Assembly (NCBI RefSeq): GCF_000225705.1
Contig: NZ_JH126467.1
Span: forward strand, 445,435-509,434
Length of the DNA: 64,000 bases
From: Collinsella tanakaei YIT 12063
Lineage (GTDB): Bacteria; Actinomycetota; Coriobacteriia; Coriobacteriales; Coriobacteriaceae
Direction of reading: 5' to 3'
Shown here: one piece after another, positions 1 through 64,000 of the stretch
How positions within the stretch are numbered: position 1 is the stretch's first letter
Layout: each line of letters starts with the position of its first letter
Program-made: the position numbers and the translations under genes
The notes under the pieces: generated by a model
Told to the model about the DNA's origin: nothing
Database searches by the model: none
Seen by the model: the letters and a program-made list of their open reading frames with translations, nothing else

Positions 1-163
1 TCGCGAAGAGCTTGTCCGTGCCGGGGACGGTCGTGCCGTCCTCGTACTTCACGATGGTCGTGATGTTGACCCCAACCAGCTCCGCGAGCCTGCCCTGCGT
101 TATGTCTGCCTTGCCGCGCATCCCGCGGATGTTCGCCGCCAGCTCGCTGTTATCGAATTTCAC
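1..163 (-). CDS. Cro-like XRE-family HTH protein, C-terminus beyond the window
   Basis: The minus strand from a GTG at 163 reads about 54 residues before the window ends. The segment has a classic helix-turn-helix of the XRE/HTH_3 type: ITQGRLAELVGVNITTI followed by KYEDGTTVPGTDKL. A perfect AGGAGG lies just upstream of the GTG. The start overlaps the end of the preceding small gene by 14 bases, so the two are probably translationally coupled. It sits at the end of a three-gene run transcribed away from the second HTH gene at 648, the usual repressor/anti-repressor layout of temperate phages. The Cro-like role is inferred from that layout. Confidence 0.6.
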   Translation of the reverse strand, partial: MKFDNSELAANIRGMRGKADITQGRLAELVGVNITTIVKYEDGTTVPGTDKLFA

Positions 164-329
164 GTTCAGCCTCCTTTCTCGTTCGGTCGTACGCGATAGA
201 TCCCAGATACGTGCCGAATAGAAACATCGAGAGAAGCAGAAGCGCCTCCCTCGCTTTCTGGTCTGTTTGCGCCAGCGCTAGGACTGTGCAAAAGACCTGA
301 AAGAAGACCAGCACGAAGCGGACAATCAT
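150..329 (-). CDS. Small two-helix membrane protein of the element (59 aa)
   Basis: ATG at 329 follows directly on the stop codon of the upstream small gene, with GGGAGG as ribosome site. The protein has two hydrophobic stretches, about residues 1-20 (starting MIVRFVLVFFQVF) and 31-50 (ALLLLSMFLFGTYLGSIAY), and a charged tail (DRTRKEAEREIR). No family is recognised. The gene is too short for standard ORF callers and could be missed. Tight packing with both neighbours and the good ribosome site are the main support. Confidence 0.55.
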   Translation of the reverse strand: MIVRFVLVFFQVFCTVLALAQTDQKAREALLLLSMFLFGTYLGSIAYDRTRKEAEREIR

Positions 330-485
330 CTAGCGCCTCCCGTACCTTCCATCGCACCGTCTCCTCGCGGCAGCGGTCCCCTGCTTGAACCCGATGAGCA
401 GGATGCCCATAGAGAACATCGGGAACGACCAAGGCCCCGGCGACAGCGCCGCGATGACCATGAGCACCGTTGAGACGAAGTACAT
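330..485 (-). CDS. Small membrane protein of the element (51 aa)
   Basis: ATG at 485 is preceded by AAGGAGGTGG at good spacing, which chooses it over the upstream in-frame ATG. The protein begins MYFVSTVLMVIAAL, has a second apolar stretch (FPMFSMGILLIGF) and a strongly basic tail with several arginines. It is the first gene after the leftward promoter at 535-562. The function is unknown; holin-like or regulatory membrane roles cannot be told apart from sequence alone. Confidence 0.5.
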   Translation of the reverse strand: MYFVSTVLMVIAALSPGPWSFPMFSMGILLIGFKQGTAAARRRCDGRYGRR

Positions 486-507
486 CGGATACCACCTCCT
501 TGGTGAT

Positions 508-588
508 GGTGCAACTTCTTGCACCGCTCCATTTACTATAGTGATATTTTCTGCACCGTCAATAGTAAAGGCAATAATTTTTTGCACC
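508..588. promoter_or_regulatory. Operator array between divergent phage promoters
   Basis: TGCACC occurs at 520-525, 552-557 and 583-588, so the copies are 32 and 31 bases apart, close to three helical turns. The first forms an 18-bp dyad, GGTGCAA-CTTC-TTGCACC (508-525). An inverted pair TTTACTAT/ATAGTAAA also brackets the leftward promoter. The boxes overlap the -35 of the rightward promoter and lie next to that of the leftward one. Binding by the HTH proteins on either side is inference. Confidence 0.55.
535..562 (-). promoter_or_regulatory. Leftward promoter of the small-gene operon
   Basis: On the minus strand, TTGACG (-35, 557-562) is separated by 16 bases from TATAGT (-10, 535-540). 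Both hexamers match the sigma-70 consensus at five of six positions. Confidence 0.55.
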
Positions 589-610
589 ATGGGTAATTTT
601 TTTATATAAT
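582..610 (+). promoter_or_regulatory. Rightward promoter of the HTH repressor operon
   Basis: A perfect TATAAT (605-610) stands 17 bases after TTGCAC (582-587), which overlaps the third TGCACC box. Start codon of the HTH gene is about 38 bases downstream of the -10. Confidence 0.55.
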
Positions 611-647
611 TGCTATTGCATTGGGACATAGAGAAAGAGGCCTGATT

Positions 648-1019
648 ATGAAGTTGGCGCTCGCTGAATATCGCGATAAAGCAAGGTTAAGCCAGACGGC
701 ACTTGCTAAAGCTATAGGCAAATCAGTCAGGACAATTAAGATGTGGGAAGCAGGGGAATCGTTTCCCAATGCAGAATCTCTATGGAACATATCAGTAGTT
801 CTTGGAACTGACCCAAACACTTTAATGGGCTGGTACGACGCCCATCCCCGCCAGGACGCTCCGCCGTTCTCGCAAGACGAGCTGACCCTTGTAGACAACT
901 ACCGAAACTGCACGCCACAGTGGAAGACCAACGTGTCCATGACCGCCCTTGCCGCCGCTGGCGAGTCTTTAAAGGTGTCCGAATCTGCTCCACTTGCCGC
1001 TGAGGGGGTGAGCGCGTGA
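648..1019 (+). CDS. XRE-family HTH repressor (123 aa)
   Basis: The ATG at 648 with an AAGAGG site upstream is preferred to the earlier in-frame TTG at 621. Residues 1-60 form an HTH_3 domain: LSQTALAKAIGKSVRTIKMW followed by an ESFPNAESLWNISVVLGTDP segment typical of phage and ICE regulators. The C-terminal half has no clear peptidase active site, so it is probably not a self-cleaving CI-type repressor. It is the first gene of the rightward operon, and its stop overlaps the next start. Confidence 0.75.
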   Translation: MKLALAEYRDKARLSQTALAKAIGKSVRTIKMWEAGESFPNAESLWNISVVLGTDPNTLMGWYDAHPRQDAPPFSQDELTLVDNYRNCTPQWKTNVSMTALAAAGESLKVSESAPLAAEGVSA

Positions 1020-1525
1020 TCGATTGGGTCATGCAGAAGTTCGCCGACTGGCTCATGGCGGACGGCAACGTCATCGCGTTCGCCATCAGATACCCGCTGC
1101 AATCAGCCGCGGCATCGCTCGTCCTGCTCAGCATAGGATTCGCTTTCGGAAACATCTTCGGACAATCCAAAGCCGGGGTTCCGAAACAGAAGAGCATATG
1201 GAGGGCCAGGCGGGAGCAAAAGCTCAAAGAGAAGATGCTTTTCAAAAAGCGCATGGAAATGGTCGCCGCCATCGAGCACATGCCGCATCAGCGCCAAAGG
1301 ATAGTCCTGCATGCCATAGCAAACGGCGAATTCGTCTCATCCAAGAGCACTGACGCCCAGGCCATGACCCTGCTCAAGGAGGGGTATCTGAACGCCGCGG
1401 GGGGAAATGGAATCGGAGATATGGTCTTCACTCCTCCTACGTGGCTTGTAGAGCTGGTGAACACGAACGACAAGGCGCTTGCATCGGTCGAGAAGGCGGC
1501 AGCGATCTACAAATCGGAGGAATAG
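1016..1525 (+). CDS. Membrane-anchored protein, possible superinfection-exclusion (SieB-like) family
   Basis: Starts at GTG 1016, overlapping the stop of the repressor gene by four bases, so it is probably co-translated with it. The 169-residue protein has one hydrophobic segment (about residues 26-47, SAAASLVLLSIGFAFGNIFG) followed by a basic linker (WRARREQKLKEK) and a cytoplasmic C-terminal domain. That domain has a pattern (RIVLHAIANGE ... LLKEGYLNAAGG ... FTPPTWLVELVN) recalling the C-terminal half of SieB-type exclusion proteins. The family link is by eye and weak. Co-expression with a repressor in a lysogen fits such a role. Confidence 0.5.
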   Translation: MIDWVMQKFADWLMADGNVIAFAIRYPLQSAAASLVLLSIGFAFGNIFGQSKAGVPKQKSIWRARREQKLKEKMLFKKRMEMVAAIEHMPHQRQRIVLHAIANGEFVSSKSTDAQAMTLLKEGYLNAAGGNGIGDMVFTPPTWLVELVNTNDKALASVEKAAAIYKSEE

Positions 1526-1527
1526 GA

Positions 1528-1713
1528 ATGGGACTGCTAGACGTGTTCAAGAAGCCACCGACCAAGGTCACGGGCAACCCGTTCGGCACGAAGCGAGTCG
1601 AGACCACGTATACGAGGGTGGAGATGACGCCAGAAGCGATGGAGAAGGCTAGGCGCGACGTGGAGCGCAAGGCTCTTGAAATGCGCGTGAACGATCCTGA
1701 GGACAAGGGATGA
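1528..1713 (+). CDS. Small element protein with KVTG-type N-terminal motif (61 aa)
   Basis: ATG at 1528 follows GGAGG two bases after the previous stop. The protein is charged, with a likely helix near the C-terminus (EAMEKARRDVERKALEMR). Its first 21 residues (MGLLDVFKKPPTKVTGNPF...) closely match the first residues of the next gene product, at both the protein and DNA levels. No known family is recognised. It lies in the rightward operon. Confidence 0.6.
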   Translation: MGLLDVFKKPPTKVTGNPFGTKRVETTYTRVEMTPEAMEKARRDVERKALEMRVNDPEDKG

Positions 1714-2105
1714 TGGCGATGGGATTGCTAGGCTTCATGAAGGCACCCGCCAAGGTCACGGGCACCCCGTTCCATGCGGCGGACGGATACGACACGGTGG
1801 AGTCAATCGAGCGCTTGGGCACCGAGCTTCTAGATCTGGCAGAGCGCGAGGGAGCCGATGTCACCGAAGCGCGCGCGGCGCTCAGCTCGTCAAAGGGCTG
1901 CACGCGCGATGTCTCATTTGACGGCGGCCAGTCTCATTACGCGAAGAGGAACAAAAAAGATGGGTGGAGCGTCCACATAGACGTGGACGATGACCGCAGG
2001 CGCTTCGCGTTCTCCACCGGAGACAGAAAACACGTAACACACGTGGTCGCAACGCGCGACATGGCGCTCGACTATCTGAAAGCGAACGGCAAGCGAATCA
2101 AATAA
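1710..2105 (+). CDS. Element protein with KVTG-type N-terminal motif (131 aa)
   Basis: The start overlaps the previous stop (ATGATG); ATG codons at 1710, 1713 and 1719 are all possible. The N-terminus MGLLGFMKAPAKVTGTPF repeats that of the upstream gene. The rest is a soluble alpha/beta-looking domain, with a polar central part (YAKRNKKDGWSVHIDVDDD) and a conserved-looking end (VVATRDMALDYLKANGKRIK). The family is unknown. It is the last gene of the repressor operon before the hairpin at 2104-2152. Confidence 0.6.
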   Translation: MMAMGLLGFMKAPAKVTGTPFHAADGYDTVESIERLGTELLDLAEREGADVTEARAALSSSKGCTRDVSFDGGQSHYAKRNKKDGWSVHIDVDDDRRRFAFSTGDRKHVTHVVATRDMALDYLKANGKRIK

Positions 2106-2152
2106 AAAAACTCCCCCTCCACCATGCTTGGGGATCGTTCTGATGGAGGGGG
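2104..2152 (-). terminator. Rho-independent terminator, minus-strand orientation
   Basis: CCCCCTCCA (2113-2121) pairs with TGGAGGGGG (2144-2152). The uridine tract lies on the minus strand (2110-2104), so it would stop leftward transcripts, for which no gene is visible. It may shield the repressor operon from antisense transcription or end an unannotated RNA. Confidence 0.5.
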
Positions 2153-2228
2153 ATGGCTGGCGGGCGCTCGTGTTAATGATGTGCGTCGGAAGCGAATGGC
2201 GTTGACGGTATCCGAAAGGTGGGGTTAA

Positions 2229-2369
2229 ATGAACAGCAACAGTACCCCGCACGCGACCCACGGAAGTGGAGCGAACCAGGCGGGGTCGTTTTCTATCGCG
2301 CAAGCGTGCCAGCGGTCGCATCCTCCGCGACATCATTCAATTATTGGTATTTTGGTAAAAATAATTTGA
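2229..2369 (+). CDS. Possible small protein (46 aa), weakly supported
   Basis: An ATG at 2229 with GGTGGGG upstream opens a 46-codon frame (MNSNSTPHATHGSG...) that ends at a TGA inside the -35 box of the next promoter. The composition is polar with an aliphatic end (SIIGILVKII). Nothing but the ribosome-like site supports it. The rest of the 375-base gap 2106-2480 holds the terminator, promoter and leader RNA listed separately. Confidence 0.25.
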   Translation: MNSNSTPHATHGSGANQAGSFSIAQACQRSHPPRHHSIIGILVKII

Positions 2370-2393
2370 CATTTCTCGCCAGTGAACAATAAT
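2366..2393 (+). promoter_or_regulatory. Promoter of the leader RNA and NYN gene
   Basis: Perfect TTGACA (2366-2371), 16-base spacer, AATAAT (2388-2393). Transcription should begin near 2400. This gives the NYN gene its own promoter, separate from the repressor operon. Confidence 0.65.
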
Positions 2394-2399
2394 TGGTGT

Positions 2400-2470
2400 C
2401 AGATTCGGCCCTAGGCGAGATGCCCCGCAACGATAAGCGGTGTGCGTAAGCCTAGGGCCTTTATTTTTTT
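2400..2470 (+). ncRNA. Short structured leader RNA ending in an intrinsic terminator
   Basis: A predicted transcript of about 70 nt folds into one long hairpin. The outer stem is ten perfect pairs, GGCCCTAGGC (2407-2416) with GCCTAGGGCC (2450-2459). The 33-nt interior can form a further four-pair stem (2420-2423/2444-2447) and a CCGC/GCGG stem (2425-2428/2437-2440) with an eight-base loop. A TTTATTTTTTT tract follows at once (2460-2470). The nuclease start codon is only 10 bases beyond, so most transcripts should stop before it. It could be an attenuator, a riboswitch-like leader, or a stand-alone RNA partner of the nuclease, as in type III toxin-antitoxin loci. Confidence 0.5.
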
Positions 2471-2480
2471 GGAGCCAAAT

Positions 2481-3176
2481 ATGACCAAGACCGCGATACT
2501 CGTAGATGGCGGATTCTACCGCAAGCGCGCGAAGGCGCTATGGGGAGAAAAGAGCCCCGAAGAGCGAGCCGAAGAACTGAACCGCTATGTCTTCAGGCAC
2601 ATCCTCGAAAAGTCGGACGGGAAATCGGAGCGCGAGCTGTACCGCATCTTCTATTACGATTGCCCTCCGGTTCAGAGGACCGTGTATCATCCGCTCTTAA
2701 AGCGCAACATCGACTTCGGCAAAGCTGAAACGTACCGGTGGACGCTCGATTTCTTCGATGAACTCAAGTGCAAGCGCAAGATGGCACTGCGAATGGGCAA
2801 GCTCTCTGACGTTCGACCGCATTTCGCACTCGACCCCGAAAAAGTCAAGCGGCTTTGCTCGGGCGCGATCGGCGTGGAAGACCTCGATGAGCGCGACTTC
2901 CACATCTCGTTCTCGCAAAAGGGGGTGGACATGCGACTCGGACTCGATATCTCCTCGCTCGCGTACGAAGGCATCGTCTCGCAAATCATCCTCGTTTCGG
3001 GAGACAGCGACTTCGTTCCCGCCGCCAAGATAGCGCGTAGAAAGGGTATCGACTTTATCCTTGACCCTATGGGGAACTCCATCAGCAGCGACCTGATGGA
3101 ACACGTCGATGGCAAAGAATCGTTCACCGATAGGGACCCCATGGACAAGCCGGCGCGAAAGAAGCATCAGAAGTAA
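2481..3176 (+). CDS. NYN-domain (PIN-like) ribonuclease
   Basis: The ATG at 2481 is chosen because it lies beyond the terminator and has GGAG upstream; the in-frame GTG at 2442 lies inside the hairpin. The 231-residue protein spans a NYN/PIN-like nuclease fold: ILVDGGF (Asp9), GVDMRLGLD (Asp150, Asp156) and SGDSDF (Asp175/177) supply the acidic metal-binding residues. An insertion between the first and second motifs carries many charged residues. The C-terminal tail is basic (KPARKKHQK). Such proteins cleave RNA in known families and are common in mobile elements. Placement behind a terminated leader RNA in a prophage suggests a regulated toxin or anti-phage effector; this is inference. Confidence 0.8.
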   Translation: MTKTAILVDGGFYRKRAKALWGEKSPEERAEELNRYVFRHILEKSDGKSERELYRIFYYDCPPVQRTVYHPLLKRNIDFGKAETYRWTLDFFDELKCKRKMALRMGKLSDVRPHFALDPEKVKRLCSGAIGVEDLDERDFHISFSQKGVDMRLGLDISSLAYEGIVSQIILVSGDSDFVPAAKIARRKGIDFILDPMGNSISSDLMEHVDGKESFTDRDPMDKPARKKHQK

Positions 3177-3193
3177 CGGGGAAAACATGATTA

Positions 3194-3234
3194 GCCCCGC
3201 TCCCCCATCAGCTTGCAGGCGAGGGGAACGGGGC
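3194..3234. terminator. GC-rich hairpin between convergent genes
   Basis: GCCCCG (3194-3199) pairs with CGGGGC (3229-3234), with an inner CCCC/GGGG stem. It lies between the converging NYN and YjcQ-like genes and may end both, but no strong uridine tract is present on either strand. Confidence 0.35.
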
Positions 3235-3306
3235 CGTCACCACCACCAACAACAGCTGTAGAACGGCCTACGGGCCATCGTGATTGGAGGCGTACCCATT
3301 ATGCCA

Positions 3307-3636
3307 TCAAACGAACGGGATGGCGGACTTAGCTTCCTTAACGAAATCGAGCGCCTTCTGCATCATGGAGTTCTCCATCATGAACTCGACACCCTCGATA
3401 GTCACGCTCGGGTTCACGACCTGCACCACGTCACCAGAGGGTTTATGCACTACAACCACGCCGCGAATGTAGCCCCTGTTGGCGAGGTCTGCCACGATGG
3501 CCGTCCAGTACCTCTCGTTGATGCCGAGCGCTTCGGCGGAGAACTTGAGCGGGTCAGGGTCGATTCCCGATTTCAGACACTCGTACAGGTATTTGAGGAT
3601 CGTGTACATGATGACGTGCATATCGTCTCTGGCCAC
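3307..3636 (-). CDS. YjcQ-like phage protein
   Basis: The 109-residue product matches the YjcQ family pattern: an N-terminal winged-helix-like part (VIMYTILKYLYECLKSG ... YWTAIVADLANRGYIRGVVV) and the typical end VTIEGVEFMMENSMMQKAL. YjcQ proteins are found in Firmicute and actinobacterial prophages and have no proven function. GGGAGG precedes the ATG at 3636. The gene is divergent from the integrase with only 35 bases between the two starts, so their promoters must overlap. Confidence 0.7.
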   Translation of the reverse strand: MARDDMHVIMYTILKYLYECLKSGIDPDPLKFSAEALGINERYWTAIVADLANRGYIRGVVVVHKPSGDVVQVVNPSVTIEGVEFMMENSMMQKALDFVKEAKSAIPFV

Positions 3637-3671
3637 GTTGGAACCTCCCGTCTCTATGGGGTGATTTGATT

Positions 3672-4907
3672 ATGGCACAGTCTCGTAACTCATGGGGCAG
3701 CAACAACCCCGCGCGCCGCAAGGGATACCGCACCCTGCGCTACTGGGCGGACGAGCACGACGGCAGGGGCTACGTGCGCCACACGATGACCATCAAGGGC
3801 ACCAAGCGCGACGGGGACGCCAAGCTCGCCGAGCTGCGCGTGAAGCACGGTGCGGATGCTCCGATGCCGACGGTCGGACAGGCTTACGAGCTGTGGTACC
3901 TCCCGGACTGCCACGCCAGGCTGGAGGTGTACGAGCGCACGGGCAAGCCGGGCAAGCGCGGCGAGACCTTGAAGCCGTCCAGCATGCGGCAGATCGAGAG
4001 CGCGTGGAGGGCTCACGTCGCTCCGCGATGGGCATCCGTCTCGATCGGGGACGTGCGGTACACGGACGTGCAGCAGTGGCTTGATTCGAAGACCGAGCAG
4101 ACAGCGCAGCGCTGCATCTCGATTCTCAAATCGACGCTCAACTTCTGTATGCTCAACGAGGTCATAGACAAGAACGTGGCGGCATATGACTACCGCATGC
4201 CCACCGCCTGTAAGTCCCACGGCGATGGCACGTTCACGCTCGGGCAGCTGTCAAACATCTGGCGCGAGCTCTACGGGAGCTACGCGGAAGCGGCGTTCAT
4301 TCTCATGGCGTTCGACGGCGCACGCACCGGCGAAGCGCTCGCCCCGCTGCTGTCAGAGGTCGAAGAGGTGGAGGTGGAGGGCTACCGCATGGCTTCCGTC
4401 CCCTTTATGCGGCAGGTGGATGACGGCGGCGCCGTGTCGCTCGACCAAGACCTCAAGAACGTATGGTCTCCGCGCTCGTCAGTGCTGCCGCAGCCGTTCG
4501 CCGACCGCATATTGCAAATCAAGGCGGAGCGCGAATCTGAGGGCTGCACTTACTTGTCCGATGACGGCACCGGTTCCCCGCTCCCACAGCGCATCGAGCG
4601 CCGCGAGTACTACGCCGCGCTCGGCCGCGCCGGTATCCCCCGCCAGCAGATGAGGGCGCTTCGCCGCTCGTGGAGGTCTTGGGTCTCCACGCGGGGAATC
4701 AGCCCCGAGATCCTTGAGAAGATGATGGGGCACGTGGGACTTGGGACGACTGGACGGCATTATTTGAAAATGGATAAGGAGCTTTTGGCAAAAGAAGTCC
4801 ACCGCGCCTTCGCGGCGAATCCGGTGGAGTTGGAATGGTCTCCCGTTGGGATAAATTGGGATACAGACGCTTTATGCAAGCCTTCTACCTGCGGAAATGC
4901 AAAATAG
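3672..4907 (+). CDS. int: Tyrosine-family site-specific integrase
   Basis: The 411-residue protein has an N-terminal AP2-like arm-binding region, a SAM-like core-binding domain (about residues 65-170) and a catalytic domain. The box I arginine is in DGARTGEAL (near residue 216), box II is MRALRRSW, and the end has MMGHVGLGTTGRHYLK with the histidine and catalytic tyrosine. The usual first histidine of the box II HxxR motif is replaced by arginine, a tolerated change in some integrases. ATG 3672 is preferred to TTG 3666. The gene lies at the element edge, as expected, but no tRNA or clear attachment repeat is visible beside it. Confidence 0.9.
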   Translation: MAQSRNSWGSNNPARRKGYRTLRYWADEHDGRGYVRHTMTIKGTKRDGDAKLAELRVKHGADAPMPTVGQAYELWYLPDCHARLEVYERTGKPGKRGETLKPSSMRQIESAWRAHVAPRWASVSIGDVRYTDVQQWLDSKTEQTAQRCISILKSTLNFCMLNEVIDKNVAAYDYRMPTACKSHGDGTFTLGQLSNIWRELYGSYAEAAFILMAFDGARTGEALAPLLSEVEEVEVEGYRMASVPFMRQVDDGGAVSLDQDLKNVWSPRSSVLPQPFADRILQIKAERESEGCTYLSDDGTGSPLPQRIERREYYAALGRAGIPRQQMRALRRSWRSWVSTRGISPEILEKMMGHVGLGTTGRHYLKMDKELLAKEVHRAFAANPVELEWSPVGINWDTDALCKPSTCGNAK

Positions 4908-4956
4908 TCTAGATGCAGAAGATATAGCTTACAGAGAGCTTCAACTCACCAATTTA

Positions 4957-4991
4957 AACGACGACGTCTCCAAGGGGACGTCGTCGTTTTT
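4957..4991 (+). terminator. Rho-independent terminator after the integrase
   Basis: AACGACGACGTC (4957-4968) pairs perfectly with GACGTCGTCGTT (4977-4988), followed by a T run. It probably marks the boundary between the element and the sugar operon. Confidence 0.8.
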
Positions 4992-5004
4992 GCTTCACAC
5001 TCGA

Positions 5005-5043
5005 ACTCTAAACAAAAGCCGCGCACCAATGGGCACGCGGCTT
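5005..5043 (-). terminator. Rho-independent terminator of the EIIA gene
   Basis: On the minus strand AAGCCGCG and CGCGGCTT (5036-5043/5016-5023) form a stem followed by TTTGTTT. It ends the leftward sugar operon and converges with the terminator at 4957-4991. Confidence 0.7.
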
Positions 5044-5067
5044 ACACGCATATAAGCGAAAAGGAGG

Positions 5068-5613
5068 CTAGCGAGCGACCTTAAGAACGGCCTCGCCTGC
5101 AGAAACAGCGGAATCCTCGTCCGCGCACAGCTCTACAGAAGCGAACTCAGCGCTGTTGGAAACAGCCAGCACAACAACGTCCTTATAACCAGCAGAGGCG
5201 ATCTTACCGCGATCGATGCCCAGAATCGCCTGACCGGCAACTACGTGATCACCCTGGGCAACATAGCCGGTAAAGCCCTCTCCCTGCATGTTAACGGTAT
5301 CAACGCCCACATGCACCAGAACCTCGACGCCGTCATCGCCCTGGATGCCAACGGCATGGCCCATGGTAACGGTCACCGTGCCGGTAACGGGAGCATAAAC
5401 GACGTCGCCCTCGGGCCAAACGCCGCAACCCTTGCCGAGGACCTCGGAGCTAAAGACCGGATCGGGGATATCAGCCATCTTGCAAACGCGGCCCTTTACG
5501 GGAGCGCACAGCGTATCAGCAGAAACCTGAGCCGTTACGGATGCGGGCACCGCGGGCTTCTCGGGCTCCGCCGCCTTCTTAAACCTGTCAAAAAATCCCA
5601 TTGGATCCCCCAT
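5068..5613 (-). CDS. PTS glucose-type EIIA protein
   Basis: A 177-181-residue EIIA of the glucose family. The core has VFSSEVLGKGCGVWP, VYAPVTGTV, GHAVGIQ and VEVLVHVGVDTVNMQGEGF, where the histidine in LVHVG is the phosphorylation site. It accepts phosphate from HPr and passes it to an EIIB. The neighbouring PTS IIBC protein has no EIIA domain, so this separate protein probably serves it. Start may be ATG 5613 or ATG 5601 (MGFFDRFKK). A promoter-like pair (-10 TATTAT at 5700-5705, -35 TTGCGT at 5722-5727, minus strand) could give it independent expression. Confidence 0.85.
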   Translation of the reverse strand: MGDPMGFFDRFKKAAEPEKPAVPASVTAQVSADTLCAPVKGRVCKMADIPDPVFSSEVLGKGCGVWPEGDVVYAPVTGTVTVTMGHAVGIQGDDGVEVLVHVGVDTVNMQGEGFTGYVAQGDHVVAGQAILGIDRGKIASAGYKDVVVLAVSNSAEFASVELCADEDSAVSAGEAVLKVAR

Positions 5614-5670
5614 TCAAACATCGCACCACCTCATAAGGCGCAAGGATTTACACAACACTTCATGAGTGAA

Positions 5671-5697
5671 CGTTACCTGCCATACCAGCAGGTAACG
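5671..5697 (-). promoter_or_regulatory. Perfect 10-bp inverted repeat before the EIIA gene
   Basis: CGTTACCTGC (5671-5680) and GCAGGTAACG (5688-5697) are separated by seven bases. It lies just downstream of a possible -10 box at 5700-5705, so it may be an operator; as RNA it would be a stable hairpin between the glucosidase and EIIA genes. Confidence 0.45.
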
Positions 5698-5779
5698 CCA
5701 TAATAATACCACGCAAAGAGCACGCAAGCAGCACGCGTCGCACAGCCATTCGCACATGAGCGCCAACGCGTTCGATGGC

Positions 5780-8793
<3,014 letters not shown>

Positions 8794-8868
8794 GATCATT
8801 CCTTCCGCATAGTTTCATTAATACCTATTGTTCGGATGCCCCGTCCGGCGCCTGGACGAGAGATCCCA

Positions 8869-9702
8869 TCAGCGGCTCGCGAGGAACCGATTGATGTACA
8901 TCATGAGATAGAGGCGTTCTTCCTCGGAGCACGCGCGGCCAAAGCGGTCCTCCAAATAGGAGGCAATCGCGTCGGCGCAAGCGCTGACATCGGGAAAATC
9001 ATGAGAGATTCGAGCGAACAGATCGGCATTGGAATCGGAAGATGCCCTGTCCGCCTTAAGCCTCTTGATGAGATAGCGAAGATGGGTGGTGAAGCGGGCG
9101 TAGTTATATGATGCGCGGTCCACGGTGATGCCAAACTCGCGCTCCACGATATTGGTAACTTCGTCAATTGAGGAAAGCGTACGCATGACCTCGTCCATAT
9201 CGTCAACCCGACCATCCGCGCGCTCGTAATTCACAAGGTGCATGGCGATGGAGCAAGCCTCGGTCCGCGGCATGGAAAACCCGGTCTCCTTCTTAAGGAT
9301 CGCGAGGGCGCGAAGGCCCAGACCATGCTCGACCGGATAGACAAACTCGACCGTATCCGATAGCGGGTTCTCGATAACGCAGCCATCCTTAAGGCGCTCG
9401 ACCGCAAACTGAAGGTGATCGGCCAAGGTAAGGACAACGTTGGGATTAAGCTCGCAATCAAGCTCAGCTTTTGCCATATCGATGATCTGCAGGGCGGCAT
9501 CGATAACCTCGGACGGCACGGTGCGAACCATGGAGAGAATACCGTTGTTGATATTTGAAAAGACTGCTTGGAGCGTCGACTCGTCTTCGAGATAATACGG
9601 GGTCTCGTGAAAACCGATCCCCTTACCGAAAACGACCAACTCGTTGCCGCGATCATCGCGCGCCATGGCAACGTTGTTGTTGATCTTCTTAACTATGATC
9701 AT
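8869..9702 (-). CDS. licT: LicT/BglG-family transcription antiterminator
   Basis: ATG 9702 (MIIVKKINNNVAMARDD) is the typical family start, with GGGGAG upstream. The order is an RNA-binding CAT domain (1-55), PRD1 (about 65-170) and PRD2 (about 172-277). Candidate regulatory histidines are in LADHLQFAVERL and VEHGLGL (PRD1), and TTHLRYLIKRL and ISHDFPD (PRD2). The protein binds RAT RNA and prevents termination when the sugar is present. A good RAT element lies in its own leader, so it should control itself and the genes downstream. Confidence 0.92.
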   Translation of the reverse strand: MIIVKKINNNVAMARDDRGNELVVFGKGIGFHETPYYLEDESTLQAVFSNINNGILSMVRTVPSEVIDAALQIIDMAKAELDCELNPNVVLTLADHLQFAVERLKDGCVIENPLSDTVEFVYPVEHGLGLRALAILKKETGFSMPRTEACSIAMHLVNYERADGRVDDMDEVMRTLSSIDEVTNIVEREFGITVDRASYNYARFTTHLRYLIKRLKADRASSDSNADLFARISHDFPDVSACADAIASYLEDRFGRACSEEERLYLMMYINRFLASR

Positions 9703-9771
9703 GAAAAACTCCCCTAAGCATCTCATTGATCGAATCGGACGGTCCCCTTTTACGGGAAACATCCGTATCGA

Positions 9772-9800
9772 CAAGTGATGCCTCCCGAGGAGTAACAACC
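9772..9800 (-). promoter_or_regulatory. RAT element (ribonucleic antiterminator) upstream of licT
   Basis: The minus strand reads GGTTGTTACTCCTCGGGAGG then CATCACTTG, matching the LicT/SacY-type RAT pattern GGnTTGTTACT...AGGCAnnAC over 29 bases. A GCTATG/CATAGC hairpin lies just upstream (9803-9823). I cannot see a textbook terminator with a long U tract overlapping it, although weak stems follow at about 9735-9765. Confidence 0.7.
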
Positions 9801-9930
9801 TTGCTATGGCTGAAAGCATAGCCTAACAATGGCGAAATTGTAAGTATTTGTTTTCAAATACCGTTCACAGATGAATTTATACCGTTTGCGGACTGAAGCG
9901 AATAGGGAAAAGGATTAAAAAGGACGAAAA

Positions 9931-10497
9931 TCAATCGTAGTGTGGCAAAGCGATCCAAGGGTCCGAACCCTCATCGATGAAATACAGATCTGCCTGAGGC
10001 GCAAACATCATCGCATCCATACGCGAAGAAGAACGATATGCCTCGAGACTGAAGACGCTCTTGGAATGGGACGGCGCGGAAGTGCTATCGACAATCACCC
10101 GAGAGTCGCGAAGGGCATCGATGCGATCGGTCGCAACATGCGCCATGCCGGCAAAGCCGTAATCAGCCCAGGTGCACTCACATAGATACGCAACGGCGTA
10201 AGCAAGCTCCACGCTTTCCTCCGGACAATATACAAAGAGCTCGATCACGGGCCTGGGAGCAGGTAGCCTGCCTCTGTCTTCATGGACGCCAAGGTGCTCC
10301 GCCCACCGCATGCCCCACAGGGAGAACGCGTTAGCCGCATCAAGATCTCCGCCAATAAACGTAGCACGAAGCGGAATTTGACCTGTAAAACAGGCTGATT
10401 CAAGCTCACCGTCGCTATACAAGAAGAAGTCCTCCCCCTGCTCATTCTTAATCAAATACACCGCGGCACGCGCAAAGCCATCTGCTAAACGGACCAC
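9931..10497 (-). CDS. Protein of unknown function beside the kinase
   Basis: The open frame runs to 10611, but its first part overlaps the kinase gene and is Cys-rich noise from the shifted frame. GTG at 10497, overlapping the kinase stop by 13 bases, is a likely start and gives 188 residues. The product is soluble, with alternating strands and helices (AAVYLIKNEQGEDFFLYSDG; PVIELFVYCPEESVELAY). No known family is recognised and no membrane segment or signal peptide is seen. Coupling to the kinase suggests a shared pathway. Confidence 0.6.
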   Translation of the reverse strand: MVRLADGFARAAVYLIKNEQGEDFFLYSDGELESACFTGQIPLRATFIGGDLDAANAFSLWGMRWAEHLGVHEDRGRLPAPRPVIELFVYCPEESVELAYAVAYLCECTWADYGFAGMAHVATDRIDALRDSRVIVDSTSAPSHSKSVFSLEAYRSSSRMDAMMFAPQADLYFIDEGSDPWIALPHYD

Positions 10498-11780
10498 AGA
10501 AGCAGCGCGGCAACCAAAGCAGCAACTTCCAAGGCAACAAAACGAGCAATAAGCCTCGGCAAACCGATCGATATGGCCCAATCCACGAAAGCGAATCTCT
10601 TTCTTAGCCACGATTTATTGTAAAGCAGCCAACAGCCGAATAGAAATATCGGCAGCACCATAAAGTAAGCAATGACGACAAGCGCGGGAATCGAAGCATC
10701 TCTCATGGATTCCGTGGGATGAGCGACCAGCTCTAAAGTCGCCTGCACGCAAACGACGGCAACGAAAAGGACCGTTATGTTCCAAGGTATGCGTACGATC
10801 GGATTATCGATAAAGCGCGCGCGAACGGTCCGCGGGGCCTGCGGAACCTGCGGCGTCAGGGTGGAAGACGGCGCCATAAAGAGGGAGTCTTTGGCAGCTT
10901 TGCCACTCGATGCATCCCCACGCTGCCTGCTGGAAGGAAGGTCGCCAGCGCCCACCGCAGCAGAAAACGCATTCAGCAGCGCTTGCGCGGAATCATAGCG
11001 ATCGGCTGGATCGAATGCGCAAGCGCGCTCGACCACGCGTATAAGCCCCGCGCTCGCGTGCGCGCCCGTCAGCGAAGAGACAAGCTGCTCACGAGGCACG
11101 GTCGAGCCGATAAGGCAGTACGCGAGCAACATGCCCAGCGCATACACGTCGCTTCTAACCGTGGTTTGAGAAAAACCGTATTGCTCTGGTGGAGCAAACT
11201 CCCTGGTCCCAAAATGAACCGTATCAGACGACTCTCCCTCGCGCCATTGCCTGGCGATGCCAAAATCGATGAGCACAGCGGTGGGTTGGGACGAGAACCT
11301 ACTTTGAGCCATGATGATATTTGAGGGCTTAAGGTCGCGGTGGATGATGGGCGGCGCGAAAGAGGCATGCAGCTCGATACAAGCGCGACACACGTCCTCA
11401 AAAGCTTGAAGAACAACGCCCCGATCAAAGCCGGCTGCCGTGAGGTACGTCTCGAGCGTAGGGCCTTCTACGTATTCCATAAGCACATCAAGCTCATCGC
11501 CCTGACTGCTAACGTTCAAAATCTCAGGAAGGTGGGCGAACCTTCGTCCTGATAGCCAGGCGTCATGAAGCGTGCGATATACGGTGCCCAAGCCGCGGTC
11601 CGCCGCGATAACCTTGTGGACAAACGGACCGTATTCTCCCCCACCCGCGCCAAGCAGATATACCACCTGCGTGCGCTCGCGCGAGCCATCCTTTAAGACG
11701 CGCTCGACACGATAATCCAAGCCCGCCTCACGGCTGGCTAGCATCGATTCAAGCTGGTCTGTCAATTCATCTGTATCCAT
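10485..11780 (-). CDS. Membrane Ser/Thr protein kinase
   Basis: 431 residues. The kinase domain (about 20-285) has the catalytic loop IIHRDLKPSNII, DFGIARQ and the activation segment GTREFAPPEQYG, so it should be active; the glycine-rich loop is GAGGGEYGPF and is less typical. A Ser/Pro-rich linker follows. Three hydrophobic segments lie in the C-terminal third (near ITVLFVAVVCVQATL, PALVVIAYFMVLPIFLF, and the last 25 residues). There are no PASTA repeats, so it is not PknB/StkP. A TATAG-type box and TTTGGAGC precede the ATG. Target is unknown. Confidence 0.88.
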   Translation of the reverse strand: MDTDELTDQLESMLASREAGLDYRVERVLKDGSRERTQVVYLLGAGGGEYGPFVHKVIAADRGLGTVYRTLHDAWLSGRRFAHLPEILNVSSQGDELDVLMEYVEGPTLETYLTAAGFDRGVVLQAFEDVCRACIELHASFAPPIIHRDLKPSNIIMAQSRFSSQPTAVLIDFGIARQWREGESSDTVHFGTREFAPPEQYGFSQTTVRSDVYALGMLLAYCLIGSTVPREQLVSSLTGAHASAGLIRVVERACAFDPADRYDSAQALLNAFSAAVGAGDLPSSRQRGDASSGKAAKDSLFMAPSSTLTPQVPQAPRTVRARFIDNPIVRIPWNITVLFVAVVCVQATLELVAHPTESMRDASIPALVVIAYFMVLPIFLFGCWLLYNKSWLRKRFAFVDWAISIGLPRLIARFVALEVAALVAALLLWSV

Positions 11781-11855
11781 AGCTCCAAACTATAGCAAAC
11801 CGCCCGGACACAACAACGGTATCCGAGCGGAACGCGGGAACAAGGATTCTAAGAC

Positions 11856-12275
11856 CTAGCAAATAGTGCGCTCTCCAAAACGATAGAGCTCTTCGTTCAC
11901 CTTCTGAAGAGAACAACCCTTGTCGAGGCAGTAGATAATGATGGCATCGCGCCTGCTCCTGCAGTCGAGCCTGCCGGCGTCGGCGTAGCCCAACGCCCTA
12001 TTGGCCTCCCTCAGCGAAAGGGCCATCGCGAAGCATATCTGCAGCACCTTATCCCTACTGGGATGACGGGCGCCCGTAAAGATCTGATATCCAAAGGTCT
12101 CGTTGAGGTCCGCCATGCGCACGACCTGGACGCGCTTCAAATGCTTCTCGTCCAAAAGCTGCTGAAGATAGGAAGCGAGGGTTATAGCTGGTTCCGTACG
12201 GTCGCGAAGAAAGCCGTCCACGCCAGAAGACCCCAGCAGCTCGTCCAACAACTCCTCTGTCAGCTTCTCAGACAT
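11856..12275 (-). CDS. HTH-domain protein linked to the kinase
   Basis: 139 residues. A central XRE-like segment reads RMADLNETFGYQIFTGARHP then SRDKVLQICFAMALSLREAN, followed by ALGYADAGRLDCRSRRDAII. This pattern is known from actinobacterial and Firmicute regulators found beside Ser/Thr kinases; no named family is recalled with certainty. The gene lies 75 bases upstream of the kinase on the same strand, so the protein may be its regulator or substrate. Confidence 0.65.
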   Translation of the reverse strand: MSEKLTEELLDELLGSSGVDGFLRDRTEPAITLASYLQQLLDEKHLKRVQVVRMADLNETFGYQIFTGARHPSRDKVLQICFAMALSLREANRALGYADAGRLDCRSRRDAIIIYCLDKGCSLQKVNEELYRFGERTIC

Positions 12276-12300
12276 TCAATGCACCCATCTTTTTTTACAC

Positions 12301-13038
12301 CTAAGCAAGAGACCACGACGCGGAAGCATCATCGCTTAGGACGGAAGAGAAATACAGAGCCTTTACGGTTCCCTCTTTGAAATAGAGGAATCCGGTCTTT
12401 GTACCGCCAGGCGCCAACGAACCAGAGCTGAGTTCTTTGCCGTCATCAGAGAAGAACGTCGAATTCTCCTGAGCCCCCTGAGCATCCTCACCCTTCCAAT
12501 CATACATGTTGTATTCTGCGGAGTTATCAGAATTGTTCACGTAGGTAACCTGAACGCCCACCAGCGCGGAACCATCGTAGTTCACGATAGAGGTATCGAC
12601 CGCATCGACGGTTACCGAAAGGCCGCTTTCAAGATCAATGGAAGTGCCGACGGCGAGATTCTGAGTATTGGATGCATCGCCTGCCCCATCGTCTTCCTTA
12701 GACGGATCGTCGCCACCCTGCTGAGTGCTAACTCCCGAGACATCCGGGCCGTTGACCGCATCGTCAATGGCGGCGGAATACATGCTTTGCGTGGCGAGCA
12801 CGACCACGATAGAAATAATGCTGACAACCAACCCGGCAATGGCGACACCCTTGCCAGACTTCTTACCGCGCGCACAGGAAATAACGGCGACCAGCGAAAG
12901 AATAGCCGAGATGAGGGCGAGGAAGAACGAGAAGTTGTTGACGATTGGCATGAACGAGGTAGCTGCTGCGATTATCGCAAGAACCAGACCGACTATTCCC
13001 ATTACCGAGCGGGGTGCATGTGACCGCGAAGCATCCAT
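12301..13038 (-). CDS. DUF4190-type membrane protein with C-terminal DUF4352/DUF5067-like domain
   Basis: 245 residues, with AAGGGAAA before ATG 13038. The N-terminus has three hydrophobic stretches (VMGIVGLVLAIIAAATSF; FSFFLALISAILSLVAVIS; GVAIAGLVVSIISIVVVLA), the DUF4190 arrangement. After an acidic, low-complexity linker comes an extracellular Ig-like domain (SGLSVTVDAVDTS ... VGVQVTYVNNSDN ... LAPGGTKTGFLYF), as in DUF4352/DUF5067 proteins. It probably sits in the cell envelope; the function is unknown. Confidence 0.75.
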   Translation of the reverse strand: MDASRSHAPRSVMGIVGLVLAIIAAATSFMPIVNNFSFFLALISAILSLVAVISCARGKKSGKGVAIAGLVVSIISIVVVLATQSMYSAAIDDAVNGPDVSGVSTQQGGDDPSKEDDGAGDASNTQNLAVGTSIDLESGLSVTVDAVDTSIVNYDGSALVGVQVTYVNNSDNSAEYNMYDWKGEDAQGAQENSTFFSDDGKELSSGSLAPGGTKTGFLYFKEGTVKALYFSSVLSDDASASWSLA

Positions 13039-13100
13039 ATCTAATTTCCCTTCAATAGTGATTGGAGCAACATGTACTCAAGTATGGTTTGCACCGCGCT

Positions 13101-13141
13101 CAATTTCATTAGCTCAGAGCTAATAGCGGGCTACGAAATTG
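13101..13141. promoter_or_regulatory. Nested palindrome between the envelope gene and the aro operon
   Basis: ATTAGCTC-A-GAGCTAAT (13108-13124) is a perfect 17-bp dyad nested inside CAATTTC (13101-13107)/GAAATTG (13135-13141). It resembles a repressor operator. Two further motif pairs, TGTAAC (13193-13198, 13245-13250) with CATGAGTTA (13201-13209, 13268-13276), lie closer to the aro start. No clear sigma-70 promoter can be fixed in the 253-base gap. Confidence 0.4.
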
Positions 13142-13291
13142 TACGTACGCCAAAAGCAGGTCGGCGTTTTGAGGCAAACCCTCTATCGCATTTGTAACGA
13201 CATGAGTTATGGCCCTCAATATTAATAAGGATGGTATACACTTCTGTAACTTATACATTTGCACGCGCATGAGTTACTTTTGGAGGACCAC

Positions 13292-14320
13292 ATGATCGCA
13301 ATCCTGCGCAAGGACGCCTCGCCCGAAGCCGTTGAGCATCTACTCAGCTGGATCGAAAAGAAGGGCCTTCAAACTAACTATAGTAAGGGCGAGAACGAGA
13401 CCGTCATCGGCCTGGTGGGAGACACCACCAAGATCGATCCCTTCCTGCTTGAGTCGATGGACATCGTTGAACGCGTACAGCGCGTCTCCGAGCCCTTCAA
13501 GAAGGCCAACCGCAAGTTCCATCCCGAGGACACCGTCGTCGATTGCGGACACGGTGTCAAGATCGGTGGCGGCCACTTCCAGGTGATCGCCGGACCCTGC
13601 TCGGTCGAAGGCAAGAACCTCATCAAAATCGCCAGGCGTGTTAAGGCTGCCGGCGCCACCATGCTACGCGGCGGCGCATACAAGCCCCGCACTTCTCCGT
13701 ACGCATACCAGGGCATGGGCCCCGAGGGCCTCGACCTGCTGCGCGAAGCTGCCGACGAGCTCGATATGCCCATCGTCACCGAGATTATGGACCAGCGCGA
13801 CGTCCAAACGTTCCTCAATAAGAACATCGAGGTCTGGCAGATCGGCGCACGTAACGCCCAAAACTTCCCCCTGCTGAAAGAGGTGGGTAAGACCAAGGCC
13901 CCCATCCTACTCAAACGCGGCATGGCGGGTACCATCGACGAGCTGCTGATGGCGGCCGAGTACATCATGAGCGAGGGCAACGAAAACGTCATCCTGTGCG
14001 AGCGCGGCATCCGCACGTTCGAGACGCGTACCCGCAACACCTTCGACCTCAACGCCGTGCCCGTCCTGCACTACCTAAGCCACCTTCCCGTGGTCGCAGA
14101 CCCCAGCCACGCCACCGGCTACACGCGCTACGTCGAGCCCATGGCGCTTGCCGCCACCGCAGCGGGTGCCGACGGCCTTGAGATCGAGGTTCACGACGAC
14201 CCCAGCCGCGCCTGGTCCGACGGCGCTCAGGCCCTGACTCCCGATATGTTCGACCAGACCATGGAGCGCATCCGCCAGATCCGCTCCGTCATCTGCGACA
14301 CTGAGAGCTGCGAGGCGTAA
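13292..14320 (+). CDS. aroF: 3-deoxy-7-phosphoheptulonate (DAHP) synthase, type I-beta
   Basis: ATG 13292 has TGGAGGA at good spacing; the upstream in-frame extension is non-coding in appearance. 342 residues: an N-terminal ferredoxin-like regulatory domain (1-70, MIAILRKDASPEAVEHLL) and a TIM-barrel with VIAGPCSVE, LRGGAYKPRTSPYAYQG, LLKRGMAGT, CERGIRTFE and PVVADPSHATG. It condenses PEP with erythrose 4-phosphate, the first step of the shikimate pathway. The N-terminal domain is the known site of Tyr or prephenate inhibition in relatives. First gene of the aro operon. Confidence 0.95.
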   Translation: MIAILRKDASPEAVEHLLSWIEKKGLQTNYSKGENETVIGLVGDTTKIDPFLLESMDIVERVQRVSEPFKKANRKFHPEDTVVDCGHGVKIGGGHFQVIAGPCSVEGKNLIKIARRVKAAGATMLRGGAYKPRTSPYAYQGMGPEGLDLLREAADELDMPIVTEIMDQRDVQTFLNKNIEVWQIGARNAQNFPLLKEVGKTKAPILLKRGMAGTIDELLMAAEYIMSEGNENVILCERGIRTFETRTRNTFDLNAVPVLHYLSHLPVVADPSHATGYTRYVEPMALAATAAGADGLEIEVHDDPSRAWSDGAQALTPDMFDQTMERIRQIRSVICDTESCEA

Positions 14321-14326
14321 GGAACC

Positions 14327-15226
14327 ATGGACAACACCTCTACCCCTGCAGAAGCAACTTCAAACAATCCCACCGTAGGCATCTTGGGCCTGGGCCTTAT
14401 CGGCGGCAGTTTCGCCCGCGCCTACCACGCTGCCGGCTGGCGCGTCGCCGCATTCGATACCGATGCGGACACGCTTGCTATAGCCATGATCGACACGGTT
14501 GATACGGTCTTGGACGATGCCTCGCTCGCAGACTGCGACCTGGTGATTCTCTCCGCATACCCCGAGGCCTGCATCGCATGGCTTCAGTCCCGCGCCCAAA
14601 CGCTAGACGAGCTGGGCGCGGAAGGTCCTTTGGTCATCGATAGCGCCGGCGTCAAGGGAGCGCTCTGCAATCGCGCGTTCGACCTGGCGAGTACCTATGG
14701 ATTTACCTTCTGCGGCGCGCACCCCATGGCGGGTACCGAGCACTCCGGATACGCCTACGGTAGCGCGGATATGTTTGTCGGCGCTCCCATGGTTCTCGTC
14801 CCGCCCCAGCTGGACGATGTCGCCCGCCTCGAGCTTCTCGACAGGGCCCATACGTTGCTCTCCCCCTGCCACTTCGGGCGCTTTAGCGTCACCACGCCGG
14901 CCGACCATGACCGCGTCATCGCCTTTACCAGCCAGCTGGCCCACGTGGTCTCCAACGCGTATGTGAAGAGCCCCACGGCCCAAGCCCATCATGGCTTCTC
15001 CGCCGGCAGCTACAAGGACCTCACAAGGGTGGCGCACCTCAACCCCGATATGTGGAGCGAGCTGATGATCCAAGACGCCGACTACCTGGCCGATGAAATC
15101 GAGATCATCATCAACGCGCTCGATAAATACCGCGTCGCCCTCATCAACCGCGATCGGGTAGGGCTTCGCGAACTTCTTGCAGAGGGCGACCAGATCAAGC
15201 GCGCACTCGATGACATGCCGCGTTAA
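14327..15226 (+). CDS. tyrA: Prephenate dehydrogenase
   Basis: 299 residues. The NAD-binding motif is GILGLGLIGGS near residue 18; GAHPMAGTEHSG and FSAGSYKDLTRVA are typical of TyrA. It converts prephenate to hydroxyphenylpyruvate for tyrosine. No ACT domain is present at the C-terminus, so regulation by tyrosine, if any, lies elsewhere. The gene starts six bases after the DAHP synthase stop, with GTAAGGA overlapping that stop as ribosome site. Confidence 0.93.
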   Translation: MDNTSTPAEATSNNPTVGILGLGLIGGSFARAYHAAGWRVAAFDTDADTLAIAMIDTVDTVLDDASLADCDLVILSAYPEACIAWLQSRAQTLDELGAEGPLVIDSAGVKGALCNRAFDLASTYGFTFCGAHPMAGTEHSGYAYGSADMFVGAPMVLVPPQLDDVARLELLDRAHTLLSPCHFGRFSVTTPADHDRVIAFTSQLAHVVSNAYVKSPTAQAHHGFSAGSYKDLTRVAHLNPDMWSELMIQDADYLADEIEIIINALDKYRVALINRDRVGLRELLAEGDQIKRALDDMPR

Positions 15227-15246
15227 GATCTGCGAAAGGCAGGACC

Positions 15247-16362
15247 ATGTACTCTCTTGATATCCAGGCATCTAAGCCCTACCAGGTGCTGATCGACACC
15301 TTCTTGCTTGAACGCGCAGGTGAGATCGCGCGTTCGCTCAACGCGGGACGGCGCACCCTCATCATCAGCGACTCCAACGTCGCTCCGCTCTATGCGGAAC
15401 CCGTGAAGTCCGGTTTGCAGGCTGCCGGCTACACCTGCGAGCTCGCCGTATTCAGCGCCGGTGAAGAGCACAAGCGCGCGGAGACGTACATCAGCCTCCT
15501 CGAGAAGGCCGCGTCCTTTGAGATGACGCGCTCCGACCTCATCATCGCCCTTGGCGGCGGCGTGGTGGGAGATGTCGCGGGCTTTGTCGCGGCGACCTAC
15601 ATGCGAGGCATCGACTTCATCCAGATTCCCACCACGCTGCTGGCCATGGTCGACTCCTCCGTTGGCGGAAAAACCGCTATCGACCTTGAGGCGGGAAAGA
15701 ACCTCGCCGGTGCATTCTGGCAGCCGCGTGCGGTTCTCGCCGATGTAGGCTGCCTGGGCACGCTAACGGACGAGCAATTCGCCGACGGCTGCGGAGAGGT
15801 AATCAAGCATGCCGTTATCGCGGACAGCGAGCTGTTCGAGGAGCTCGAGAAGACGCCGCTTACGCCCGAGCTCCTCAAGCAGGATCTTTCTCGCGTCGCC
15901 TACCTCATCGCCCGTAACATCGATATTAAGCGAGCTGTTGTCGAGGCGGACGAGCGCGAGTCCAACATGCGCAAGCTCCTCAACTTTGGTCACAGCATCG
16001 GCCATGGCGTCGAAGCGGCGGAATCCTACCGCCTGGGACACGGAACATGCGTCGGTATCGGCATGGTGGCCATCGCCAGCGCCTCTGTCACCGCAGAAGT
16101 GTGCGAACCCGATGTTCCCGATCGAATTGCCGCGCTCCTACGCAACCACGGGCTTTCACTTCATTTCCAAGCCGACGCCCAGAACATCTATAACGAAGCC
16201 CTTCATGATAAGAAGCGCGCAGGCAATTCGATCGATCTGGTGGTTCCGCGCGCAATCGGGGCGGTCTCGATAGCACCCACACCGCTCGATGAGTTCAAAA
16301 AGATCCTTGAGGTGGGCCTTGCCTGCGTGCACGCCTACGCCGGGGACATAGAAGACGAGTAA
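15247..16362 (+). CDS. aroB: 3-dehydroquinate synthase
   Basis: 371 residues with all family motifs: ALGGGVVGDVAGF, IPTTLLAMVDSSVGGKT, GEVIKHAVI, LLNFGHSIGHGVE and GHGTCVGIGM. The Glu and two His zinc ligands and the NAD-binding glycines are present, so it should be active. It cyclises DAHP to dehydroquinate. Twenty bases separate it from tyrA, with GAAAGGAGG-like sequence before the ATG. A second, degenerate relative lies at 28302. Confidence 0.95.
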   Translation: MYSLDIQASKPYQVLIDTFLLERAGEIARSLNAGRRTLIISDSNVAPLYAEPVKSGLQAAGYTCELAVFSAGEEHKRAETYISLLEKAASFEMTRSDLIIALGGGVVGDVAGFVAATYMRGIDFIQIPTTLLAMVDSSVGGKTAIDLEAGKNLAGAFWQPRAVLADVGCLGTLTDEQFADGCGEVIKHAVIADSELFEELEKTPLTPELLKQDLSRVAYLIARNIDIKRAVVEADERESNMRKLLNFGHSIGHGVEAAESYRLGHGTCVGIGMVAIASASVTAEVCEPDVPDRIAALLRNHGLSLHFQADAQNIYNEALHDKKRAGNSIDLVVPRAIGAVSIAPTPLDEFKKILEVGLACVHAYAGDIEDE

Positions 16363-16398
16363 CCAGCACATACATTTCGCAGCATCAAGGGAGCATGT

Positions 16399-17715
16399 AT
16401 GATTGCCCATATTCATCCGACCCTGCTTTCCGGAACCATTCCGGCCATCGCCTCGAAGTCGGTTGCACATCGCCTCATCATCGTCGCCGCGCTCGCTAAT
16501 GGCGACACCCACATCAAGTGCAACACCACGTGCGCCGACATCGACGCCACCATCCGCTGCCTTACGGCGCTTGGCGCCAAGATAGATGCGGTCGACGATG
16601 GCTTAATGGTAAAGCCTATGCCCAAAAGCGTCGCCTTCGGCCTGCTGAGGGCGCTGCATCATGCCACCCTCGACTGCGGCGAATCCGGCTCGACGCTTCG
16701 CTTCATGCTTCCCGTCGCATGCGCGCTGGGTGCAGAGGCGACTTTTATTGGAAGCGGTCGTTTGGGCGAAAGGCCCCTCTCCCCGCTTTCCGAGGAGCTA
16801 ATCGCCGCCGGATGCGAACTCGAGGGTCTCGGCGGCTTCCCACTCAAAACATCTGGTCGAATTCGCCCTGGACGATTCGAGCTTCCCGGCGATGTGAGTT
16901 CTCAGTACATTACCGGCCTTCTGCTCGCAGCGCCGCTGCTCGACCACCCCAGCGAGATCGTTGTGAACGGGCGCATCGAGAGCCGGCCCTATATCAACCT
17001 CACCATACAGGCCATGCAAACCTTCGGAGTCGACGTCTACGTTGATCGCAGGACCCCGGGCGATGGCACAGAGGTCACCGTCTTCACCACCGAGGACGAC
17101 ACCTACCGCACCCCGCATGAGGCGACCGTAGAGGGTGACTGGTCCAATGCGGCCTTCTGGCTGTGCGCAGGCGCTCTGGGCAGGCTGCCCATCAAGGTCG
17201 ACGGGCTCTCGCTTTCTTCCGCCCAGGGCGATCGCAACGTTCTCGCAGCCCTGTCGCGCTTTGGTGCCCGCATAGGCCGCTCCACCGACGCCGCCATTTC
17301 TCGTCCAGACAAACTCTGCGGCTTCGAGATGAGTGCCAAGGACATCCCGGATTTGGTCCCCATTATCGCCGCGGTCGCCTCCGTTGCAGAGGGCCGCACG
17401 GTGATCACCGACTGCGCTCGCCTGCGCATCAAAGAATCCGATAGGCTCGCCACCGTCGCCAAAGAACTTAGCAACCTGGGAGCGCAGATCCAAATCAAAC
17501 GCGACGCGCTCATCATCGACGGCGTCCCCCAACTGATCGGCGGCACGGTCGATTCCCACAACGACCATCGCATCGCCATGATGGCTGCCATCGCCGCCTC
17601 CCGTTGCGAAAACGATGTCTACATCAAGGGCGCGGAAGCCGTAAACAAGTCCTACCCGCTGTTCTTCGATCATTATCAAGAGCTTGGCGGCATGGTCGAG
17701 CTCACGCAAGAATAG
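16399..17715 (+). CDS. aroA: 5-enolpyruvylshikimate-3-phosphate synthase
   Basis: 438 residues. Recognisable motifs are AIASKSVAHRL (substrate-binding Lys), LDCGESGSTLRFMLP, GDVSSQYITGLLL, DIPDLVPIIA, IKESDRLATVAKEL and HNDHRIAMM. It transfers enolpyruvate from PEP to shikimate 3-phosphate. AAGGGAGC precedes the ATG. The gene ends 11 bases before aroC. Confidence 0.95.
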   Translation: MIAHIHPTLLSGTIPAIASKSVAHRLIIVAALANGDTHIKCNTTCADIDATIRCLTALGAKIDAVDDGLMVKPMPKSVAFGLLRALHHATLDCGESGSTLRFMLPVACALGAEATFIGSGRLGERPLSPLSEELIAAGCELEGLGGFPLKTSGRIRPGRFELPGDVSSQYITGLLLAAPLLDHPSEIVVNGRIESRPYINLTIQAMQTFGVDVYVDRRTPGDGTEVTVFTTEDDTYRTPHEATVEGDWSNAAFWLCAGALGRLPIKVDGLSLSSAQGDRNVLAALSRFGARIGRSTDAAISRPDKLCGFEMSAKDIPDLVPIIAAVASVAEGRTVITDCARLRIKESDRLATVAKELSNLGAQIQIKRDALIIDGVPQLIGGTVDSHNDHRIAMMAAIAASRCENDVYIKGAEAVNKSYPLFFDHYQELGGMVELTQE

Positions 17716-17726
17716 GGGCTGTCTGC

Positions 17727-18854
17727 ATGTCTTCTTTCACCGGCAACGTCCTCAAGCTCAGCATATTCGGTCAGTCCCACTCGCCTGCCATCGGCTGCTC
17801 GCTCGACGGCATCCCGGCCGGCGTTCCCATTGACTTGGAGCGACTCCAGCTCTTTCTCGATAGACGCGCGCCGGGCCGCAATGAGACCGCGACCGCACGC
17901 AAGGAGACCGATACGGCACATATCATCTCCGGCATAGTCGACGGCCGCACCTGCGGGGCACCCATATCCGGCATTATCAAAAATGCCGACACGCGCTCGC
18001 AAGACTACTCCAACCTGCGCAGAATCCCTCGCCCCGGTCATGCTGATTATGCAGCGTATATCAAATACAAGAACAACCATGATGTCGCGGGCGGCGGTCA
18101 CTTCTCCGGTCGCCTCACCGCACCCCTGTGCATCGCTGGCGGCATCGCGCTACAGGCCCTCGAGACCCAGGGCATCCGCATTGCCGCCCACATCGCCGCG
18201 CTGGGTCCGCGAGATATTCGCGATACGCCGCTCGACCCCATGAAGCCAAACCAAGTTCAGCTCAAAGCCATATCCACTAACCCGCTCCCCTGCGTAAGCG
18301 CGCACGCGGCGGCCTCTATGCGCGAATGCATAGTCGATGCAAAGTCTCATATGGACTCGGTGGGCGGCGTGATCGAATGCGTCGCGTATGGCGTTCCCGC
18401 CGGCATCGGCGACCCAATGTTCGACGGCATCGAGAACCGCATCGCCCGCCTCGCCTTCGGCATTCCCGCAATCAAGGGCGTGGACTTTGGCGCCGGGTTC
18501 TCCTCGGCCCGTCTGATGGGAAGCCAGAACAACGACTCGTACCGAATGCAGGATGGCCAAGTACTACCTCAAACCAACAATGCGGGCGGTATCGTCGGCG
18601 GCATCACCACCGGTATGCCCGTTATCTGGCACATGGCGGTAAAACCCACGCCGTCGATCGGACAGCAGCAAGACAGCGTGGATCTTGAAGCACATGAGAA
18701 CGCGGAACTCAAGATCCACGGTCGCCACGATCCCTGCATCGTTCCGCGAGCAGTCCCCGTAGCAGAAGCCGTTTGCGCGGTCGCATTACTCGATGCCATG
18801 CTCGAAGACGGTGCTTTCGTCCTGCCCTGCCAAGCCGATGCCCGCTTTCGCTAA
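17727..18854 (+). CDS. aroC: Chorismate synthase
   Basis: ATG 17727 (MSSFTGNVLKLSIFGQSHS) is the family start; the frame is open upstream only because it overlaps aroA. 375 residues, with GCSLDGIPAG, RPGHADYAAYIKY, GGHFSGRLTAP, GSQNNDSY and HDPCIVPRAVPVAEA. It needs reduced FMN and makes chorismate from EPSP. It lies between aroA and pheA in the operon. Confidence 0.95.
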   Translation: MSSFTGNVLKLSIFGQSHSPAIGCSLDGIPAGVPIDLERLQLFLDRRAPGRNETATARKETDTAHIISGIVDGRTCGAPISGIIKNADTRSQDYSNLRRIPRPGHADYAAYIKYKNNHDVAGGGHFSGRLTAPLCIAGGIALQALETQGIRIAAHIAALGPRDIRDTPLDPMKPNQVQLKAISTNPLPCVSAHAAASMRECIVDAKSHMDSVGGVIECVAYGVPAGIGDPMFDGIENRIARLAFGIPAIKGVDFGAGFSSARLMGSQNNDSYRMQDGQVLPQTNNAGGIVGGITTGMPVIWHMAVKPTPSIGQQQDSVDLEAHENAELKIHGRHDPCIVPRAVPVAEAVCAVALLDAMLEDGAFVLPCQADARFR

Positions 18855-18881
18855 ACCCAATCCCGCCCAGGAGCCCAGCAT

Positions 18882-20027
18882 ATGAATCTAGAAGAAGTAC
18901 GTGAGCATATCGATCGCATCGACGCCCAGCTTATCGAGCTGTTCAACGAGCGACTCGACCTCGCCCCCCACGTTGTCAACGCGAAGCTCGAGATGGGCAA
19001 GCCCATTTTCGACCCCGGCCGCGAGCGCGATAAACTCGCCGGTATCGCTCAGGCGGCCCCTCAAGACAGGCAGGCGCAGCTCATCTCGCTCTTCTCGCTT
19101 CTAATGAATATGAACAAGATCGAGCAGAACCGCTACCTGGCATCGCTTGATCAAAAGCCCCAATCCAAGCGCGCTATCAACACGCTACTGCCCGCAGACG
19201 CCCAGTTCCCCGTCACCGCATCCGTTGCGTGCCAAGGGGTCGAGGGCGCCTATAGCCAGCTCGCCGCCTCCAAGCTCTTCAAGGTACCTTCCATCACGTT
19301 TTTCGATACATTCGAGGGCGTGTTCAGGGCGGTACGCGACGGCCTGTGCGACTACGGTGTGCTACCCATTGAGAATTCCACCGCGGGCTCGGTCAACGCC
19401 GTCTATGACCTGTTGGCGCAGTACAGGTTCTCCATCGTCCGCTCGCTGCGCCTTAAAATCGACCATAACCTGGTCGCCAAGCCCGGTACGCGTCGTGAAG
19501 ATATCCGCGAGGTCATCTCTCACGAGCAAGCGCTTGCCCAATGCGCCGATTTCATTGAATCTATGGGCGTCAAAGCGACAACGGCCAGCAATACCGCGCA
19601 GGCAGCAGAGTTCGTCGCATCATCTGAGCGCAGCGACATCGCAGCACTTTGCTCCCGCAGTTGCAAAGCCCTTTATAACCTCGAAATCCTGCAAGAAGAT
19701 GTACAGGATTCCGACAACAACTACACCCGCTTCGTCGTCATCACCAAAGATGCCGTCATCTATCCGGGGGCGGACCGTACCTCGCTTATGCTCACGCTCC
19801 CCCATCAGCCCGGATCGCTCTATCGCGTCCTCGAACGCTTCTACGCCCTGGATATCAACCTTGTCAAGCTGGAAAGCCGTCCCATCCCCGGACATGACTT
19901 CGATTTCATGTTCTATTTCGATCTCATCTGCCCGGTGGGTTCACAGCCGTTTATGACCTTGCTGGATTCTTTGGACGATGTCTGCGAGCAGTACACGTAT
20001 TTTGGCAGCTATCAGGAGGTGCTCTAA
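18882..20027 (+). CDS. pheA: Bifunctional chorismate mutase / prephenate dehydratase
   Basis: 381 residues in three parts: an AroQ-type chorismate mutase (1-85, REHIDRIDAQLIELFNERLD), a prephenate dehydratase (about 105-285, QGVEGAYSQLAASKLF, LPIENSTAGSV, NNYTRFVVI) and a C-terminal ACT domain (about 295-370, HQPGSLYRVLERF, KLESRPIPG) that in relatives binds phenylalanine. It makes phenylpyruvate. Its stop is directly followed by the aroE-aroK ATG, so translation is probably coupled. Confidence 0.94.
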   Translation: MNLEEVREHIDRIDAQLIELFNERLDLAPHVVNAKLEMGKPIFDPGRERDKLAGIAQAAPQDRQAQLISLFSLLMNMNKIEQNRYLASLDQKPQSKRAINTLLPADAQFPVTASVACQGVEGAYSQLAASKLFKVPSITFFDTFEGVFRAVRDGLCDYGVLPIENSTAGSVNAVYDLLAQYRFSIVRSLRLKIDHNLVAKPGTRREDIREVISHEQALAQCADFIESMGVKATTASNTAQAAEFVASSERSDIAALCSRSCKALYNLEILQEDVQDSDNNYTRFVVITKDAVIYPGADRTSLMLTLPHQPGSLYRVLERFYALDINLVKLESRPIPGHDFDFMFYFDLICPVGSQPFMTLLDSLDDVCEQYTYFGSYQEVL

Positions 20028-21275
20028 ATGGAAGCTAAGCGTCCGTACGGGGTTCTTGGACGAGTATTGGGTCATAGCTATACCCCCGTCATCTACCACG
20101 CTCTCGCCGGTCTCGACTACCGAAAGTTCGAGCGCGAGCCCCAAGACATCGAGAGTTTCCTTAAAGGGGACGAATGGGAGGGCGTCAACGTGACCATCCC
20201 ATATAAGCGCGACGTCATGTCCTATTTGGACGAGCTCTCAGACGTCGCCGAACGCCTGGGCAACGTCAACACCATCACACGCCTTGCAGACGGCAGGCTC
20301 CGTGGCGACAATACCGACTATTACGGCTTCAAAGTGCTGGTTGAAAGCGTGGGCGTACCGCTGGCAGGCAAAGTGGCCTTGGTCTTTGGCGGAGACGGAG
20401 GAGCCGGATCCACTTGTATGAAAGTGCTTGAAGATTTAGGCGTCGAAGCCCATGTAGTGAGCCGACAGGGGGAGATTACCTACAGCGATCTTGCCCAATG
20501 GAGCCATGCCGCGCTGGTGGTCAACTGCACGCCCGTGGGCATGTTCCCCAATTGCCCCGCAAGCGTCTGCAGCCTTGATGAGCTCACTCAACTTGAGGCT
20601 GTGGTCGATATCGTTTACAACCCCGCGCGCACGGGCCTTATGTTGCAAGCTGAAGAACGCGACATCCCATACGTAGGCGGCTTGCTCATGCTGGTAGCCC
20701 AAGCGGCTCAAGCAGTAGAGCGCTACACAGGCGAAACCGTATCACGCGACCGCATCGTGGAAGTCACCAATGCCCTGTCGCTCACCGAGCAAAACATCGC
20801 CCTCATTGGAATGCCCGGATCCGGAAAGACGCGCGTTGGCGAGAGCTTGGCGCAAATCACAGGTCGAGAGCATATCGACCTCGACCACGCTTTTGAGCAG
20901 ATGGTCGGCGCTCCCTGCGCAGAATTTATCCTTGAACGCGGCGAAAATTCGTTCCGCGAGCAAGAGACCAAGGTCCTCGCCGATGTTGCCGCTCGCAGCG
21001 GGCTTGTCATCTCTTGCGGAGGCGGCGTGGTCACGCGCGAGGAAAACTACAGCCTCCTTCACCAAAACAGTCGCATCGTCATGCTCAATAGGAATATCGA
21101 CGAGCTGGCCCATAAGGGCAGACCCATCACCGCGCGCGACGGCGTCGACAAGCTCGCGCAGCAGCGCATGCCGCTGTACCGTGCCTGGGCGGATATGGTG
21201 GTCGATTCCCTTGATTGCGCTGAAGCGACGGCGCGCGAGGTCGCCCGCCGTCTCGGCGAGCCCCAGGCACTCTAA
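20028..21275 (+). CDS. aroE-aroK: Shikimate dehydrogenase - shikimate kinase fusion
   Basis: 415 residues. The first 250 form AroE: VLGHSYTPVIYHAL, VNVTIPYKRDVM (catalytic Lys), NTITRLADGRLRGDNTDYYG and a dinucleotide-binding VFGGDGGAGSTCMKVL. From about 258 a shikimate kinase follows: ALIGMPGSGKTRVGESLA (Walker A), DLDHAFE, ENSFREQETKVL, ISCGGGVV and KGRPI. Both halves keep their active-site motifs. The fusion joins two successive steps. A second, single-domain shikimate kinase lies at 29405. AGGAGGTG overlaps the end of pheA. Confidence 0.94.
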   Translation: MEAKRPYGVLGRVLGHSYTPVIYHALAGLDYRKFEREPQDIESFLKGDEWEGVNVTIPYKRDVMSYLDELSDVAERLGNVNTITRLADGRLRGDNTDYYGFKVLVESVGVPLAGKVALVFGGDGGAGSTCMKVLEDLGVEAHVVSRQGEITYSDLAQWSHAALVVNCTPVGMFPNCPASVCSLDELTQLEAVVDIVYNPARTGLMLQAEERDIPYVGGLLMLVAQAAQAVERYTGETVSRDRIVEVTNALSLTEQNIALIGMPGSGKTRVGESLAQITGREHIDLDHAFEQMVGAPCAEFILERGENSFREQETKVLADVAARSGLVISCGGGVVTREENYSLLHQNSRIVMLNRNIDELAHKGRPITARDGVDKLAQQRMPLYRAWADMVVDSLDCAEATAREVARRLGEPQAL

Positions 21276-21301
21276 ACGCCTACACGATTGGACAGCATCC
21301 T

Positions 21302-21745
21302 ATGAATGTACTCGTCATCAACGGACCCAACATCAACATGCTCGGCATTCGCGAGCCCGGCATCTACGGCACGCAGAATTACGAAGCACTTGTCGCCATC
21401 TGCGAGGAAGCGGCAAGCGCATGCGGTTTTACGCGTGTGGAGTGCTTCCAATCAAATCATGAAGGCGAGATCGTCGATAAGATCCAGCAGGCATACGGCT
21501 CTTTTGACGGCATCGTCATCAATCCGGCTGCCTATACGCATACCAGCGTCGCCATCCTCGATGCCCTCAAGGCCGTGGCCCTTCCTGCAGTAGAGATCCA
21601 TATCTCCGCCGTGGAAGATCGCGAGGATTTTCGCCAGATATCCTACGCCGGCATGGCTTGCTTCGAGCGTGTCACCGGAGAGGGTCTTGAGGGATACGCC
21701 CACGCGATTCGCATCCTCGCCCATCATCTCTCAAGCGAGGCCTAG
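21302..21745 (+). CDS. aroQ: 3-dehydroquinate dehydratase, type II
   Basis: 147 residues with the type II signature: VINGPNINMLGIREPGIYG (catalytic Tyr), ECFQSNHEGEIVDKIQ, DGIVINPAAYTHTSVAI and VEIHISAVEDREDFR. It dehydrates dehydroquinate to dehydroshikimate as a dodecamer. Last gene of the aro operon; a strong terminator follows within 35 bases. Confidence 0.95.
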   Translation: MNVLVINGPNINMLGIREPGIYGTQNYEALVAICEEAASACGFTRVECFQSNHEGEIVDKIQQAYGSFDGIVINPAAYTHTSVAILDALKAVALPAVEIHISAVEDREDFRQISYAGMACFERVTGEGLEGYAHAIRILAHHLSSEA

Positions 21746-21776
21746 CTCGAAAACCCTGCGATTTGCCTATAATTGC

Positions 21777-21818
21777 AAAATGCCCCGCGCGACCAGAAAA
21801 AGTCGTACGGGGCATTTT
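21777..21818. terminator. Bidirectional terminator between aroQ and recN
   Basis: AAAATGCCCCG (21777-21787) is the reverse complement of CGGGGCATTTT (21808-21818), giving a hairpin with a T tract on each strand. It serves the converging aro and recN units. Confidence 0.85.
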
Positions 21819-21819
21819 C

Positions 21820-23448
21820 CTACAAAGATTCAAGCATCGCGCGCGCATGGGCGAGGGATTCAGGCGAGCTATCGCCTGATAGCATACGGGCAATCTCAGC
21901 CACGCGCTCATCCCCCTCAACGGGAACAAGCGATGTTTCGGGAATACCGCTGCCCGTATCCGCCTTTCGTACAACGTAATGTGCATCCGCAACAACGGCC
22001 ACCTGCGCCAAATGCGTGACAACGATAACCTGGTGCGTCTTGGCTAAATCTGCAAGGACCGTCGCGAGAGAACGGGCGGTTGCACCGCCAACGCCCGCAT
22101 CGACCTCGTCAAACACAAGCGTGCCCGCATGGTCTGCAGAACCCATTACCACTTTAGCCGAAAGCAACACGCGCGACAGCTCGCCACCGGAAGCGATGCG
22201 CTTAAGGGGACGAGGGGTGAGCCCCGACCCGCTTCTATATAGAAGCTCGCAAATAGAAGATCCGGAGTCGGTCCAACGCTCACGAGGCAGCTCGCGCTCG
22301 TCCCACAGCACTTCGGCTCCGCCCATCTCAAGGCGCGCCATCTGCCTTACGACCTCGCGACAAAACCGCGGTCCGGCAACCGAACGCGCCTTCATCAATG
22401 CACGAGCCGCTTGGACAAGATCGCTCTCAGCCGCATCAAGCTCTAGCCGGGCACGCTTTACTCGCTCTTCAGCATCGTCAACCAGGCTCAGCAGCTCTTT
22501 TGAAGACTCAAGACGAGCAAAGACATCGTCCATAGTGGGACCGTACTGTCGCAACAGCCCTTTAAGCTGGGCAAAGCGGTCTTGCTGGCGTGCAAGCTCC
22601 TCAGGATCAAAGTCAAAGCTATCGCGATATCGACGAAGGTCCGCAGCGGCATCCTCAATAAGAATCGACGCTTCGGCTAAACTATCTGCAAACTCGGAAA
22701 GTTTCTTATCAACGCCCGCCATTCGTTGCAGCTCTGCGATGGCGCCATTGAGCGAGTCGAGCGCGGCGTTCTCTTCAGACAGCAGCGACTGGGCATCATT
22801 GGCAGCGCTGGCAAGCGCCTCGGCGTGCTCAGCTCGGGGAAGCGACTCCTCTAGCTCCTCATATTCTCCAAAGCAGGGGTTGACCTCGGAAATACGCTCG
22901 ACAGTGAAGCGTGCCTCGTCTAGCAACGCACCCTTTGAACGGGAAGCTTCGGTAACGCGGGCAAGCTCGGCGGCAGCGGCTCGCGCCACGTGGAGCTTCG
23001 CACGGTAATCGTCCAATATGGGGGCAATAGTATCTGCTGCCCATAAGTCGACCATGCGAACATGGTTGGCAGAATCGAGCAAGCTTTGATGTTCATGCTG
23101 GCCGCATAGGTCGATCATGGAGCCAACGCGCGTCGCGAGCTCGCGAACGCTCGAGATGGAACCATCGATTTTGACGCGGCTACGACCATCGGCAGATACG
23201 CTACGGACAACACCGAAACCCTCGGGATCATCTGCGCCCTTGAAAAAACGCCCTTCCACTACAAGGCCCGCCTCGCCCTCGCGCACGCTCGACGCATCTG
23301 CGCGTTCTCCCATAAGAAGCTTCAAAGCGGAGAGCAGCGCGGTCTTGCCGGCACCGGTCTCGCCGGTCAAAACGGTAAGACCGCTGCAAGGGACAAGGCT
23401 CGCCTCTCGAATAAGGGCGAGGTTCTCTACGCGAATCTCATCAATCAT
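21820..23448 (-). CDS. recN: DNA repair protein RecN
   Basis: 542 residues of SMC-like design: an N-terminal ATP-binding half (LTVLTGETGAGKTALLSALK), long coiled coils (about 150-370), and a C-terminal half with ASGGELSRVLLSAK and TLVFDEVDAGVGG. It acts in double-strand break repair. The start overlaps the nadK stop by eight bases, so the two are coupled. The gene is last of the unit that begins at nusB/xseB. Confidence 0.94.
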   Translation of the reverse strand: MIDEIRVENLALIREASLVPCSGLTVLTGETGAGKTALLSALKLLMGERADASSVREGEAGLVVEGRFFKGADDPEGFGVVRSVSADGRSRVKIDGSISSVRELATRVGSMIDLCGQHEHQSLLDSANHVRMVDLWAADTIAPILDDYRAKLHVARAAAAELARVTEASRSKGALLDEARFTVERISEVNPCFGEYEELEESLPRAEHAEALASAANDAQSLLSEENAALDSLNGAIAELQRMAGVDKKLSEFADSLAEASILIEDAAADLRRYRDSFDFDPEELARQQDRFAQLKGLLRQYGPTMDDVFARLESSKELLSLVDDAEERVKRARLELDAAESDLVQAARALMKARSVAGPRFCREVVRQMARLEMGGAEVLWDERELPRERWTDSGSSICELLYRSGSGLTPRPLKRIASGGELSRVLLSAKVVMGSADHAGTLVFDEVDAGVGGATARSLATVLADLAKTHQVIVVTHLAQVAVVADAHYVVRKADTGSGIPETSLVPVEGDERVAEIARMLSGDSSPESLAHARAMLESL

Positions 23449-24301
23449 GACGCCTCACTCCGTAAAACACGCGGGAAACGGAAGCGTAGAAGCTCTCTGG
23501 ACCGTAATCGAGCAGCAGCGTATCAAACGGAGCACGTGACACCTCGACGCGCTCGATTTCGCCCTCGGGCGCCAGAAATTGACCATCGACCGCGATAGCG
23601 GGAATGCTGGGACGATTTTTGGATATCGATACCTCTACCACGTCAGAAGGAGACGTCATGAACGCGCGCGCCTGGATGGTATGGGGCGCGATGGGAACGC
23701 AGATTAAACCGGGGAAGTCAGGGTTTACAATGGGGCCGCCGGCAGAAAGCGCGTATCCCGTAGAACCGGTAGCAGTAGAAACAACCACGCCGTCGCCACG
23801 AAGCCTGTCAATATGATGTCCCGATACGGTCATATCAAACTCCACCATATCAGAAAGCGGACCGCGGGCAAGCGCCATATCGTTAAGGCCGAAGTGCTCC
23901 AAAACCGCCTCCGAACCATCCTCAAGAATGGAATACACGCGGGCCCGCAACATAGCGCGGCGGCTTACGTGCATCTCGCCCGCAAGCGCGTCCGTAACCA
24001 CGGATAGGATATCGACATCCTCCGGACTCGCGGCGGTGAGAAAGCCCAGATGACCGTAGGATAAACCCAGGATGGGGATCTGCCGATCCCCAACGATGCG
24101 AACGGCGCGCAACAAGGTTCCGTCGCCACCAAGCGAGATGACAAGAACGCTGCCCTCGATATCTGCGGGCACGTTCAGGCTCGATCGCTGGTCAGCCGCC
24201 CATGCTACATCATAGCCCTGGCGGTTCAGCCATAACTCAAGGGTAAGCCCGCTTTGAACGGCTTCCGTCTTGTAATAGTTGGGGACAAGAAAGACCTTCA
24301 T
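23441..24301 (-). CDS. nadK: NAD kinase
   Basis: 286 residues. SLGGDGTLLRAVR is the GGDGT motif; FGLNDMALARG, GDGVVVSTATGSTGYALSAGG and VPIAPHTIQAR are family signatures. It phosphorylates NAD to NADP. Its ATG overlaps the tlyA stop as ATGA, and its own end overlaps recN, an arrangement (tlyA-nadK-recN) that is conserved across actinobacteria and Firmicutes. Confidence 0.95.
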   Translation of the reverse strand: MKVFLVPNYYKTEAVQSGLTLELWLNRQGYDVAWAADQRSSLNVPADIEGSVLVISLGGDGTLLRAVRIVGDRQIPILGLSYGHLGFLTAASPEDVDILSVVTDALAGEMHVSRRAMLRARVYSILEDGSEAVLEHFGLNDMALARGPLSDMVEFDMTVSGHHIDRLRGDGVVVSTATGSTGYALSAGGPIVNPDFPGLICVPIAPHTIQARAFMTSPSDVVEVSISKNRPSIPAIAVDGQFLAPEGEIERVEVSRAPFDTLLLDYGPESFYASVSRVFYGVRRHD

Positions 24302-25101
24302 AGTTCCACCGTCTTTCTAACGAGCATGTCAACTTGGTTGGCAAGGTCCAAATCATCGGCGCGGGTAAAAAGGCTGCGATCGCCAAGCAGGAAAAACTCC
24401 TTGTTACCCTTAGCGCCAGTTATGGGAGAAGCGCACACATCAACAGGATACAAACCAGAATCTGCAAAAAGGCGGATAGCCCATGCGAGAACATCTTGAT
24501 GAACAGAAGGGTCCCTTACGATACCACCCTCGCCCACCAAATGGGAAGGTGCTTCAAACTGCGGCTTTACCAAGGTAAGAAAACGCCCGCAAGGCGTAAG
24601 AACAGACAGCACTGAAGGAAGAACGGTCGCGATGCTGGTGAAGGAGACATCGCAAACGGCCAAGTCGCAGCAAGATTCATACCCCATCGACGGTAAATCA
24701 ACCATATTGGTGCGCTCCAGAAGCACAACGCGTTCATCCTGGCGCAAGGACCAGTCGAATTGGGCCCGACCCACGTCGACGGAGATCACATGAGCGGCAC
24801 CGCGCTTGAGAAGGCAATCGGTAAATCCACCCGTCGAGCAACCAACATCGACGCAAGAAAGCCCGCTGGGATCAACGTTGAAATGATCGAGCGCACCGGC
24901 GAGTTTAAGGCCGCCGCGCCCAACATAGGGAATACGCCCCTTAACATGAAGCTCGATTCCCGGCTGCACCTTAAGACCGGGCGAGGTCAGGCGTTCACCG
25001 CCGGAAGAGACTAGACCTGCCATCAATGTGCGCAGGGCATCCGCGCGATTATCGCAGATGCCCTGAGAAATCAGCTCGTCATCAAGACGGACACGTTTCA
25101 T
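24298..25101 (-). CDS. tlyA: TlyA-family rRNA 2'-O-methyltransferase
   Basis: 267 residues. An N-terminal S4 RNA-binding domain (1-60, RVRLDDELISQGICDNRADA) is joined to an FtsJ/RrmJ-like methyltransferase: DVGCSTGGFTDCLL (SAM site), DLAVCDVSFTSIATVLPSV and TLVKPQFEA give the K-D-K-E type residues. TlyA methylates 16S and 23S rRNA and affects capreomycin sensitivity in relatives. It lies 12 bases downstream of xseB. Confidence 0.92.
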   Translation of the reverse strand: MKRVRLDDELISQGICDNRADALRTLMAGLVSSGGERLTSPGLKVQPGIELHVKGRIPYVGRGGLKLAGALDHFNVDPSGLSCVDVGCSTGGFTDCLLKRGAAHVISVDVGRAQFDWSLRQDERVVLLERTNMVDLPSMGYESCCDLAVCDVSFTSIATVLPSVLSVLTPCGRFLTLVKPQFEAPSHLVGEGGIVRDPSVHQDVLAWAIRLFADSGLYPVDVCASPITGAKGNKEFFLLGDRSLFTRADDLDLANQVDMLVRKTVEL

Positions 25102-25113
25102 ATCGCTGCCAAT

Positions 25114-25404
25114 CTACGCTTTGGCGGACGAGGATTGACTACCCTCGCCGGTAACACCTTTCGCTTGGCCGTCTTCAGCGCTCGCTGCGGTGCTGACGGG
25201 TTGGTCCGAATCGAGAAGATCGGCTTCGCGCGGAGAGAGGTCGAACTGGTCCACCATATCGACGGCGCGACTGCCGAGCTTGATAGCCTCGTCGAATAAA
25301 TCGAGGCTGCGCTCAAGAGAGGTGTCTTTAGAGCGAACCGCGGCAACGATCTCATCGAGGCGATCGGTGATGTCATCGAACGTCTTGATGGTGGTATCGG
25401 CCAT
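25114..25404 (-). CDS. xseB: Exodeoxyribonuclease VII small subunit
   Basis: 96 residues. Residues 5-65 give the XseB helical pair (FDDITDRLDEIVAAVRSKD, SLERSLDLFDEAIKLG). The C-terminal 35 residues are a low-complexity extension (STAASAEDGQAKGVTGEGS). The large subunit XseA, its obligate partner, is not adjacent and not in this window. Confidence 0.85.
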   Translation of the reverse strand: MADTTIKTFDDITDRLDEIVAAVRSKDTSLERSLDLFDEAIKLGSRAVDMVDQFDLSPREADLLDSDQPVSTAASAEDGQAKGVTGEGSQSSSAKA

Positions 25405-25406
25405 GG

Positions 25407-26015
25407 CTACTCGCCATCCACGTAATCGGAATCGAGGACTGCGTCAATCGACTCCTCGACATCGGCATCGGATTCCGTCTCGACGTCGGACTCCGTATGG
25501 GCTTCGATATCGAATACCCCCTCAGATGAATCGACCTGCGCCTCGTCCTCGGACTCAACCTGACCCTCGCCCTGCTCGACCGGAGGCTCGGGAAGCGTCT
25601 CCATGCGGGAGATGCGTCCCAACACACCGTTGACAAACCGAGAAGACTCATCTGTGCCATAAGCCTTAGCTATCTCGACGGCCTCATTGATGATGACCGC
25701 ATCATCGATGGCGGCGTCACCGGTAAGGAATCGCATCTCGTATACAGCAAGACGAAGCAGGTTGCGATCAGTGCCGGGCATACGATAGAGGCTCCAGTTC
25801 ATGGAAACGCTCTTGAGCGCATAGTCGATACGATCGATATTGTCGTGGCAGCCACGAGCCAACTCGACGGCATAGGCGTCAAGCGGGCCCTTGGAAATCA
25901 GATAATCGCCGGCGAGAACGGTATCGACCGAAAGATCGAGCGCCTCCGCCTGGAACAGAATCTGCAGGGCCTGGCTACGGGCGAGGGTGCGTCCGCGTTC
26001 AACCTTTAAGCTCAC
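25407..26015 (-). CDS. nusB: Transcription antitermination factor NusB with acidic tail
   Basis: Residues 1-140 form the helical NusB fold (RTLARSQALQILFQAEAL, MPGTDRNLLRLAVYEM, INEAVEIAKAYGTDESSRFVNGVL is the typical end). It joins NusE, NusA and NusG on boxA RNA during rRNA transcription. About 60 further residues are a strongly acidic Glu/Asp/Ser-rich tail not found in the core family. Spacing to xseB is two bases. Confidence 0.92.
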   Translation of the reverse strand: MSLKVERGRTLARSQALQILFQAEALDLSVDTVLAGDYLISKGPLDAYAVELARGCHDNIDRIDYALKSVSMNWSLYRMPGTDRNLLRLAVYEMRFLTGDAAIDDAVIINEAVEIAKAYGTDESSRFVNGVLGRISRMETLPEPPVEQGEGQVESEDEAQVDSSEGVFDIEAHTESDVETESDADVEESIDAVLDSDYVDGE

Positions 26016-26018
26016 GCG

Positions 26019-26378
26019 CTACTCCTTGGGAAATACGAGGCCGTCGATGCAAACGTCCACAGACTCGACTTCGACGCCGACCTGTGCATCGATAGCCTTG
26101 GCGGTAGCCTCGCGAATAGACTCGGCGAGCTTCTTGAAGGGATAGCCGAAGAACACGGTGACGTGAACGGTAATCGCGAGCTTCTCATCCACTACCGAGC
26201 ACTCGACAGCGGGACCCGCGGGAACGTTCTTGGAGCTCAGCATGGAAACGAGGTTGGTGGCGATATCGCGCACGCCAACGGTTGCGATACCCTCGACCTC
26301 CTCGACAGCGCGAGAAACGATGGCGGATAGGACCTCGGGTGCGATGCCTATACCGGCAATCTTGATCTCTTCGGTCAT
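26019..26378 (-). CDS. Asp23/Gls24-family envelope stress protein (YqhY-like)
   Basis: 119 residues matching the Asp23 pattern: IAPEVLSAIVSRAVEEVEGI near the start, TVHVTVFFGYPFKKLAESIR and VESVDVCIDGLVF at the end. Relatives next to nusB (YqhY) affect lipid metabolism and envelope homeostasis. No membrane anchor is present. It lies three bases upstream of nusB. Confidence 0.88.
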   Translation of the reverse strand: MTEEIKIAGIGIAPEVLSAIVSRAVEEVEGIATVGVRDIATNLVSMLSSKNVPAGPAVECSVVDEKLAITVHVTVFFGYPFKKLAESIREATAKAIDAQVGVEVESVDVCIDGLVFPKE

Positions 26379-26423
26379 GGTCTTCTCCCCTACTACGAAA
26401 ATGCGGACTGTAACGGTTTGGGG

Positions 26424-26987
26424 CTAAGCGCGGGAAACGAACTCGCCGGTGCGGGTATCGATCTTGATGCTCTCGCCCTCGTTGAGGTACATAGGGACCT
26501 GAACAACGGCACCGGTATCGATGGTCGCGGGCTTGTAGGCGCCCTGGACGGTATCGCCCTTAGCGCCCGGAACGGTCTCGGTGACCTCGGCGATGATGAA
26601 CATCGGCGGGTTCACGCCCATGAGCTCCTCCTCGGCGTAGAGCAGCTGGCAGGTATCGTTCTCGCGAAGCCACTTGGAGTTGTCGCCCACAAAGTCGGCA
26701 GGAACGGAAACCTGCTCGTAGGTCTCGTTGTCCATGAAGATGTAGTCGGCGCCGTCGTTGTAGAGATACTGCATCTCCTTGGTGAACAGCTGGACGCTCT
26801 CGAACTTGGAGCCGGCGTTGCAAGTCTGCTCGACTACGCGACCGGTCTTGATGTCCTTGGTCTTGTAGCGGACAAAAGCGCCGCCCTTGCCGGGCTTGAC
26901 GTGCTGGAACTCGACGAGAGTGCAGACCTTGTCCTTAATGCGCAGGCCGATGCCGTTCTTGAAGTCGGCGGTGGAGATGGTTGCCAT
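26424..26987 (-). CDS. efp: Elongation factor P
   Basis: ATG 26987 (MATISTADFKNGIGLRI) with GGAAAGG upstream gives the standard 187 residues. Three beta-barrel domains are recognisable; HVKPGKGGAFV holds the loop lysine near residue 34, and the C-terminal signature is NEGESIKIDTRTGEFVSRA. EF-P relieves ribosome stalling at polyproline. No modification-enzyme gene is next to it. Confidence 0.96.
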   Translation of the reverse strand: MATISTADFKNGIGLRIKDKVCTLVEFQHVKPGKGGAFVRYKTKDIKTGRVVEQTCNAGSKFESVQLFTKEMQYLYNDGADYIFMDNETYEQVSVPADFVGDNSKWLRENDTCQLLYAEEELMGVNPPMFIIAEVTETVPGAKGDTVQGAYKPATIDTGAVVQVPMYLNEGESIKIDTRTGEFVSRA

Positions 26988-27050
26988 TGAAAACCTTTCC
27001 TCATGCGACGTCAAATAGACGCCACCCAAACATACATATACAGATAGTTA

Positions 27051-27056
27051 ATTATA
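27051..27056 (-). promoter_or_regulatory. Promoter -10 box upstream of efp
   Basis: A perfect TATAAT on the minus strand 64 bases upstream of the efp ATG. A good -35 hexamer is not obvious at 16-18 bases. Confidence 0.4.
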
Positions 27057-27098
27057 CTCTTTCGACCCATAACGCTATGAGCGCTACAGAAAACCTAC

Positions 27099-28229
27099 TT
27101 AGCAGTCGATGACTACCAGATCGTGGCTGGACTTGGTGAAGGGCTCGAAGCCATCCTTGGTCACGATACCGTAGTCCTCTAGGCGCACGCCGCCAACGCC
27201 GGGAAGGTAGACACCGGGCTCAACGGTGACCACAGAGCCTTCCTCGAGCACGTTGCTGGTGCGACCAAGGTTGGGTAGCTCATGAATATCGATGCCCACA
27301 CCATGCCCCAAGCCGTGGCCATAATAGTCGCCATAGCCCGCATCGCCGATGATCTTCTTCGAGAGCATGTGGATCTCATGGCCATCAGCGCCCGCATGGA
27401 TGGCCGCCGCGCACTCCTCATGGGTGCGACGGACCAGGGCGTAGAGCTCGAACTGCTTTTCAGACGGCTGGCCGACGCAGACGGTGCGGGTCATATCGCT
27501 GCGATAGTCGCGGTACCCCGCGCCACAATCCATAAGGACGAAGTCGCCCTTCTCGACCATGCGGTCGCTTGGGATAGCGTGAGGATTGGCCGTGTTGGGA
27601 CCAGAGGCCACAATGGATGAGAACGCAAGGGAGTCCGCTCCGTTGTTGAACATGAACGTCTCGAGCTCGGTACGAATCTGCTTCTCGGTAAGGCCGGGAC
27701 GGATAAACTCGCACATGTGGGCAAAGGCGGCGTCGGTAATCGACTGGGCGTGACGCATCAACTCGATCTCTTCGGCGTCCTTGACCGCGCGCATGCGCTG
27801 GATATCGCCATGCATCTGGGGAAGGCTGGCGCAGATAGAGACGTCCTCTAGACCTCGCTGGATACCAAAGTAGAAAGAGATCTGCATGTCGTCCTCGACT
27901 GCGACGACAGAGCTTTTTGTTTCGAGGGCGCGATCGGCCACCCAACGAGGCATAGCGATCTGGTCCATATCGAGCTCCCAGGGATTGCCCGCAGGAAGGT
28001 TCTCCTCAAAAGAGTTGAAATAACGAGAATCAGTGTGCAGAAAGCAACGGTCGCGCGAGATAAAGGCAACGTGCGGGAACTCGAAGGTGTAATCAAATAC
28101 GCCCATAGCGCCGGTGAGCCAACGCAGATTGGCCTCATCGCGAACAACCACGGCATCATATCCGCGCTGAGCCATCATCTCGCGAACGCGGGCGATGCGC
28201 GCTGCGGGTCCAGAAATCTCTGTAGACAT
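27099..28229 (-). CDS. pepP: Xaa-Pro aminopeptidase (M24 family)
   Basis: 376 residues: a creatinase-type N-terminal domain (1-130) and a pita-bread catalytic domain. The metal ligands are seen in MDCGAGYRDYRSDMTRTV, GHGLGHGVGIDIHELP, VVTVEPGVYL and GGVRLEDYGIV. It removes N-terminal residues preceding proline. The place next to efp matches the actinobacterial pepQ-efp-nusB order; pepP or pepQ naming cannot be settled here. Confidence 0.92.
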   Translation of the reverse strand: MSTEISGPAARIARVREMMAQRGYDAVVVRDEANLRWLTGAMGVFDYTFEFPHVAFISRDRCFLHTDSRYFNSFEENLPAGNPWELDMDQIAMPRWVADRALETKSSVVAVEDDMQISFYFGIQRGLEDVSICASLPQMHGDIQRMRAVKDAEEIELMRHAQSITDAAFAHMCEFIRPGLTEKQIRTELETFMFNNGADSLAFSSIVASGPNTANPHAIPSDRMVEKGDFVLMDCGAGYRDYRSDMTRTVCVGQPSEKQFELYALVRRTHEECAAAIHAGADGHEIHMLSKKIIGDAGYGDYYGHGLGHGVGIDIHELPNLGRTSNVLEEGSVVTVEPGVYLPGVGGVRLEDYGIVTKDGFEPFTKSSHDLVVIDC

Positions 28230-28301
28230 GTAAGTAGTCCTTCCTATGCGTGTGCGTACCGATAACGATAGTAACCCTACCGCGGCAGGCTAGAGTAGTC
28301 C

Positions 28302-29408
28302 TTAGGCGGGCTCGTCCATAAGCTCCGCGCGCGAAGCGAGGTAGGCGCGAGCATGCCGCTCGAGTACATCGTCCTCCACCGTGGCATAGCGAACGGTGCC
28401 AACGTGGCGGGGCAACGAGAACATGAAGCGATTCGAACGCTTGAAGCGGGTCTCCTTGAGAGCGGTCAAGAACCTATCGAACTCAAGCTCGAAGGGAAGC
28501 TCCTCCACCCCAAGGTCATCGAGCCTGTCATCCAGTGAAAAGACATCGTCGATATCAAAGCCAAACGCATCGACCGCTAGCCTGGCTTCAAAGCGCATGC
28601 CCTCGGCGAGGAGGTGATAGGCGGGAATCGAATCTCCGAGGCACGACCGAAGGGCGCGGGCGGTGGTGACGCCGAACTCCAAAGCGTTGCGAGCTGAGGG
28701 ATTGGCCGCCTTGATTACGGAGGATCGGGCGGTCTGAGCCATGCAGAGAGCATCTACCATGGGAACTTCGGCGTTATCGAGGACGCCCTCGACCAGCTCC
28801 TCAAAACGGTCCCACTGACGCCTGCTGTCGATAAAGGCCGAGGCGCAAAGCATCACGTAGCCGTTCATGCGCTCGTCATACGGACACAGGGGCACCAAGT
28901 CGAGGTCACAAGCGACCAAAGCGGCACGCGGCTCGACGGATATCATTTGAGACGAGGAACGGGTATCCAGCGGTCGCATGCTTGTAGCACACGAGGTCAT
29001 CGCATCAAGCGTGGTGGGCACCAGGGCGAACGGGGTCTCCCCGCACCAAGCATGGGCGCAAAAGCTAACCAGCGAGCACACGCCCATGCCGCCAAGGCCA
29101 ACGATTACGTCGTCGCGCGTGATGTCGCAAGAGTCGAGAGCATCGAATAGCTGGACGGCATAGGCCATTGTCGCCACGTTCTCCCCTGTTGGAAGCGACA
29201 GGTCGCTCACCGTGAAACCGGCATCGATCAAGGCGCGCGAGACCTCTAGACCGTAGCTCTCCGCAAGGGAGGATTCTGTAACGATAACGGCACGCTTGGG
29301 GGTAGCGACCAGGCATTTAACCATCTTACCAAGCTGCTCGACAACGCCCTCGCCAACGCGGAAGTCGGTACTGCGCGAACCGAAGTTGATAAGTTGACGA
29401 CGAATCAT
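28302..29408 (-). CDS. Degenerate 3-dehydroquinate synthase-like protein, probably not catalytic
   Basis: 368 residues, starting ATG 29408 in an ATGA overlap with aroK. The fold is clearly that of AroB (ALVPTTLDAMTSC aligns with IPTTLLAMVDSS of the true enzyme; GLGGMGVCSLVSFCAHAW with its ALGGGVVGDVAGF). The GGKT lysine, the GEVIKH segment and the GHSIGHG zinc ligands are all replaced (here ERMNGYVML and LEFGVTTARALRSC). The reading frame is intact and long, so it is not a decaying pseudogene. It occupies the position of aroB in the actinobacterial aroK-aroB locus. A new role or a regulatory one is inferred. Confidence 0.8.
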   Translation of the reverse strand: MIRRQLINFGSRSTDFRVGEGVVEQLGKMVKCLVATPKRAVIVTESSLAESYGLEVSRALIDAGFTVSDLSLPTGENVATMAYAVQLFDALDSCDITRDDVIVGLGGMGVCSLVSFCAHAWCGETPFALVPTTLDAMTSCATSMRPLDTRSSSQMISVEPRAALVACDLDLVPLCPYDERMNGYVMLCASAFIDSRRQWDRFEELVEGVLDNAEVPMVDALCMAQTARSSVIKAANPSARNALEFGVTTARALRSCLGDSIPAYHLLAEGMRFEARLAVDAFGFDIDDVFSLDDRLDDLGVEELPFELEFDRFLTALKETRFKRSNRFMFSLPRHVGTVRYATVEDDVLERHARAYLASRAELMDEPA

Positions 29409-29938
29409 AGAAGACCACACTCCAAAAGAAGCTCGGCTACGGAATAGGACACATCGGTAAAAGACCTGCCGCGGATATCGACGGTGAAATCGGCCGCCTG
29501 CTTATAAAGGGGACGACGGTGCTCGAGAAGCGCTGTCGCATGCTCGGCAGAGCGAAAATCCGGCCTGGTGTCGCTACGGCGGATCTGCCGCAGGGAATCA
29601 TCGATGTCGCCGTCAAGGTACACGCAATATCCAAGGCGGTGCATGATCTCGATATTGGCGGGAGTCTCTATGACCCCACCGCCGCAGGATACCAAAAGGC
29701 TCTTGTCGCGCGAGAGCGATTCGAGCGCTCGAGTTTCCAGCGCGCGGAACTCCTTCTCGCCAAACGTCTCGAAGATCTTGGTGACGCTCATGCGCATCTT
29801 GCGCTCGACCATGCGATCCGTATCGACGAACCTACGGTTGAACATACCGCCGAGGTTACGGGCAAGGGTCGACTTGCCGGCGCCCAGAAAACCGATAAAG
29901 AAGACGTGGTCGCACCCTCGTTTCTCAACCTTGGTCAT
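29405..29938 (-). CDS. aroK: Shikimate kinase (single-domain)
   Basis: ATG 29938 overlaps the yqeG stop as ATGA; the longer frame upstream is a shadow of yqeG. 177 residues with GFLGAGKSTLARNLG (Walker A), FVDTDRMVE, FRALETRALESL, SCGGGVIE and a RRSDTRPDF lid region. It phosphorylates shikimate, duplicating the kinase half of the fusion at 20028. It is translationally coupled to both neighbours. Confidence 0.88.
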   Translation of the reverse strand: MTKVEKRGCDHVFFIGFLGAGKSTLARNLGGMFNRRFVDTDRMVERKMRMSVTKIFETFGEKEFRALETRALESLSRDKSLLVSCGGGVIETPANIEIMHRLGYCVYLDGDIDDSLRQIRRSDTRPDFRSAEHATALLEHRRPLYKQAADFTVDIRGRSFTDVSYSVAELLLECGLL

Positions 29939-30453
29939 CGTAGGCCATCGCCCCCTTCCTCGCATGGAAGGTCGCGAAGCGCACGACGCTCGAAAAAGCG
30001 GAACGCGTAGGTGTACCACATATCAACATGCGTCTGCGGTTTCACCAAAATGGAATCAATGCCCGCCAAGCGCGAAGCGAACACATCCGTATAGAGCTGA
30101 TCGCCCACAAGAAGGGACTCCGAGCGCGTTGCCGAGAGCTTATGCAGCCCCGCCCACAAAGCAAAGGGTGCCGGCTTCATAGCGCACCAGATAACATGGT
30201 CTATACCAAGCTCGCGGGCAGAAGCCTCGACCTGGCTGCGGTACCAGTTGTTAGACACAAGACAAACGCGAAAACCAAGTCGGCGCGCCCGGTCAAGCCA
30301 ATCGCGAGCCTCGGGAGGGGCGCAGGCGGCGTCGCGGGGAACGAGCGTGTTGTCTCGATCCACCAGCAACGCGCGCTTACCGGATCGATAGAGCTCGTCC
30401 AAATCGATGCAATCGACCGAGGCCACATATCGCTTAGGGGCGAGGAACGTCAT
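29935..30453 (-). CDS. yqeG: YqeG-family HAD-type phosphatase
   Basis: 172 residues. LLVDRDNTLVP is the HAD motif I (DxDNT) of the YqeG IIIA subfamily; VCLVSNNW is motif II and LLVGDQLYTDVFASRLAG motif III. Substrate is unknown; relatives include phosphatidylglycerophosphate phosphatases. It overlaps mltG upstream and aroK downstream by four bases each. Confidence 0.87.
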   Translation of the reverse strand: MTFLAPKRYVASVDCIDLDELYRSGKRALLVDRDNTLVPRDAACAPPEARDWLDRARRLGFRVCLVSNNWYRSQVEASARELGIDHVIWCAMKPAPFALWAGLHKLSATRSESLLVGDQLYTDVFASRLAGIDSILVKPQTHVDMWYTYAFRFFERRALRDLPCEEGGDGLR

Positions 30454-31724
30454 GACGCGGACCCCGAGTACTCCTCACGGTCCTTGAGGAACTGGTCGTA
30501 ATCGCTGCTGAACTTATGCGTGCCATCCATAGCAGAAGATGCCACATAATACAGGTAATCGGTATCCGCAGGGTCAATCGCGGCCTTAATGGACGAGATG
30601 CTGGGCGAGCAGATGGGACCAGGGGTAAGGCCCTTGTTCTTATACACGTTGTAGGGCGAGTCGATCTCGAGGTCGGAGTAGGTAACACCCTGGCTGCCGC
30701 CGCCGCGGGCGTAGACGATGGCGGCATCGATCTGCAGGGGCATGTCGGCATCAAGGCGATTGTAGATAACGCTCGCCACAAGGGGGCGCTCGTCTTCCAC
30801 GGCGGTCTCGCGCTCGATCAAGGAGGCCATGCACATTATCTGCTGGAACGTAAGGCCGTTGTAGGTCGCCGAATAATCGATATCGGCGGTTTCGGCCACA
30901 AATTGATTCAGGAGGGCGCGGATAATATCATCGGCAGTGGGGGCGTCTCCCAGCGAGTACGTCTTGGGATAGAGGTATCCCTCTAGCAAGTCGTTGTAGG
31001 CGCCCTTGAGGAACGGATAGTCGGCAACGTAATTCGACGCCTTCGCTTGGGCGAGGAACTCGTCCACGGAAATACCGTAGGCGGCCTCGACGTTGGCAGC
31101 GGTCTGCTGAACCGTGAGGCCCTCCTGGATGACGAGCTTCACGCCCTCGACATTGGGCCCCTCTACAAGCTGGCGAACAACGTCCTCCGGATCCATACCC
31201 GTGTAGAGAACGTAGTCGCCGGGCTTGAGCGACATGGCGGCGTCGAGCTTCTCGACGGCAGCGTAGTACTTCTTGGGATCATCGATGATATGGGCCTCGG
31301 ACAAGCGACTGGCTATCACATCGCCGGAAGCACCCTCGGGGATGGTCACCTGCACCTCCTGTCCATCAGGAACAGACGAGGTAGAGGGCGAGATGAAGTT
31401 GGATACCGTGGGAACCACGAACAGAAGCACGCCGGCAACGGCAGCGACAACGGCAACGATCGCGATAACGACGATAAGCGGCGAGGGTCCGCGTCGGGGC
31501 GAGTTATACGGAGATCGCGAGGGGCGAGCCGCGCCTCGACCGGAATCATGTCTAGCGGGGCGAACGGGCTGGGGGCGCACGGCTGACCGACGGGCCTGCG
31601 AGGACGAAGCGGAACGCTGGACTCCAGATGCCACGGGGGCCCCGGATTTAAAGCGCTTTCCCGCGGGGCGCGATGAAGGCTGGGCGCCGTTAGCGCCTCG
31701 GATGTCGCGTCGGTCGTTAGCCAC
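30450..31724 (-). CDS. mltG: Endolytic murein transglycosylase MltG
   Basis: GTG 31724 with AGAAAGGA upstream is preferred to the ATG at 31748 deep inside ruvX. The first 75 residues are basic, Arg/Ser/Pro-rich and cytoplasmic; one membrane helix follows (IVVIAIVAVVAAVAGVLLF). Then come a LysM-like region and the YceG domain: EGYLYPKTYSL, MASLIERETAV with the catalytic glutamate, and TPGPICSPS. It cuts nascent glycan strands outside the membrane. Confidence 0.9.
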   Translation of the reverse strand: MANDRRDIRGANGAQPSSRPAGKRFKSGAPVASGVQRSASSSQARRSAVRPQPVRPARHDSGRGAARPSRSPYNSPRRGPSPLIVVIAIVAVVAAVAGVLLFVVPTVSNFISPSTSSVPDGQEVQVTIPEGASGDVIASRLSEAHIIDDPKKYYAAVEKLDAAMSLKPGDYVLYTGMDPEDVVRQLVEGPNVEGVKLVIQEGLTVQQTAANVEAAYGISVDEFLAQAKASNYVADYPFLKGAYNDLLEGYLYPKTYSLGDAPTADDIIRALLNQFVAETADIDYSATYNGLTFQQIMCMASLIERETAVEDERPLVASVIYNRLDADMPLQIDAAIVYARGGGSQGVTYSDLEIDSPYNVYKNKGLTPGPICSPSISSIKAAIDPADTDYLYYVASSAMDGTHKFSSDYDQFLKDREEYSGSAS

Positions 31725-32145
31725 GAGATTCCTTTCTATCGTGTCCATCAAGCCAAGCCTGAAGGAACAGGGATGCGGCGATCATGTCGACTTTGCCGCG
31801 CATCTGCCGCTCGCTGAGACCCTCCTCGCGCAAGATCCTCTTCGCCTCACGCGAGCTTAAACGCTCATCAGCAAATGCTATGGGCAATCCAGTGGCATCG
31901 GAGAGCTTTTGAGCAACGCCCTTGATGCGCTCCGCCTGAGGGCCCTCCTCTCCCGCCATGGTTTGAGGGAGCCCGCAGACCAAAAGCTCGGGCTCGTAGT
32001 CTTCAAGGAGCATGCGGAAGGGACGAGCGAGGTTGATGACCTCGTCCGCATTCATGACCTTAACGGGCATCGCCACGCGACCGGAGCGGTCGGAAGCGGC
32101 GATGCCGATCCTGGTCTCGCCGATATCAAGCGCGAGCACAACCAT
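31717..32145 (-). CDS. ruvX: Pre-16S rRNA nuclease RuvX/YqgF
   Basis: 142 residues of RNase H-like fold: ALDIGETRIGIA, VCGLPQTMAGEEGPQ and FADERLSSREAKRIL supply the acidic residues, with KVDMIAASLFLQ near the end. It matures the 16S 5' end in E. coli. It sits five bases after alaS and overlaps mltG, the usual actinobacterial order. Confidence 0.92.
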   Translation of the reverse strand: MVVLALDIGETRIGIAASDRSGRVAMPVKVMNADEVINLARPFRMLLEDYEPELLVCGLPQTMAGEEGPQAERIKGVAQKLSDATGLPIAFADERLSSREAKRILREEGLSERQMRGKVDMIAASLFLQAWLDGHDRKESRG

Positions 32146-32150
32146 ATTCG

Positions 32151-34805
32151 TTACGCGGTCGCCATTTCGCGAGCGGCCTCGAGCGCGGCCGGAATACCGG
32201 AAGCGTCCTTACCGCCTGCCTGGGCCATCTGCGGACGGCCACCGCCGCCGCCGCCAACCATGGGGGCGATCTTCTTGATGACGTCGCCGGACTTGAAACC
32301 CGCCGCGACGGCTTCATCGGTAGCCGCGGCAAGAAGGGCAGGCTGACCCTTAGAGGTCACGGTCGCAATGACGCAAGCAACAGCGGATCCGCCCTTCTGG
32401 CGAACGGTATCCCATACGTTTCGTAGGTCGGCAGCCTCAAGGCCCTCGAGCTGAGCGATCACGAGCTTGTAGGAACCGCAATCGACAGCGTTTTCGATAG
32501 CGCTGGAGATGGCATCGGAAGAACCGCCGGTGAGCGCGGCCTTCAGCTTCTGCTTCGCCTCGCGAAGCTCGGACTGAAGGTTGGCGATGCGGGCGGGAAC
32601 CTCTTCGAGGCGGCACTTGAGCGCAGCGGACGCATCGAGAGCGATCTGAGCGCGACCCTCGAGCCACTCAATGGCACCGGTACTGGTCACGGCTTCGATA
32701 CGGCGGATGTTCGAACCGGTCGAGGACTCGGAAACGATCTTGAACAGGCCGATCTCGGCGGTATTGGAAACGTGGGTGCCTCCACAGAGCTCGCGGGAGA
32801 ACGGCTGGTCCTCTTCACCCACGGACACAACGCGAACCACGTCACCGTACTTCTCACCAAACAGCGCGACGGCGCCGGAGGCCTTAGCATCCTCGATGCC
32901 CATCACGCGGGTGACGACCGGTTTGGCGGCGAAGATCTGAGCGTTGACCAGGCTCTCGATCTGAGATATCTGCTCGGAACTCAGGGCCTCGAAGTGGGTA
33001 AAGTCAAAACGCAGGTAATCATGGGCAACCAAGGAGCCAGCCTGGTTGACGTGATCACCCAGGACACTCTTCAAGGCAGCATCGAGCAGATGGGTCGCGG
33101 TGTGGTTGCGACGCAGCAGGGAGCGCCACTCAAGATCGTAGCCCGCAAAGACAACATCGCCCTCGGAGAGCGAGCCGTTGAGGGTGCCCTCGTGCACATA
33201 CAGGCCACCCTTGGAGACGGTGGCGTTTACAAACAGCTGTGCCTTATCGGTGTCGATGAGGCCTCGATCGCCCATCTGGCCGCCCATCTCGGCGTAGAAC
33301 GGGGTGCGGTCGAGAACAACCTGGACCTTCTCCGCGTTGGAAGCCTGGGAGACGCGCTCGCCATCAACCACGATGGCGAGAACGCGAGCGCCCTCGATGC
33401 TCTCGTTGTCATAGCCAACGAACTCGGTAGCGGGAAGCTCGTCAGAGAGCTCGGTCCACACGTCGTTGAAAGAACCCCAGGCATCGCCCTTGGCGGCGGC
33501 GCGGGCACGGGCCTTCTGCTCGGCCATCTCGGCATTGAAGCCCTCGATGTCTACGGCATGGCCGGAGCCTTCCGCGATCTCGACGGTGAGGTCGATGGGG
33601 AAACCGAACGTGTCATGGAGCATGAACGCGGCCTTGCCGGGAAGCACGTCTCCCTCACTCAGGGCAGCAAGCTGCTCGTCAAGGTAAACGCGACCGTTGT
33701 TGAGCGTGGTGGAGAAACGCTCCTCCTCCGCGTTCACAATACCCTTGACCAGGTCGGCGTTCTCGATAAGGTTGGGATATGCCTCTCCCATAACATCGTT
33801 GACGGTATCGATGAAGCGACCCAGGAACGCGTCCTCGATACCCAGCAGGCGACCATGGAAGACGGCGCGGCGGAGCAGGCGGCGCAGGACGTAGCCGCGA
33901 CCCTCGTTACCGGGAAGCACTCCGTCGGAAATCAAGAAGTCGACCGAACGAGCGTGGTCGGCGATGATGCGCAAGGAGCGGGAAGCCCCGGTATAGTCGT
34001 TGTCCACGTAGGTCTTGCCAGAGATGTCTTCGCCCAGCTTGATGAGGCTCTGCATAACGTCGCCATCGAAGAAGGAGCTCTTATGCTGCATGATGGCAGC
34101 CATGCGCTCCAGGCCCATGCCGGTATCCAGATTGCGATGGGGCAGCTCGGGCATGGAGCCGTCCTCCTGGCGGTCGAACTGGGTAAAGACCAGGTTCCAG
34201 AACTCGAGGAAACGGTCGCAATCGCAGCCGGGGGCGCAATCCGGGCGACCGCAGCCAACCTCTTCACCCAAATCGAAATAGATCTCGGAGCACGGGCCGC
34301 ACGGGCCGGTGGGTCCGGCTGCCCAGAAGTTGTCGTCCTCGCCCAGACGCGTGATGTGGTCGGCGGGAACGCCAAGCTCGCGCCACACGCCATAAGTCTC
34401 ATCATCATCCGTGAAGACGGTGAAATGCAGGCGCTCCTTGGGAAGCTTAAAGACCTCGGTGATGAGCTCGTAGGCCCATGCGCATGCCTGCTGCTTGGTG
34501 ACGCCGCCGAAGGCGAAGTTGCCGAGCATCTCGAAGAAGGAAGCATGGCGGCCGTCGGCGCCGATGATGTCGATATCGTTGGTGCGCACGCACTTCTGGC
34601 ACGAGCAGGCACCGATCTCCTTCATGGTCTTCTTGCCCTGGTAGTACTCCTTAAACTGATTCATGCCAGCATTGGCGAGCAGCAGGGAGGGATCATCGGG
34701 GACCAGCGAGGAGCTGGGGTACAGCTTGTTGCCGCGCTCCTCAAAGAAGGAAAGGTACGCCGAGCGGATCTCGGCGGTTGTCATAGTCGGATAATCAGCA
34801 GTCAT
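32151..34805 (-). CDS. alaS: Alanyl-tRNA synthetase
   Basis: ATG 34805 with AGGAGAC gives 884 residues. Class II catalytic core (SSLVPDDPSLLLANAGMNQF, LEFWNLVFTQFDRQEDG), a tRNA-binding middle, the editing domain (HNHTATHLLDAAL and CGGTHVSNTAEIG, which hold the zinc ligands), and a C-terminal DHHA1 domain (VGGGGGGRPQMAQAGG). A promoter-like TATACT (34850-34855, minus strand) lies 44 bases upstream. No T-box is visible in its leader. Confidence 0.97.
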   Translation of the reverse strand: MTADYPTMTTAEIRSAYLSFFEERGNKLYPSSSLVPDDPSLLLANAGMNQFKEYYQGKKTMKEIGACSCQKCVRTNDIDIIGADGRHASFFEMLGNFAFGGVTKQQACAWAYELITEVFKLPKERLHFTVFTDDDETYGVWRELGVPADHITRLGEDDNFWAAGPTGPCGPCSEIYFDLGEEVGCGRPDCAPGCDCDRFLEFWNLVFTQFDRQEDGSMPELPHRNLDTGMGLERMAAIMQHKSSFFDGDVMQSLIKLGEDISGKTYVDNDYTGASRSLRIIADHARSVDFLISDGVLPGNEGRGYVLRRLLRRAVFHGRLLGIEDAFLGRFIDTVNDVMGEAYPNLIENADLVKGIVNAEEERFSTTLNNGRVYLDEQLAALSEGDVLPGKAAFMLHDTFGFPIDLTVEIAEGSGHAVDIEGFNAEMAEQKARARAAAKGDAWGSFNDVWTELSDELPATEFVGYDNESIEGARVLAIVVDGERVSQASNAEKVQVVLDRTPFYAEMGGQMGDRGLIDTDKAQLFVNATVSKGGLYVHEGTLNGSLSEGDVVFAGYDLEWRSLLRRNHTATHLLDAALKSVLGDHVNQAGSLVAHDYLRFDFTHFEALSSEQISQIESLVNAQIFAAKPVVTRVMGIEDAKASGAVALFGEKYGDVVRVVSVGEEDQPFSRELCGGTHVSNTAEIGLFKIVSESSTGSNIRRIEAVTSTGAIEWLEGRAQIALDASAALKCRLEEVPARIANLQSELREAKQKLKAALTGGSSDAISSAIENAVDCGSYKLVIAQLEGLEAADLRNVWDTVRQKGGSAVACVIATVTSKGQPALLAAATDEAVAAGFKSGDVIKKIAPMVGGGGGGRPQMAQAGGKDASGIPAALEAAREMATA

Positions 34806-34849
34806 GAGATGCGTCTCCTGTGGTAGTGCAGTATTTCTCAAACTAGATA

Positions 34850-34880
34850 AGTATACCTATAGTTACGCTGCGCGTCACAA
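34850..34880 (-). promoter_or_regulatory. Probable alaS promoter
   Basis: On the minus strand TATACT (34850-34855) follows TGTGAC/TTGTGA (34874-34880) by 18-19 bases. The spacing is slightly long. Confidence 0.45.
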
Positions 34881-34910
34881 GCCAATCGAGCTGGTCAGAG
34901 AATAACAACA

Positions 34911-34944
34911 AGCGCGCGGGCGGCAACAATACCGTCCGCGCGCT
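34911..34944 (-). terminator. Hairpin with U-rich tail, minus strand
   Basis: AGCGCGCGG and CCGCGCGCT (34936-34944/34911-34919) form a nine-pair stem followed by TTGTTGTTATT. It may end transcripts from the sigma factor/AI-2E unit before alaS. Confidence 0.5.
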
Positions 34945-35030
34945 CAACACGTTGCGCACCAAGGCACCAATCATATGGAATATGGAGAAGGTGGACACCA
35001 AGCCGCACGAATTGACTACGCTCTGTTTTT

Positions 35031-35312
35031 GGCCTCCGGTTGGACTTGGGGTTTCTGCTGAAAACAGCCTCCGTTTGCACCCGCCATCTACTTTTTGGGT
35101 CCAGTTGGACTTGGAGACGCTAAAAACGCGGTCCAGTTGAACTTGAGCCCGGAGGGTTCCGAAAGGCCGCGAGAAAAAGTGCTGGATAAGGAACTAGCGT
35201 ATCCGGCCTCCGGTGGCGCCAACTCCAACCGGAGGCCGTTTTTAGCGTTAGAGGTGAACTGGAGCCTGTTTTCAGCAGAGCGCCAAGTCCAACTGGACCG
35301 CGTTTTCAGCAG
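35031..35312. repeat. Intergenic mosaic of direct and inverted repeats
   Basis: This part of the 586-base gap 34806-35391 has no convincing gene. GTTGGACTTGG occurs at 35039 and 35104 and inverted within CCAAGTCCAACTGG (35283-35296). CTGCTGAAAA (35055) has inverted copies TTTTCAGCAG at 35269 and 35303. GCTAAAAACG (35119) is inverted as CGTTTTTAGC (35237). GGCCTCCGGT is at 35031 and 35205, the latter pairing with ACCGGAGGCC (35228-35237) followed by GTTTTT. The left half is thus roughly the reverse complement of the right half, built from 10-15-bp modules. Confidence 0.7.
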
Positions 35313-35391
35313 TAGCCCGCATGAAGTCGATGAGGGGTCAATTTTGAGAGGGAGCTAAGATACGAAAGGGCGCTGGGAAGGGAAGGGCGGT

Positions 35392-36789
35392 CTACTTACC
35401 GTCATCCTCGTCCGCGGCGGCATCGCTATGCTTCTTGGACTTCTCATCCATAGATGCAAAGGGGTTCTTGAAAACGCCGGTGGCACCCATGTTCTCAAAC
35501 ATATTTAAGGTAGACCAAGGGTTATCAAGATGGGGCTTGGGCACCGCCTCCGCCTTGGGCACCGATTCGTCATCGATGATCTGTGAGTCAGCGACAAAGA
35601 TATCGTTACCCAGCGCGTCGAAAGCGGGCACGGGATCGCCCTTCTCATCCAGGAAGGGGGTTCCGCGAAACAGCGCGCCCGCATAGGACACAAGTTGGCG
35701 GTTGGTGCGGCTCTCGTAATAGAAGATAAACAGGCTCTTCAGAACGGCGGCAATGGGCAGCGCGATGATCATGCCAACCGTGCCGCCAAGAGTGGAGCCG
35801 ATGACCAACGCGGTCAGCGACAGCACGGGATGAACCTGCATAGTGGACTGATTGATCTTGGGCGCGATAACGTTGTCCGTGACGTTTTGGGACAGCATGG
35901 CCATAACCATGGTCCATACCGCCATCATAGGGCTATAGAACAACGCGATGAGCGACGCGATGATAGCGGAGATGCTGGGGCCGACCACCGGGATGATATT
36001 GAGCACGCCGGAAAGAACGCCCATCGCCGCAGCATACGGATGGCCCACAAGGGCGAAGCCGAGAAACGCCAAGAAGCCCTGAATAAGGGAGTTGATGAGC
36101 GTGGAACGCAGGTAGCCGCCCACGGAGCTGGATACCACGGCCACCATAAGACGGTAATCAAGCGCGCGATCCTCGCCCAGAAGACCGCAGATCTCCTCGT
36201 TGATCTTGGGGTAATCGAGCGCCAGCCAGTACGCCAGCACCAGACCCAAAAACACGGTAAACGTAGTGGAAGCGATATTGTTCACAATGGGGACGATTCC
36301 ATCTTTGATAGATGCGAGCAGACCGGAGGCGAGCCGGTTGAACAAGTCGCCCAAAGAGCTCATGAGCGAATCGAGCTTGACGGTGTCAAAGAAGTGCTCG
36401 AAAACGGCATATTGCTGCTCCAGGTCGACAAGCCATCGCCCCAAGGCGGATAGCCAGGAGGACGAATGGCTGAGCAGCTCAAGAAGCTGGCTCGCCATCA
36501 ACGGGATAACGATGACGAACAGCAACAAGACCGCCACGATAACGACCAGGATGCCCAACAGGGCGCCGGCGCCGCGGGGCACGCGATGTCGCTCGAGCCA
36601 GTTGACCAGGGGCGAGGCGATGAACGCCGAGATGCACCCGACTGCCAGGAACAATAGCGTACCGCTCAGCAAGCCCAACAAGTTCAATACGATAAGGAAG
36701 ATGATGACGCAGCCGATGACGGTCCACACGTTGAGAAATGCGGACTTGAGAGAGCGGCCGCGGTCATCGCGCGACGGTGTGCGAACCAT
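35392..36789 (-). CDS. AI-2E family membrane transporter
   Basis: 465 residues. Eight or so membrane segments in the AI-2E/PerM pattern: two at the N-terminus (VWTVIGCVIIFLIVLNLL), a cytoplasmic helical loop, and a C-terminal block with GVLSGVLNIIPVVGPSISA and ALVIGSTLGGTVGMIIALP. The last 120 residues are a long cytoplasmic, partly acidic tail unlike short family members. Family members export autoinducer-2 or act as ion antiporters; substrate cannot be told. Confidence 0.88.
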   Translation of the reverse strand: MVRTPSRDDRGRSLKSAFLNVWTVIGCVIIFLIVLNLLGLLSGTLLFLAVGCISAFIASPLVNWLERHRVPRGAGALLGILVVIVAVLLLFVIVIPLMASQLLELLSHSSSWLSALGRWLVDLEQQYAVFEHFFDTVKLDSLMSSLGDLFNRLASGLLASIKDGIVPIVNNIASTTFTVFLGLVLAYWLALDYPKINEEICGLLGEDRALDYRLMVAVVSSSVGGYLRSTLINSLIQGFLAFLGFALVGHPYAAAMGVLSGVLNIIPVVGPSISAIIASLIALFYSPMMAVWTMVMAMLSQNVTDNVIAPKINQSTMQVHPVLSLTALVIGSTLGGTVGMIIALPIAAVLKSLFIFYYESRTNRQLVSYAGALFRGTPFLDEKGDPVPAFDALGNDIFVADSQIIDDESVPKAEAVPKPHLDNPWSTLNMFENMGATGVFKNPFASMDEKSKKHSDAAADEDDGK

Positions 36790-36816
36790 GTATCTCCAAA
36801 CGCGCGAACAACCGCG

Positions 36817-37614
36817 CTACTTGCTCATAACCCCTTCGGGGTCGATCTTATCTTGAATCTTCTTGAGAGTACGGCGCAACAGGCGAGACACCTGGACTTG
36901 GGAGATACCAAGCTGCTCGGCAATCTCTATCTGCGTCATTCCCTGCAAGAACCTCAGGTCGATGACCTCGCGCTCGCGCGGGGAGAACCCCTTGAGAGCT
37001 TCCTCGATAATCAAGCGGTCATCAGTAAAGTTCAGAGCGGAATCCTCGGTAGCATAGCGATCGAGAACGCTGGGCGCGTCGTCGTTATCGTTGTTGCCGG
37101 TGCCCTCGAGCGGTACGGAGCTATAGGCAGAGGAAGACTCCATCGCCTCGAGAACCTCGTCCACAGACGCATCCAGATACTCGGCGATCTCCTCGATCTT
37201 GGGCGATCGCTGAAGCTCGGTTGTAAGCACGTCCGTAGCCTGGTTTACCTTTGCGGAAAGCTCTTGAAGGCGCCTGGGGACTCGAACGCTCCAACCCTTA
37301 TCGCGAAAATGTCGCTTGATCTCGCCCATGATGGTGGGCGTTGCGTACGTGGTGAATTCAAGGCCACGGCTAGGATCAAAACGGTCGATCGCCTTGAGCA
37401 GGCCAAGATAACCCACCTGGATAAGGTCGTCGAGCGGCTCGCCGCGGTTCTTAAACTTGTTTGCAAGGAAGCGGACGAGGTTCATGTGGGACATCACGAG
37501 CTTTTCGCGTGCCTCGACATCGCCCTCCTCTTTATAGCGTCGGAAAAGCTCGTGGGTCTTTTCCTTGTCCCACGCCGCCTTTCCAGACTTTGTTGCGCGT
37601 TGGGTATCTGCCAT
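36817..37614 (-). CDS. SigB/SigF-type RNA polymerase sigma factor
   Basis: 265 residues with regions 2, 3 and 4: region 2 LIQVGYLGLLKAIDRFDPSR and FTTYATPTIMGEIKRHFRDK, region 3 VPRRLQELSAKV, region 4 MTQIEIAEQLGISQVQVSRL. This is the SigB/F/G subgroup used for stress or development. Its ATG abuts the stop of an anti-sigma-like gene. No RsbV-type antagonist is seen nearby. Confidence 0.93.
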   Translation of the reverse strand: MADTQRATKSGKAAWDKEKTHELFRRYKEEGDVEAREKLVMSHMNLVRFLANKFKNRGEPLDDLIQVGYLGLLKAIDRFDPSRGLEFTTYATPTIMGEIKRHFRDKGWSVRVPRRLQELSAKVNQATDVLTTELQRSPKIEEIAEYLDASVDEVLEAMESSSAYSSVPLEGTGNNDNDDAPSVLDRYATEDSALNFTDDRLIIEEALKGFSPREREVIDLRFLQGMTQIEIAEQLGISQVQVSRLLRRTLKKIQDKIDPEGVMSK

Positions 37615-37991
37615 TACACATCAGCCTTCAGCATAAGCACTAGAGTTGCGGGGTCCTCCCGCTTCTCATAGGAGTCGCAAACGGCACCAAGGATCAGGTC
37701 GACGTACGCTGACGTGGGATCCTCTTCAGAGGGCTCTGCAAACGCAACGTCGCCAAGCTCAAAGGTCATGCCCACGTGTTCGGAATCAACATCAAAGGAA
37801 ATCGAAAGGTCCGCACCGGGCTCGGTGGAGCAGGCGTAGATGAACGCTTCCTCGGCAGCCATGCGAATGTCCTCGATGCGGTCCACGGACATGGACGAGA
37901 GCATAGCGACGTTAGAGGCGGTCATACGCACCAGGCGTGCAAAAGAGGGGTCGGCCTGAACGGTCAAGCATACTGGACACGAATTAGTCAT
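37614..37991 (-). CDS. RsbW-like GHKL protein with degenerate ATP site
   Basis: ATG 37991 with GGGGAGGAC gives 125 residues. The layout (DRIEDIRMAAEEAFIYACS near the middle) follows RsbW/SpoIIAB, but the N-box asparagine (EAxxN) is tyrosine here and no DxGxG box is present, so ATP binding and kinase activity look lost. An N-terminal CPVC may be a metal site. It is coupled to the sigma gene (one base overlap) and presumably controls it. Confidence 0.7.
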   Translation of the reverse strand: MTNSCPVCLTVQADPSFARLVRMTASNVAMLSSMSVDRIEDIRMAAEEAFIYACSTEPGADLSISFDVDSEHVGMTFELGDVAFAEPSEEDPTSAYVDLILGAVCDSYEKREDPATLVLMLKADV

Positions 37992-38565
37992 TGGAGTCCT
38001 CCCCGGCGGTGCCATCGGAATAGGTGAAGTAACGGTTAGCGGGAGCCTCGATAGGAGCGGGCTCGGTATCCGCACGAGTGTCCGCATCCTCTGCGGCGAG
38101 CGCATCGGAAGCGTCGGCGTCCTTAGGTTCTGCAGACTCAGAAAGCGCGCGCTTGGCAGAGGCCGTGCGATGCTTCTTGCCCAGAAGCCGCTGGACCTTC
38201 TCGGTCGCGGCGTCGGCGATCCCGGAGACGGCGTCCGACGCAGTAGAAACCGTACCGGTTACCTGCGAGACATCGCGAAGCACGCCGTTAATCTCAATCA
38301 AGTCCGCAGACAGCGCTTCGATAGCGACGCTCCCCTGCTTGAGCAAAGGCTCCACCTGGGACAACGCGGGCTGCAAATCATCGACGACGCCGTCAAGCTT
38401 GGCGATGACGGGGCGCGCCTCGCCAATGGCCTCGTTAACCTCGTTCATGGTCTTGTCGAGAGTGTCGACGGTGGTGCGGGCGCGGCGAATGGTCAGTGCG
38501 AGTTCGACCACGGCCCAGATACCTGCGGCGACAAGTACAATCAGGACGATTTGGATAGGCTCCAT
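37984..38565 (-). CDS. DUF948-like membrane protein
   Basis: 193 residues: one N-terminal membrane helix (IQIVLIVLVAAGIWAVVELAL), then a long coiled region (residues 25-125) with regular hydrophobic spacing, then a charged low-complexity tail. This is the DUF948 pattern found near stress sigma and cell-wall genes. It overlaps the anti-sigma-like gene, so the three genes form one unit. Confidence 0.75.
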   Translation of the reverse strand: MEPIQIVLIVLVAAGIWAVVELALTIRRARTTVDTLDKTMNEVNEAIGEARPVIAKLDGVVDDLQPALSQVEPLLKQGSVAIEALSADLIEINGVLRDVSQVTGTVSTASDAVSGIADAATEKVQRLLGKKHRTASAKRALSESAEPKDADASDALAAEDADTRADTEPAPIEAPANRYFTYSDGTAGEDSND

Positions 38566-38728
38566 GTTGCCTCCAAGAAGTTACGGTTGATACTCAGGTG
38601 CATACCGCCAAGCGACATACGCTGTGTATGGTACCCCATGCAAGGGCAGGCTAACCTAACCCCAATACCAGCTCCACGGGAAGGACCAAGACCGCGATCC
38701 CGGCAACGCGGGCGGCGGAGAACAGTCC

Positions 38729-40057
38729 TTAGTCGACTTTCGGCGCGCGTCCGCTACGGTCGCGGGCAGACTGCTCCACCCGCCATTCTTCCCAGCCCCT
38801 GCCGGCGGGCTTCCAAAACGCCCCGCGTTCGAGCCCCTCTGGAAGGTAGCGCTGTTCCACCCATCCTTCTGGATAGTCATGGGGATACAGGTAAGGACCG
38901 TATTCATCGGAACCGGGACGATGCCGGTCGCGCAGATGCACCGGAACCTCGCGCTGACCGCTCGAGCGCACATCCGCCAGCGCGGCATCTATCGCGGCTT
39001 CGCACGCATTCGACTTGGGCGCGAGCGCGTTATAAATAGCGGCTTGCGCCAAATTGATCCTGCACTCCGGATACCCAATGACCTCGGCGGACTTAAAGGC
39101 AGCTTCGGCCACCAGAATAGCCTGGGGATCAGCGTTGCCTATGTCCTCGGAAGCGGCGATAAGGATGCGACGGGCGATGAACTTGGGATCCTCACCCGCA
39201 TCGATCATGCGAGCCAGCCAGTATACGGCGGCGTCCGGATCGCTACCGCGCATCGACTTGATAAAGGCGGAGATAATGTCGTAATGCATATCCCCGGACT
39301 TGTCATAGGACAAACCTCGGCGAGGATTGGCGACGCGGACATCCTCTAGCGTAATGGCGCCGCCATCGCCGTCTCCCCTGGTAATCGCAATCTCGCTGGC
39401 AAGCTCCAACGTGGTCAGCGCACTTCGAGCATCCCCCGCCGCCAGCATGCAGACGGCGTTCACCACCTCGTCGTCCATGGTGAACCGGCCCGCAAGCCCC
39501 CGCGGATCTTGCAACGCGCGCCGGATGAGCTTCTCGACGTCATCGTTGCGCAGATGCTCTAGCTCCACCACGCGACTACGCGACAGCAGAGCAGAATTCA
39601 CCTCAAAGTAAGGATTCTCCGTGGTAGCTCCGATCATGACGACCGTGCGGTTCTCCACCGCGTGGAGCAGGGCATCTTGCTGAGAGCGCGAAAAACGGTG
39701 GATCTCGTCGATAAACAATATCGTACGACGGTCAAAGGACATCAGGCGTCGCTTAGCCTCATCGATCTCGCGGCGCAGGTCCTTTACCGTACCGGTCACG
39801 GCAGATACCTCGACAAACTCGCTGCGCGTATGCGCGGCTATGATATGGGCGAGCGTGGTCTTGCCCGTACCCGCCGGACCGTACAAGATCACGCTCGACA
39901 TAACGTCGTGCTCGATGGCGGAGCGCAGCCACGACCCCGGGCCGACGGCCTTCTCCTGACCGACGTAATCATCAAGGCTGGTAGGCCTCATGCGTACGGC
40001 GAGCGGCGCGTTGCGCAGCTGGGTGGCACGCTCATGTTCAGAAAACAAAGTATCCAT
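38729..40057 (-). CDS. rarA: Replication-associated recombination protein A
   Basis: 442 residues from ATG 40057. AAA+ motifs: ILYGPAGTGKTTLAHIIAA (Walker A), TILFIDEIHRFSRSQQDALL (Walker B), VMIGATTENPYFEVN (sensor 1), and the MgsA C-terminal part with DMHYDIISAFIKSMRGSDPD and ASEDIGNADPQA. It acts at stalled forks. The last 40 residues are basic and unordered. Confidence 0.95.
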   Translation of the reverse strand: MDTLFSEHERATQLRNAPLAVRMRPTSLDDYVGQEKAVGPGSWLRSAIEHDVMSSVILYGPAGTGKTTLAHIIAAHTRSEFVEVSAVTGTVKDLRREIDEAKRRLMSFDRRTILFIDEIHRFSRSQQDALLHAVENRTVVMIGATTENPYFEVNSALLSRSRVVELEHLRNDDVEKLIRRALQDPRGLAGRFTMDDEVVNAVCMLAAGDARSALTTLELASEIAITRGDGDGGAITLEDVRVANPRRGLSYDKSGDMHYDIISAFIKSMRGSDPDAAVYWLARMIDAGEDPKFIARRILIAASEDIGNADPQAILVAEAAFKSAEVIGYPECRINLAQAAIYNALAPKSNACEAAIDAALADVRSSGQREVPVHLRDRHRPGSDEYGPYLYPHDYPEGWVEQRYLPEGLERGAFWKPAGRGWEEWRVEQSARDRSGRAPKVD

Positions 40058-40117
40058 ACAAACCATTCTTCACAAAGGGGTGATCGAACATACGGCCCCA
40101 ACAAGAGACACTACACC

Positions 40118-41362
40118 CTAGCAGACTTCGTTGATGTACGTCCTGCGAGGGAACTTTAAATCAGGGAAGAGTTTGGATGCGAGCTCGGCAAAATAGCCGT
40201 CAGTCATGCTTGCGATGTAGTCCACCACGGTTTGATGGGGATCCTCTCGCCACCGATAGGTTTTACCGTAATGGGCGAGCGCTCGCTCGATGCGGTCGAT
40301 ATGGTGACGGAAGATGAAGCTCGTGCGATCCTCGTCCAAAACATCGCGCAAGAAATAGTCGTACATAAGTGCGAACGCACGACCCAGCACCTCCTCGCGC
40401 TCCCCCTCGATACCGCTTGAGCGATAAATCTTCTTGTAATTTTCAGCTTTTGCACGGCGAATCTCCTTGAACATCGCCTCGCTCATCTCGATGCGATCCT
40501 TGCCGTAGCTGTTCTCAATGATGTCAACTGACGCATGCGTCAAAATCCAGGAATTATATTTGCCACCAAGGCCGTCGTCGAATGCGTCCTCGTCCAAAAG
40601 CCCCGCCTCGATAGCATCCTGCCGGTCTCGCCCAACATAAGCGATGATGTCGGAGATGCGGACCACGCACCCCTCGAGCGTCATGGGACGAAGATGGCCG
40701 ATAGCGGCGCCACCAAGCTCGCAACAATTCTCGACCGCTTGATCGAGCTCATCAAAAGAAGAAAGACCCGACAGCTCGAAAACCCGCTGTTCATACTCGC
40801 CGTTGTGGCATAGCGCGCCGTCGAGCGTCTGAAGCGTGAGGTTTCGTCCATACAGGCGATCCATCACGCGAACGGAATGAACGTTATGGAAAAACCACTT
40901 GCCGGTTCGATCGCGATACACGTCGTTAAGGAAACGCTCGCCAGCGTGGCCAAACGGGGTGTGCCCTAAATCGTGTCCCAGCCCTATCGCTTCGATAAGA
41001 TCGCAGTTGAGGCCCAGCGCGTAGCCTATATCCCTTGCGATGCGCGCGACCAGCTGGACATGCAGGCCTCGACGCGAGAGATCATCGTTGCTCCTAAAGC
41101 TGAACACCTGCGTTTTGCCGGCGTAGCGGTTATAGGCTGGCAGGTGCAGGATCTTCTCGGTATCTCGGACAAAGGCGGGGCGCCACAGGCTACCGTGGTC
41201 CTGGACGCGGTCGACGCGCCTTATGGCATCGGCGTCTTGCGTTTTGCAGGGGTTGGTCCAACCGCGACGGCGGTCGTCAATCATGCGTTGGACTAGCGCG
41301 TCGGAAAGGGAGGAGGGCATGCCATCAAGCCCGGCACGCAGGGAGTTGTCTACCAGAGTCAT
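40118..41362 (-). CDS. dgt: Deoxyguanosinetriphosphate triphosphohydrolase-like HD protein
   Basis: 414 residues from ATG 41362 (GAGGACTAGGATC upstream); the longer frame is non-coding in look. The HD site is GLGHDLGHTPFGHAGE, preceded by NRYAGKTQVF and DDLSRRGLHVQLVARIARD, typical of Dgt-like dNTPases. The DIIAYVGRD motif provides the last metal ligand. Such proteins cut dNTPs to nucleoside and triphosphate. Substrate preference is not readable. Confidence 0.9.
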   Translation of the reverse strand: MTLVDNSLRAGLDGMPSSLSDALVQRMIDDRRRGWTNPCKTQDADAIRRVDRVQDHGSLWRPAFVRDTEKILHLPAYNRYAGKTQVFSFRSNDDLSRRGLHVQLVARIARDIGYALGLNCDLIEAIGLGHDLGHTPFGHAGERFLNDVYRDRTGKWFFHNVHSVRVMDRLYGRNLTLQTLDGALCHNGEYEQRVFELSGLSSFDELDQAVENCCELGGAAIGHLRPMTLEGCVVRISDIIAYVGRDRQDAIEAGLLDEDAFDDGLGGKYNSWILTHASVDIIENSYGKDRIEMSEAMFKEIRRAKAENYKKIYRSSGIEGEREEVLGRAFALMYDYFLRDVLDEDRTSFIFRHHIDRIERALAHYGKTYRWREDPHQTVVDYIASMTDGYFAELASKLFPDLKFPRRTYINEVC

Positions 41363-41423
41363 GATCCTAGTCCTCTCGTAAGCTCTTTTGCCCATAATCG
41401 CACAAAGCGCGGACAACGGGGGC

Positions 41424-41906
41424 CTAAAACACCATGCTGCCATCCAAACGTGACCAAACGGAGGGGCAAATTACTACGAGAAATGCAAACGCTGGCAAGA
41501 GCAGGGGTAGCAAAGGCAAAGATTCAAGCCTTCGCACCAGGCAGATAATCGAAAGCAGCAACATGGAAATGCAAAACGCGGCAAACGCCGCCAAGGGCGA
41601 AAGCAAAGCCAATATCGCCAGCGCCTTGACGTCTCCCATTCCCAAGCCCGAGCGTCCAGACGCCCGTCGCCAAACAAGTTCGAACCCAACGAGAACGCAA
41701 AGAAAGGCAATGCTGCAACAGACGTGGGTAAAAAAGACGGGCGCGGAATAAAGCGACCATGCAAGGCCAACGGCGACAAGCGACATGAAAGCAGCGAGGA
41801 TATTGGGGAACCTGCGCGAGCGCACATCGATAGCCGCAGCAGCTATCATGGATGCCGCAAACACTCCTACCAGCGCAAATACAACGATACCGCGCAATCC
41901 TTCCAT
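41424..41906 (-). CDS. Prepilin peptidase-like (A24) membrane protease, short form
   Basis: ATG 41906 with GGGGGAG gives 160 residues. The two catalytic aspartates are in AAAIDVRSRRFPN and GLGMGDVKALA, the A24 signature. Five or six membrane helices are present. There is no N-terminal methylase domain with CxxC pairs, so it resembles FlaK/TadV-type peptidases. No pilin or Tad genes are in the window. Confidence 0.8.
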   Translation of the reverse strand: MEGLRGIVVFALVGVFAASMIAAAAIDVRSRRFPNILAAFMSLVAVGLAWSLYSAPVFFTHVCCSIAFLCVLVGFELVWRRASGRSGLGMGDVKALAILALLSPLAAFAAFCISMLLLSIICLVRRLESLPLLPLLLPAFAFLVVICPSVWSRLDGSMVF

Positions 41907-41969
41907 GGCTCCCCCTCTCGCCATAGGCATGTAGAACGTAAATGTATCGTTACCCAAATAAAGAGCGCC

Positions 41970-41975
41970 TATAAT
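41970..41975 (+). promoter_or_regulatory. Promoter -10 box of the small membrane protein gene
   Basis: A perfect TATAAT 48 bases upstream of GTG 42023; no good -35 is seen. Confidence 0.4.
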
Positions 41976-42022
41976 GGTCGAGTACCCATTCACACTAAGT
42001 ATCGCGAAAGGGGCAAAGCGCC

Positions 42023-42346
42023 GTGAACGCGACCGAGCACCCGTATCAAACTATCACCGCGCAGCGCACCGTGGAAAGCGCGAGCGCTTCCACCCTACCC
42101 CAAACCAATTCCTCGCGCTTCGCATATATTCTCACGGCTTCCGTGCTGGGCCTTATCTCCTTGCTGGCGCTCGCGATCACGCTGCTTATCTATACCGCGT
42201 TCTCCACCTATTATTTCTCGACTGACGTGCCCAGATATCTCTACGAAGAGGATGACCATGACGCATGGGGCCCGCAATGGGACGAGGATGACTTCGCCTT
42301 TGACGATGGCTATGGCTTCATGAGCGATACCGCTATGAACTCATAA
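42023..42346 (+). CDS. Small single-pass membrane protein with acidic tail
   Basis: GTG 42023, with GAAAGGGGC upstream, opens 107 residues. A Ser/Thr-rich N-terminus (1-32) is followed by one strong membrane helix (FAYILTASVLGLISLLALAI plus TLLIYTAF), then a Tyr/Asp/Glu-rich tail (DVPRYLYEEDDHDAWGP). No family is recognised. It is transcribed away from the A24 peptidase; a link to it is only positional. The 174 bases after it hold one hairpin (about 42457-42490) and nothing else I can name. Confidence 0.6.
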   Translation: MNATEHPYQTITAQRTVESASASTLPQTNSSRFAYILTASVLGLISLLALAITLLIYTAFSTYYFSTDVPRYLYEEDDHDAWGPQWDEDDFAFDDGYGFMSDTAMNS

Positions 42347-42520
42347 GGGAAAAGCGAAACCAAGAAGCTCAGCGCTCAGCAAACGCCTCAAATGGCGCAA
42401 TCGATTCCGATGGCAGATGAAGCCCTCTAAGTGAGATTAGAAGAATGATTCAGCGCCCGCACCATGAGCAAAAGAACGTCACGGTGCGGCTTGCGCTCGA
42501 AAAACCCAATGTATTCCGCG

Positions 42521-43834
42521 CTAGCGTGCGCCCTGGATGACTTCATCGAGTGTAACGGAGACATCATGCGGCGTGGGAACCCAGTCGACCTTGAGGAACA
42601 AGGCTGCAACCGTCAACGGAATATACGTAAACATAAAGAGCGGGAACGTGAACAAGTTAGCCACGATCCTCCATTTCGCAGGGCAATGGATATGCCTGAA
42701 CTCAGTGATGGTTGTGAGCAGACCCATGGCGAAAAACGTGATGTACATAAAGCCAAGCGTAAGCAAAAGCGAGCCTACGCACATTTCAATCTCGGCATCT
42801 GTAGCCAAGAACCCATGCGACATCATGCCGACGATGATAAAGGTGCCGTTTGCAAGCAGGGAGATCAACGTCAAGAGCATGCCGGGGGCGATGGTCATAA
42901 GCAGGTCATAGGCCGCGAAGCGACGGAACTTGCTAATAGCTTTGAGCAGGTGTCTGCCATACGTAAAGAACACCTGATAAAAGCCTTTAGTCCAACGCAT
43001 GCGCTGTTTCCAAGAAGCGGAAAGCGTCAACGGCTGCTCATCATAGAATTCAGCGGGGGTATAGCCGATGCGAACGCCGTGCACGGCGCAGAACGTAGAG
43101 AACTGGATATCCTCGGTAAGCGTATGGAAGTCCCAGCCGTGCATTCCCTCGATAATCTTGGAAGAAACAAGGTAGCCGGAACCGGATACCGCGCATGAGG
43201 TGCCCAAGATCATACGAGCGTTGTTGAGATAACGGGCCTCGCGTAAAAACCAGGTCGCGTAAGCGGACGAAATCCACGAGCTGCCAAAGTTCTTGGAATT
43301 ACGGTAGCTGGTAAGTGCGAGATAACCCTGGTCGAACGCATCGTTCATAATCGATACGTAGTCGCGCGACAACAAGTTATCCGCATCAAAGATGAAGAAC
43401 GCTTCGTGCTTGCCGGGGTATTCACGCAAGATACGGTCAAAACCATAATCCATAACCCAGCTCTTTCCCTTTCGAGCGAGGTCGTTGCGCTCATAGACAA
43501 TGGCACCGGCGTCTCGCGCGGCCTGAGCGGTGTTATCCGTGCAGGCGTCAGCGACCACAAAGATATCAATCAGCTCTGCAGGGTAATCCTGGTCCTTGAT
43601 CGATTGAACTAGGTTGGCGATCACGGGCTCTTCATTGTGGGCCGCGATAAAGAACGCATAGCGGTGCTGCTTTGCAGCCTTGGGCACCTTGACCTCGCCG
43701 TGAAACAGCCCGACAAGCATATAGATGACCTGGTAGAGGAAGCAGACGGTGAACAGGACACCGATCACAAAATTGAAAACAACGATGGGCGCCAAAGGTC
43801 TCTCCCGATCATCTAGGTGAATCGATACATTCAT
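42521..43834 (-). CDS. Processive family 2 glycosyltransferase, membrane-bound
   Basis: About 437 residues from ATG 43834; the upstream in-frame ATG at 43885 is possible and no clear ribosome site decides. One N-terminal helix (VVFNFVIGVLFTVCFLYQV), then a GT-A domain with FFIAAHNEEPVI, VVADACTDNT, FIFDADN, GYLALTSYR, LTEDIQF and QRMRWTKGF (the QxxRW motif), and two or three C-terminal membrane segments. It likely makes an exopolysaccharide or lipid-linked glycan. It stands alone without other glycan genes. Confidence 0.85.
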   Translation of the reverse strand: MNVSIHLDDRERPLAPIVVFNFVIGVLFTVCFLYQVIYMLVGLFHGEVKVPKAAKQHRYAFFIAAHNEEPVIANLVQSIKDQDYPAELIDIFVVADACTDNTAQAARDAGAIVYERNDLARKGKSWVMDYGFDRILREYPGKHEAFFIFDADNLLSRDYVSIMNDAFDQGYLALTSYRNSKNFGSSWISSAYATWFLREARYLNNARMILGTSCAVSGSGYLVSSKIIEGMHGWDFHTLTEDIQFSTFCAVHGVRIGYTPAEFYDEQPLTLSASWKQRMRWTKGFYQVFFTYGRHLLKAISKFRRFAAYDLLMTIAPGMLLTLISLLANGTFIIVGMMSHGFLATDAEIEMCVGSLLLTLGFMYITFFAMGLLTTITEFRHIHCPAKWRIVANLFTFPLFMFTYIPLTVAALFLKVDWVPTPHDVSVTLDEVIQGAR

Positions 43835-43902
43835 TTCAGTGTACTGCAAGGCCGCGTGAGCTGCGCTCGCAGAGCAAGCCAACATGCAAAGGATGCAAAT
43901 TG

Positions 43903-44919
43903 TTAATCTTCAAGCAAGCCAAGCATGGGGACTATACGCTCACCCGCCTCGGTCCGCCCAAGGCTGGTGGGCGCGAGCTCGTCCAAGACCGCCGCCAAAT
44001 CCCAAGGAAGCTCATCGAAGCGCTCGATCTCTTCCCCCGTAACCGGATGGGCGAACTTGACGCGCCAGGAATGGAGGAACTGGCGCTGCAGGCCGTAGTT
44101 GGCGCGGTCGTTGCCCTTTCCGTAGAGCGGGTCACCCACAAGCGGATGCGCGATATGACGCATATGCACGCGAATCTGGTGCGTACGCCCCGTATAGAGA
44201 TGGCATTCAACAAGGGTGTAGCCATCGTTGCCGCGCGTGGCCTCAAAGCGCTCGAGTACCTTGAACGTGGTGATTGCCTGACGTGCAAAGGGGTCGTCCG
44301 TCACGGCCATCTTGACGCGGTCACGCGTTGAACGCGCGATGCCGGTATTGATGGTGCCCGCATCATGCGCGATGTAGCCATGGCACAAAGCGATATAGCG
44401 GCGGTCGAGCGTACGCAGGCGAATAAGGTCCTGAAGGGCGCGCTGGGTATCATCGTCCTTGGCGGCAAGCATGAGACCGGACGTGTCGCGGTCGAGCCTA
44501 TGCACTATGCCGGGACGGTCCTCGCCCTGCAAGGTGCCCAAATGCTCGATGCCGCAGTGGTAGACCAAAGCGTTTGCGAGCGTGCCCGAGTCATGCCCGT
44601 GAGCCGGATGGCACACCAGGCCGCGCTGTTTTGAAAGGACGATGAGATAATCGTCCTCATAGCGGATATCCAACGGAATGGGCTCGCCTGCAACAACTCC
44701 AGGCTCCGGCTCGTCCGGAAGTTCGACGGAAATTCTGTCACCCGCCTGAACAGACTCTTTTTTAGACAGGACCGTTTCGCCATTAAGCGCCACCGATCCG
44801 CCTTCAATCAGCCGCGCGCACGCACTGCGCGAGGGCATACCGTCTTGTGACCCCAGATAGGCATCCAGACGGCAGCCTACATCGGAAGCATCAACAAGGT
44901 AGTGGGCATCCATTGCCAT
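43903..44919 (-). CDS. rluD: RluD-family 23S rRNA pseudouridine synthase
   Basis: 338 residues: an N-terminal S4 domain (GCRLDAYLGSQDGMPSRSAC) and a pseudouridine synthase domain with the catalytic aspartate in VHRLDRDTSGL, then LCHGYI and GRTHQIRVHMRH. It overlaps the lspA stop by one base; lspA-rluD is a common pair. Confidence 0.93.
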   Translation of the reverse strand: MAMDAHYLVDASDVGCRLDAYLGSQDGMPSRSACARLIEGGSVALNGETVLSKKESVQAGDRISVELPDEPEPGVVAGEPIPLDIRYEDDYLIVLSKQRGLVCHPAHGHDSGTLANALVYHCGIEHLGTLQGEDRPGIVHRLDRDTSGLMLAAKDDDTQRALQDLIRLRTLDRRYIALCHGYIAHDAGTINTGIARSTRDRVKMAVTDDPFARQAITTFKVLERFEATRGNDGYTLVECHLYTGRTHQIRVHMRHIAHPLVGDPLYGKGNDRANYGLQRQFLHSWRVKFAHPVTGEEIERFDELPWDLAAVLDELAPTSLGRTEAGERIVPMLGLLED

Positions 44920-45497
44920 TAGCGATCACTCCCGTCTTCAGCACCAGCCTGCAGGTTGTTATCGTTGTGCTCGCGCGCGGCGGGCGAGAAGAACATAAAG
45001 CCGATGAACGCAATCGCCACGCCGCACGTGATACCGATATCCGCCACATTGAAAACGGGAAAATCGATAAAGCGGGTCGCAAAGAAATCCGTCACAAAGC
45101 CAAAAACCAAACGGTCGATTGCGTTGCCGATAGCTCCGCCCACAACCATGCCCATACCTAGCACCTCGAGCCGTGAGATCTTAGGCGCGCGAAGAAGGTA
45201 AACAAGAACAAAAGCAGTAACACCCACGGCGAGCAGAACGAACACCCAACCCATGCCCTCGCCCAGGCCAAAAGCGGCGCCTCGGTTGGCGACAAACTCC
45301 AGGCCGAGCACACCGGGAATAACCTCCACGCTGAAAAAGCCCGTCATGACGGCGCGGCGAACAATCATCTTGGAAACCTGATCAACCACCAGGAACACCA
45401 ATGCCATGGCCCCGGAGACAAGCAGGCGCCATACCATGGAGGGAACAAGCGCGCCTTTGCTAGAAAAGCCTTTATTGTTAGAACGGGTAGATTCCAT
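44919..45497 (-). CDS. lspA: Lipoprotein signal peptidase (signal peptidase II)
   Basis: 192 residues with four membrane helices. Family motifs are VVDQVSKMIV, VANRGAAFGL, GGAIGNAIDRLVFGFVTDF and FNVADIGITCG, which include the two catalytic aspartates. An N-terminal 25-residue basic extension and an acidic tail flank the core. AAGGAAAGAGG precedes the ATG. Confidence 0.94.
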   Translation of the reverse strand: MESTRSNNKGFSSKGALVPSMVWRLLVSGAMALVFLVVDQVSKMIVRRAVMTGFFSVEVIPGVLGLEFVANRGAAFGLGEGMGWVFVLLAVGVTAFVLVYLLRAPKISRLEVLGMGMVVGGAIGNAIDRLVFGFVTDFFATRFIDFPVFNVADIGITCGVAIAFIGFMFFSPAAREHNDNNLQAGAEDGSDR

Positions 45498-45553
45498 CTG
45501 CCTCTTTCCTTATAACCGCGAACTGGACTATAGGGTACCCGAATAAAACGGTG

Positions 45554-45602
45554 CAAAAAGCGGCGCCCCCGAAACCCCAGAAGAGGAGCACGGAGACGCC
45601 GC
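45554..45602 (-). terminator. Terminator of ileS
   Basis: On the minus strand GCGGCG (45602-45597) pairs with CGCCGC (45565-45560), extended inward by about five pairs and followed by TTTTTG. Confidence 0.65.
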
Positions 45603-45661
45603 GCAAAACACGTACGAATCTTGGAGAATAGCCCTAACGATTCGCCGTATCGACTATGAGA

Positions 45662-48466
45662 TTACAAACCCAGGGCCGCAGCGCAGCGATCGCAGATATG
45701 CTCATGTCCTCCGTGGGCGCCGGTGGACTCGCGGAAGTTCCAGCAGCGATCGCACTTCTCACCATGCGCCGCCTCGATGGTGGCGGAGAAGTCCTCGCCC
45801 TGCTCCAGATCGACCTCGGAAACAATGTAGAACTCCGCAAGATCGCAGGCATGCTCGCCGGTGAGGAGTGCGTAAGCCTCGGCGGGAACGGTAGCCTTCA
45901 CGCGAACCTCCTGGCTCTTGGTAAACGAGCCGTCGGCGCGTGCATCCTCAAGCGCCTTGGTGACCACACCGCGAAGCTCGATAGCCGCCTCGAGGACGGG
46001 AAGCAGGTGAGAAGCCTCGTCCATGGAGAGCGGTGAGCGGTACCAATCGAGCATGGCGGCGTAGGTTTGATTGTCCACCAGGCTCCTGGGAGCGAACGCC
46101 ATGGCCTCGTCCACGGTGTAGGACAAGATGGGCTGCAAGTCGCGCATGAGCATGGAGAGCAGCTCGGCGAGCACCGTCTGGGCGCTGCGGCGGGACACGG
46201 AGTCGACGCCGTCGCAATACAGACGATCCTTCAGAGCATCCAGGTAGACGTTGGAGAGCTCGGTCACCACAAAGTCATAGAGCACGCGATAAACGCGGTT
46301 GAACTCATAGCGCTCGTAAGCGGCATCGACTTCTGCCTGCACCTGGGTCAAGCGGGCGAGCATGAGCTTGTCGAGCGGCATAAGGTCTGCGATGGAGACC
46401 GCGTCGCGCTCGGGCTCGAAATCGTCCTCCAGAACGGAGAGCAGGAAGCGCAGGGTGTTGCGGAAACGACGGTACGCGTCGGAGGTACGGGCGAGGATCT
46501 CATGGTCGCAGGCGACGTCCGTGGACGTATCCACGCTGGAGACCCACAGGCGCACGATGTCGGCGCCCATCTCGTCGCAGATCTTGTTGGGGTCAATGAC
46601 GTTACCCAGAGACTTGGACATCTTGCGGCCCTGGCCGTCCAGGGTGAAGCCCTGGGAGATGACGGCCTTGTACGGAGCGACGCCGTTTGCGCCCACGCTA
46701 GTCAGAAGCGAGCTCTGGAACCAGCCGCGATGCTGGTCGGAGCCCTCCAGGTAGACATCAGCCGGGTACTTGAGCTCGGGGCGGAACTCGCAGACGGCCT
46801 TCCAGGAGACGCCGGAATCCCACCACACGTCCAAGATGTCGCGATCGGCCTTGACGTGATGGCCGCCGCACTTGGGGCAAACGCAAGCGTCGCCAAGATA
46901 GCTTTCGGGCGTATCCGTGAACCAGGCGTCGGAACCCTTCTCATGGAAGAGCCTGATGACCGCGTCGAGCGTGTCGTCATTCATAATCTTCTCGCCGCAG
47001 TCCGCACAGGTGTAGCTGGGAATGGGGACGCCCCAGTTGCGCTGGCGAGAGATGCACCAGTCGGGACGCTGCTCAACCATGGCGCCGATGCGGTTGGAAG
47101 CGTGCTCGGGATACCAAGCGACGTGGTTCTTCACCTGGTCCAAAGCGGTCTCGCGCAGGCCGGTCTTGTCCATGGAGACGAACCACTGGTCGGTAGCGCG
47201 GAAAAGCACGGGATTCTTGCAGCGCCAGCAATGCGGGTAGCTGTGGGTGATCTTCTTTTCTGCCACCAGGGTACCGCGCTCGCGCAAGAACTCGATGATG
47301 TGCGGGTTGGCCTCGTCGGTGTCCATGCCGCTGAACGGGCCGCCGGTACCGAAGTCCTCGCCCACGTAGAAGCGACCGTCGTCGTCGACGGGCATGCAGA
47401 TGTCCATGCCCTCCTTGAGGCAAACGTAATAGTCGTCCACGCCGTGACCGGGCGAGTTGTGGACGATACCGGTACCGTCTTCGGTGCCGACGTAGTCAGC
47501 AAGAAGAGCGACGCCTTCGACGCCGTCGAAGACGGGTTGCTTGTAATGCAGGTGATCGAAAGTCTCGGCGGGAACCTCATAGGGCTTGCCGTCGACCATG
47601 ACCGGGGAGTACTCCCAGCCGGCGATCTCGCAGACCTGCTCGGCCAAGGACTTCATCATGATCTCGGCGCGTCCCTCGTGCTCCACGGCGACGTAGATGG
47701 CCTCGGGCTTGAGCGAGACCGCCTGGTCGGACGGGATGGTCCACGGGGTGGTGGTCCAGATGACGAAGTCCACGGGGCCGTCGAAGTTCTCAAGGCCGGC
47801 GGGCTTGGAGGTCATCTCAAAGCGGACGTAGATGGAGGGGCTGGTCTCATCGCCGTACTCGATCTCGGCTTCGGCCAATGCGGTGTGGCAGTGCTTGCAC
47901 CAGTGAACGGGCTTGTGGCCGCGATAGATCATACCGGCATCGAACATCTCCTTGAAGACCTCGATGTCCGCGGCGTCGTGCTGATGGTAGAGGGTGAGGT
48001 AGGGGTTATCCCAATCGCCCAGCACGCCCAAGCGCTTGAAGCCCTCGCGCTGCAGGTCGATGTTCTCGACGGCGAACTTGTTGCAAAGCTCGCGGATCTT
48101 ATCGACCGGGGTCTGGTTGAACTTCTCGGTTCCCAGCATCTCCTCGACCTTGTGCTCGATGGGCTGGCCATGGCAATCCCAGCCGGGCACGTAGGGGGTC
48201 TGGTACCCCTGCATGGAGCGGTAGCGGTTGATGATGTCCTTGGAGATCTTGTTCATAGCGTGGCCCAGGTGGATGGGGCCGTTCGCGTACGGAGGGCCGT
48301 CATGCAGGACAAACTTGTCATGCCCCTCGTTTTTCTTCATGAGCTGCTCGTAGACGTGGTTGTCCTGCCAGCCCTTCAGGCGGACAGGCTCGGACTTGGC
48401 CAGACCGGCGCGCATGGGAAACGCCGTCTTGGGCAAGTTCATGGTCTTCTTGTACTCGTTCGCCAC
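45662..48466 (-). CDS. ileS: Isoleucyl-tRNA synthetase
   Basis: GTG 48466 with AAAGGGG at five bases is preferred to the upstream TTG frame. 934 residues, class I: PPYANGPIHLGHAMNK holds the HIGH motif, GRKMSKSLGNVIDP the KMSKS motif, with the CP1 editing domain between (WTTTPWTIPSDQAV) and a zinc-binding C-terminus (CDRCWNF ... CDRCAAALG). Expression should be set by the T-box at 48493-48790. Confidence 0.97.
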   Translation of the reverse strand: MANEYKKTMNLPKTAFPMRAGLAKSEPVRLKGWQDNHVYEQLMKKNEGHDKFVLHDGPPYANGPIHLGHAMNKISKDIINRYRSMQGYQTPYVPGWDCHGQPIEHKVEEMLGTEKFNQTPVDKIRELCNKFAVENIDLQREGFKRLGVLGDWDNPYLTLYHQHDAADIEVFKEMFDAGMIYRGHKPVHWCKHCHTALAEAEIEYGDETSPSIYVRFEMTSKPAGLENFDGPVDFVIWTTTPWTIPSDQAVSLKPEAIYVAVEHEGRAEIMMKSLAEQVCEIAGWEYSPVMVDGKPYEVPAETFDHLHYKQPVFDGVEGVALLADYVGTEDGTGIVHNSPGHGVDDYYVCLKEGMDICMPVDDDGRFYVGEDFGTGGPFSGMDTDEANPHIIEFLRERGTLVAEKKITHSYPHCWRCKNPVLFRATDQWFVSMDKTGLRETALDQVKNHVAWYPEHASNRIGAMVEQRPDWCISRQRNWGVPIPSYTCADCGEKIMNDDTLDAVIRLFHEKGSDAWFTDTPESYLGDACVCPKCGGHHVKADRDILDVWWDSGVSWKAVCEFRPELKYPADVYLEGSDQHRGWFQSSLLTSVGANGVAPYKAVISQGFTLDGQGRKMSKSLGNVIDPNKICDEMGADIVRLWVSSVDTSTDVACDHEILARTSDAYRRFRNTLRFLLSVLEDDFEPERDAVSIADLMPLDKLMLARLTQVQAEVDAAYERYEFNRVYRVLYDFVVTELSNVYLDALKDRLYCDGVDSVSRRSAQTVLAELLSMLMRDLQPILSYTVDEAMAFAPRSLVDNQTYAAMLDWYRSPLSMDEASHLLPVLEAAIELRGVVTKALEDARADGSFTKSQEVRVKATVPAEAYALLTGEHACDLAEFYIVSEVDLEQGEDFSATIEAAHGEKCDRCWNFRESTGAHGGHEHICDRCAAALGL

Positions 48467-48492
48467 AAGTACCCCTTTCATCTCACGGACGC

Positions 48493-48790
48493 AAAAAGGC
48501 GCCCGTCCCTGCAAGCTGGGACGAAGCGCCTTCCATAAAACCGCACAAAACGGTAGCGTTTCGCTATACCACCCAGCTTAGAGGTCACGCTCTCGCGCTC
48601 CCCTCAATACTCGGCTGGCCTATAACGGCGGCCATCCCGGCGACGTCTACTAAGAAGCGCAAAGCATTCCGTTGGGGCCGCGGCTCCGGGGTGATATTCT
48701 CCTGGGCGCGCGCGTCCGGCTCTCAGCATGCCGAACTCTCTGTAGCACGCGTGGTCCAAGGTACTCGTCCCCTTCAACGCCTGTAGTCCG
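48493..48790 (-). promoter_or_regulatory. Isoleucine T-box leader of ileS
   Basis: The minus strand between the promoter and ileS holds a T-box riboswitch. The 3' part has AAGCTGGGTGGTATAGCG (about 48565-48582), the T-box sequence, followed by an intrinsic terminator (48493-48532; AAGGCGC...GTCCC paired with GGGAC...GCGCC then TTTTT). In the 5' part, GAGAATATCACCCC (about 48685-48705) looks like a specifier loop with an AUC isoleucine codon. Uncharged tRNA-Ile would favour the antiterminator. Leader boundaries are approximate. Confidence 0.82.
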
Positions 48791-48792
48791 AC

Positions 48793-48820
48793 ATCATAGC
48801 ACGGAGCGGGCGCACGTCAT
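48793..48820 (-). promoter_or_regulatory. ileS T-box promoter
   Basis: Minus strand: ATGACG (48815-48820), 16-base spacer, TATGAT (48793-48798) preceded by TG two bases before (extended -10). Confidence 0.55.
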
Positions 48821-48911
48821 GCGAAAGTATCCGTCGACCATGCGCTCTCCCCCATTTTCATCAGCGCGAAACACGGGCAATAGCAAATCGATGGACGATA
48901 AACGAGCGACG

Positions 48912-49352
48912 CTATAAATCGGCCACGTCGACAAGGCGAATCCCCGCATCGTCCAGAGCCCGGGCGAACAGTCCCTTGCCCGCGATAAGCGTGCCGGAAA
49001 ACGTACCGTCGTAGACTTGATGCACCCCGCAACTGGGGCTGCGCGACTGCAGGATAGCAGTCTCCACCTCGCCCGCCTCGATGGATCGACTCAAGCGATC
49101 CATAATCGCAGCGACGCCCGCGCGGAACTCCGCATCCACGCTTACACCGTCCTTGTTGATCACCTCGCCGTTGACGATCTCCGCGGCCGGGCGAGGCGTA
49201 GGAAGCCCTCCCGCCACCTCTGGGCACACGCCCACCACTTCGATGTCGTCGCGCGCCGCGAGCAGCTCTAGCATCCTCTCGCTTTTGTTGTTTCCCCCGC
49301 TGTACTTGCAGCACTCGCCCAGCAGGCAAGCGCTTACAACAACTTTCTTCAT
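48912..49352 (-). CDS. DUF523 family protein
   Basis: 146 residues. SACLLGECCKYSGGNN at the start, GVCPEVAGGLPTPRPAAEI and AILQSRSPSCGVHQVYDGTF are DUF523 hallmarks, with conserved cysteines that suggest a metal or Fe-S site. Biochemical role is unknown. It lies upstream of the ileS leader on the same strand, with no clear terminator between. Confidence 0.88.
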   Translation of the reverse strand: MKKVVVSACLLGECCKYSGGNNKSERMLELLAARDDIEVVGVCPEVAGGLPTPRPAAEIVNGEVINKDGVSVDAEFRAGVAAIMDRLSRSIEAGEVETAILQSRSPSCGVHQVYDGTFSGTLIAGKGLFARALDDAGIRLVDVADL

Positions 49353-49562
49353 GTCACCATCACACCCAACAACTTGAGCCGACCCTCAAACATATCTAAT
49401 GAGCGCCTTTATTTCTGCAGCTACATCATGTGACGCGCGCACCAATTAACTGAGAACGCATAGAACACAATTAACAGTACAGAAATCAAAATGCGTTTCG
49501 CAATGAAAACCAATCGCAATAACTACCATAGCCCACAGTATGCGTGCGCGGATTGGAGTGCC

Positions 49563-50651
49563 ATGAGAAATATCCAGATGAGTGATTACACGGTGGGAGA
49601 AGATTGCTTTGGCGCGGTCCCAGCCGCCCTTGCGAGCTATCGCGCCAAGTCGGTAGTCCTGGTGGGCGGCAAGCGCGCCCTGTCGGCAGCAGCACCCATG
49701 ATCTTGAAGGTACTGGAAGGCACCGATATCGAGGTTCTGGATACCATTGCCTACGGCACCGATTCAACCGAAAGCACCATAGCGACGCTTGAGGCCAACC
49801 CCTCTTTCCAGCAGGCGGACGTCGCCTTCGCCATCGGCGGCGGCAAAGCCATCGACACCGTGAAGACCGCGGCGATCGCCACCAAGAAGACGGTTTTCTC
49901 CGTACCCACCATCTGCTCCAACTGCTCGAGCGCCACGGCCATCGCCGTTGTGTACCACGATGACCACTCGCTGAAGTGCTACTCCTACCCGGATGCACCG
50001 GCGCACATCTTCATAAATCCCGCCATCATCGCAAACGCTCCCCAGGAGTATTTCTGGGCGGGCATTGGAGACGCGCTCTCCAAGCAGCCAGAGGTAGAAT
50101 ACGCAACCAGCGCAGGCAACCTTACCCACACCGGCGCGCTAGGCCTAGCCCTCGCACATACCTGCTCGGCGCCGTTGTTCACCTACGGCGAGCAGGGTCT
50201 CGCAGACGTTCGAAACAACACCGCCAGCGAAGCCGTCAAGCAGATTGCACTCGATATCGTAGTCAACACCGGCTACGTTTCCAACCTTACCAACCAACCG
50301 GATTTCTACTACAACTCCTCGCTGGCCCACGCGTTCTACAACGCGACCACCGGCGTGCCGCGCGGCGGCAAAACACATCTTCACGGAGAGGTCGTGAGCT
50401 TTGGCGTCCTGGTGCTGCTCTCATACATTGGCGACCAGGAGGGATTGGCCCGCTACGCCGCGCTAAACAAGAAGCTCGGCCTGCCCACCACCTTGGCGGA
50501 ACTCGACCTTTCCGAGGAGCACCTGCCCGGCATTGTCGAGCTCGCCCACAACACCAATGAGTGGAAACAAGGCAACCCGCAGCCCTTTGAGGACGAGAAG
50601 CTTGTAGAGGCCATCAAGGCTGCCGACGCATATGGACGCTCCCTCGCATAG
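49563..50651 (+). CDS. Iron-containing alcohol / glycerol dehydrogenase family protein
   Basis: ATG 49563 with GGAG; 362 residues. NAD-binding GGGKAIDTVKTAA, VPTICSNCSSATAIAV, and metal ligands in GIGDALSK (Asp), LAHAFYNA (His) and KTHLHGEVVSFG (His). This matches the GldA-like branch, close to the AroB fold. It probably reduces or oxidises a short polyol with NAD(H); the substrate is not readable. The 210 bases before it contain no other gene I can support. A bidirectional terminator follows. Confidence 0.85.
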   Translation: MRNIQMSDYTVGEDCFGAVPAALASYRAKSVVLVGGKRALSAAAPMILKVLEGTDIEVLDTIAYGTDSTESTIATLEANPSFQQADVAFAIGGGKAIDTVKTAAIATKKTVFSVPTICSNCSSATAIAVVYHDDHSLKCYSYPDAPAHIFINPAIIANAPQEYFWAGIGDALSKQPEVEYATSAGNLTHTGALGLALAHTCSAPLFTYGEQGLADVRNNTASEAVKQIALDIVVNTGYVSNLTNQPDFYYNSSLAHAFYNATTGVPRGGKTHLHGEVVSFGVLVLLSYIGDQEGLARYAALNKKLGLPTTLAELDLSEEHLPGIVELAHNTNEWKQGNPQPFEDEKLVEAIKAADAYGRSLA

Positions 50652-50686
50652 CTCAAGATCAAGCCGGCCGCACCCTAGATTCAAAT

Positions 50687-50730
50687 AAACCCGCCGCCAC
50701 CCTGCATTAGGGGATGGCGGCGGGTTTTTC
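50687..50730. terminator. Bidirectional terminator
   Basis: AAACCCGCCGCCA and TGGCGGCGGGTTTTT form a strong hairpin with T runs on both strands, between the converging dehydrogenase and NYN-LOTUS genes. Confidence 0.85.
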
Positions 50731-50827
50731 CATTCATATCGGAATAGATCGATCTTGAGCGATGTTGCAAACTTGATAATGTTGCAAACTTGATAACACG
50801 GCAAGCACATCGTGGAAATACAGGGTC

Positions 50828-51895
50828 CTACTCAGCCTTGACGCGCAGATAGATCTGGCGATGCCCGGAGTCATCGGAAGGCTCGTCGAACTCGTAGACG
50901 CCCAGCGATTTCAAAAACGGACGAAGCTTCTTAAAGCCGTAATTGCGCACGTCAAAATCTGGAAGACGACGAGCGAGCTGGTCTCCCAACTGGCCAAGGC
51001 TCACCCAGCCGTCATCATCTGAGAACTTGTCGATGATGGCGTTGATGGACTCGCGGATCATGCGCATGTGACGACGGCGGTCCGCCTTGCTCATCTGGCC
51101 AAACTCCACCTCGACGGCATCCGCCTCCGCCTCACCGGAGAACCCTGCGGACACCTCGGCAAGCGCGTCGGCATCCCCGGGCATATCTCCTGCCGGCACT
51201 GCGAGCACTCCCCTGTCGCCGGGACGGCGGCGAGCCCGGCGCTGGGCGGCACCCGCGTCTGCAGCATCTTCGATATCGGCTGCAACCTCGATCAGGGCGT
51301 CGCCCTCATTCCTATCGATTGCGAGCTCGGCATCGGCGTCTTGAGAACGCTCGGCAGCACGAGATTGCTTGCGACCGCGCGAGCGCGAGCGGCGCTTCTT
51401 TACCGGCACTTCCAGCTCCTCGTCCTCATCAGCTTCATCTTCGCTGGCGCGAGCAGCCAAAAGCAGGTCGAGGTATTTGAACTGGTTGCATGCGGAGATA
51501 AAGGGTCGAGGCGTCTTTTGCTCGCCCATGCCTATAACGTACATGCCGCTTTCGCGCAGGCGGGCGACCAAGCGCGTGAAATCGGAGTCCGAGCTCACGA
51601 TCGCGAATCCGTCGACCGTGCCCGAATACAGGATGTCCATCGCGTCGATGATCATCGCGGAGTCCGTTGCGTTCTTACCAAAGGTGTAGCTGTACTGCTG
51701 CATGGGGATGATGGAGTTATCCAGAAGGCACTTCTTCCAACTGGAAAGCCTGGGGCTGGTCCAATCGCCATAGATGCGCTTATAGGTTGCGACGCCGGCG
51801 TTAGCGACCTCGTCCAAAACAATCTGAACATATTTCTCGCTTACGTTATCTGCATCGATAAGGATAGCGAAGCGAAGATCGGGTTCCCTATTCAA
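50828..51895 (-). CDS. NYN-domain protein with C-terminal LOTUS/OST-HTH domain (LabA-like)
   Basis: A TTG at 51895 with AAGGGGG upstream is the likely start; 355 residues. NYN domain (1-150): FAILIDADNVSEKY, TDSAMIIDAMDIL and VSSDSDFTRLVARLRESG carry the acidic metal site. A 130-residue charged, low-complexity linker follows, then a LOTUS/OST-HTH-like domain (about 275-355, DGWVSLGQLGDQLARRLPDF). LabA-like proteins are conserved, probably RNA-acting. A TATAAT (51981-51986, minus) lies upstream. It is not closely like the prophage NYN protein. Confidence 0.88.
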   Translation of the reverse strand: MNREPDLRFAILIDADNVSEKYVQIVLDEVANAGVATYKRIYGDWTSPRLSSWKKCLLDNSIIPMQQYSYTFGKNATDSAMIIDAMDILYSGTVDGFAIVSSDSDFTRLVARLRESGMYVIGMGEQKTPRPFISACNQFKYLDLLLAARASEDEADEDEELEVPVKKRRSRSRGRKQSRAAERSQDADAELAIDRNEGDALIEVAADIEDAADAGAAQRRARRRPGDRGVLAVPAGDMPGDADALAEVSAGFSGEAEADAVEVEFGQMSKADRRRHMRMIRESINAIIDKFSDDDGWVSLGQLGDQLARRLPDFDVRNYGFKKLRPFLKSLGVYEFDEPSDDSGHRQIYLRVKAE

Positions 51896-51980
51896 GAGAG
51901 CCCCCTTTCTAAATGGGTGCGATATATGGGTACGGTGGCACGCCGCGGATGCAGCCGCCACCGAAGATAATTCCGCGCCC

Positions 51981-51986
51981 ATTATA
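51981..51986 (-). promoter_or_regulatory. Promoter -10 box of the NYN-LOTUS gene
   Basis: Perfect TATAAT on the minus strand, 86 bases upstream of the TTG start; the -35 (TAGACG, about 15 bases away) is weak. Confidence 0.45.
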
Positions 51987-52011
51987 CCCACGGTACGCGT
52001 GCGTCTATAAC

Positions 52012-52074
52012 AAAAGGAACCCTCCCATATTCCACGCGCTGCGCAAAGCAAGCATGGAGATACAGGAGGGACCC
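52012..52074 (-). terminator. Terminator of ftsH
   Basis: GGGTCCCTCC and GGGAGGGTTCC on the minus strand pair around a long loop, followed by TTTTGTT, 24 bases after the ftsH stop. Confidence 0.55.
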
Positions 52075-52097
52075 GTCAACGGTTTTAGAAAACGCGA

Positions 52098-53993
<1,896 letters not shown>

Positions 53994-54084
53994 ACGTTGT
54001 TTCTCCATCCCAAAGGGTTTGCAATGGTTTAATGGTACCCACAGAGCAAAACGATAGTCCGACACTTCCTTAAGGAGACTTAAG

Positions 54085-54630
54085 ATGACGCATCTCGACA
54101 CCGGCAAAGTCCAGATCTACACGGGCGATGGAAAAGGTAAAACCACCGCGGCCATGGGTCTGGCGTTTAGGGCGACCGGCTACGGCCTCAACGTTTTGAT
54201 GCTGCAATTTGTAAAGAAGCTACACTGCTCGGAGCACGATGCAGCCGCCCGCTTTGGCCTACCCATCATCCAGGCAACGCGCGCCACGCCCGCAGAATGC
54301 GCCCAGCAAATTATGGAGATGGCGCGAATAGCTCTCTCAGATGACGGCAGCGCCGAAGACGAGCAGGCCTCCCCTGATTGCACGCTACCCTGCCCCACCC
54401 CGGTTGACGTGTTGATTTTGGACGAAGTGGGAGAGGCGATGCGCAGGGGCTTTGTCACCCGTGAGGACATCGAGCGTCTGATTGCCTTGAAGCCGCAGAC
54501 CACGGAGCTGGTTCTTACGGGCCGCGGCCTGACGCCGCTTGCGGACCTTGCCGACCTGGTGACGGAAATGCGTCCCGTAAAGCACTACTTTGATGAAGGG
54601 TTGCTCGCCCGCAAGGGAATCGAGTATTAG
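54085..54630 (+). CDS. cobO: Corrinoid adenosyltransferase CobO/BtuR type
   Basis: 181 residues. IYTGDGKGKTTAAMGLAFRA is the P-loop of the CobA/CobO/BtuR family; VLILDEVGEAMRRGFV and ELVLTGRGL follow; the end FDEGLLARKGIEY is diagnostic. It attaches adenosyl to cobalt. No other cobalamin gene is nearby, so it may serve salvage. AAGGAGA precedes the ATG; it is divergent from ftsH and converges with the MATE gene seven bases away. Confidence 0.92.
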   Translation: MTHLDTGKVQIYTGDGKGKTTAAMGLAFRATGYGLNVLMLQFVKKLHCSEHDAAARFGLPIIQATRATPAECAQQIMEMARIALSDDGSAEDEQASPDCTLPCPTPVDVLILDEVGEAMRRGFVTREDIERLIALKPQTTELVLTGRGLTPLADLADLVTEMRPVKHYFDEGLLARKGIEY

Positions 54631-54637
54631 GCGGCCC

Positions 54638-56020
54638 CTACAGCTGAACCTCCAGACGGGCGGCCTTCTCCTCTGCATGGGTTAGCCAGTGGCCAAAGTG
54701 ATGGTAGGCAACAAAGAGGGCCGCCGTGAGGATCCATGTCACGGGGTAGACCAGCAGCATGGTCTCGACCGTATGGTGCATGGGCACCACGACCAGCAGC
54801 CACACCACGCGAAACACGCAGGTGCCCAGGATGGTGAGCAGCATGGGGCGGAAACTCTCGCCGGAACCGCGAATGGCGCCAGACGTGTTGTCGACGACTG
54901 AGTAGAACAGGTAGAACGGCGCGATGAAATGAACCATCTTTGCCGTGTAACCCGTGACCGCGGGGTCATCGATAAAGATACGCGCCAAGGGTTCGACGAA
55001 AACAACCAAGAACAGTGACAGCGAGCCCACCAAGAACACGGTAATGACAAGCGAGGTGTGGTAACCCTGGCGCATGCGCTTGTAGTTGCGCGCGCCAAAG
55101 TTCTGAGCTGCGAACGTGGTGATGGCGACGCCCAGCGCCTCCGTTACCAGCCATACGATCGCGTCGAGCCTGCCCGAGAGGCCCCAGCCGGTGACGGCGT
55201 CGACGCCAAACGTGTTGACGGTGGACTGCATGATGATGTTTGAGACCGAGTAGACGCTGGACTGAATCGCAAGCGGCATGCCGCAGGAGAGCATGGAGCG
55301 ACAGATTCGTCCATCGACGCCAAGCTTGCGTATATCGAGACGCCAGGCGCCCTTGGCGCGCATGAGGCGATAAAGCACGCAGCAGCAGTTGATGAAGATA
55401 GTGGTAGCTGTGGCTATGCCGCAGCCCAGCGCCTCCAGACCCAGCCATGCCACAAGGATGAGGTCGAGAATCACGTTGATGACGCAGCCGCTGGCGATGA
55501 TGAGGGCGGGAGCGCGGGTATCGCCCACAGCGCGAAGCAGGGCGGTCCCCATATTAAGCAAGAGCGCGAACACCATTGCGCCAAAATAGCAGCGAGAATA
55601 GGATACCGACTCCCACATGAGCTCTTGGGGCGTTTCCATAAACTGAAGAATCTGGGGGATGAAGATCACACCGGCGACCGACACGATAAGGCCCAGGACC
55701 AGGGCGATGGTCATAGCGGTGTGGACGGAACGCGAAAGGCGCTCGTCATCGTGCGAGCCAAAGAACTGCCCCGTAATGACCGCGCAGCCAGCTCCAAGGC
55801 CGACGGAGAACCCGACCGCGAGCTCAGTCAGGCTCATGGTCGCCTGGATGCCGCCCAGCGCGAGCTTGCCGCCAAACTGGCCCACGATAAACGTATTGAT
55901 AAGGGCGTACGATTGCTGAAAGAACGATGCGAAGAAGATGGGAACGCAAAGCGCTATGATCTGCTTCCAGATAACGCCCTGCGTGACGTCGATTGAACCA
56001 CTTGTCCCGCGCTTACCCAT
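54638..56020 (-). CDS. MATE family multidrug efflux pump
   Basis: 460 residues from ATG 56020 (GGGGGAG upstream). Twelve membrane helices in two halves; NTFIVGQFGGKLALGGIQAT and ALLLNMGTALLRAVGDTRAP are typical of the DinF/NorM branch of the MOP superfamily. It probably exports drugs or metabolites using a Na+ or H+ gradient. Substrates unknown. Confidence 0.92.
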   Translation of the reverse strand: MGKRGTSGSIDVTQGVIWKQIIALCVPIFFASFFQQSYALINTFIVGQFGGKLALGGIQATMSLTELAVGFSVGLGAGCAVITGQFFGSHDDERLSRSVHTAMTIALVLGLIVSVAGVIFIPQILQFMETPQELMWESVSYSRCYFGAMVFALLLNMGTALLRAVGDTRAPALIIASGCVINVILDLILVAWLGLEALGCGIATATTIFINCCCVLYRLMRAKGAWRLDIRKLGVDGRICRSMLSCGMPLAIQSSVYSVSNIIMQSTVNTFGVDAVTGWGLSGRLDAIVWLVTEALGVAITTFAAQNFGARNYKRMRQGYHTSLVITVFLVGSLSLFLVVFVEPLARIFIDDPAVTGYTAKMVHFIAPFYLFYSVVDNTSGAIRGSGESFRPMLLTILGTCVFRVVWLLVVVPMHHTVETMLLVYPVTWILTAALFVAYHHFGHWLTHAEEKAARLEVQL

Positions 56021-56188
56021 GCTTCTCCCCCGAACACACGATGTGCGCCCATCCCCCGACGCATATGCTCCAATGTACCAAAAAGAGAGTACGCCCCCAT
56101 GCTTCACGGTACAAGGGCGCAATCTAGATGCAGTAGGCAGAGGTCTATAAAACGGTCGCAGATGCCGACAAGCGGCATGCGGGCAATC

Positions 56189-56563
56189 TTAGGATCGCTT
56201 GGCGGGGATGATCTCGATCCAGAATCCATCCGGATCCTCGATAAAGTAGATGCCCATGCGCTCGTTGACCTTCACCACGCAGCCCATCTGGGTGTGGTGC
56301 GAAAGCGCCGCGTCGTAATCGTCCACGGTAAACGCGAGGTGAATGTCTCCGCCGCCGTTATCATAGGGCTCGGTGCGGCCGAGGTTCCAGGTGAGCTCCA
56401 GCTGGTAGTCGGTCTGGTCGTTTTTTAGGAAGACGATCTTCCAAGAGCCGTCCTCCGGACCCTTCTCGCGGACGGGCTCCAAACCCAGGGCCTCCTTGTA
56501 GAACGCCAGCGAGGCATCGAGGTCAAGAACGTGCACTTCCGTGTGGACCATCTTGAAATTCAT
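56189..56563 (-). CDS. Glyoxalase/VOC-fold protein (lactoylglutathione lyase-like)
   Basis: 124 residues with two VOC modules: MVHTEVHVLDLDASLAFYKE ... YQLELTWN and DIHLAFTVDDYDAALSHHTQ ... GIYFIEDPDGFWIEII. The His, Glu, His, Glu metal ligands of glyoxalase I are all in place, so methylglyoxal detoxification is likely. AGAAAGGTG precedes the ATG. Confidence 0.85.
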   Translation of the reverse strand: MNFKMVHTEVHVLDLDASLAFYKEALGLEPVREKGPEDGSWKIVFLKNDQTDYQLELTWNLGRTEPYDNGGGDIHLAFTVDDYDAALSHHTQMGCVVKVNERMGIYFIEDPDGFWIEIIPAKRS

Positions 56564-56643
56564 GGCAACACCTTTCTAACTCAACGGAAAAGCGCTCGAC
56601 AAAAGCGAGCGCTCAAGTAGGCTATAAGATTATAAGGCACAAG

Positions 56644-57540
56644 CTAGTAGCGACCGGGTTGGTAGTGATATGCGTTATCAACATGGGGACACAGCTGCCA
56701 AAACGCCACGGCGGAGGCAGCCGCCACGTTGAGCGAGTCCACGCCGTGCGCCATGGGAATGCGGACCGCGCGGTCGCAGCCAGCGATGGTCTTGGCTCCC
56801 AGACCCTGTCCCTCGGTCCCCATAAAGATTGCAAGGCGGGGCTCGTGCTGCAGCACGGGGTCGTCAAGCGGAACGGAATCGTCCGTCAACGCCATAGCAG
56901 CGCAAGAGAAACCGGCGCCATGCAAGGCATCCAATCCATCATGGGGCCACGCGCGCGCCTCTGAACCGATCCTGGTCCAGGGAACCTGAAAGACCGTGCC
57001 CATGCTCACGCGCACCGCACGGCGGTACAGCGGATCGCAGCAGGTGGGGCTCACCAGGATGCCGTCGACGTTGAGGGCGGCAGCGCTGCGGAAGATGGCA
57101 CCCACGTTAGTGTGGTCCACAATGCCCTCTAGCACGCACACGCGCACGGGCCGCTCGCCCGCGTGCTCGCAGATGCCGCGTAAAAACGCGTCGGCAGGCT
57201 CCAAGCGGGGTCGACGCATAGCGGCAAGGGCGCCCCGAGTGACCGTGAAGCCGGTGAGCCGCTCCATCAGCTCCATGGGAGCCACAAACACGGGAACGCT
57301 CTCTTTTGTATCGAGCGTCTCAAGCAGCGGAAGCAAGGAGTCCAGCCAGCGCTCCCCCATCAAGAAGCTGATGGGTTCCATGCCGCCAGCGAGCGCTCGC
57401 TCGATAACCTTGGCGCTCTCTGCGATGAAGATGCCCTTTTGGAGTTCCAGCACGCTACGGAGCTCGCGTTCGGTCAGACGCGTATAGGCATCGAGCCTGC
57501 TATCGTCCAGGGAATCGATATGGATGATCTCGGGAGCCAT
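56644..57540 (-). CDS. SpoU/TrmH-family RNA 2'-O-methyltransferase
   Basis: 298 residues: an N-terminal L30e-like RNA-binding part (1-125) and a knotted SPOUT domain with DHTNVGAIFRSAAAL (motif 1), IFMGTEGQGLGA (motif 2) and IPMAHGVDSLNVAAASAV (motif 3). It methylates a ribose in rRNA or tRNA; the target is not evident. Start overlaps the flavodoxin stop by one base. Confidence 0.92.
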   Translation of the reverse strand: MAPEIIHIDSLDDSRLDAYTRLTERELRSVLELQKGIFIAESAKVIERALAGGMEPISFLMGERWLDSLLPLLETLDTKESVPVFVAPMELMERLTGFTVTRGALAAMRRPRLEPADAFLRGICEHAGERPVRVCVLEGIVDHTNVGAIFRSAAALNVDGILVSPTCCDPLYRRAVRVSMGTVFQVPWTRIGSEARAWPHDGLDALHGAGFSCAAMALTDDSVPLDDPVLQHEPRLAIFMGTEGQGLGAKTIAGCDRAVRIPMAHGVDSLNVAAASAVAFWQLCPHVDNAYHYQPGRY

Positions 57541-58199
57541 TACTCAGAATCCGCCTTGGAGTCGGCGTCGTCCACGGACGAGGATTCCCGGCGAGATGCC
57601 TGCGCAGCGGGCTTTTTAGACTTACCGGTGATCTTTTTGGCAGAGCGCTTGATATTGGACATAAGGCCGCCTGCCGGGTGCGCCTCCTGATAAGCGCGGC
57701 GCTTCTTGTACTGCTCGTATTGCTCGTCCAAAATATCGCCGTAGTCATCGAGAAGCTTCTTGTAGAACTCTAGGCACGCCTGGATATCGTCCTGGTTGGG
57801 GCGGCCCTTATTCATGCCGCCCATAAACTTGTACGGGCCCCACGTATCGAAGCCGGCGCAACCCCAGCAGGCCAGGAAGACGGCGCGCTTCATGCGGCAG
57901 ATGCCATCGATATCCTTGCCGTACCACTTGCTGGAACCGCCGTAGGTAATGAGGCCGAAGATCTTCTGCCCCTCGTTGATGATGTGCTCCATGACGCGCG
58001 CCAGGTCATCGTCGATCTTGCCGTAGTAGATGCCCGTAGCTATGCCCACCAGTGGGTACTCGTCCAAATCCGGATACTCGTTCTTGCCAAGCGCGGCGAC
58101 ATCGATGGCGTCGACGTTGTCGAAGTTTGCCACAACGGCATCGACAAGTTTCTTGGTGTTGCCATGGTGCTTGGAACGGTACAGGATGACGGTCTTCAT
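57540..58199 (-). CDS. Flavodoxin-family protein with basic tail
   Basis: 219 residues. The FMN phosphate loop is YRSKHHGNTKK; VGIATGIYYGKIDDD and LITYGGSSKWYG form the other flavin loops. A C-terminal extension of about 65 residues is Lys/Ser-rich and probably disordered. It may carry electrons or reduce a quinone. The hairpin at 58221-58239 (CCGGGCC/GGCCCGG) lies between it and folA. Confidence 0.85.
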   Translation of the reverse strand: MKTVILYRSKHHGNTKKLVDAVVANFDNVDAIDVAALGKNEYPDLDEYPLVGIATGIYYGKIDDDLARVMEHIINEGQKIFGLITYGGSSKWYGKDIDGICRMKRAVFLACWGCAGFDTWGPYKFMGGMNKGRPNQDDIQACLEFYKKLLDDYGDILDEQYEQYKKRRAYQEAHPAGGLMSNIKRSAKKITGKSKKPAAQASRRESSSVDDADSKADSE

Positions 58200-58285
58200 G
58201 GAGCGGGCCCTTCAACGAAGCCGGGCCGCTCGGGCCCGGACACAATGCGACGTATAGATTGTATGATACCCCAGCGGGCGAAGAT

Positions 58286-58807
58286 TTACCCCTGCTGGCG
58301 GCGCTGATAGGTAGCAAAAGAGAAGCTCACGCCCTCATCGCCTTCGCCGCGACCCAAGATAATGGGTTCGGTCTCATCTACAAGCTCCCAGGCCTCATCT
58401 TGGTCAAGATTGGGAAAATAAGCGTCAGCCGCGCGTAGGCAATGGTTTTTGGTGACCACTGCGCGCTCGCAATACGGCAGGAGCTGTTGGTAGACCTGGC
58501 CCCCGCCGATAACCCATGCTTCGTCCTGGTCGCATACGAGGTCGAGCGCCGCATCGACGCTATGCACCACCTCGACTCCCTCTCTATGAAAAAAGGGGTC
58601 GCGCGTGAGGACGATGTTTAGGCGGTTCTTTAAGGGACGTCCCCCGGGAAAGCTCTCAAGCGTCTTGCGGCCCATGATGACGGGGTGTCCCGTTGTTGTG
58701 CTCACAAAATGGCGCATATCCTGCTTATTCGCGACTACCATGCCGCCATCGCGGCCGATGCCCCAATCATCGCAGACGGCGACGATTGCTGAAAGTTTGC
58801 AACTCAA
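58286..58807 (-). CDS. folA: Dihydrofolate reductase
   Basis: TTG 58807 with AGGGAGGA upstream is the likely start (no ATG fits); 173 residues. LSAIVAVCDDWGIGRDGGM, TTGHPVIMGRKTLESFPGGR, NIVLTRD and AWVIGGGQVYQQLLP match DHFR. It regenerates tetrahydrofolate consumed by ThyA, encoded 13 bases upstream. Confidence 0.93.
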   Translation of the reverse strand: MSCKLSAIVAVCDDWGIGRDGGMVVANKQDMRHFVSTTTGHPVIMGRKTLESFPGGRPLKNRLNIVLTRDPFFHREGVEVVHSVDAALDLVCDQDEAWVIGGGQVYQQLLPYCERAVVTKNHCLRAADAYFPNLDQDEAWELVDETEPIILGRGEGDEGVSFSFATYQRRQQG

Positions 58808-58820
58808 AGCGAAATCCTCC

Positions 58821-59669
58821 CTAAACGGCGATGGGGATGTTTTTGACCTGGGGGCCATGGTTGTAATCCTCGACGATCAGGTCATCGATGGTGAAATCGT
58901 AGAAGTTCTGGACGTTGGGATTGAGCGACACGCGAGGGGCCGGATACTGCGGCCGCTCGATAAGCTCGCGGACGATGTCGACATGACGATCGTAGATATG
59001 AGCATCGACGATAACGTGGAGCAACTCGCCGGCAACCATATCGACATGGCGGGCGACCATCATGAGCAAGATGGCGTACTGGCACACGTTCCAGTTATTA
59101 GCCGCGAGAATATCCTGGCTGCGCTGCATGAGAACCATGTTGAGGACGGGCTTCTCATCCCCTTCGCCCTGCGTGACGTTGTAGGTAACGCTATAGGCGC
59201 ACGGATACAGGTTCATCTCATGCAGGTCCGCAAACGTGTACATATTGGTCATGATGCGACGGGAGAACGGCGTGTGCTCGAGATCGTACAGGACACGGTC
59301 CATCTGATCGAACTCACCCTCGCGATAGCTCGACTTCTGGGCGATCTGGTAGCCGTAGGCCTTGCCAATTGAGCCAGACTCATCGGCCCACTGGTCCCAG
59401 ATATGGCTGTTGAGATCGTTGATGTTGTTGGACTTCTTTTGGTAGATCCACAAGATCTCGTCCATAGCGCTCTTGAGAGCGGTGCGACGAAGCGTCAACG
59501 CGGGAAATTCCTCACGCAGGTCATAGCGGTTGGTGACGCCGAAGTTCTTGATGGTGTAGGCCGGGAACCCGTCCTCCCAGCGGGGTCGAACCTTTTCGCC
59601 CTCCGTGGTGGTGCCATGATCCAGAATATCCTTGCACATAGAGACAAAGAGCTGATCAGCCTTGCTCAT
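58821..59669 (-). CDS. thyA: Thymidylate synthase
   Basis: ATG 59669 with GGAAAGGAG; 282 residues. The catalytic cysteine is in EMNLYPCAYSVTYNV, followed by MVLMQRSQDILAANNWNVCQ and HVIVDAHIYDRHVD. The histidine and glutamine that normally follow the cysteine (PCHxxxQ) are replaced, as in some phage and Bacillus-type enzymes. It converts dUMP to dTMP. Operon with folA. Confidence 0.93.
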   Translation of the reverse strand: MSKADQLFVSMCKDILDHGTTTEGEKVRPRWEDGFPAYTIKNFGVTNRYDLREEFPALTLRRTALKSAMDEILWIYQKKSNNINDLNSHIWDQWADESGSIGKAYGYQIAQKSSYREGEFDQMDRVLYDLEHTPFSRRIMTNMYTFADLHEMNLYPCAYSVTYNVTQGEGDEKPVLNMVLMQRSQDILAANNWNVCQYAILLMMVARHVDMVAGELLHVIVDAHIYDRHVDIVRELIERPQYPAPRVSLNPNVQNFYDFTIDDLIVEDYNHGPQVKNIPIAV

Positions 59670-59801
59670 GGGAGACTCCTTTCCTGATCGTCGGGACGCA
59701 TTATGCCAAATAGGGATGGTCAAGGCGTTAACCGACGTGTATGGCTTTACCCCCGTAGGGGGAACCTCAATCGGCGCAAAGAGGCGCCGCACGCACATTC
59801 T

Positions 59802-59843
59802 AAACAAAACGGGCGGTCAACGGCCGAGACCGCGAACCGCCCG
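59802..59843 (-). terminator. Terminator of ffh
   Basis: CGGGCGGT and ACCGCCCG (59843-59836/59817-59810, minus strand) followed by TTTTGTTT, 24 bases after the ffh stop. Confidence 0.8.
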
Positions 59844-59867
59844 CGAAAATGCACCTTGCAGCTATCG

Positions 59868-61352
59868 CTAGCGCTTGTTGCGCATCTGCTGCTCCATGGC
59901 GCGCAGCATATCCATATCGCTGCCACCGCGACCCATGGCGCCAAACGGGTTGCCGCCGCCCATGCCGGGCATGCCGCCCATGCCGGGAATACCAGGCATG
60001 CGCATCTTCTTGCCCTTCTTACCCTTCTTGCCCTTTTTGCCAGAACCGGCCTGAGCCTGCTGCGTCATGGAGCGCATCTTGCCCATCATCTTGTTCATCT
60101 CGCCCCACTGCTTCATGAGGTTGTTGACGTCTGCCGGCGTGGTGCCGGAGCCGCGGGCGATGCGCGCACGGCGCTGGCCGTTGATGATGCTGGGCTTCTC
60201 GCGCTCCTCCTTGGTCATGGACATGATCATGGCCTCGTTGCGCTCGAAGATGCTCTCGTCCAGGTTGCCGCCCATCTGGTTCAAGGCCTTTTGTCCACCG
60301 GGGAGCATGCCCAGAATGCCCTTCATGCCGCCCATCTTCTTGACGGCGCGCATCTGGTCGAGCATGTCGTTCATGGTAAAGCCCTCGCGAAGCATGCGCT
60401 CCGCAGCCTCGAGCTGCTCGACATCGGCCATCTCCTGGGCCTTCTCGATGATGCCGATGACGTCGCCCATCCCCAAGATGCGTTTGGCCATGCGCTCGGG
60501 GTTGAAGACCTCGAGCGAGTCGGGCTTCTCGCCCATGGAAACGAACTTGATGGGCTTGCCGGTGACCTCGCGGACGGAAAGCGCGCCGCCGCCGCGTGCG
60601 TCGCCGTCGAGCTTGGAGATGATGACGCCGTCGAAGTCGGTGCGCTCGGCGAAGGTGGAGACCACGTTGACGATATCCTGGCCGGTCATGGCGTCGACCA
60701 CCATGAGAACCTGGTCGGGCTTGACGGCCTTCTTGATGTCGACGGCCTCCTGCATCATCTGCTCGTCGATCTGAAGGCGGCCGGCGGTGTCGACGATGAC
60801 CACGTCGCGCATGTGGTCGACGGCCTCGCGGATGGAGGCGCGAGCGATCTCGACGGGGTTTTGGCCGTCGCCGCGGAAGACCGGCACGCCGATCTCCCCA
60901 CCGAGCGTAGCCAGCTGGTCCGCAGCCGCGGGACGGTAGACGTCGCAGGCGGCCAGAAGCGGGCTTTTACCCTGCTTCTTGAGCAAGTAGGCGAGCTTCA
61001 CCGCAGCGGTGGTCTTACCGGAGCCCTGCAGGCCCACCAGCATAATGACGTTGGGAATGCGGTTGGAGAGGACGAGCTTGCTCTCCGTCGAGCCCAAAAG
61101 CTCGATGAGCTCGTCCAAAACGATCTTGACCACGTTTTGCGCGGGCGAGAGGGACTCCATGACCTCGGCGGTCATGCAGCGCTCCTTGGTGCGGGCAACA
61201 AAGTCCTTGACCACCTTGAAGTTGACGTCCGCCTCCAGAAGCGCCATGCGGATGTCGCGCATCGCGCTGGTGATATCCGCCTCGGTGAGCTTGCCCTTGC
61301 CGCGCAGGCGGTCAAAGGTATCTGTCAGGCGATCGGACAGGCTATTGAACAT
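59868..61352 (-). CDS. ffh: Signal recognition particle protein Ffh
   Basis: ATG 61352 (MFNSLSDRLTDTFDRLRG) with GGGGGAGGA; 494 residues. N domain (1-90), G domain with GLQGSGKTTAAVKLA, DTAGRLQID, SKLDGDARGG and a Met-rich M domain (from about 300) that binds signal sequences and SRP RNA. The C-terminal 55 residues are low-complexity Gly/Met/Lys repeats. The SRP RNA gene is not seen here. Confidence 0.96.
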   Translation of the reverse strand: MFNSLSDRLTDTFDRLRGKGKLTEADITSAMRDIRMALLEADVNFKVVKDFVARTKERCMTAEVMESLSPAQNVVKIVLDELIELLGSTESKLVLSNRIPNVIMLVGLQGSGKTTAAVKLAYLLKKQGKSPLLAACDVYRPAAADQLATLGGEIGVPVFRGDGQNPVEIARASIREAVDHMRDVVIVDTAGRLQIDEQMMQEAVDIKKAVKPDQVLMVVDAMTGQDIVNVVSTFAERTDFDGVIISKLDGDARGGGALSVREVTGKPIKFVSMGEKPDSLEVFNPERMAKRILGMGDVIGIIEKAQEMADVEQLEAAERMLREGFTMNDMLDQMRAVKKMGGMKGILGMLPGGQKALNQMGGNLDESIFERNEAMIMSMTKEEREKPSIINGQRRARIARGSGTTPADVNNLMKQWGEMNKMMGKMRSMTQQAQAGSGKKGKKGKKGKKMRMPGIPGMGGMPGMGGGNPFGAMGRGGSDMDMLRAMEQQMRNKR

Positions 61353-61411
61353 GGGTCCTCCCCCACTCAAACAATCTTTTCACTGGTAGGTGATTATACG
61401 GCAAAACGGGG

Positions 61412-62326
61412 CTACTCCTCGCCCACCAGGGCGCGCGCGAACTCGTGCGCATCGAACTCCTGGAGGTCGTCCACGCTCTCGCCCACGCCGATACGGTAGA
61501 TGGGAAGCTTCAAGCGCGAGGCGACCGCGAGCGCGATGCCGCCCTTGGCAGTACCGTCGAGCTTGGTCATGATGATGCCGTCGAGCCCCAGCGCGTCGTT
61601 GAACTCAAGCGCCTGGTTGAGGCCGTTTTGACCGGTGGCGGAATCGATGACCAGCACCACGTGGACCGCCATGGGCCCGCGCTTCATCTGCTCGGCGCGC
61701 TTGCGGGTGACCTTGACCACCTTGGCGAGCTCGCGCATGAGCTCGGGCGAGGTATGGAGGCGACCGGCGGTATCGATGAGGACCAGATCGCTTCCCAAGC
61801 GGTCGGCCTCGTCCAACACGTCGTAGCACACGCTGGCAGGATCGCTTCCACGCTCACGCTTGACCACGGGCACGCCGGCGCGCTGGCCCCAAACATCGAG
61901 CTGCTCGATGGCGGCGGCGCGGAACGTATCGGCGCTACCGATCACAACCTTCTTTCCACGGTGCGCCATGTCGCTGGCGATCTTTCCCACCGTGGTGGTC
62001 TTGCCAGCCCCGTTGATGCCTACAAACAGCACGCAGCTGGGGGTATCGCGGAAGATGTCGCCATCGGGCTGAACGAACACCTGGGATAGACGGTCCGCCA
62101 GCGCGCCGCGCAGCTGACGGGCGGTCTTGAGATTGCGTCGCGCCGCCTCGTCGCGCAGGTCGTCGGTGACCTGCATGGAGATCTCGGCTCCCATATCGCC
62201 CATGACGAGGGTGTCCTCGAGGTTCTCCCAGAAGTCCTCATCTACCTCGCCGCCAAAGTAGAAAACCTCGTTTAGAGCCTCGCGGCTGCGCTCGAGGCCG
62301 CGGGAAAGCGCTTCAAAGAATCCCAT
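61412..62326 (-). CDS. ftsY: Signal recognition particle receptor FtsY
   Basis: 304 residues. N domain (1-95) without a long acidic A region, then the G domain: VLFVGINGAGKTTTVGKIA, SADTFRAAAIEQLDVWGQ, DTAGRLHTSPELM, TKLDGTAKGG and YRIGVGESVDDLQEF. It docks ribosome-SRP complexes at the membrane. Start overlaps the smc stop by one base. Confidence 0.96.
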   Translation of the reverse strand: MGFFEALSRGLERSREALNEVFYFGGEVDEDFWENLEDTLVMGDMGAEISMQVTDDLRDEAARRNLKTARQLRGALADRLSQVFVQPDGDIFRDTPSCVLFVGINGAGKTTTVGKIASDMAHRGKKVVIGSADTFRAAAIEQLDVWGQRAGVPVVKRERGSDPASVCYDVLDEADRLGSDLVLIDTAGRLHTSPELMRELAKVVKVTRKRAEQMKRGPMAVHVVLVIDSATGQNGLNQALEFNDALGLDGIIMTKLDGTAKGGIALAVASRLKLPIYRIGVGESVDDLQEFDAHEFARALVGEE

Positions 62327-64000
62327 TATGCATTCACGACCTTTCCGGTTTCACGATCTAGCTTCTGGCTGACGACGCGGCTCACGCCGTCCGCCTGCAT
62401 GGACACGCCGTAGAGCACGTCCGCCTCCTCCATGGTACGCCGCTGATGCGAAACCACCAAGAGCTGCGTGGACTCGCGCAGCACGTTGATGGCGCCGATC
62501 AGCTTCGAGAGATTCGAGTCGTCAAGCGCCGCCTCGACCTCGTCCAACACGTAGAACGGCACGGTACGGGTACGGTAGACGGCGAACAGCAGCGCTAGAG
62601 CCGTCAAGCTCTTCTCGCCGCCGCTCATGAGCATCATCTTGGTGATACGCTTGCCGCGCGGCTGCGCGACCACCTCGATGCCCGTGTCGGCCGGATGCTC
62701 GGGGTCGGTCATCTCCAGATGCGCCTGACCTCCGGGAAACAGCATGCTGAAGACCTCGCGGAAGTTTTGGTCCACCTTCTCGAAGGTGATGAGGAACTGC
62801 CTGCGCATCTTGCGGTCGATGGCCGAGGTGATCTTGGTGAGGGCCTTGCGCGCGCTCTCGAGGTCCGCCAGCTGCGACTCCACGTAGTCCGCGCGCGTCT
62901 TGAGGCGCTCGTACTCCTGGTAGGCCACCTGGTTGACGGGACCCAAGTTGTTGATCTGGCGGGCAAGGCTCTCGAGCTCCCGCTCCGCTGCAGCGCGATC
63001 GGTGGGCGCGGGCAGCTGCAGCGCCTCCTCGAGCACCATCTCCCCGTCTGCCGTGATAGCCTGGATGGCGTTTTCAACCTGCACCTCGAGCTTGCCGCGG
63101 GCGACGCGGGAATCGTTTACCGCGGCGGTGGAGCGCTCCACCTCTTGCTTGGCGCGGGCGACCTCGCTCTTGGCGTCCTCGATGGTCTTCTTGAGCGAGG
63201 CGGAGTCCGCCTCCTCGATAGAAGCCTGGTCGCGCAGGCGGGCGGCCCAGTCCATGGCGCGCTCGGAAAGGGCTTGATAGCGATTGTGCAACGGGTCGAC
63301 GCGAAGGCGCAGCACCTCGAGCGAACGCGATGCCTGCTCGGTGGCGCGGATGCGACGGTCGATGCCCTCGAGCCGATGCTTGAGCTCGGGTTGGCGGGCG
63401 TTGAGGCTGCGCAGCCGCTCCTTGGACTGGGCAAGGCGCACCTTGGCATCGGCGAGCTTGCCTGCCGCCTCGGCGTCGTTGGCTCGCACGCGGTCGAGCT
63501 CGTCGGCGGCATCGGCGACCCTGGAAGCGAGATCGGCCAAAAGCTCTTGCGCCTCCGCCCGCTCATCGAGCAGCTCGTCGACGCGTGGCTGGGCGGCGCG
63601 AACCGCTTCTGCTGCTTCCTCGCGGCGACGCTTGAGTTGCTTCTGTTCGGCGAGGATACGCACCAGCGACTGCTCCAAACGGCCGATCTCCGACAGCACG
63701 CTGGAGCGCTCGCCGTCCAGACGAGCGATCTTTCCAGATGCCTCGCCCTGCACCGAACGAACCTTCTCCACGGCCGCCGCGGCATCCTCGACCTGATGCG
63801 TCAGATGATCGAACGCGGAGGCAAGGTCGGGCTCCAAGCCCTCGAGCTCGCGAATGCGGCGTTTGCGCTCGAGGGTGCCGGTGTTTTGCGACGCCATCTC
63901 GCCAACGCGAACGACGCCGCCATTTGTCACCCTCGCGCCGTCGGGTGTGACATAGAGAACTCCGGGCACCGCGGGGGCAGTCAGGGCCTGAGCCAAGGAT
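62326..64000 (-). CDS. smc: Chromosome partition protein SMC, C-terminal part
   Basis: Truncated by the window edge: about 558 residues of the C-terminal half are present. It starts in the hinge (VLYVTPDGARVTNGGVVRVG), runs through a long coiled coil, and ends with the ATPase C-motif LMSGGEKSLTALALLFA, Walker B FYVLDEVEAALDDSN and QLLVVSHQRRTM. SMC with ScpA/B condenses chromosomes. The N-terminal Walker A half lies beyond 64000. Confidence 0.95.
   Translation of the reverse strand, partial: SLAQALTAPAVPGVLYVTPDGARVTNGGVVRVGEMASQNTGTLERKRRIRELEGLEPDLASAFDHLTHQVEDAAAAVEKVRSVQGEASGKIARLDGERSSVLSEIGRLEQSLVRILAEQKQLKRRREEAAEAVRAAQPRVDELLDERAEAQELLADLASRVADAADELDRVRANDAEAAGKLADAKVRLAQSKERLRSLNARQPELKHRLEGIDRRIRATEQASRSLEVLRLRVDPLHNRYQALSERAMDWAARLRDQASIEEADSASLKKTIEDAKSEVARAKQEVERSTAAVNDSRVARGKLEVQVENAIQAITADGEMVLEEALQLPAPTDRAAAERELESLARQINNLGPVNQVAYQEYERLKTRADYVESQLADLESARKALTKITSAIDRKMRRQFLITFEKVDQNFREVFSMLFPGGQAHLEMTDPEHPADTGIEVVAQPRGKRITKMMLMSGGEKSLTALALLFAVYRTRTVPFYVLDEVEAALDDSNLSKLIGAINVLRESTQLLVVSHQRRTMEEADVLYGVSMQADGVSRVVSQKLDRETGKVVNA

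Follow-up and report, generated by a model that had tools for sequence, protein, structure and literature searches.

The gene in the aroB place of the mltG-efp locus of Collinsella tanakaei YIT 12063 encodes a protein, here called AroB*, which, judged by alignment, has lost the whole active site of 3-dehydroquinate synthase (DHQS, EC 4.2.3.4) with the predicted fold kept, and which would thus not be a working DHQS. In our opinion, aroB* is probably a displaced resident aroB, maintained for a second, non-catalytic function that would rest on the DHQS fold and on residues outside the active site. Loss of the catalytic residues, a predicted fold that is kept, and purifying selection together would qualify AroB* as a pseudoenzyme. 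No earlier description of it was met in the literature searched, whether under AroB of Collinsella or Coriobacteriia or under pseudoenzymes of the DHQS type.

In the window (the whole analysed stretch of 64,000 nucleotides), the gene order is alaS-ruvX-mltG-yqeG-aroK-aroB*-pepP-efp-asp23-nusB (Table 1), in agreement with the arrangement given in the earlier note on this DNA (alaS-ruvX-mltG-...-aroK-aroB-...-efp-nusB), whose coordinates, 28302-29938, comprise aroK and aroB* together. Translation of aroB* likely starts at the ATG at 29408, and its ATGA overlaps the stop codon of aroK (29405-29407). Only two DHQS-type genes are present in the genome, aroB* and an intact aroB which, as had also been claimed, belongs to a separate aro operon. 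At the end of this operon (20028-21275, plus strand), AroE is fused to a motif-intact shikimate kinase; with the stand-alone aroK, the genome therefore has two shikimate kinases. Promoter and terminator scans near aroB* gave nothing beyond chance, and the neighbours (mltG, yqeG, pepP, efp, the asp23-like gene and nusB) offer no firm clue to function.

Table 1. Genes of the aroB* locus and of the aro operon, with their positions in the window.
Feature	Coordinates	Strand	Remarks
aroB*, putative pseudo-3-dehydroquinate synthase, 368 aa	28302..29408	(-)	ATG at 29408; ORF open from GTG 29420
aroK, stand-alone shikimate kinase	29405..29938	(-)	catalytic and shikimate-binding motifs all intact
yqeG-family HAD phosphatase	29935..30453	(-)	TIGR01668 above cutoff; overlaps aroK start
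mltG	30450..31751	(-)	upstream; same gene order in relatives; named after the earlier note and by position
pepP (Xaa-Pro aminopeptidase-like)	27099..28229	(-)	follows aroB* directly in nearly all relatives
efp (elongation factor P)	26424..27029	(-)	downstream of aroB*
asp23-like gene	26019-26378		after efp
nusB	25407-26015		after asp23-like gene
intact aroB (DHQS)	15247..16362	(+)	13/13 active-site residues present
aro operon aroF-tyrA-aroB-aroA-aroC-pheA-aroE::aroK	13259..21275	(+)	complete

Sequence comparisons indicate that AroB* is a true homologue of AroB. It matches TIGR01357 with E=1.2e-23, but the score of 83.9 bits lies below the equivalog cutoff of 305; Pfam DHQ_synthase gave 33 bits and TIGR04425 22 bits against 400, and the homology to DHQS was also recovered by a solved-structure search. 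The active site was judged at 13 positions established for the Aspergillus DHQS, in 133 aligned AroB-like proteins of Coriobacteriia, of which 61 are canonical. All 61 canonical proteins read RDKNEKKRNHHHK at these positions and AroB* of the window reads GSRQMARREVRAR, with G, S, R, Q, M, A and R at R130, D146, K152, N162, E194, K197 and K250, and R, E, V, R, A and R at R264, N268, H271, H275, H287 and K356. The zinc ligands E194, H271 and H287 are M, V and A, the catalytic K152 and K197 are R and A, and among all ligand-binding and catalytic positions other than the zinc triad R264 alone is kept, K250 being conservatively replaced by R. The NAD-binding motif GGGxxxD reads GGMxxxS. The losses thus go further than those of the catalytic lysine and all three zinc ligands, which had been proposed from the window alone. 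Another 67 orthologues from Coriobacteriaceae and Atopobiaceae are also stripped at the active site, with letters that differ among species, and the zinc triad is kept by none of the orthologues from these two families that were aligned.

That the fold has survived, as the earlier note proposed, is predicted by an AlphaFold2 model built with 45 orthologues in the alignment (pLDDT 97.1, pTM 0.94), with which Foldseek retrieved AroB structures from the PDB at TM 0.82-0.87 of the query length. The gene is under purifying selection and is not a decaying pseudogene, and the view that its open frame has been kept by selection is upheld. Over 124 close species pairs, which are not independent of each other, median dN/dS (Nei-Gojobori) was 0.094 for aroB*, 0.038 for aroK and 0.024 for pepP; the frames are open in nearly all genomes, and neither relaxed selection nor broken frames, the signs of decay that would have spoken against a maintained gene, were seen. 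In the 45-row alignment nine columns are invariant, including R17, W121, R272, R276, D293, P333 and R340, and the near-invariant residues hold across about 68 effectively independent sequences. It could still be argued that aroB* is decaying slowly as a pseudogene and stays in frame solely through translational coupling in the operon, since its rate of evolution is 2.5-4 times that of its neighbours and decay is seen in one genome (G259, see below). The selection data and the near-invariant residues contradict this, and the clean deletion of the gene in Slackia indicates that coupling does not force its retention, so that we consider such an explanation extremely improbable and largely refuted.

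Most of the former catalytic positions of AroB* vary freely, even within the genus, and their variability reaches or exceeds the median, which does not bear out the new substrate suggested in the earlier note. At 12 sites where catalytic or NAD residues were lost, mean entropy is 2.75 bits vs 2.11 overall, the columns of N268, H271 and H287 stand at the 94th-98th percentile of variability, and the former zinc/phosphate half of the cleft belongs to the most variable regions of the protein. Of the GGG in the NAD motif only the first glycine is invariant. R264 is kept as R in 96% of AroB* sequences and K250 is occupied by R in 91%. Zinc ligands at shifted positions had been named as an observation that would overturn the proposed loss, yet no replacement E/H/H triad is apparent among the 35 positions that are invariant or nearly so; the nearly invariant residues include a single E, E269, and a single H, H352. 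Neither the metal-ligand triad nor the NAD site of sugar phosphate cyclases other than DHQS was recognised in AroB*.

The argument for an enzyme with a new active site or a new substrate comes from the newly fixed S112, W121, C122 and R228 and the kept R240 (R228 and R240 being the old K250 and R264), which align with cleft-lining positions of DHQS and might form a pocket remodelled to take an anionic compound. Residues newly fixed around the old cleft may leave room for a remodelled ligand site or even a catalytic one. We regard this possibility as unlikely, since besides the missing metal triad, the variable catalytic positions and the lost GGG loop, no general acid/base pair is conserved at the old site, and R228/R240 are absent from pseudo-copies of the gene in Eggerthellaceae.

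The gene is present in 57 of the 58 Coriobacteriaceae genomes searched, that is in 44/45 Collinsella genomes (the sole exception being 72% complete) and in 13/13 further genomes of the family, and in 139/140 Atopobiaceae genomes, the remaining one (G161) carrying the operon copy only. With the active site lost and the gene nevertheless retained under selection in about 200 genomes, its task must lie elsewhere than in the synthesis of aromatic amino acids. This function is nonetheless dispensable, as the aroB of the locus has been lost altogether in Slackia G110 and in G161, and AroB* is degraded in G259. In one Collinsella genome (G044), aroB* occurs in two out-of-order pieces together with duplicated mltG and yqeG fragments, either an assembly scramble or a real rearrangement. 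In two Eggerthellaceae genomes, G222 and G188, aroA-family and aroC genes are present and no AroB-like gene was found, which may be due to masked sequence or mean that dehydroquinate is made by an unusual route.

A separate question concerns the origin of the two aroB genes. The corresponding locus of Eggerthellaceae and of other orders has the order mltG-yqeG-(aroE)-aroC-aroK-aroB-pepP-efp, with aroB intact; Coriobacteriaceae and Atopobiaceae no longer have aroE and aroC there, and aroK-aroB* remains. In the phylogenetic tree, AroB* branches beside the locus AroB of Eggerthellaceae and the operon AroB lies on a distant branch; AroB* and active AroB share about 20-28% identity. From these comparisons, aroB* descends from the resident locus gene that Eggerthellaceae still use. 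Tree position and locus order therefore point to a resident gene displaced by that of another lineage rather than to one half of a recent duplication, and a recent paralogue is ruled out by the deep separation of the two lineages in the tree. Of the proposal that aroB* is a paralogue turned to a new task, the new or non-catalytic task stands and the origin by duplication does not.

We propose the following course of events. The original locus aroB of Coriobacteriales would be the present aroB*. Before Coriobacteriaceae and Atopobiaceae separated, in their ancestor, an aroB of a distant lineage, residing in the aro operon, would have taken over dehydroquinate synthesis; the resident gene would then have shed its zinc-binding, NAD-motif and catalytic residues, and would have been retained for a second, non-catalytic function that needs the DHQS fold and residues outside the catalytic centre.

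The first partner to be considered for such a function is AroK. The two genes are start/stop coupled, putative natural AroK-AroB fusions occur in other orders (L069, L127, L131), and the locus AroK has every catalytic motif intact in all Coriobacteriaceae and Atopobiaceae genomes that have it. AroB* might thus be a dedicated partner or allosteric subunit that AroK needs, or the remnant of an AroK-AroB complex. However, aroB* is not tied to aroK: in five Atopobiaceae genera (g21, with four genomes, g60, g128, g131 and g134) it stands at the locus without aroK and retains 7-9 of the 9 invariant residues, and these genomes have at most one shikimate kinase elsewhere. Conversely, aroK is present at the locus without aroB in Slackia G110 and G222. 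Coupling to aroK, given by the earlier note as a reason for retention, cannot therefore account for it, and a role as AroK partner is in our estimation quite unlikely, even though both genes persist in the genome discussed next.

This genome, G191 (a single contig, 99% complete), is without canonical aroB, chorismate synthase (aroC) and aroA; its one match to the EPSP-synthase family scores like the MurA-type first matches of other genomes, and its sole shikimate kinase is the locus aroK. Its AroB* has retained every invariant residue (9/9) and 24/26 of the nearly invariant ones. Thus, in one complete genome, aroB* persists outside the shikimate pathway. G191 represents one species, and its loss of the pathway might be recent. 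The AroK of G191 (L172) has all shikimate-kinase motifs in spite of the missing aroA, aroC and working aroB, which suggests that AroK may also have another role. G191 bears as well on the possibility that AroB* is a regulatory pseudo-subunit which forms heterodimers with active AroB and tunes dehydroquinate synthesis. In the DHQS dimer, the active site borrows R130 from the neighbouring subunit, and nearly all genomes with aroB* also have an active AroB; but the low identity between the two proteins, and a conserved AroB* in a genome that has no active AroB, make this assumption very improbable. In G259, with a genome of 1.0 Mb and no aroC, shikimate kinase or working aroB, AroB* is of full length and has lost most invariant residues; there, constraint on it is fading. 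In G309 and G365, aroC and aroB were not found; these genomes are 86% complete and a missing contig could explain the result.

Because the fold and the off-site residues are kept, catalysis is lost, and both the operon partner and the pathway have been outlived, AroB* most likely acts by non-catalytic binding or as a scaffold. The off-site set includes D15, R17 and G19 in the N-terminal hairpin, and E269-R272-F273-R276, D293 and H352 in the C-terminal domain. These residues could simply serve fold stability. An anionic ligand may possibly be bound or sensed through the kept R228/R240 pair.

Decayed copies also occur in Eggerthellaceae, in parallel to AroB*. In g14, g44 and g64 a second aroB is intact and the locus copy is without an active site. 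These copies keep 24, 20 and 20, respectively, of the 25 sites conserved both in AroB* and in active locus AroBs (the latter a small reference set of about three effective sequences). Outside this set they keep 39-53% of a further 89 conserved sites with no catalytic role (Fisher p 2e-6 to 0.02). Unrelated AroBs of the operon type, which are active and of similar overall identity, have no preference for the 25 off-site residues. It is suggestive that these copies, which appear to have decayed independently, retain largely the same off-site set as AroB*.

The first tree placed all decayed copies, AroB* and the Eggerthellaceae pseudo-copies, in one group. When Coriobacteriaceae and Atopobiaceae were left out, the pseudo-copies fell beside the Eggerthellaceae locus AroBs with 75/90 support, and their gene order is Eggerthellaceae-like with aroC still at the locus; the common grouping is hence best read as long-branch attraction. 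One grouping of the pseudo-copies with locus AroBs had p 0.053 in the AU test, and between one and three origins of decay within Eggerthellaceae would be compatible with these data.

One explanation of the shared residues, which we offer tentatively and hold to be possible but somewhat doubtful, is that the active locus AroB of Coriobacteriales already moonlighted, so that at each takeover catalysis was stripped and the same off-site residues were kept, even after loss of the pathway. The second function would then have been present in the active ancestral enzyme, and takeovers would have occurred once in Coriobacteriaceae/Atopobiaceae, at least once more in Eggerthellaceae, and perhaps in family f6. 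In the genome G267 of that family (L178, about 4390-5390) a half-decayed locus AroB, reading RDKNARKGAQHHN at the 13 sites, lies beside a second aroB; it already has W121, and is apparently an intermediate in active-site loss.

If moonlighting of the ancestral enzyme is confirmed, Coriobacteriia would offer a natural and repeated separation of an enzyme's second function from its catalysis. Active, dead and half-decayed resident copies as well as clean losses are found within this one bacterial class, making it a clean comparative system for a hidden second function in a core metabolic enzyme. AroB* would be a family-wide pseudo-DHQS of anaerobes that are common in the gut and the mouth, such as Collinsella, Olsenella and their kin. 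It is easily mistaken for a working DHQS, and databases which call it one would be wrong; metabolic models and auxotrophy predictions could be misled, above all in the pathway-less G191.

Comparison with known proteins sets AroB* apart from each of them. AroB (TIGR01357; PDB 3okf, 6lk2, 3qbe) has the same fold, length and domain order, but keeps what AroB* lacks: all zinc ligands, K152, K197, N268, K356 and the GGG NAD motif. The sugar phosphate cyclases EEVS, DDGS, DOIS and aminoDHQS (PDB 4p53, 5tpr, 2gru) share the fold of the AroB* model according to Foldseek, and, by their structure descriptions, enzymes of this type bind metal and NAD in the solved structures. The superfamily has been described, and its metal-ligand positions are conserved (PMC4426668), whereas AroB* has no conserved ligands. 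A DHQS-derived protein with a non-catalytic, regulatory role, to which AroB* might be compared by analogy, is the fungal activator QUTA, which originated from two domains of AROM, those for DHQS and EPSPS; unlike QUTA, AroB* has a single DHQS domain, no added DNA-binding part and no link to quinate. In E. coli, AroK has a second activity linked to mecillinam; it was considered as a lead to the role of AroB* and dropped, as AroB* outlives AroK. Bifunctional AroK-AroB proteins (NF010627, NF010556) bring aroK and aroB side by side, as at the aroB* locus, but are fused, whereas in the window the two are separate coupled genes with a presumably catalytically dead AroB half. In families f8 and f11, AroK and AroB share one open frame at L069, L127 and L131, and these may be natural fusions.
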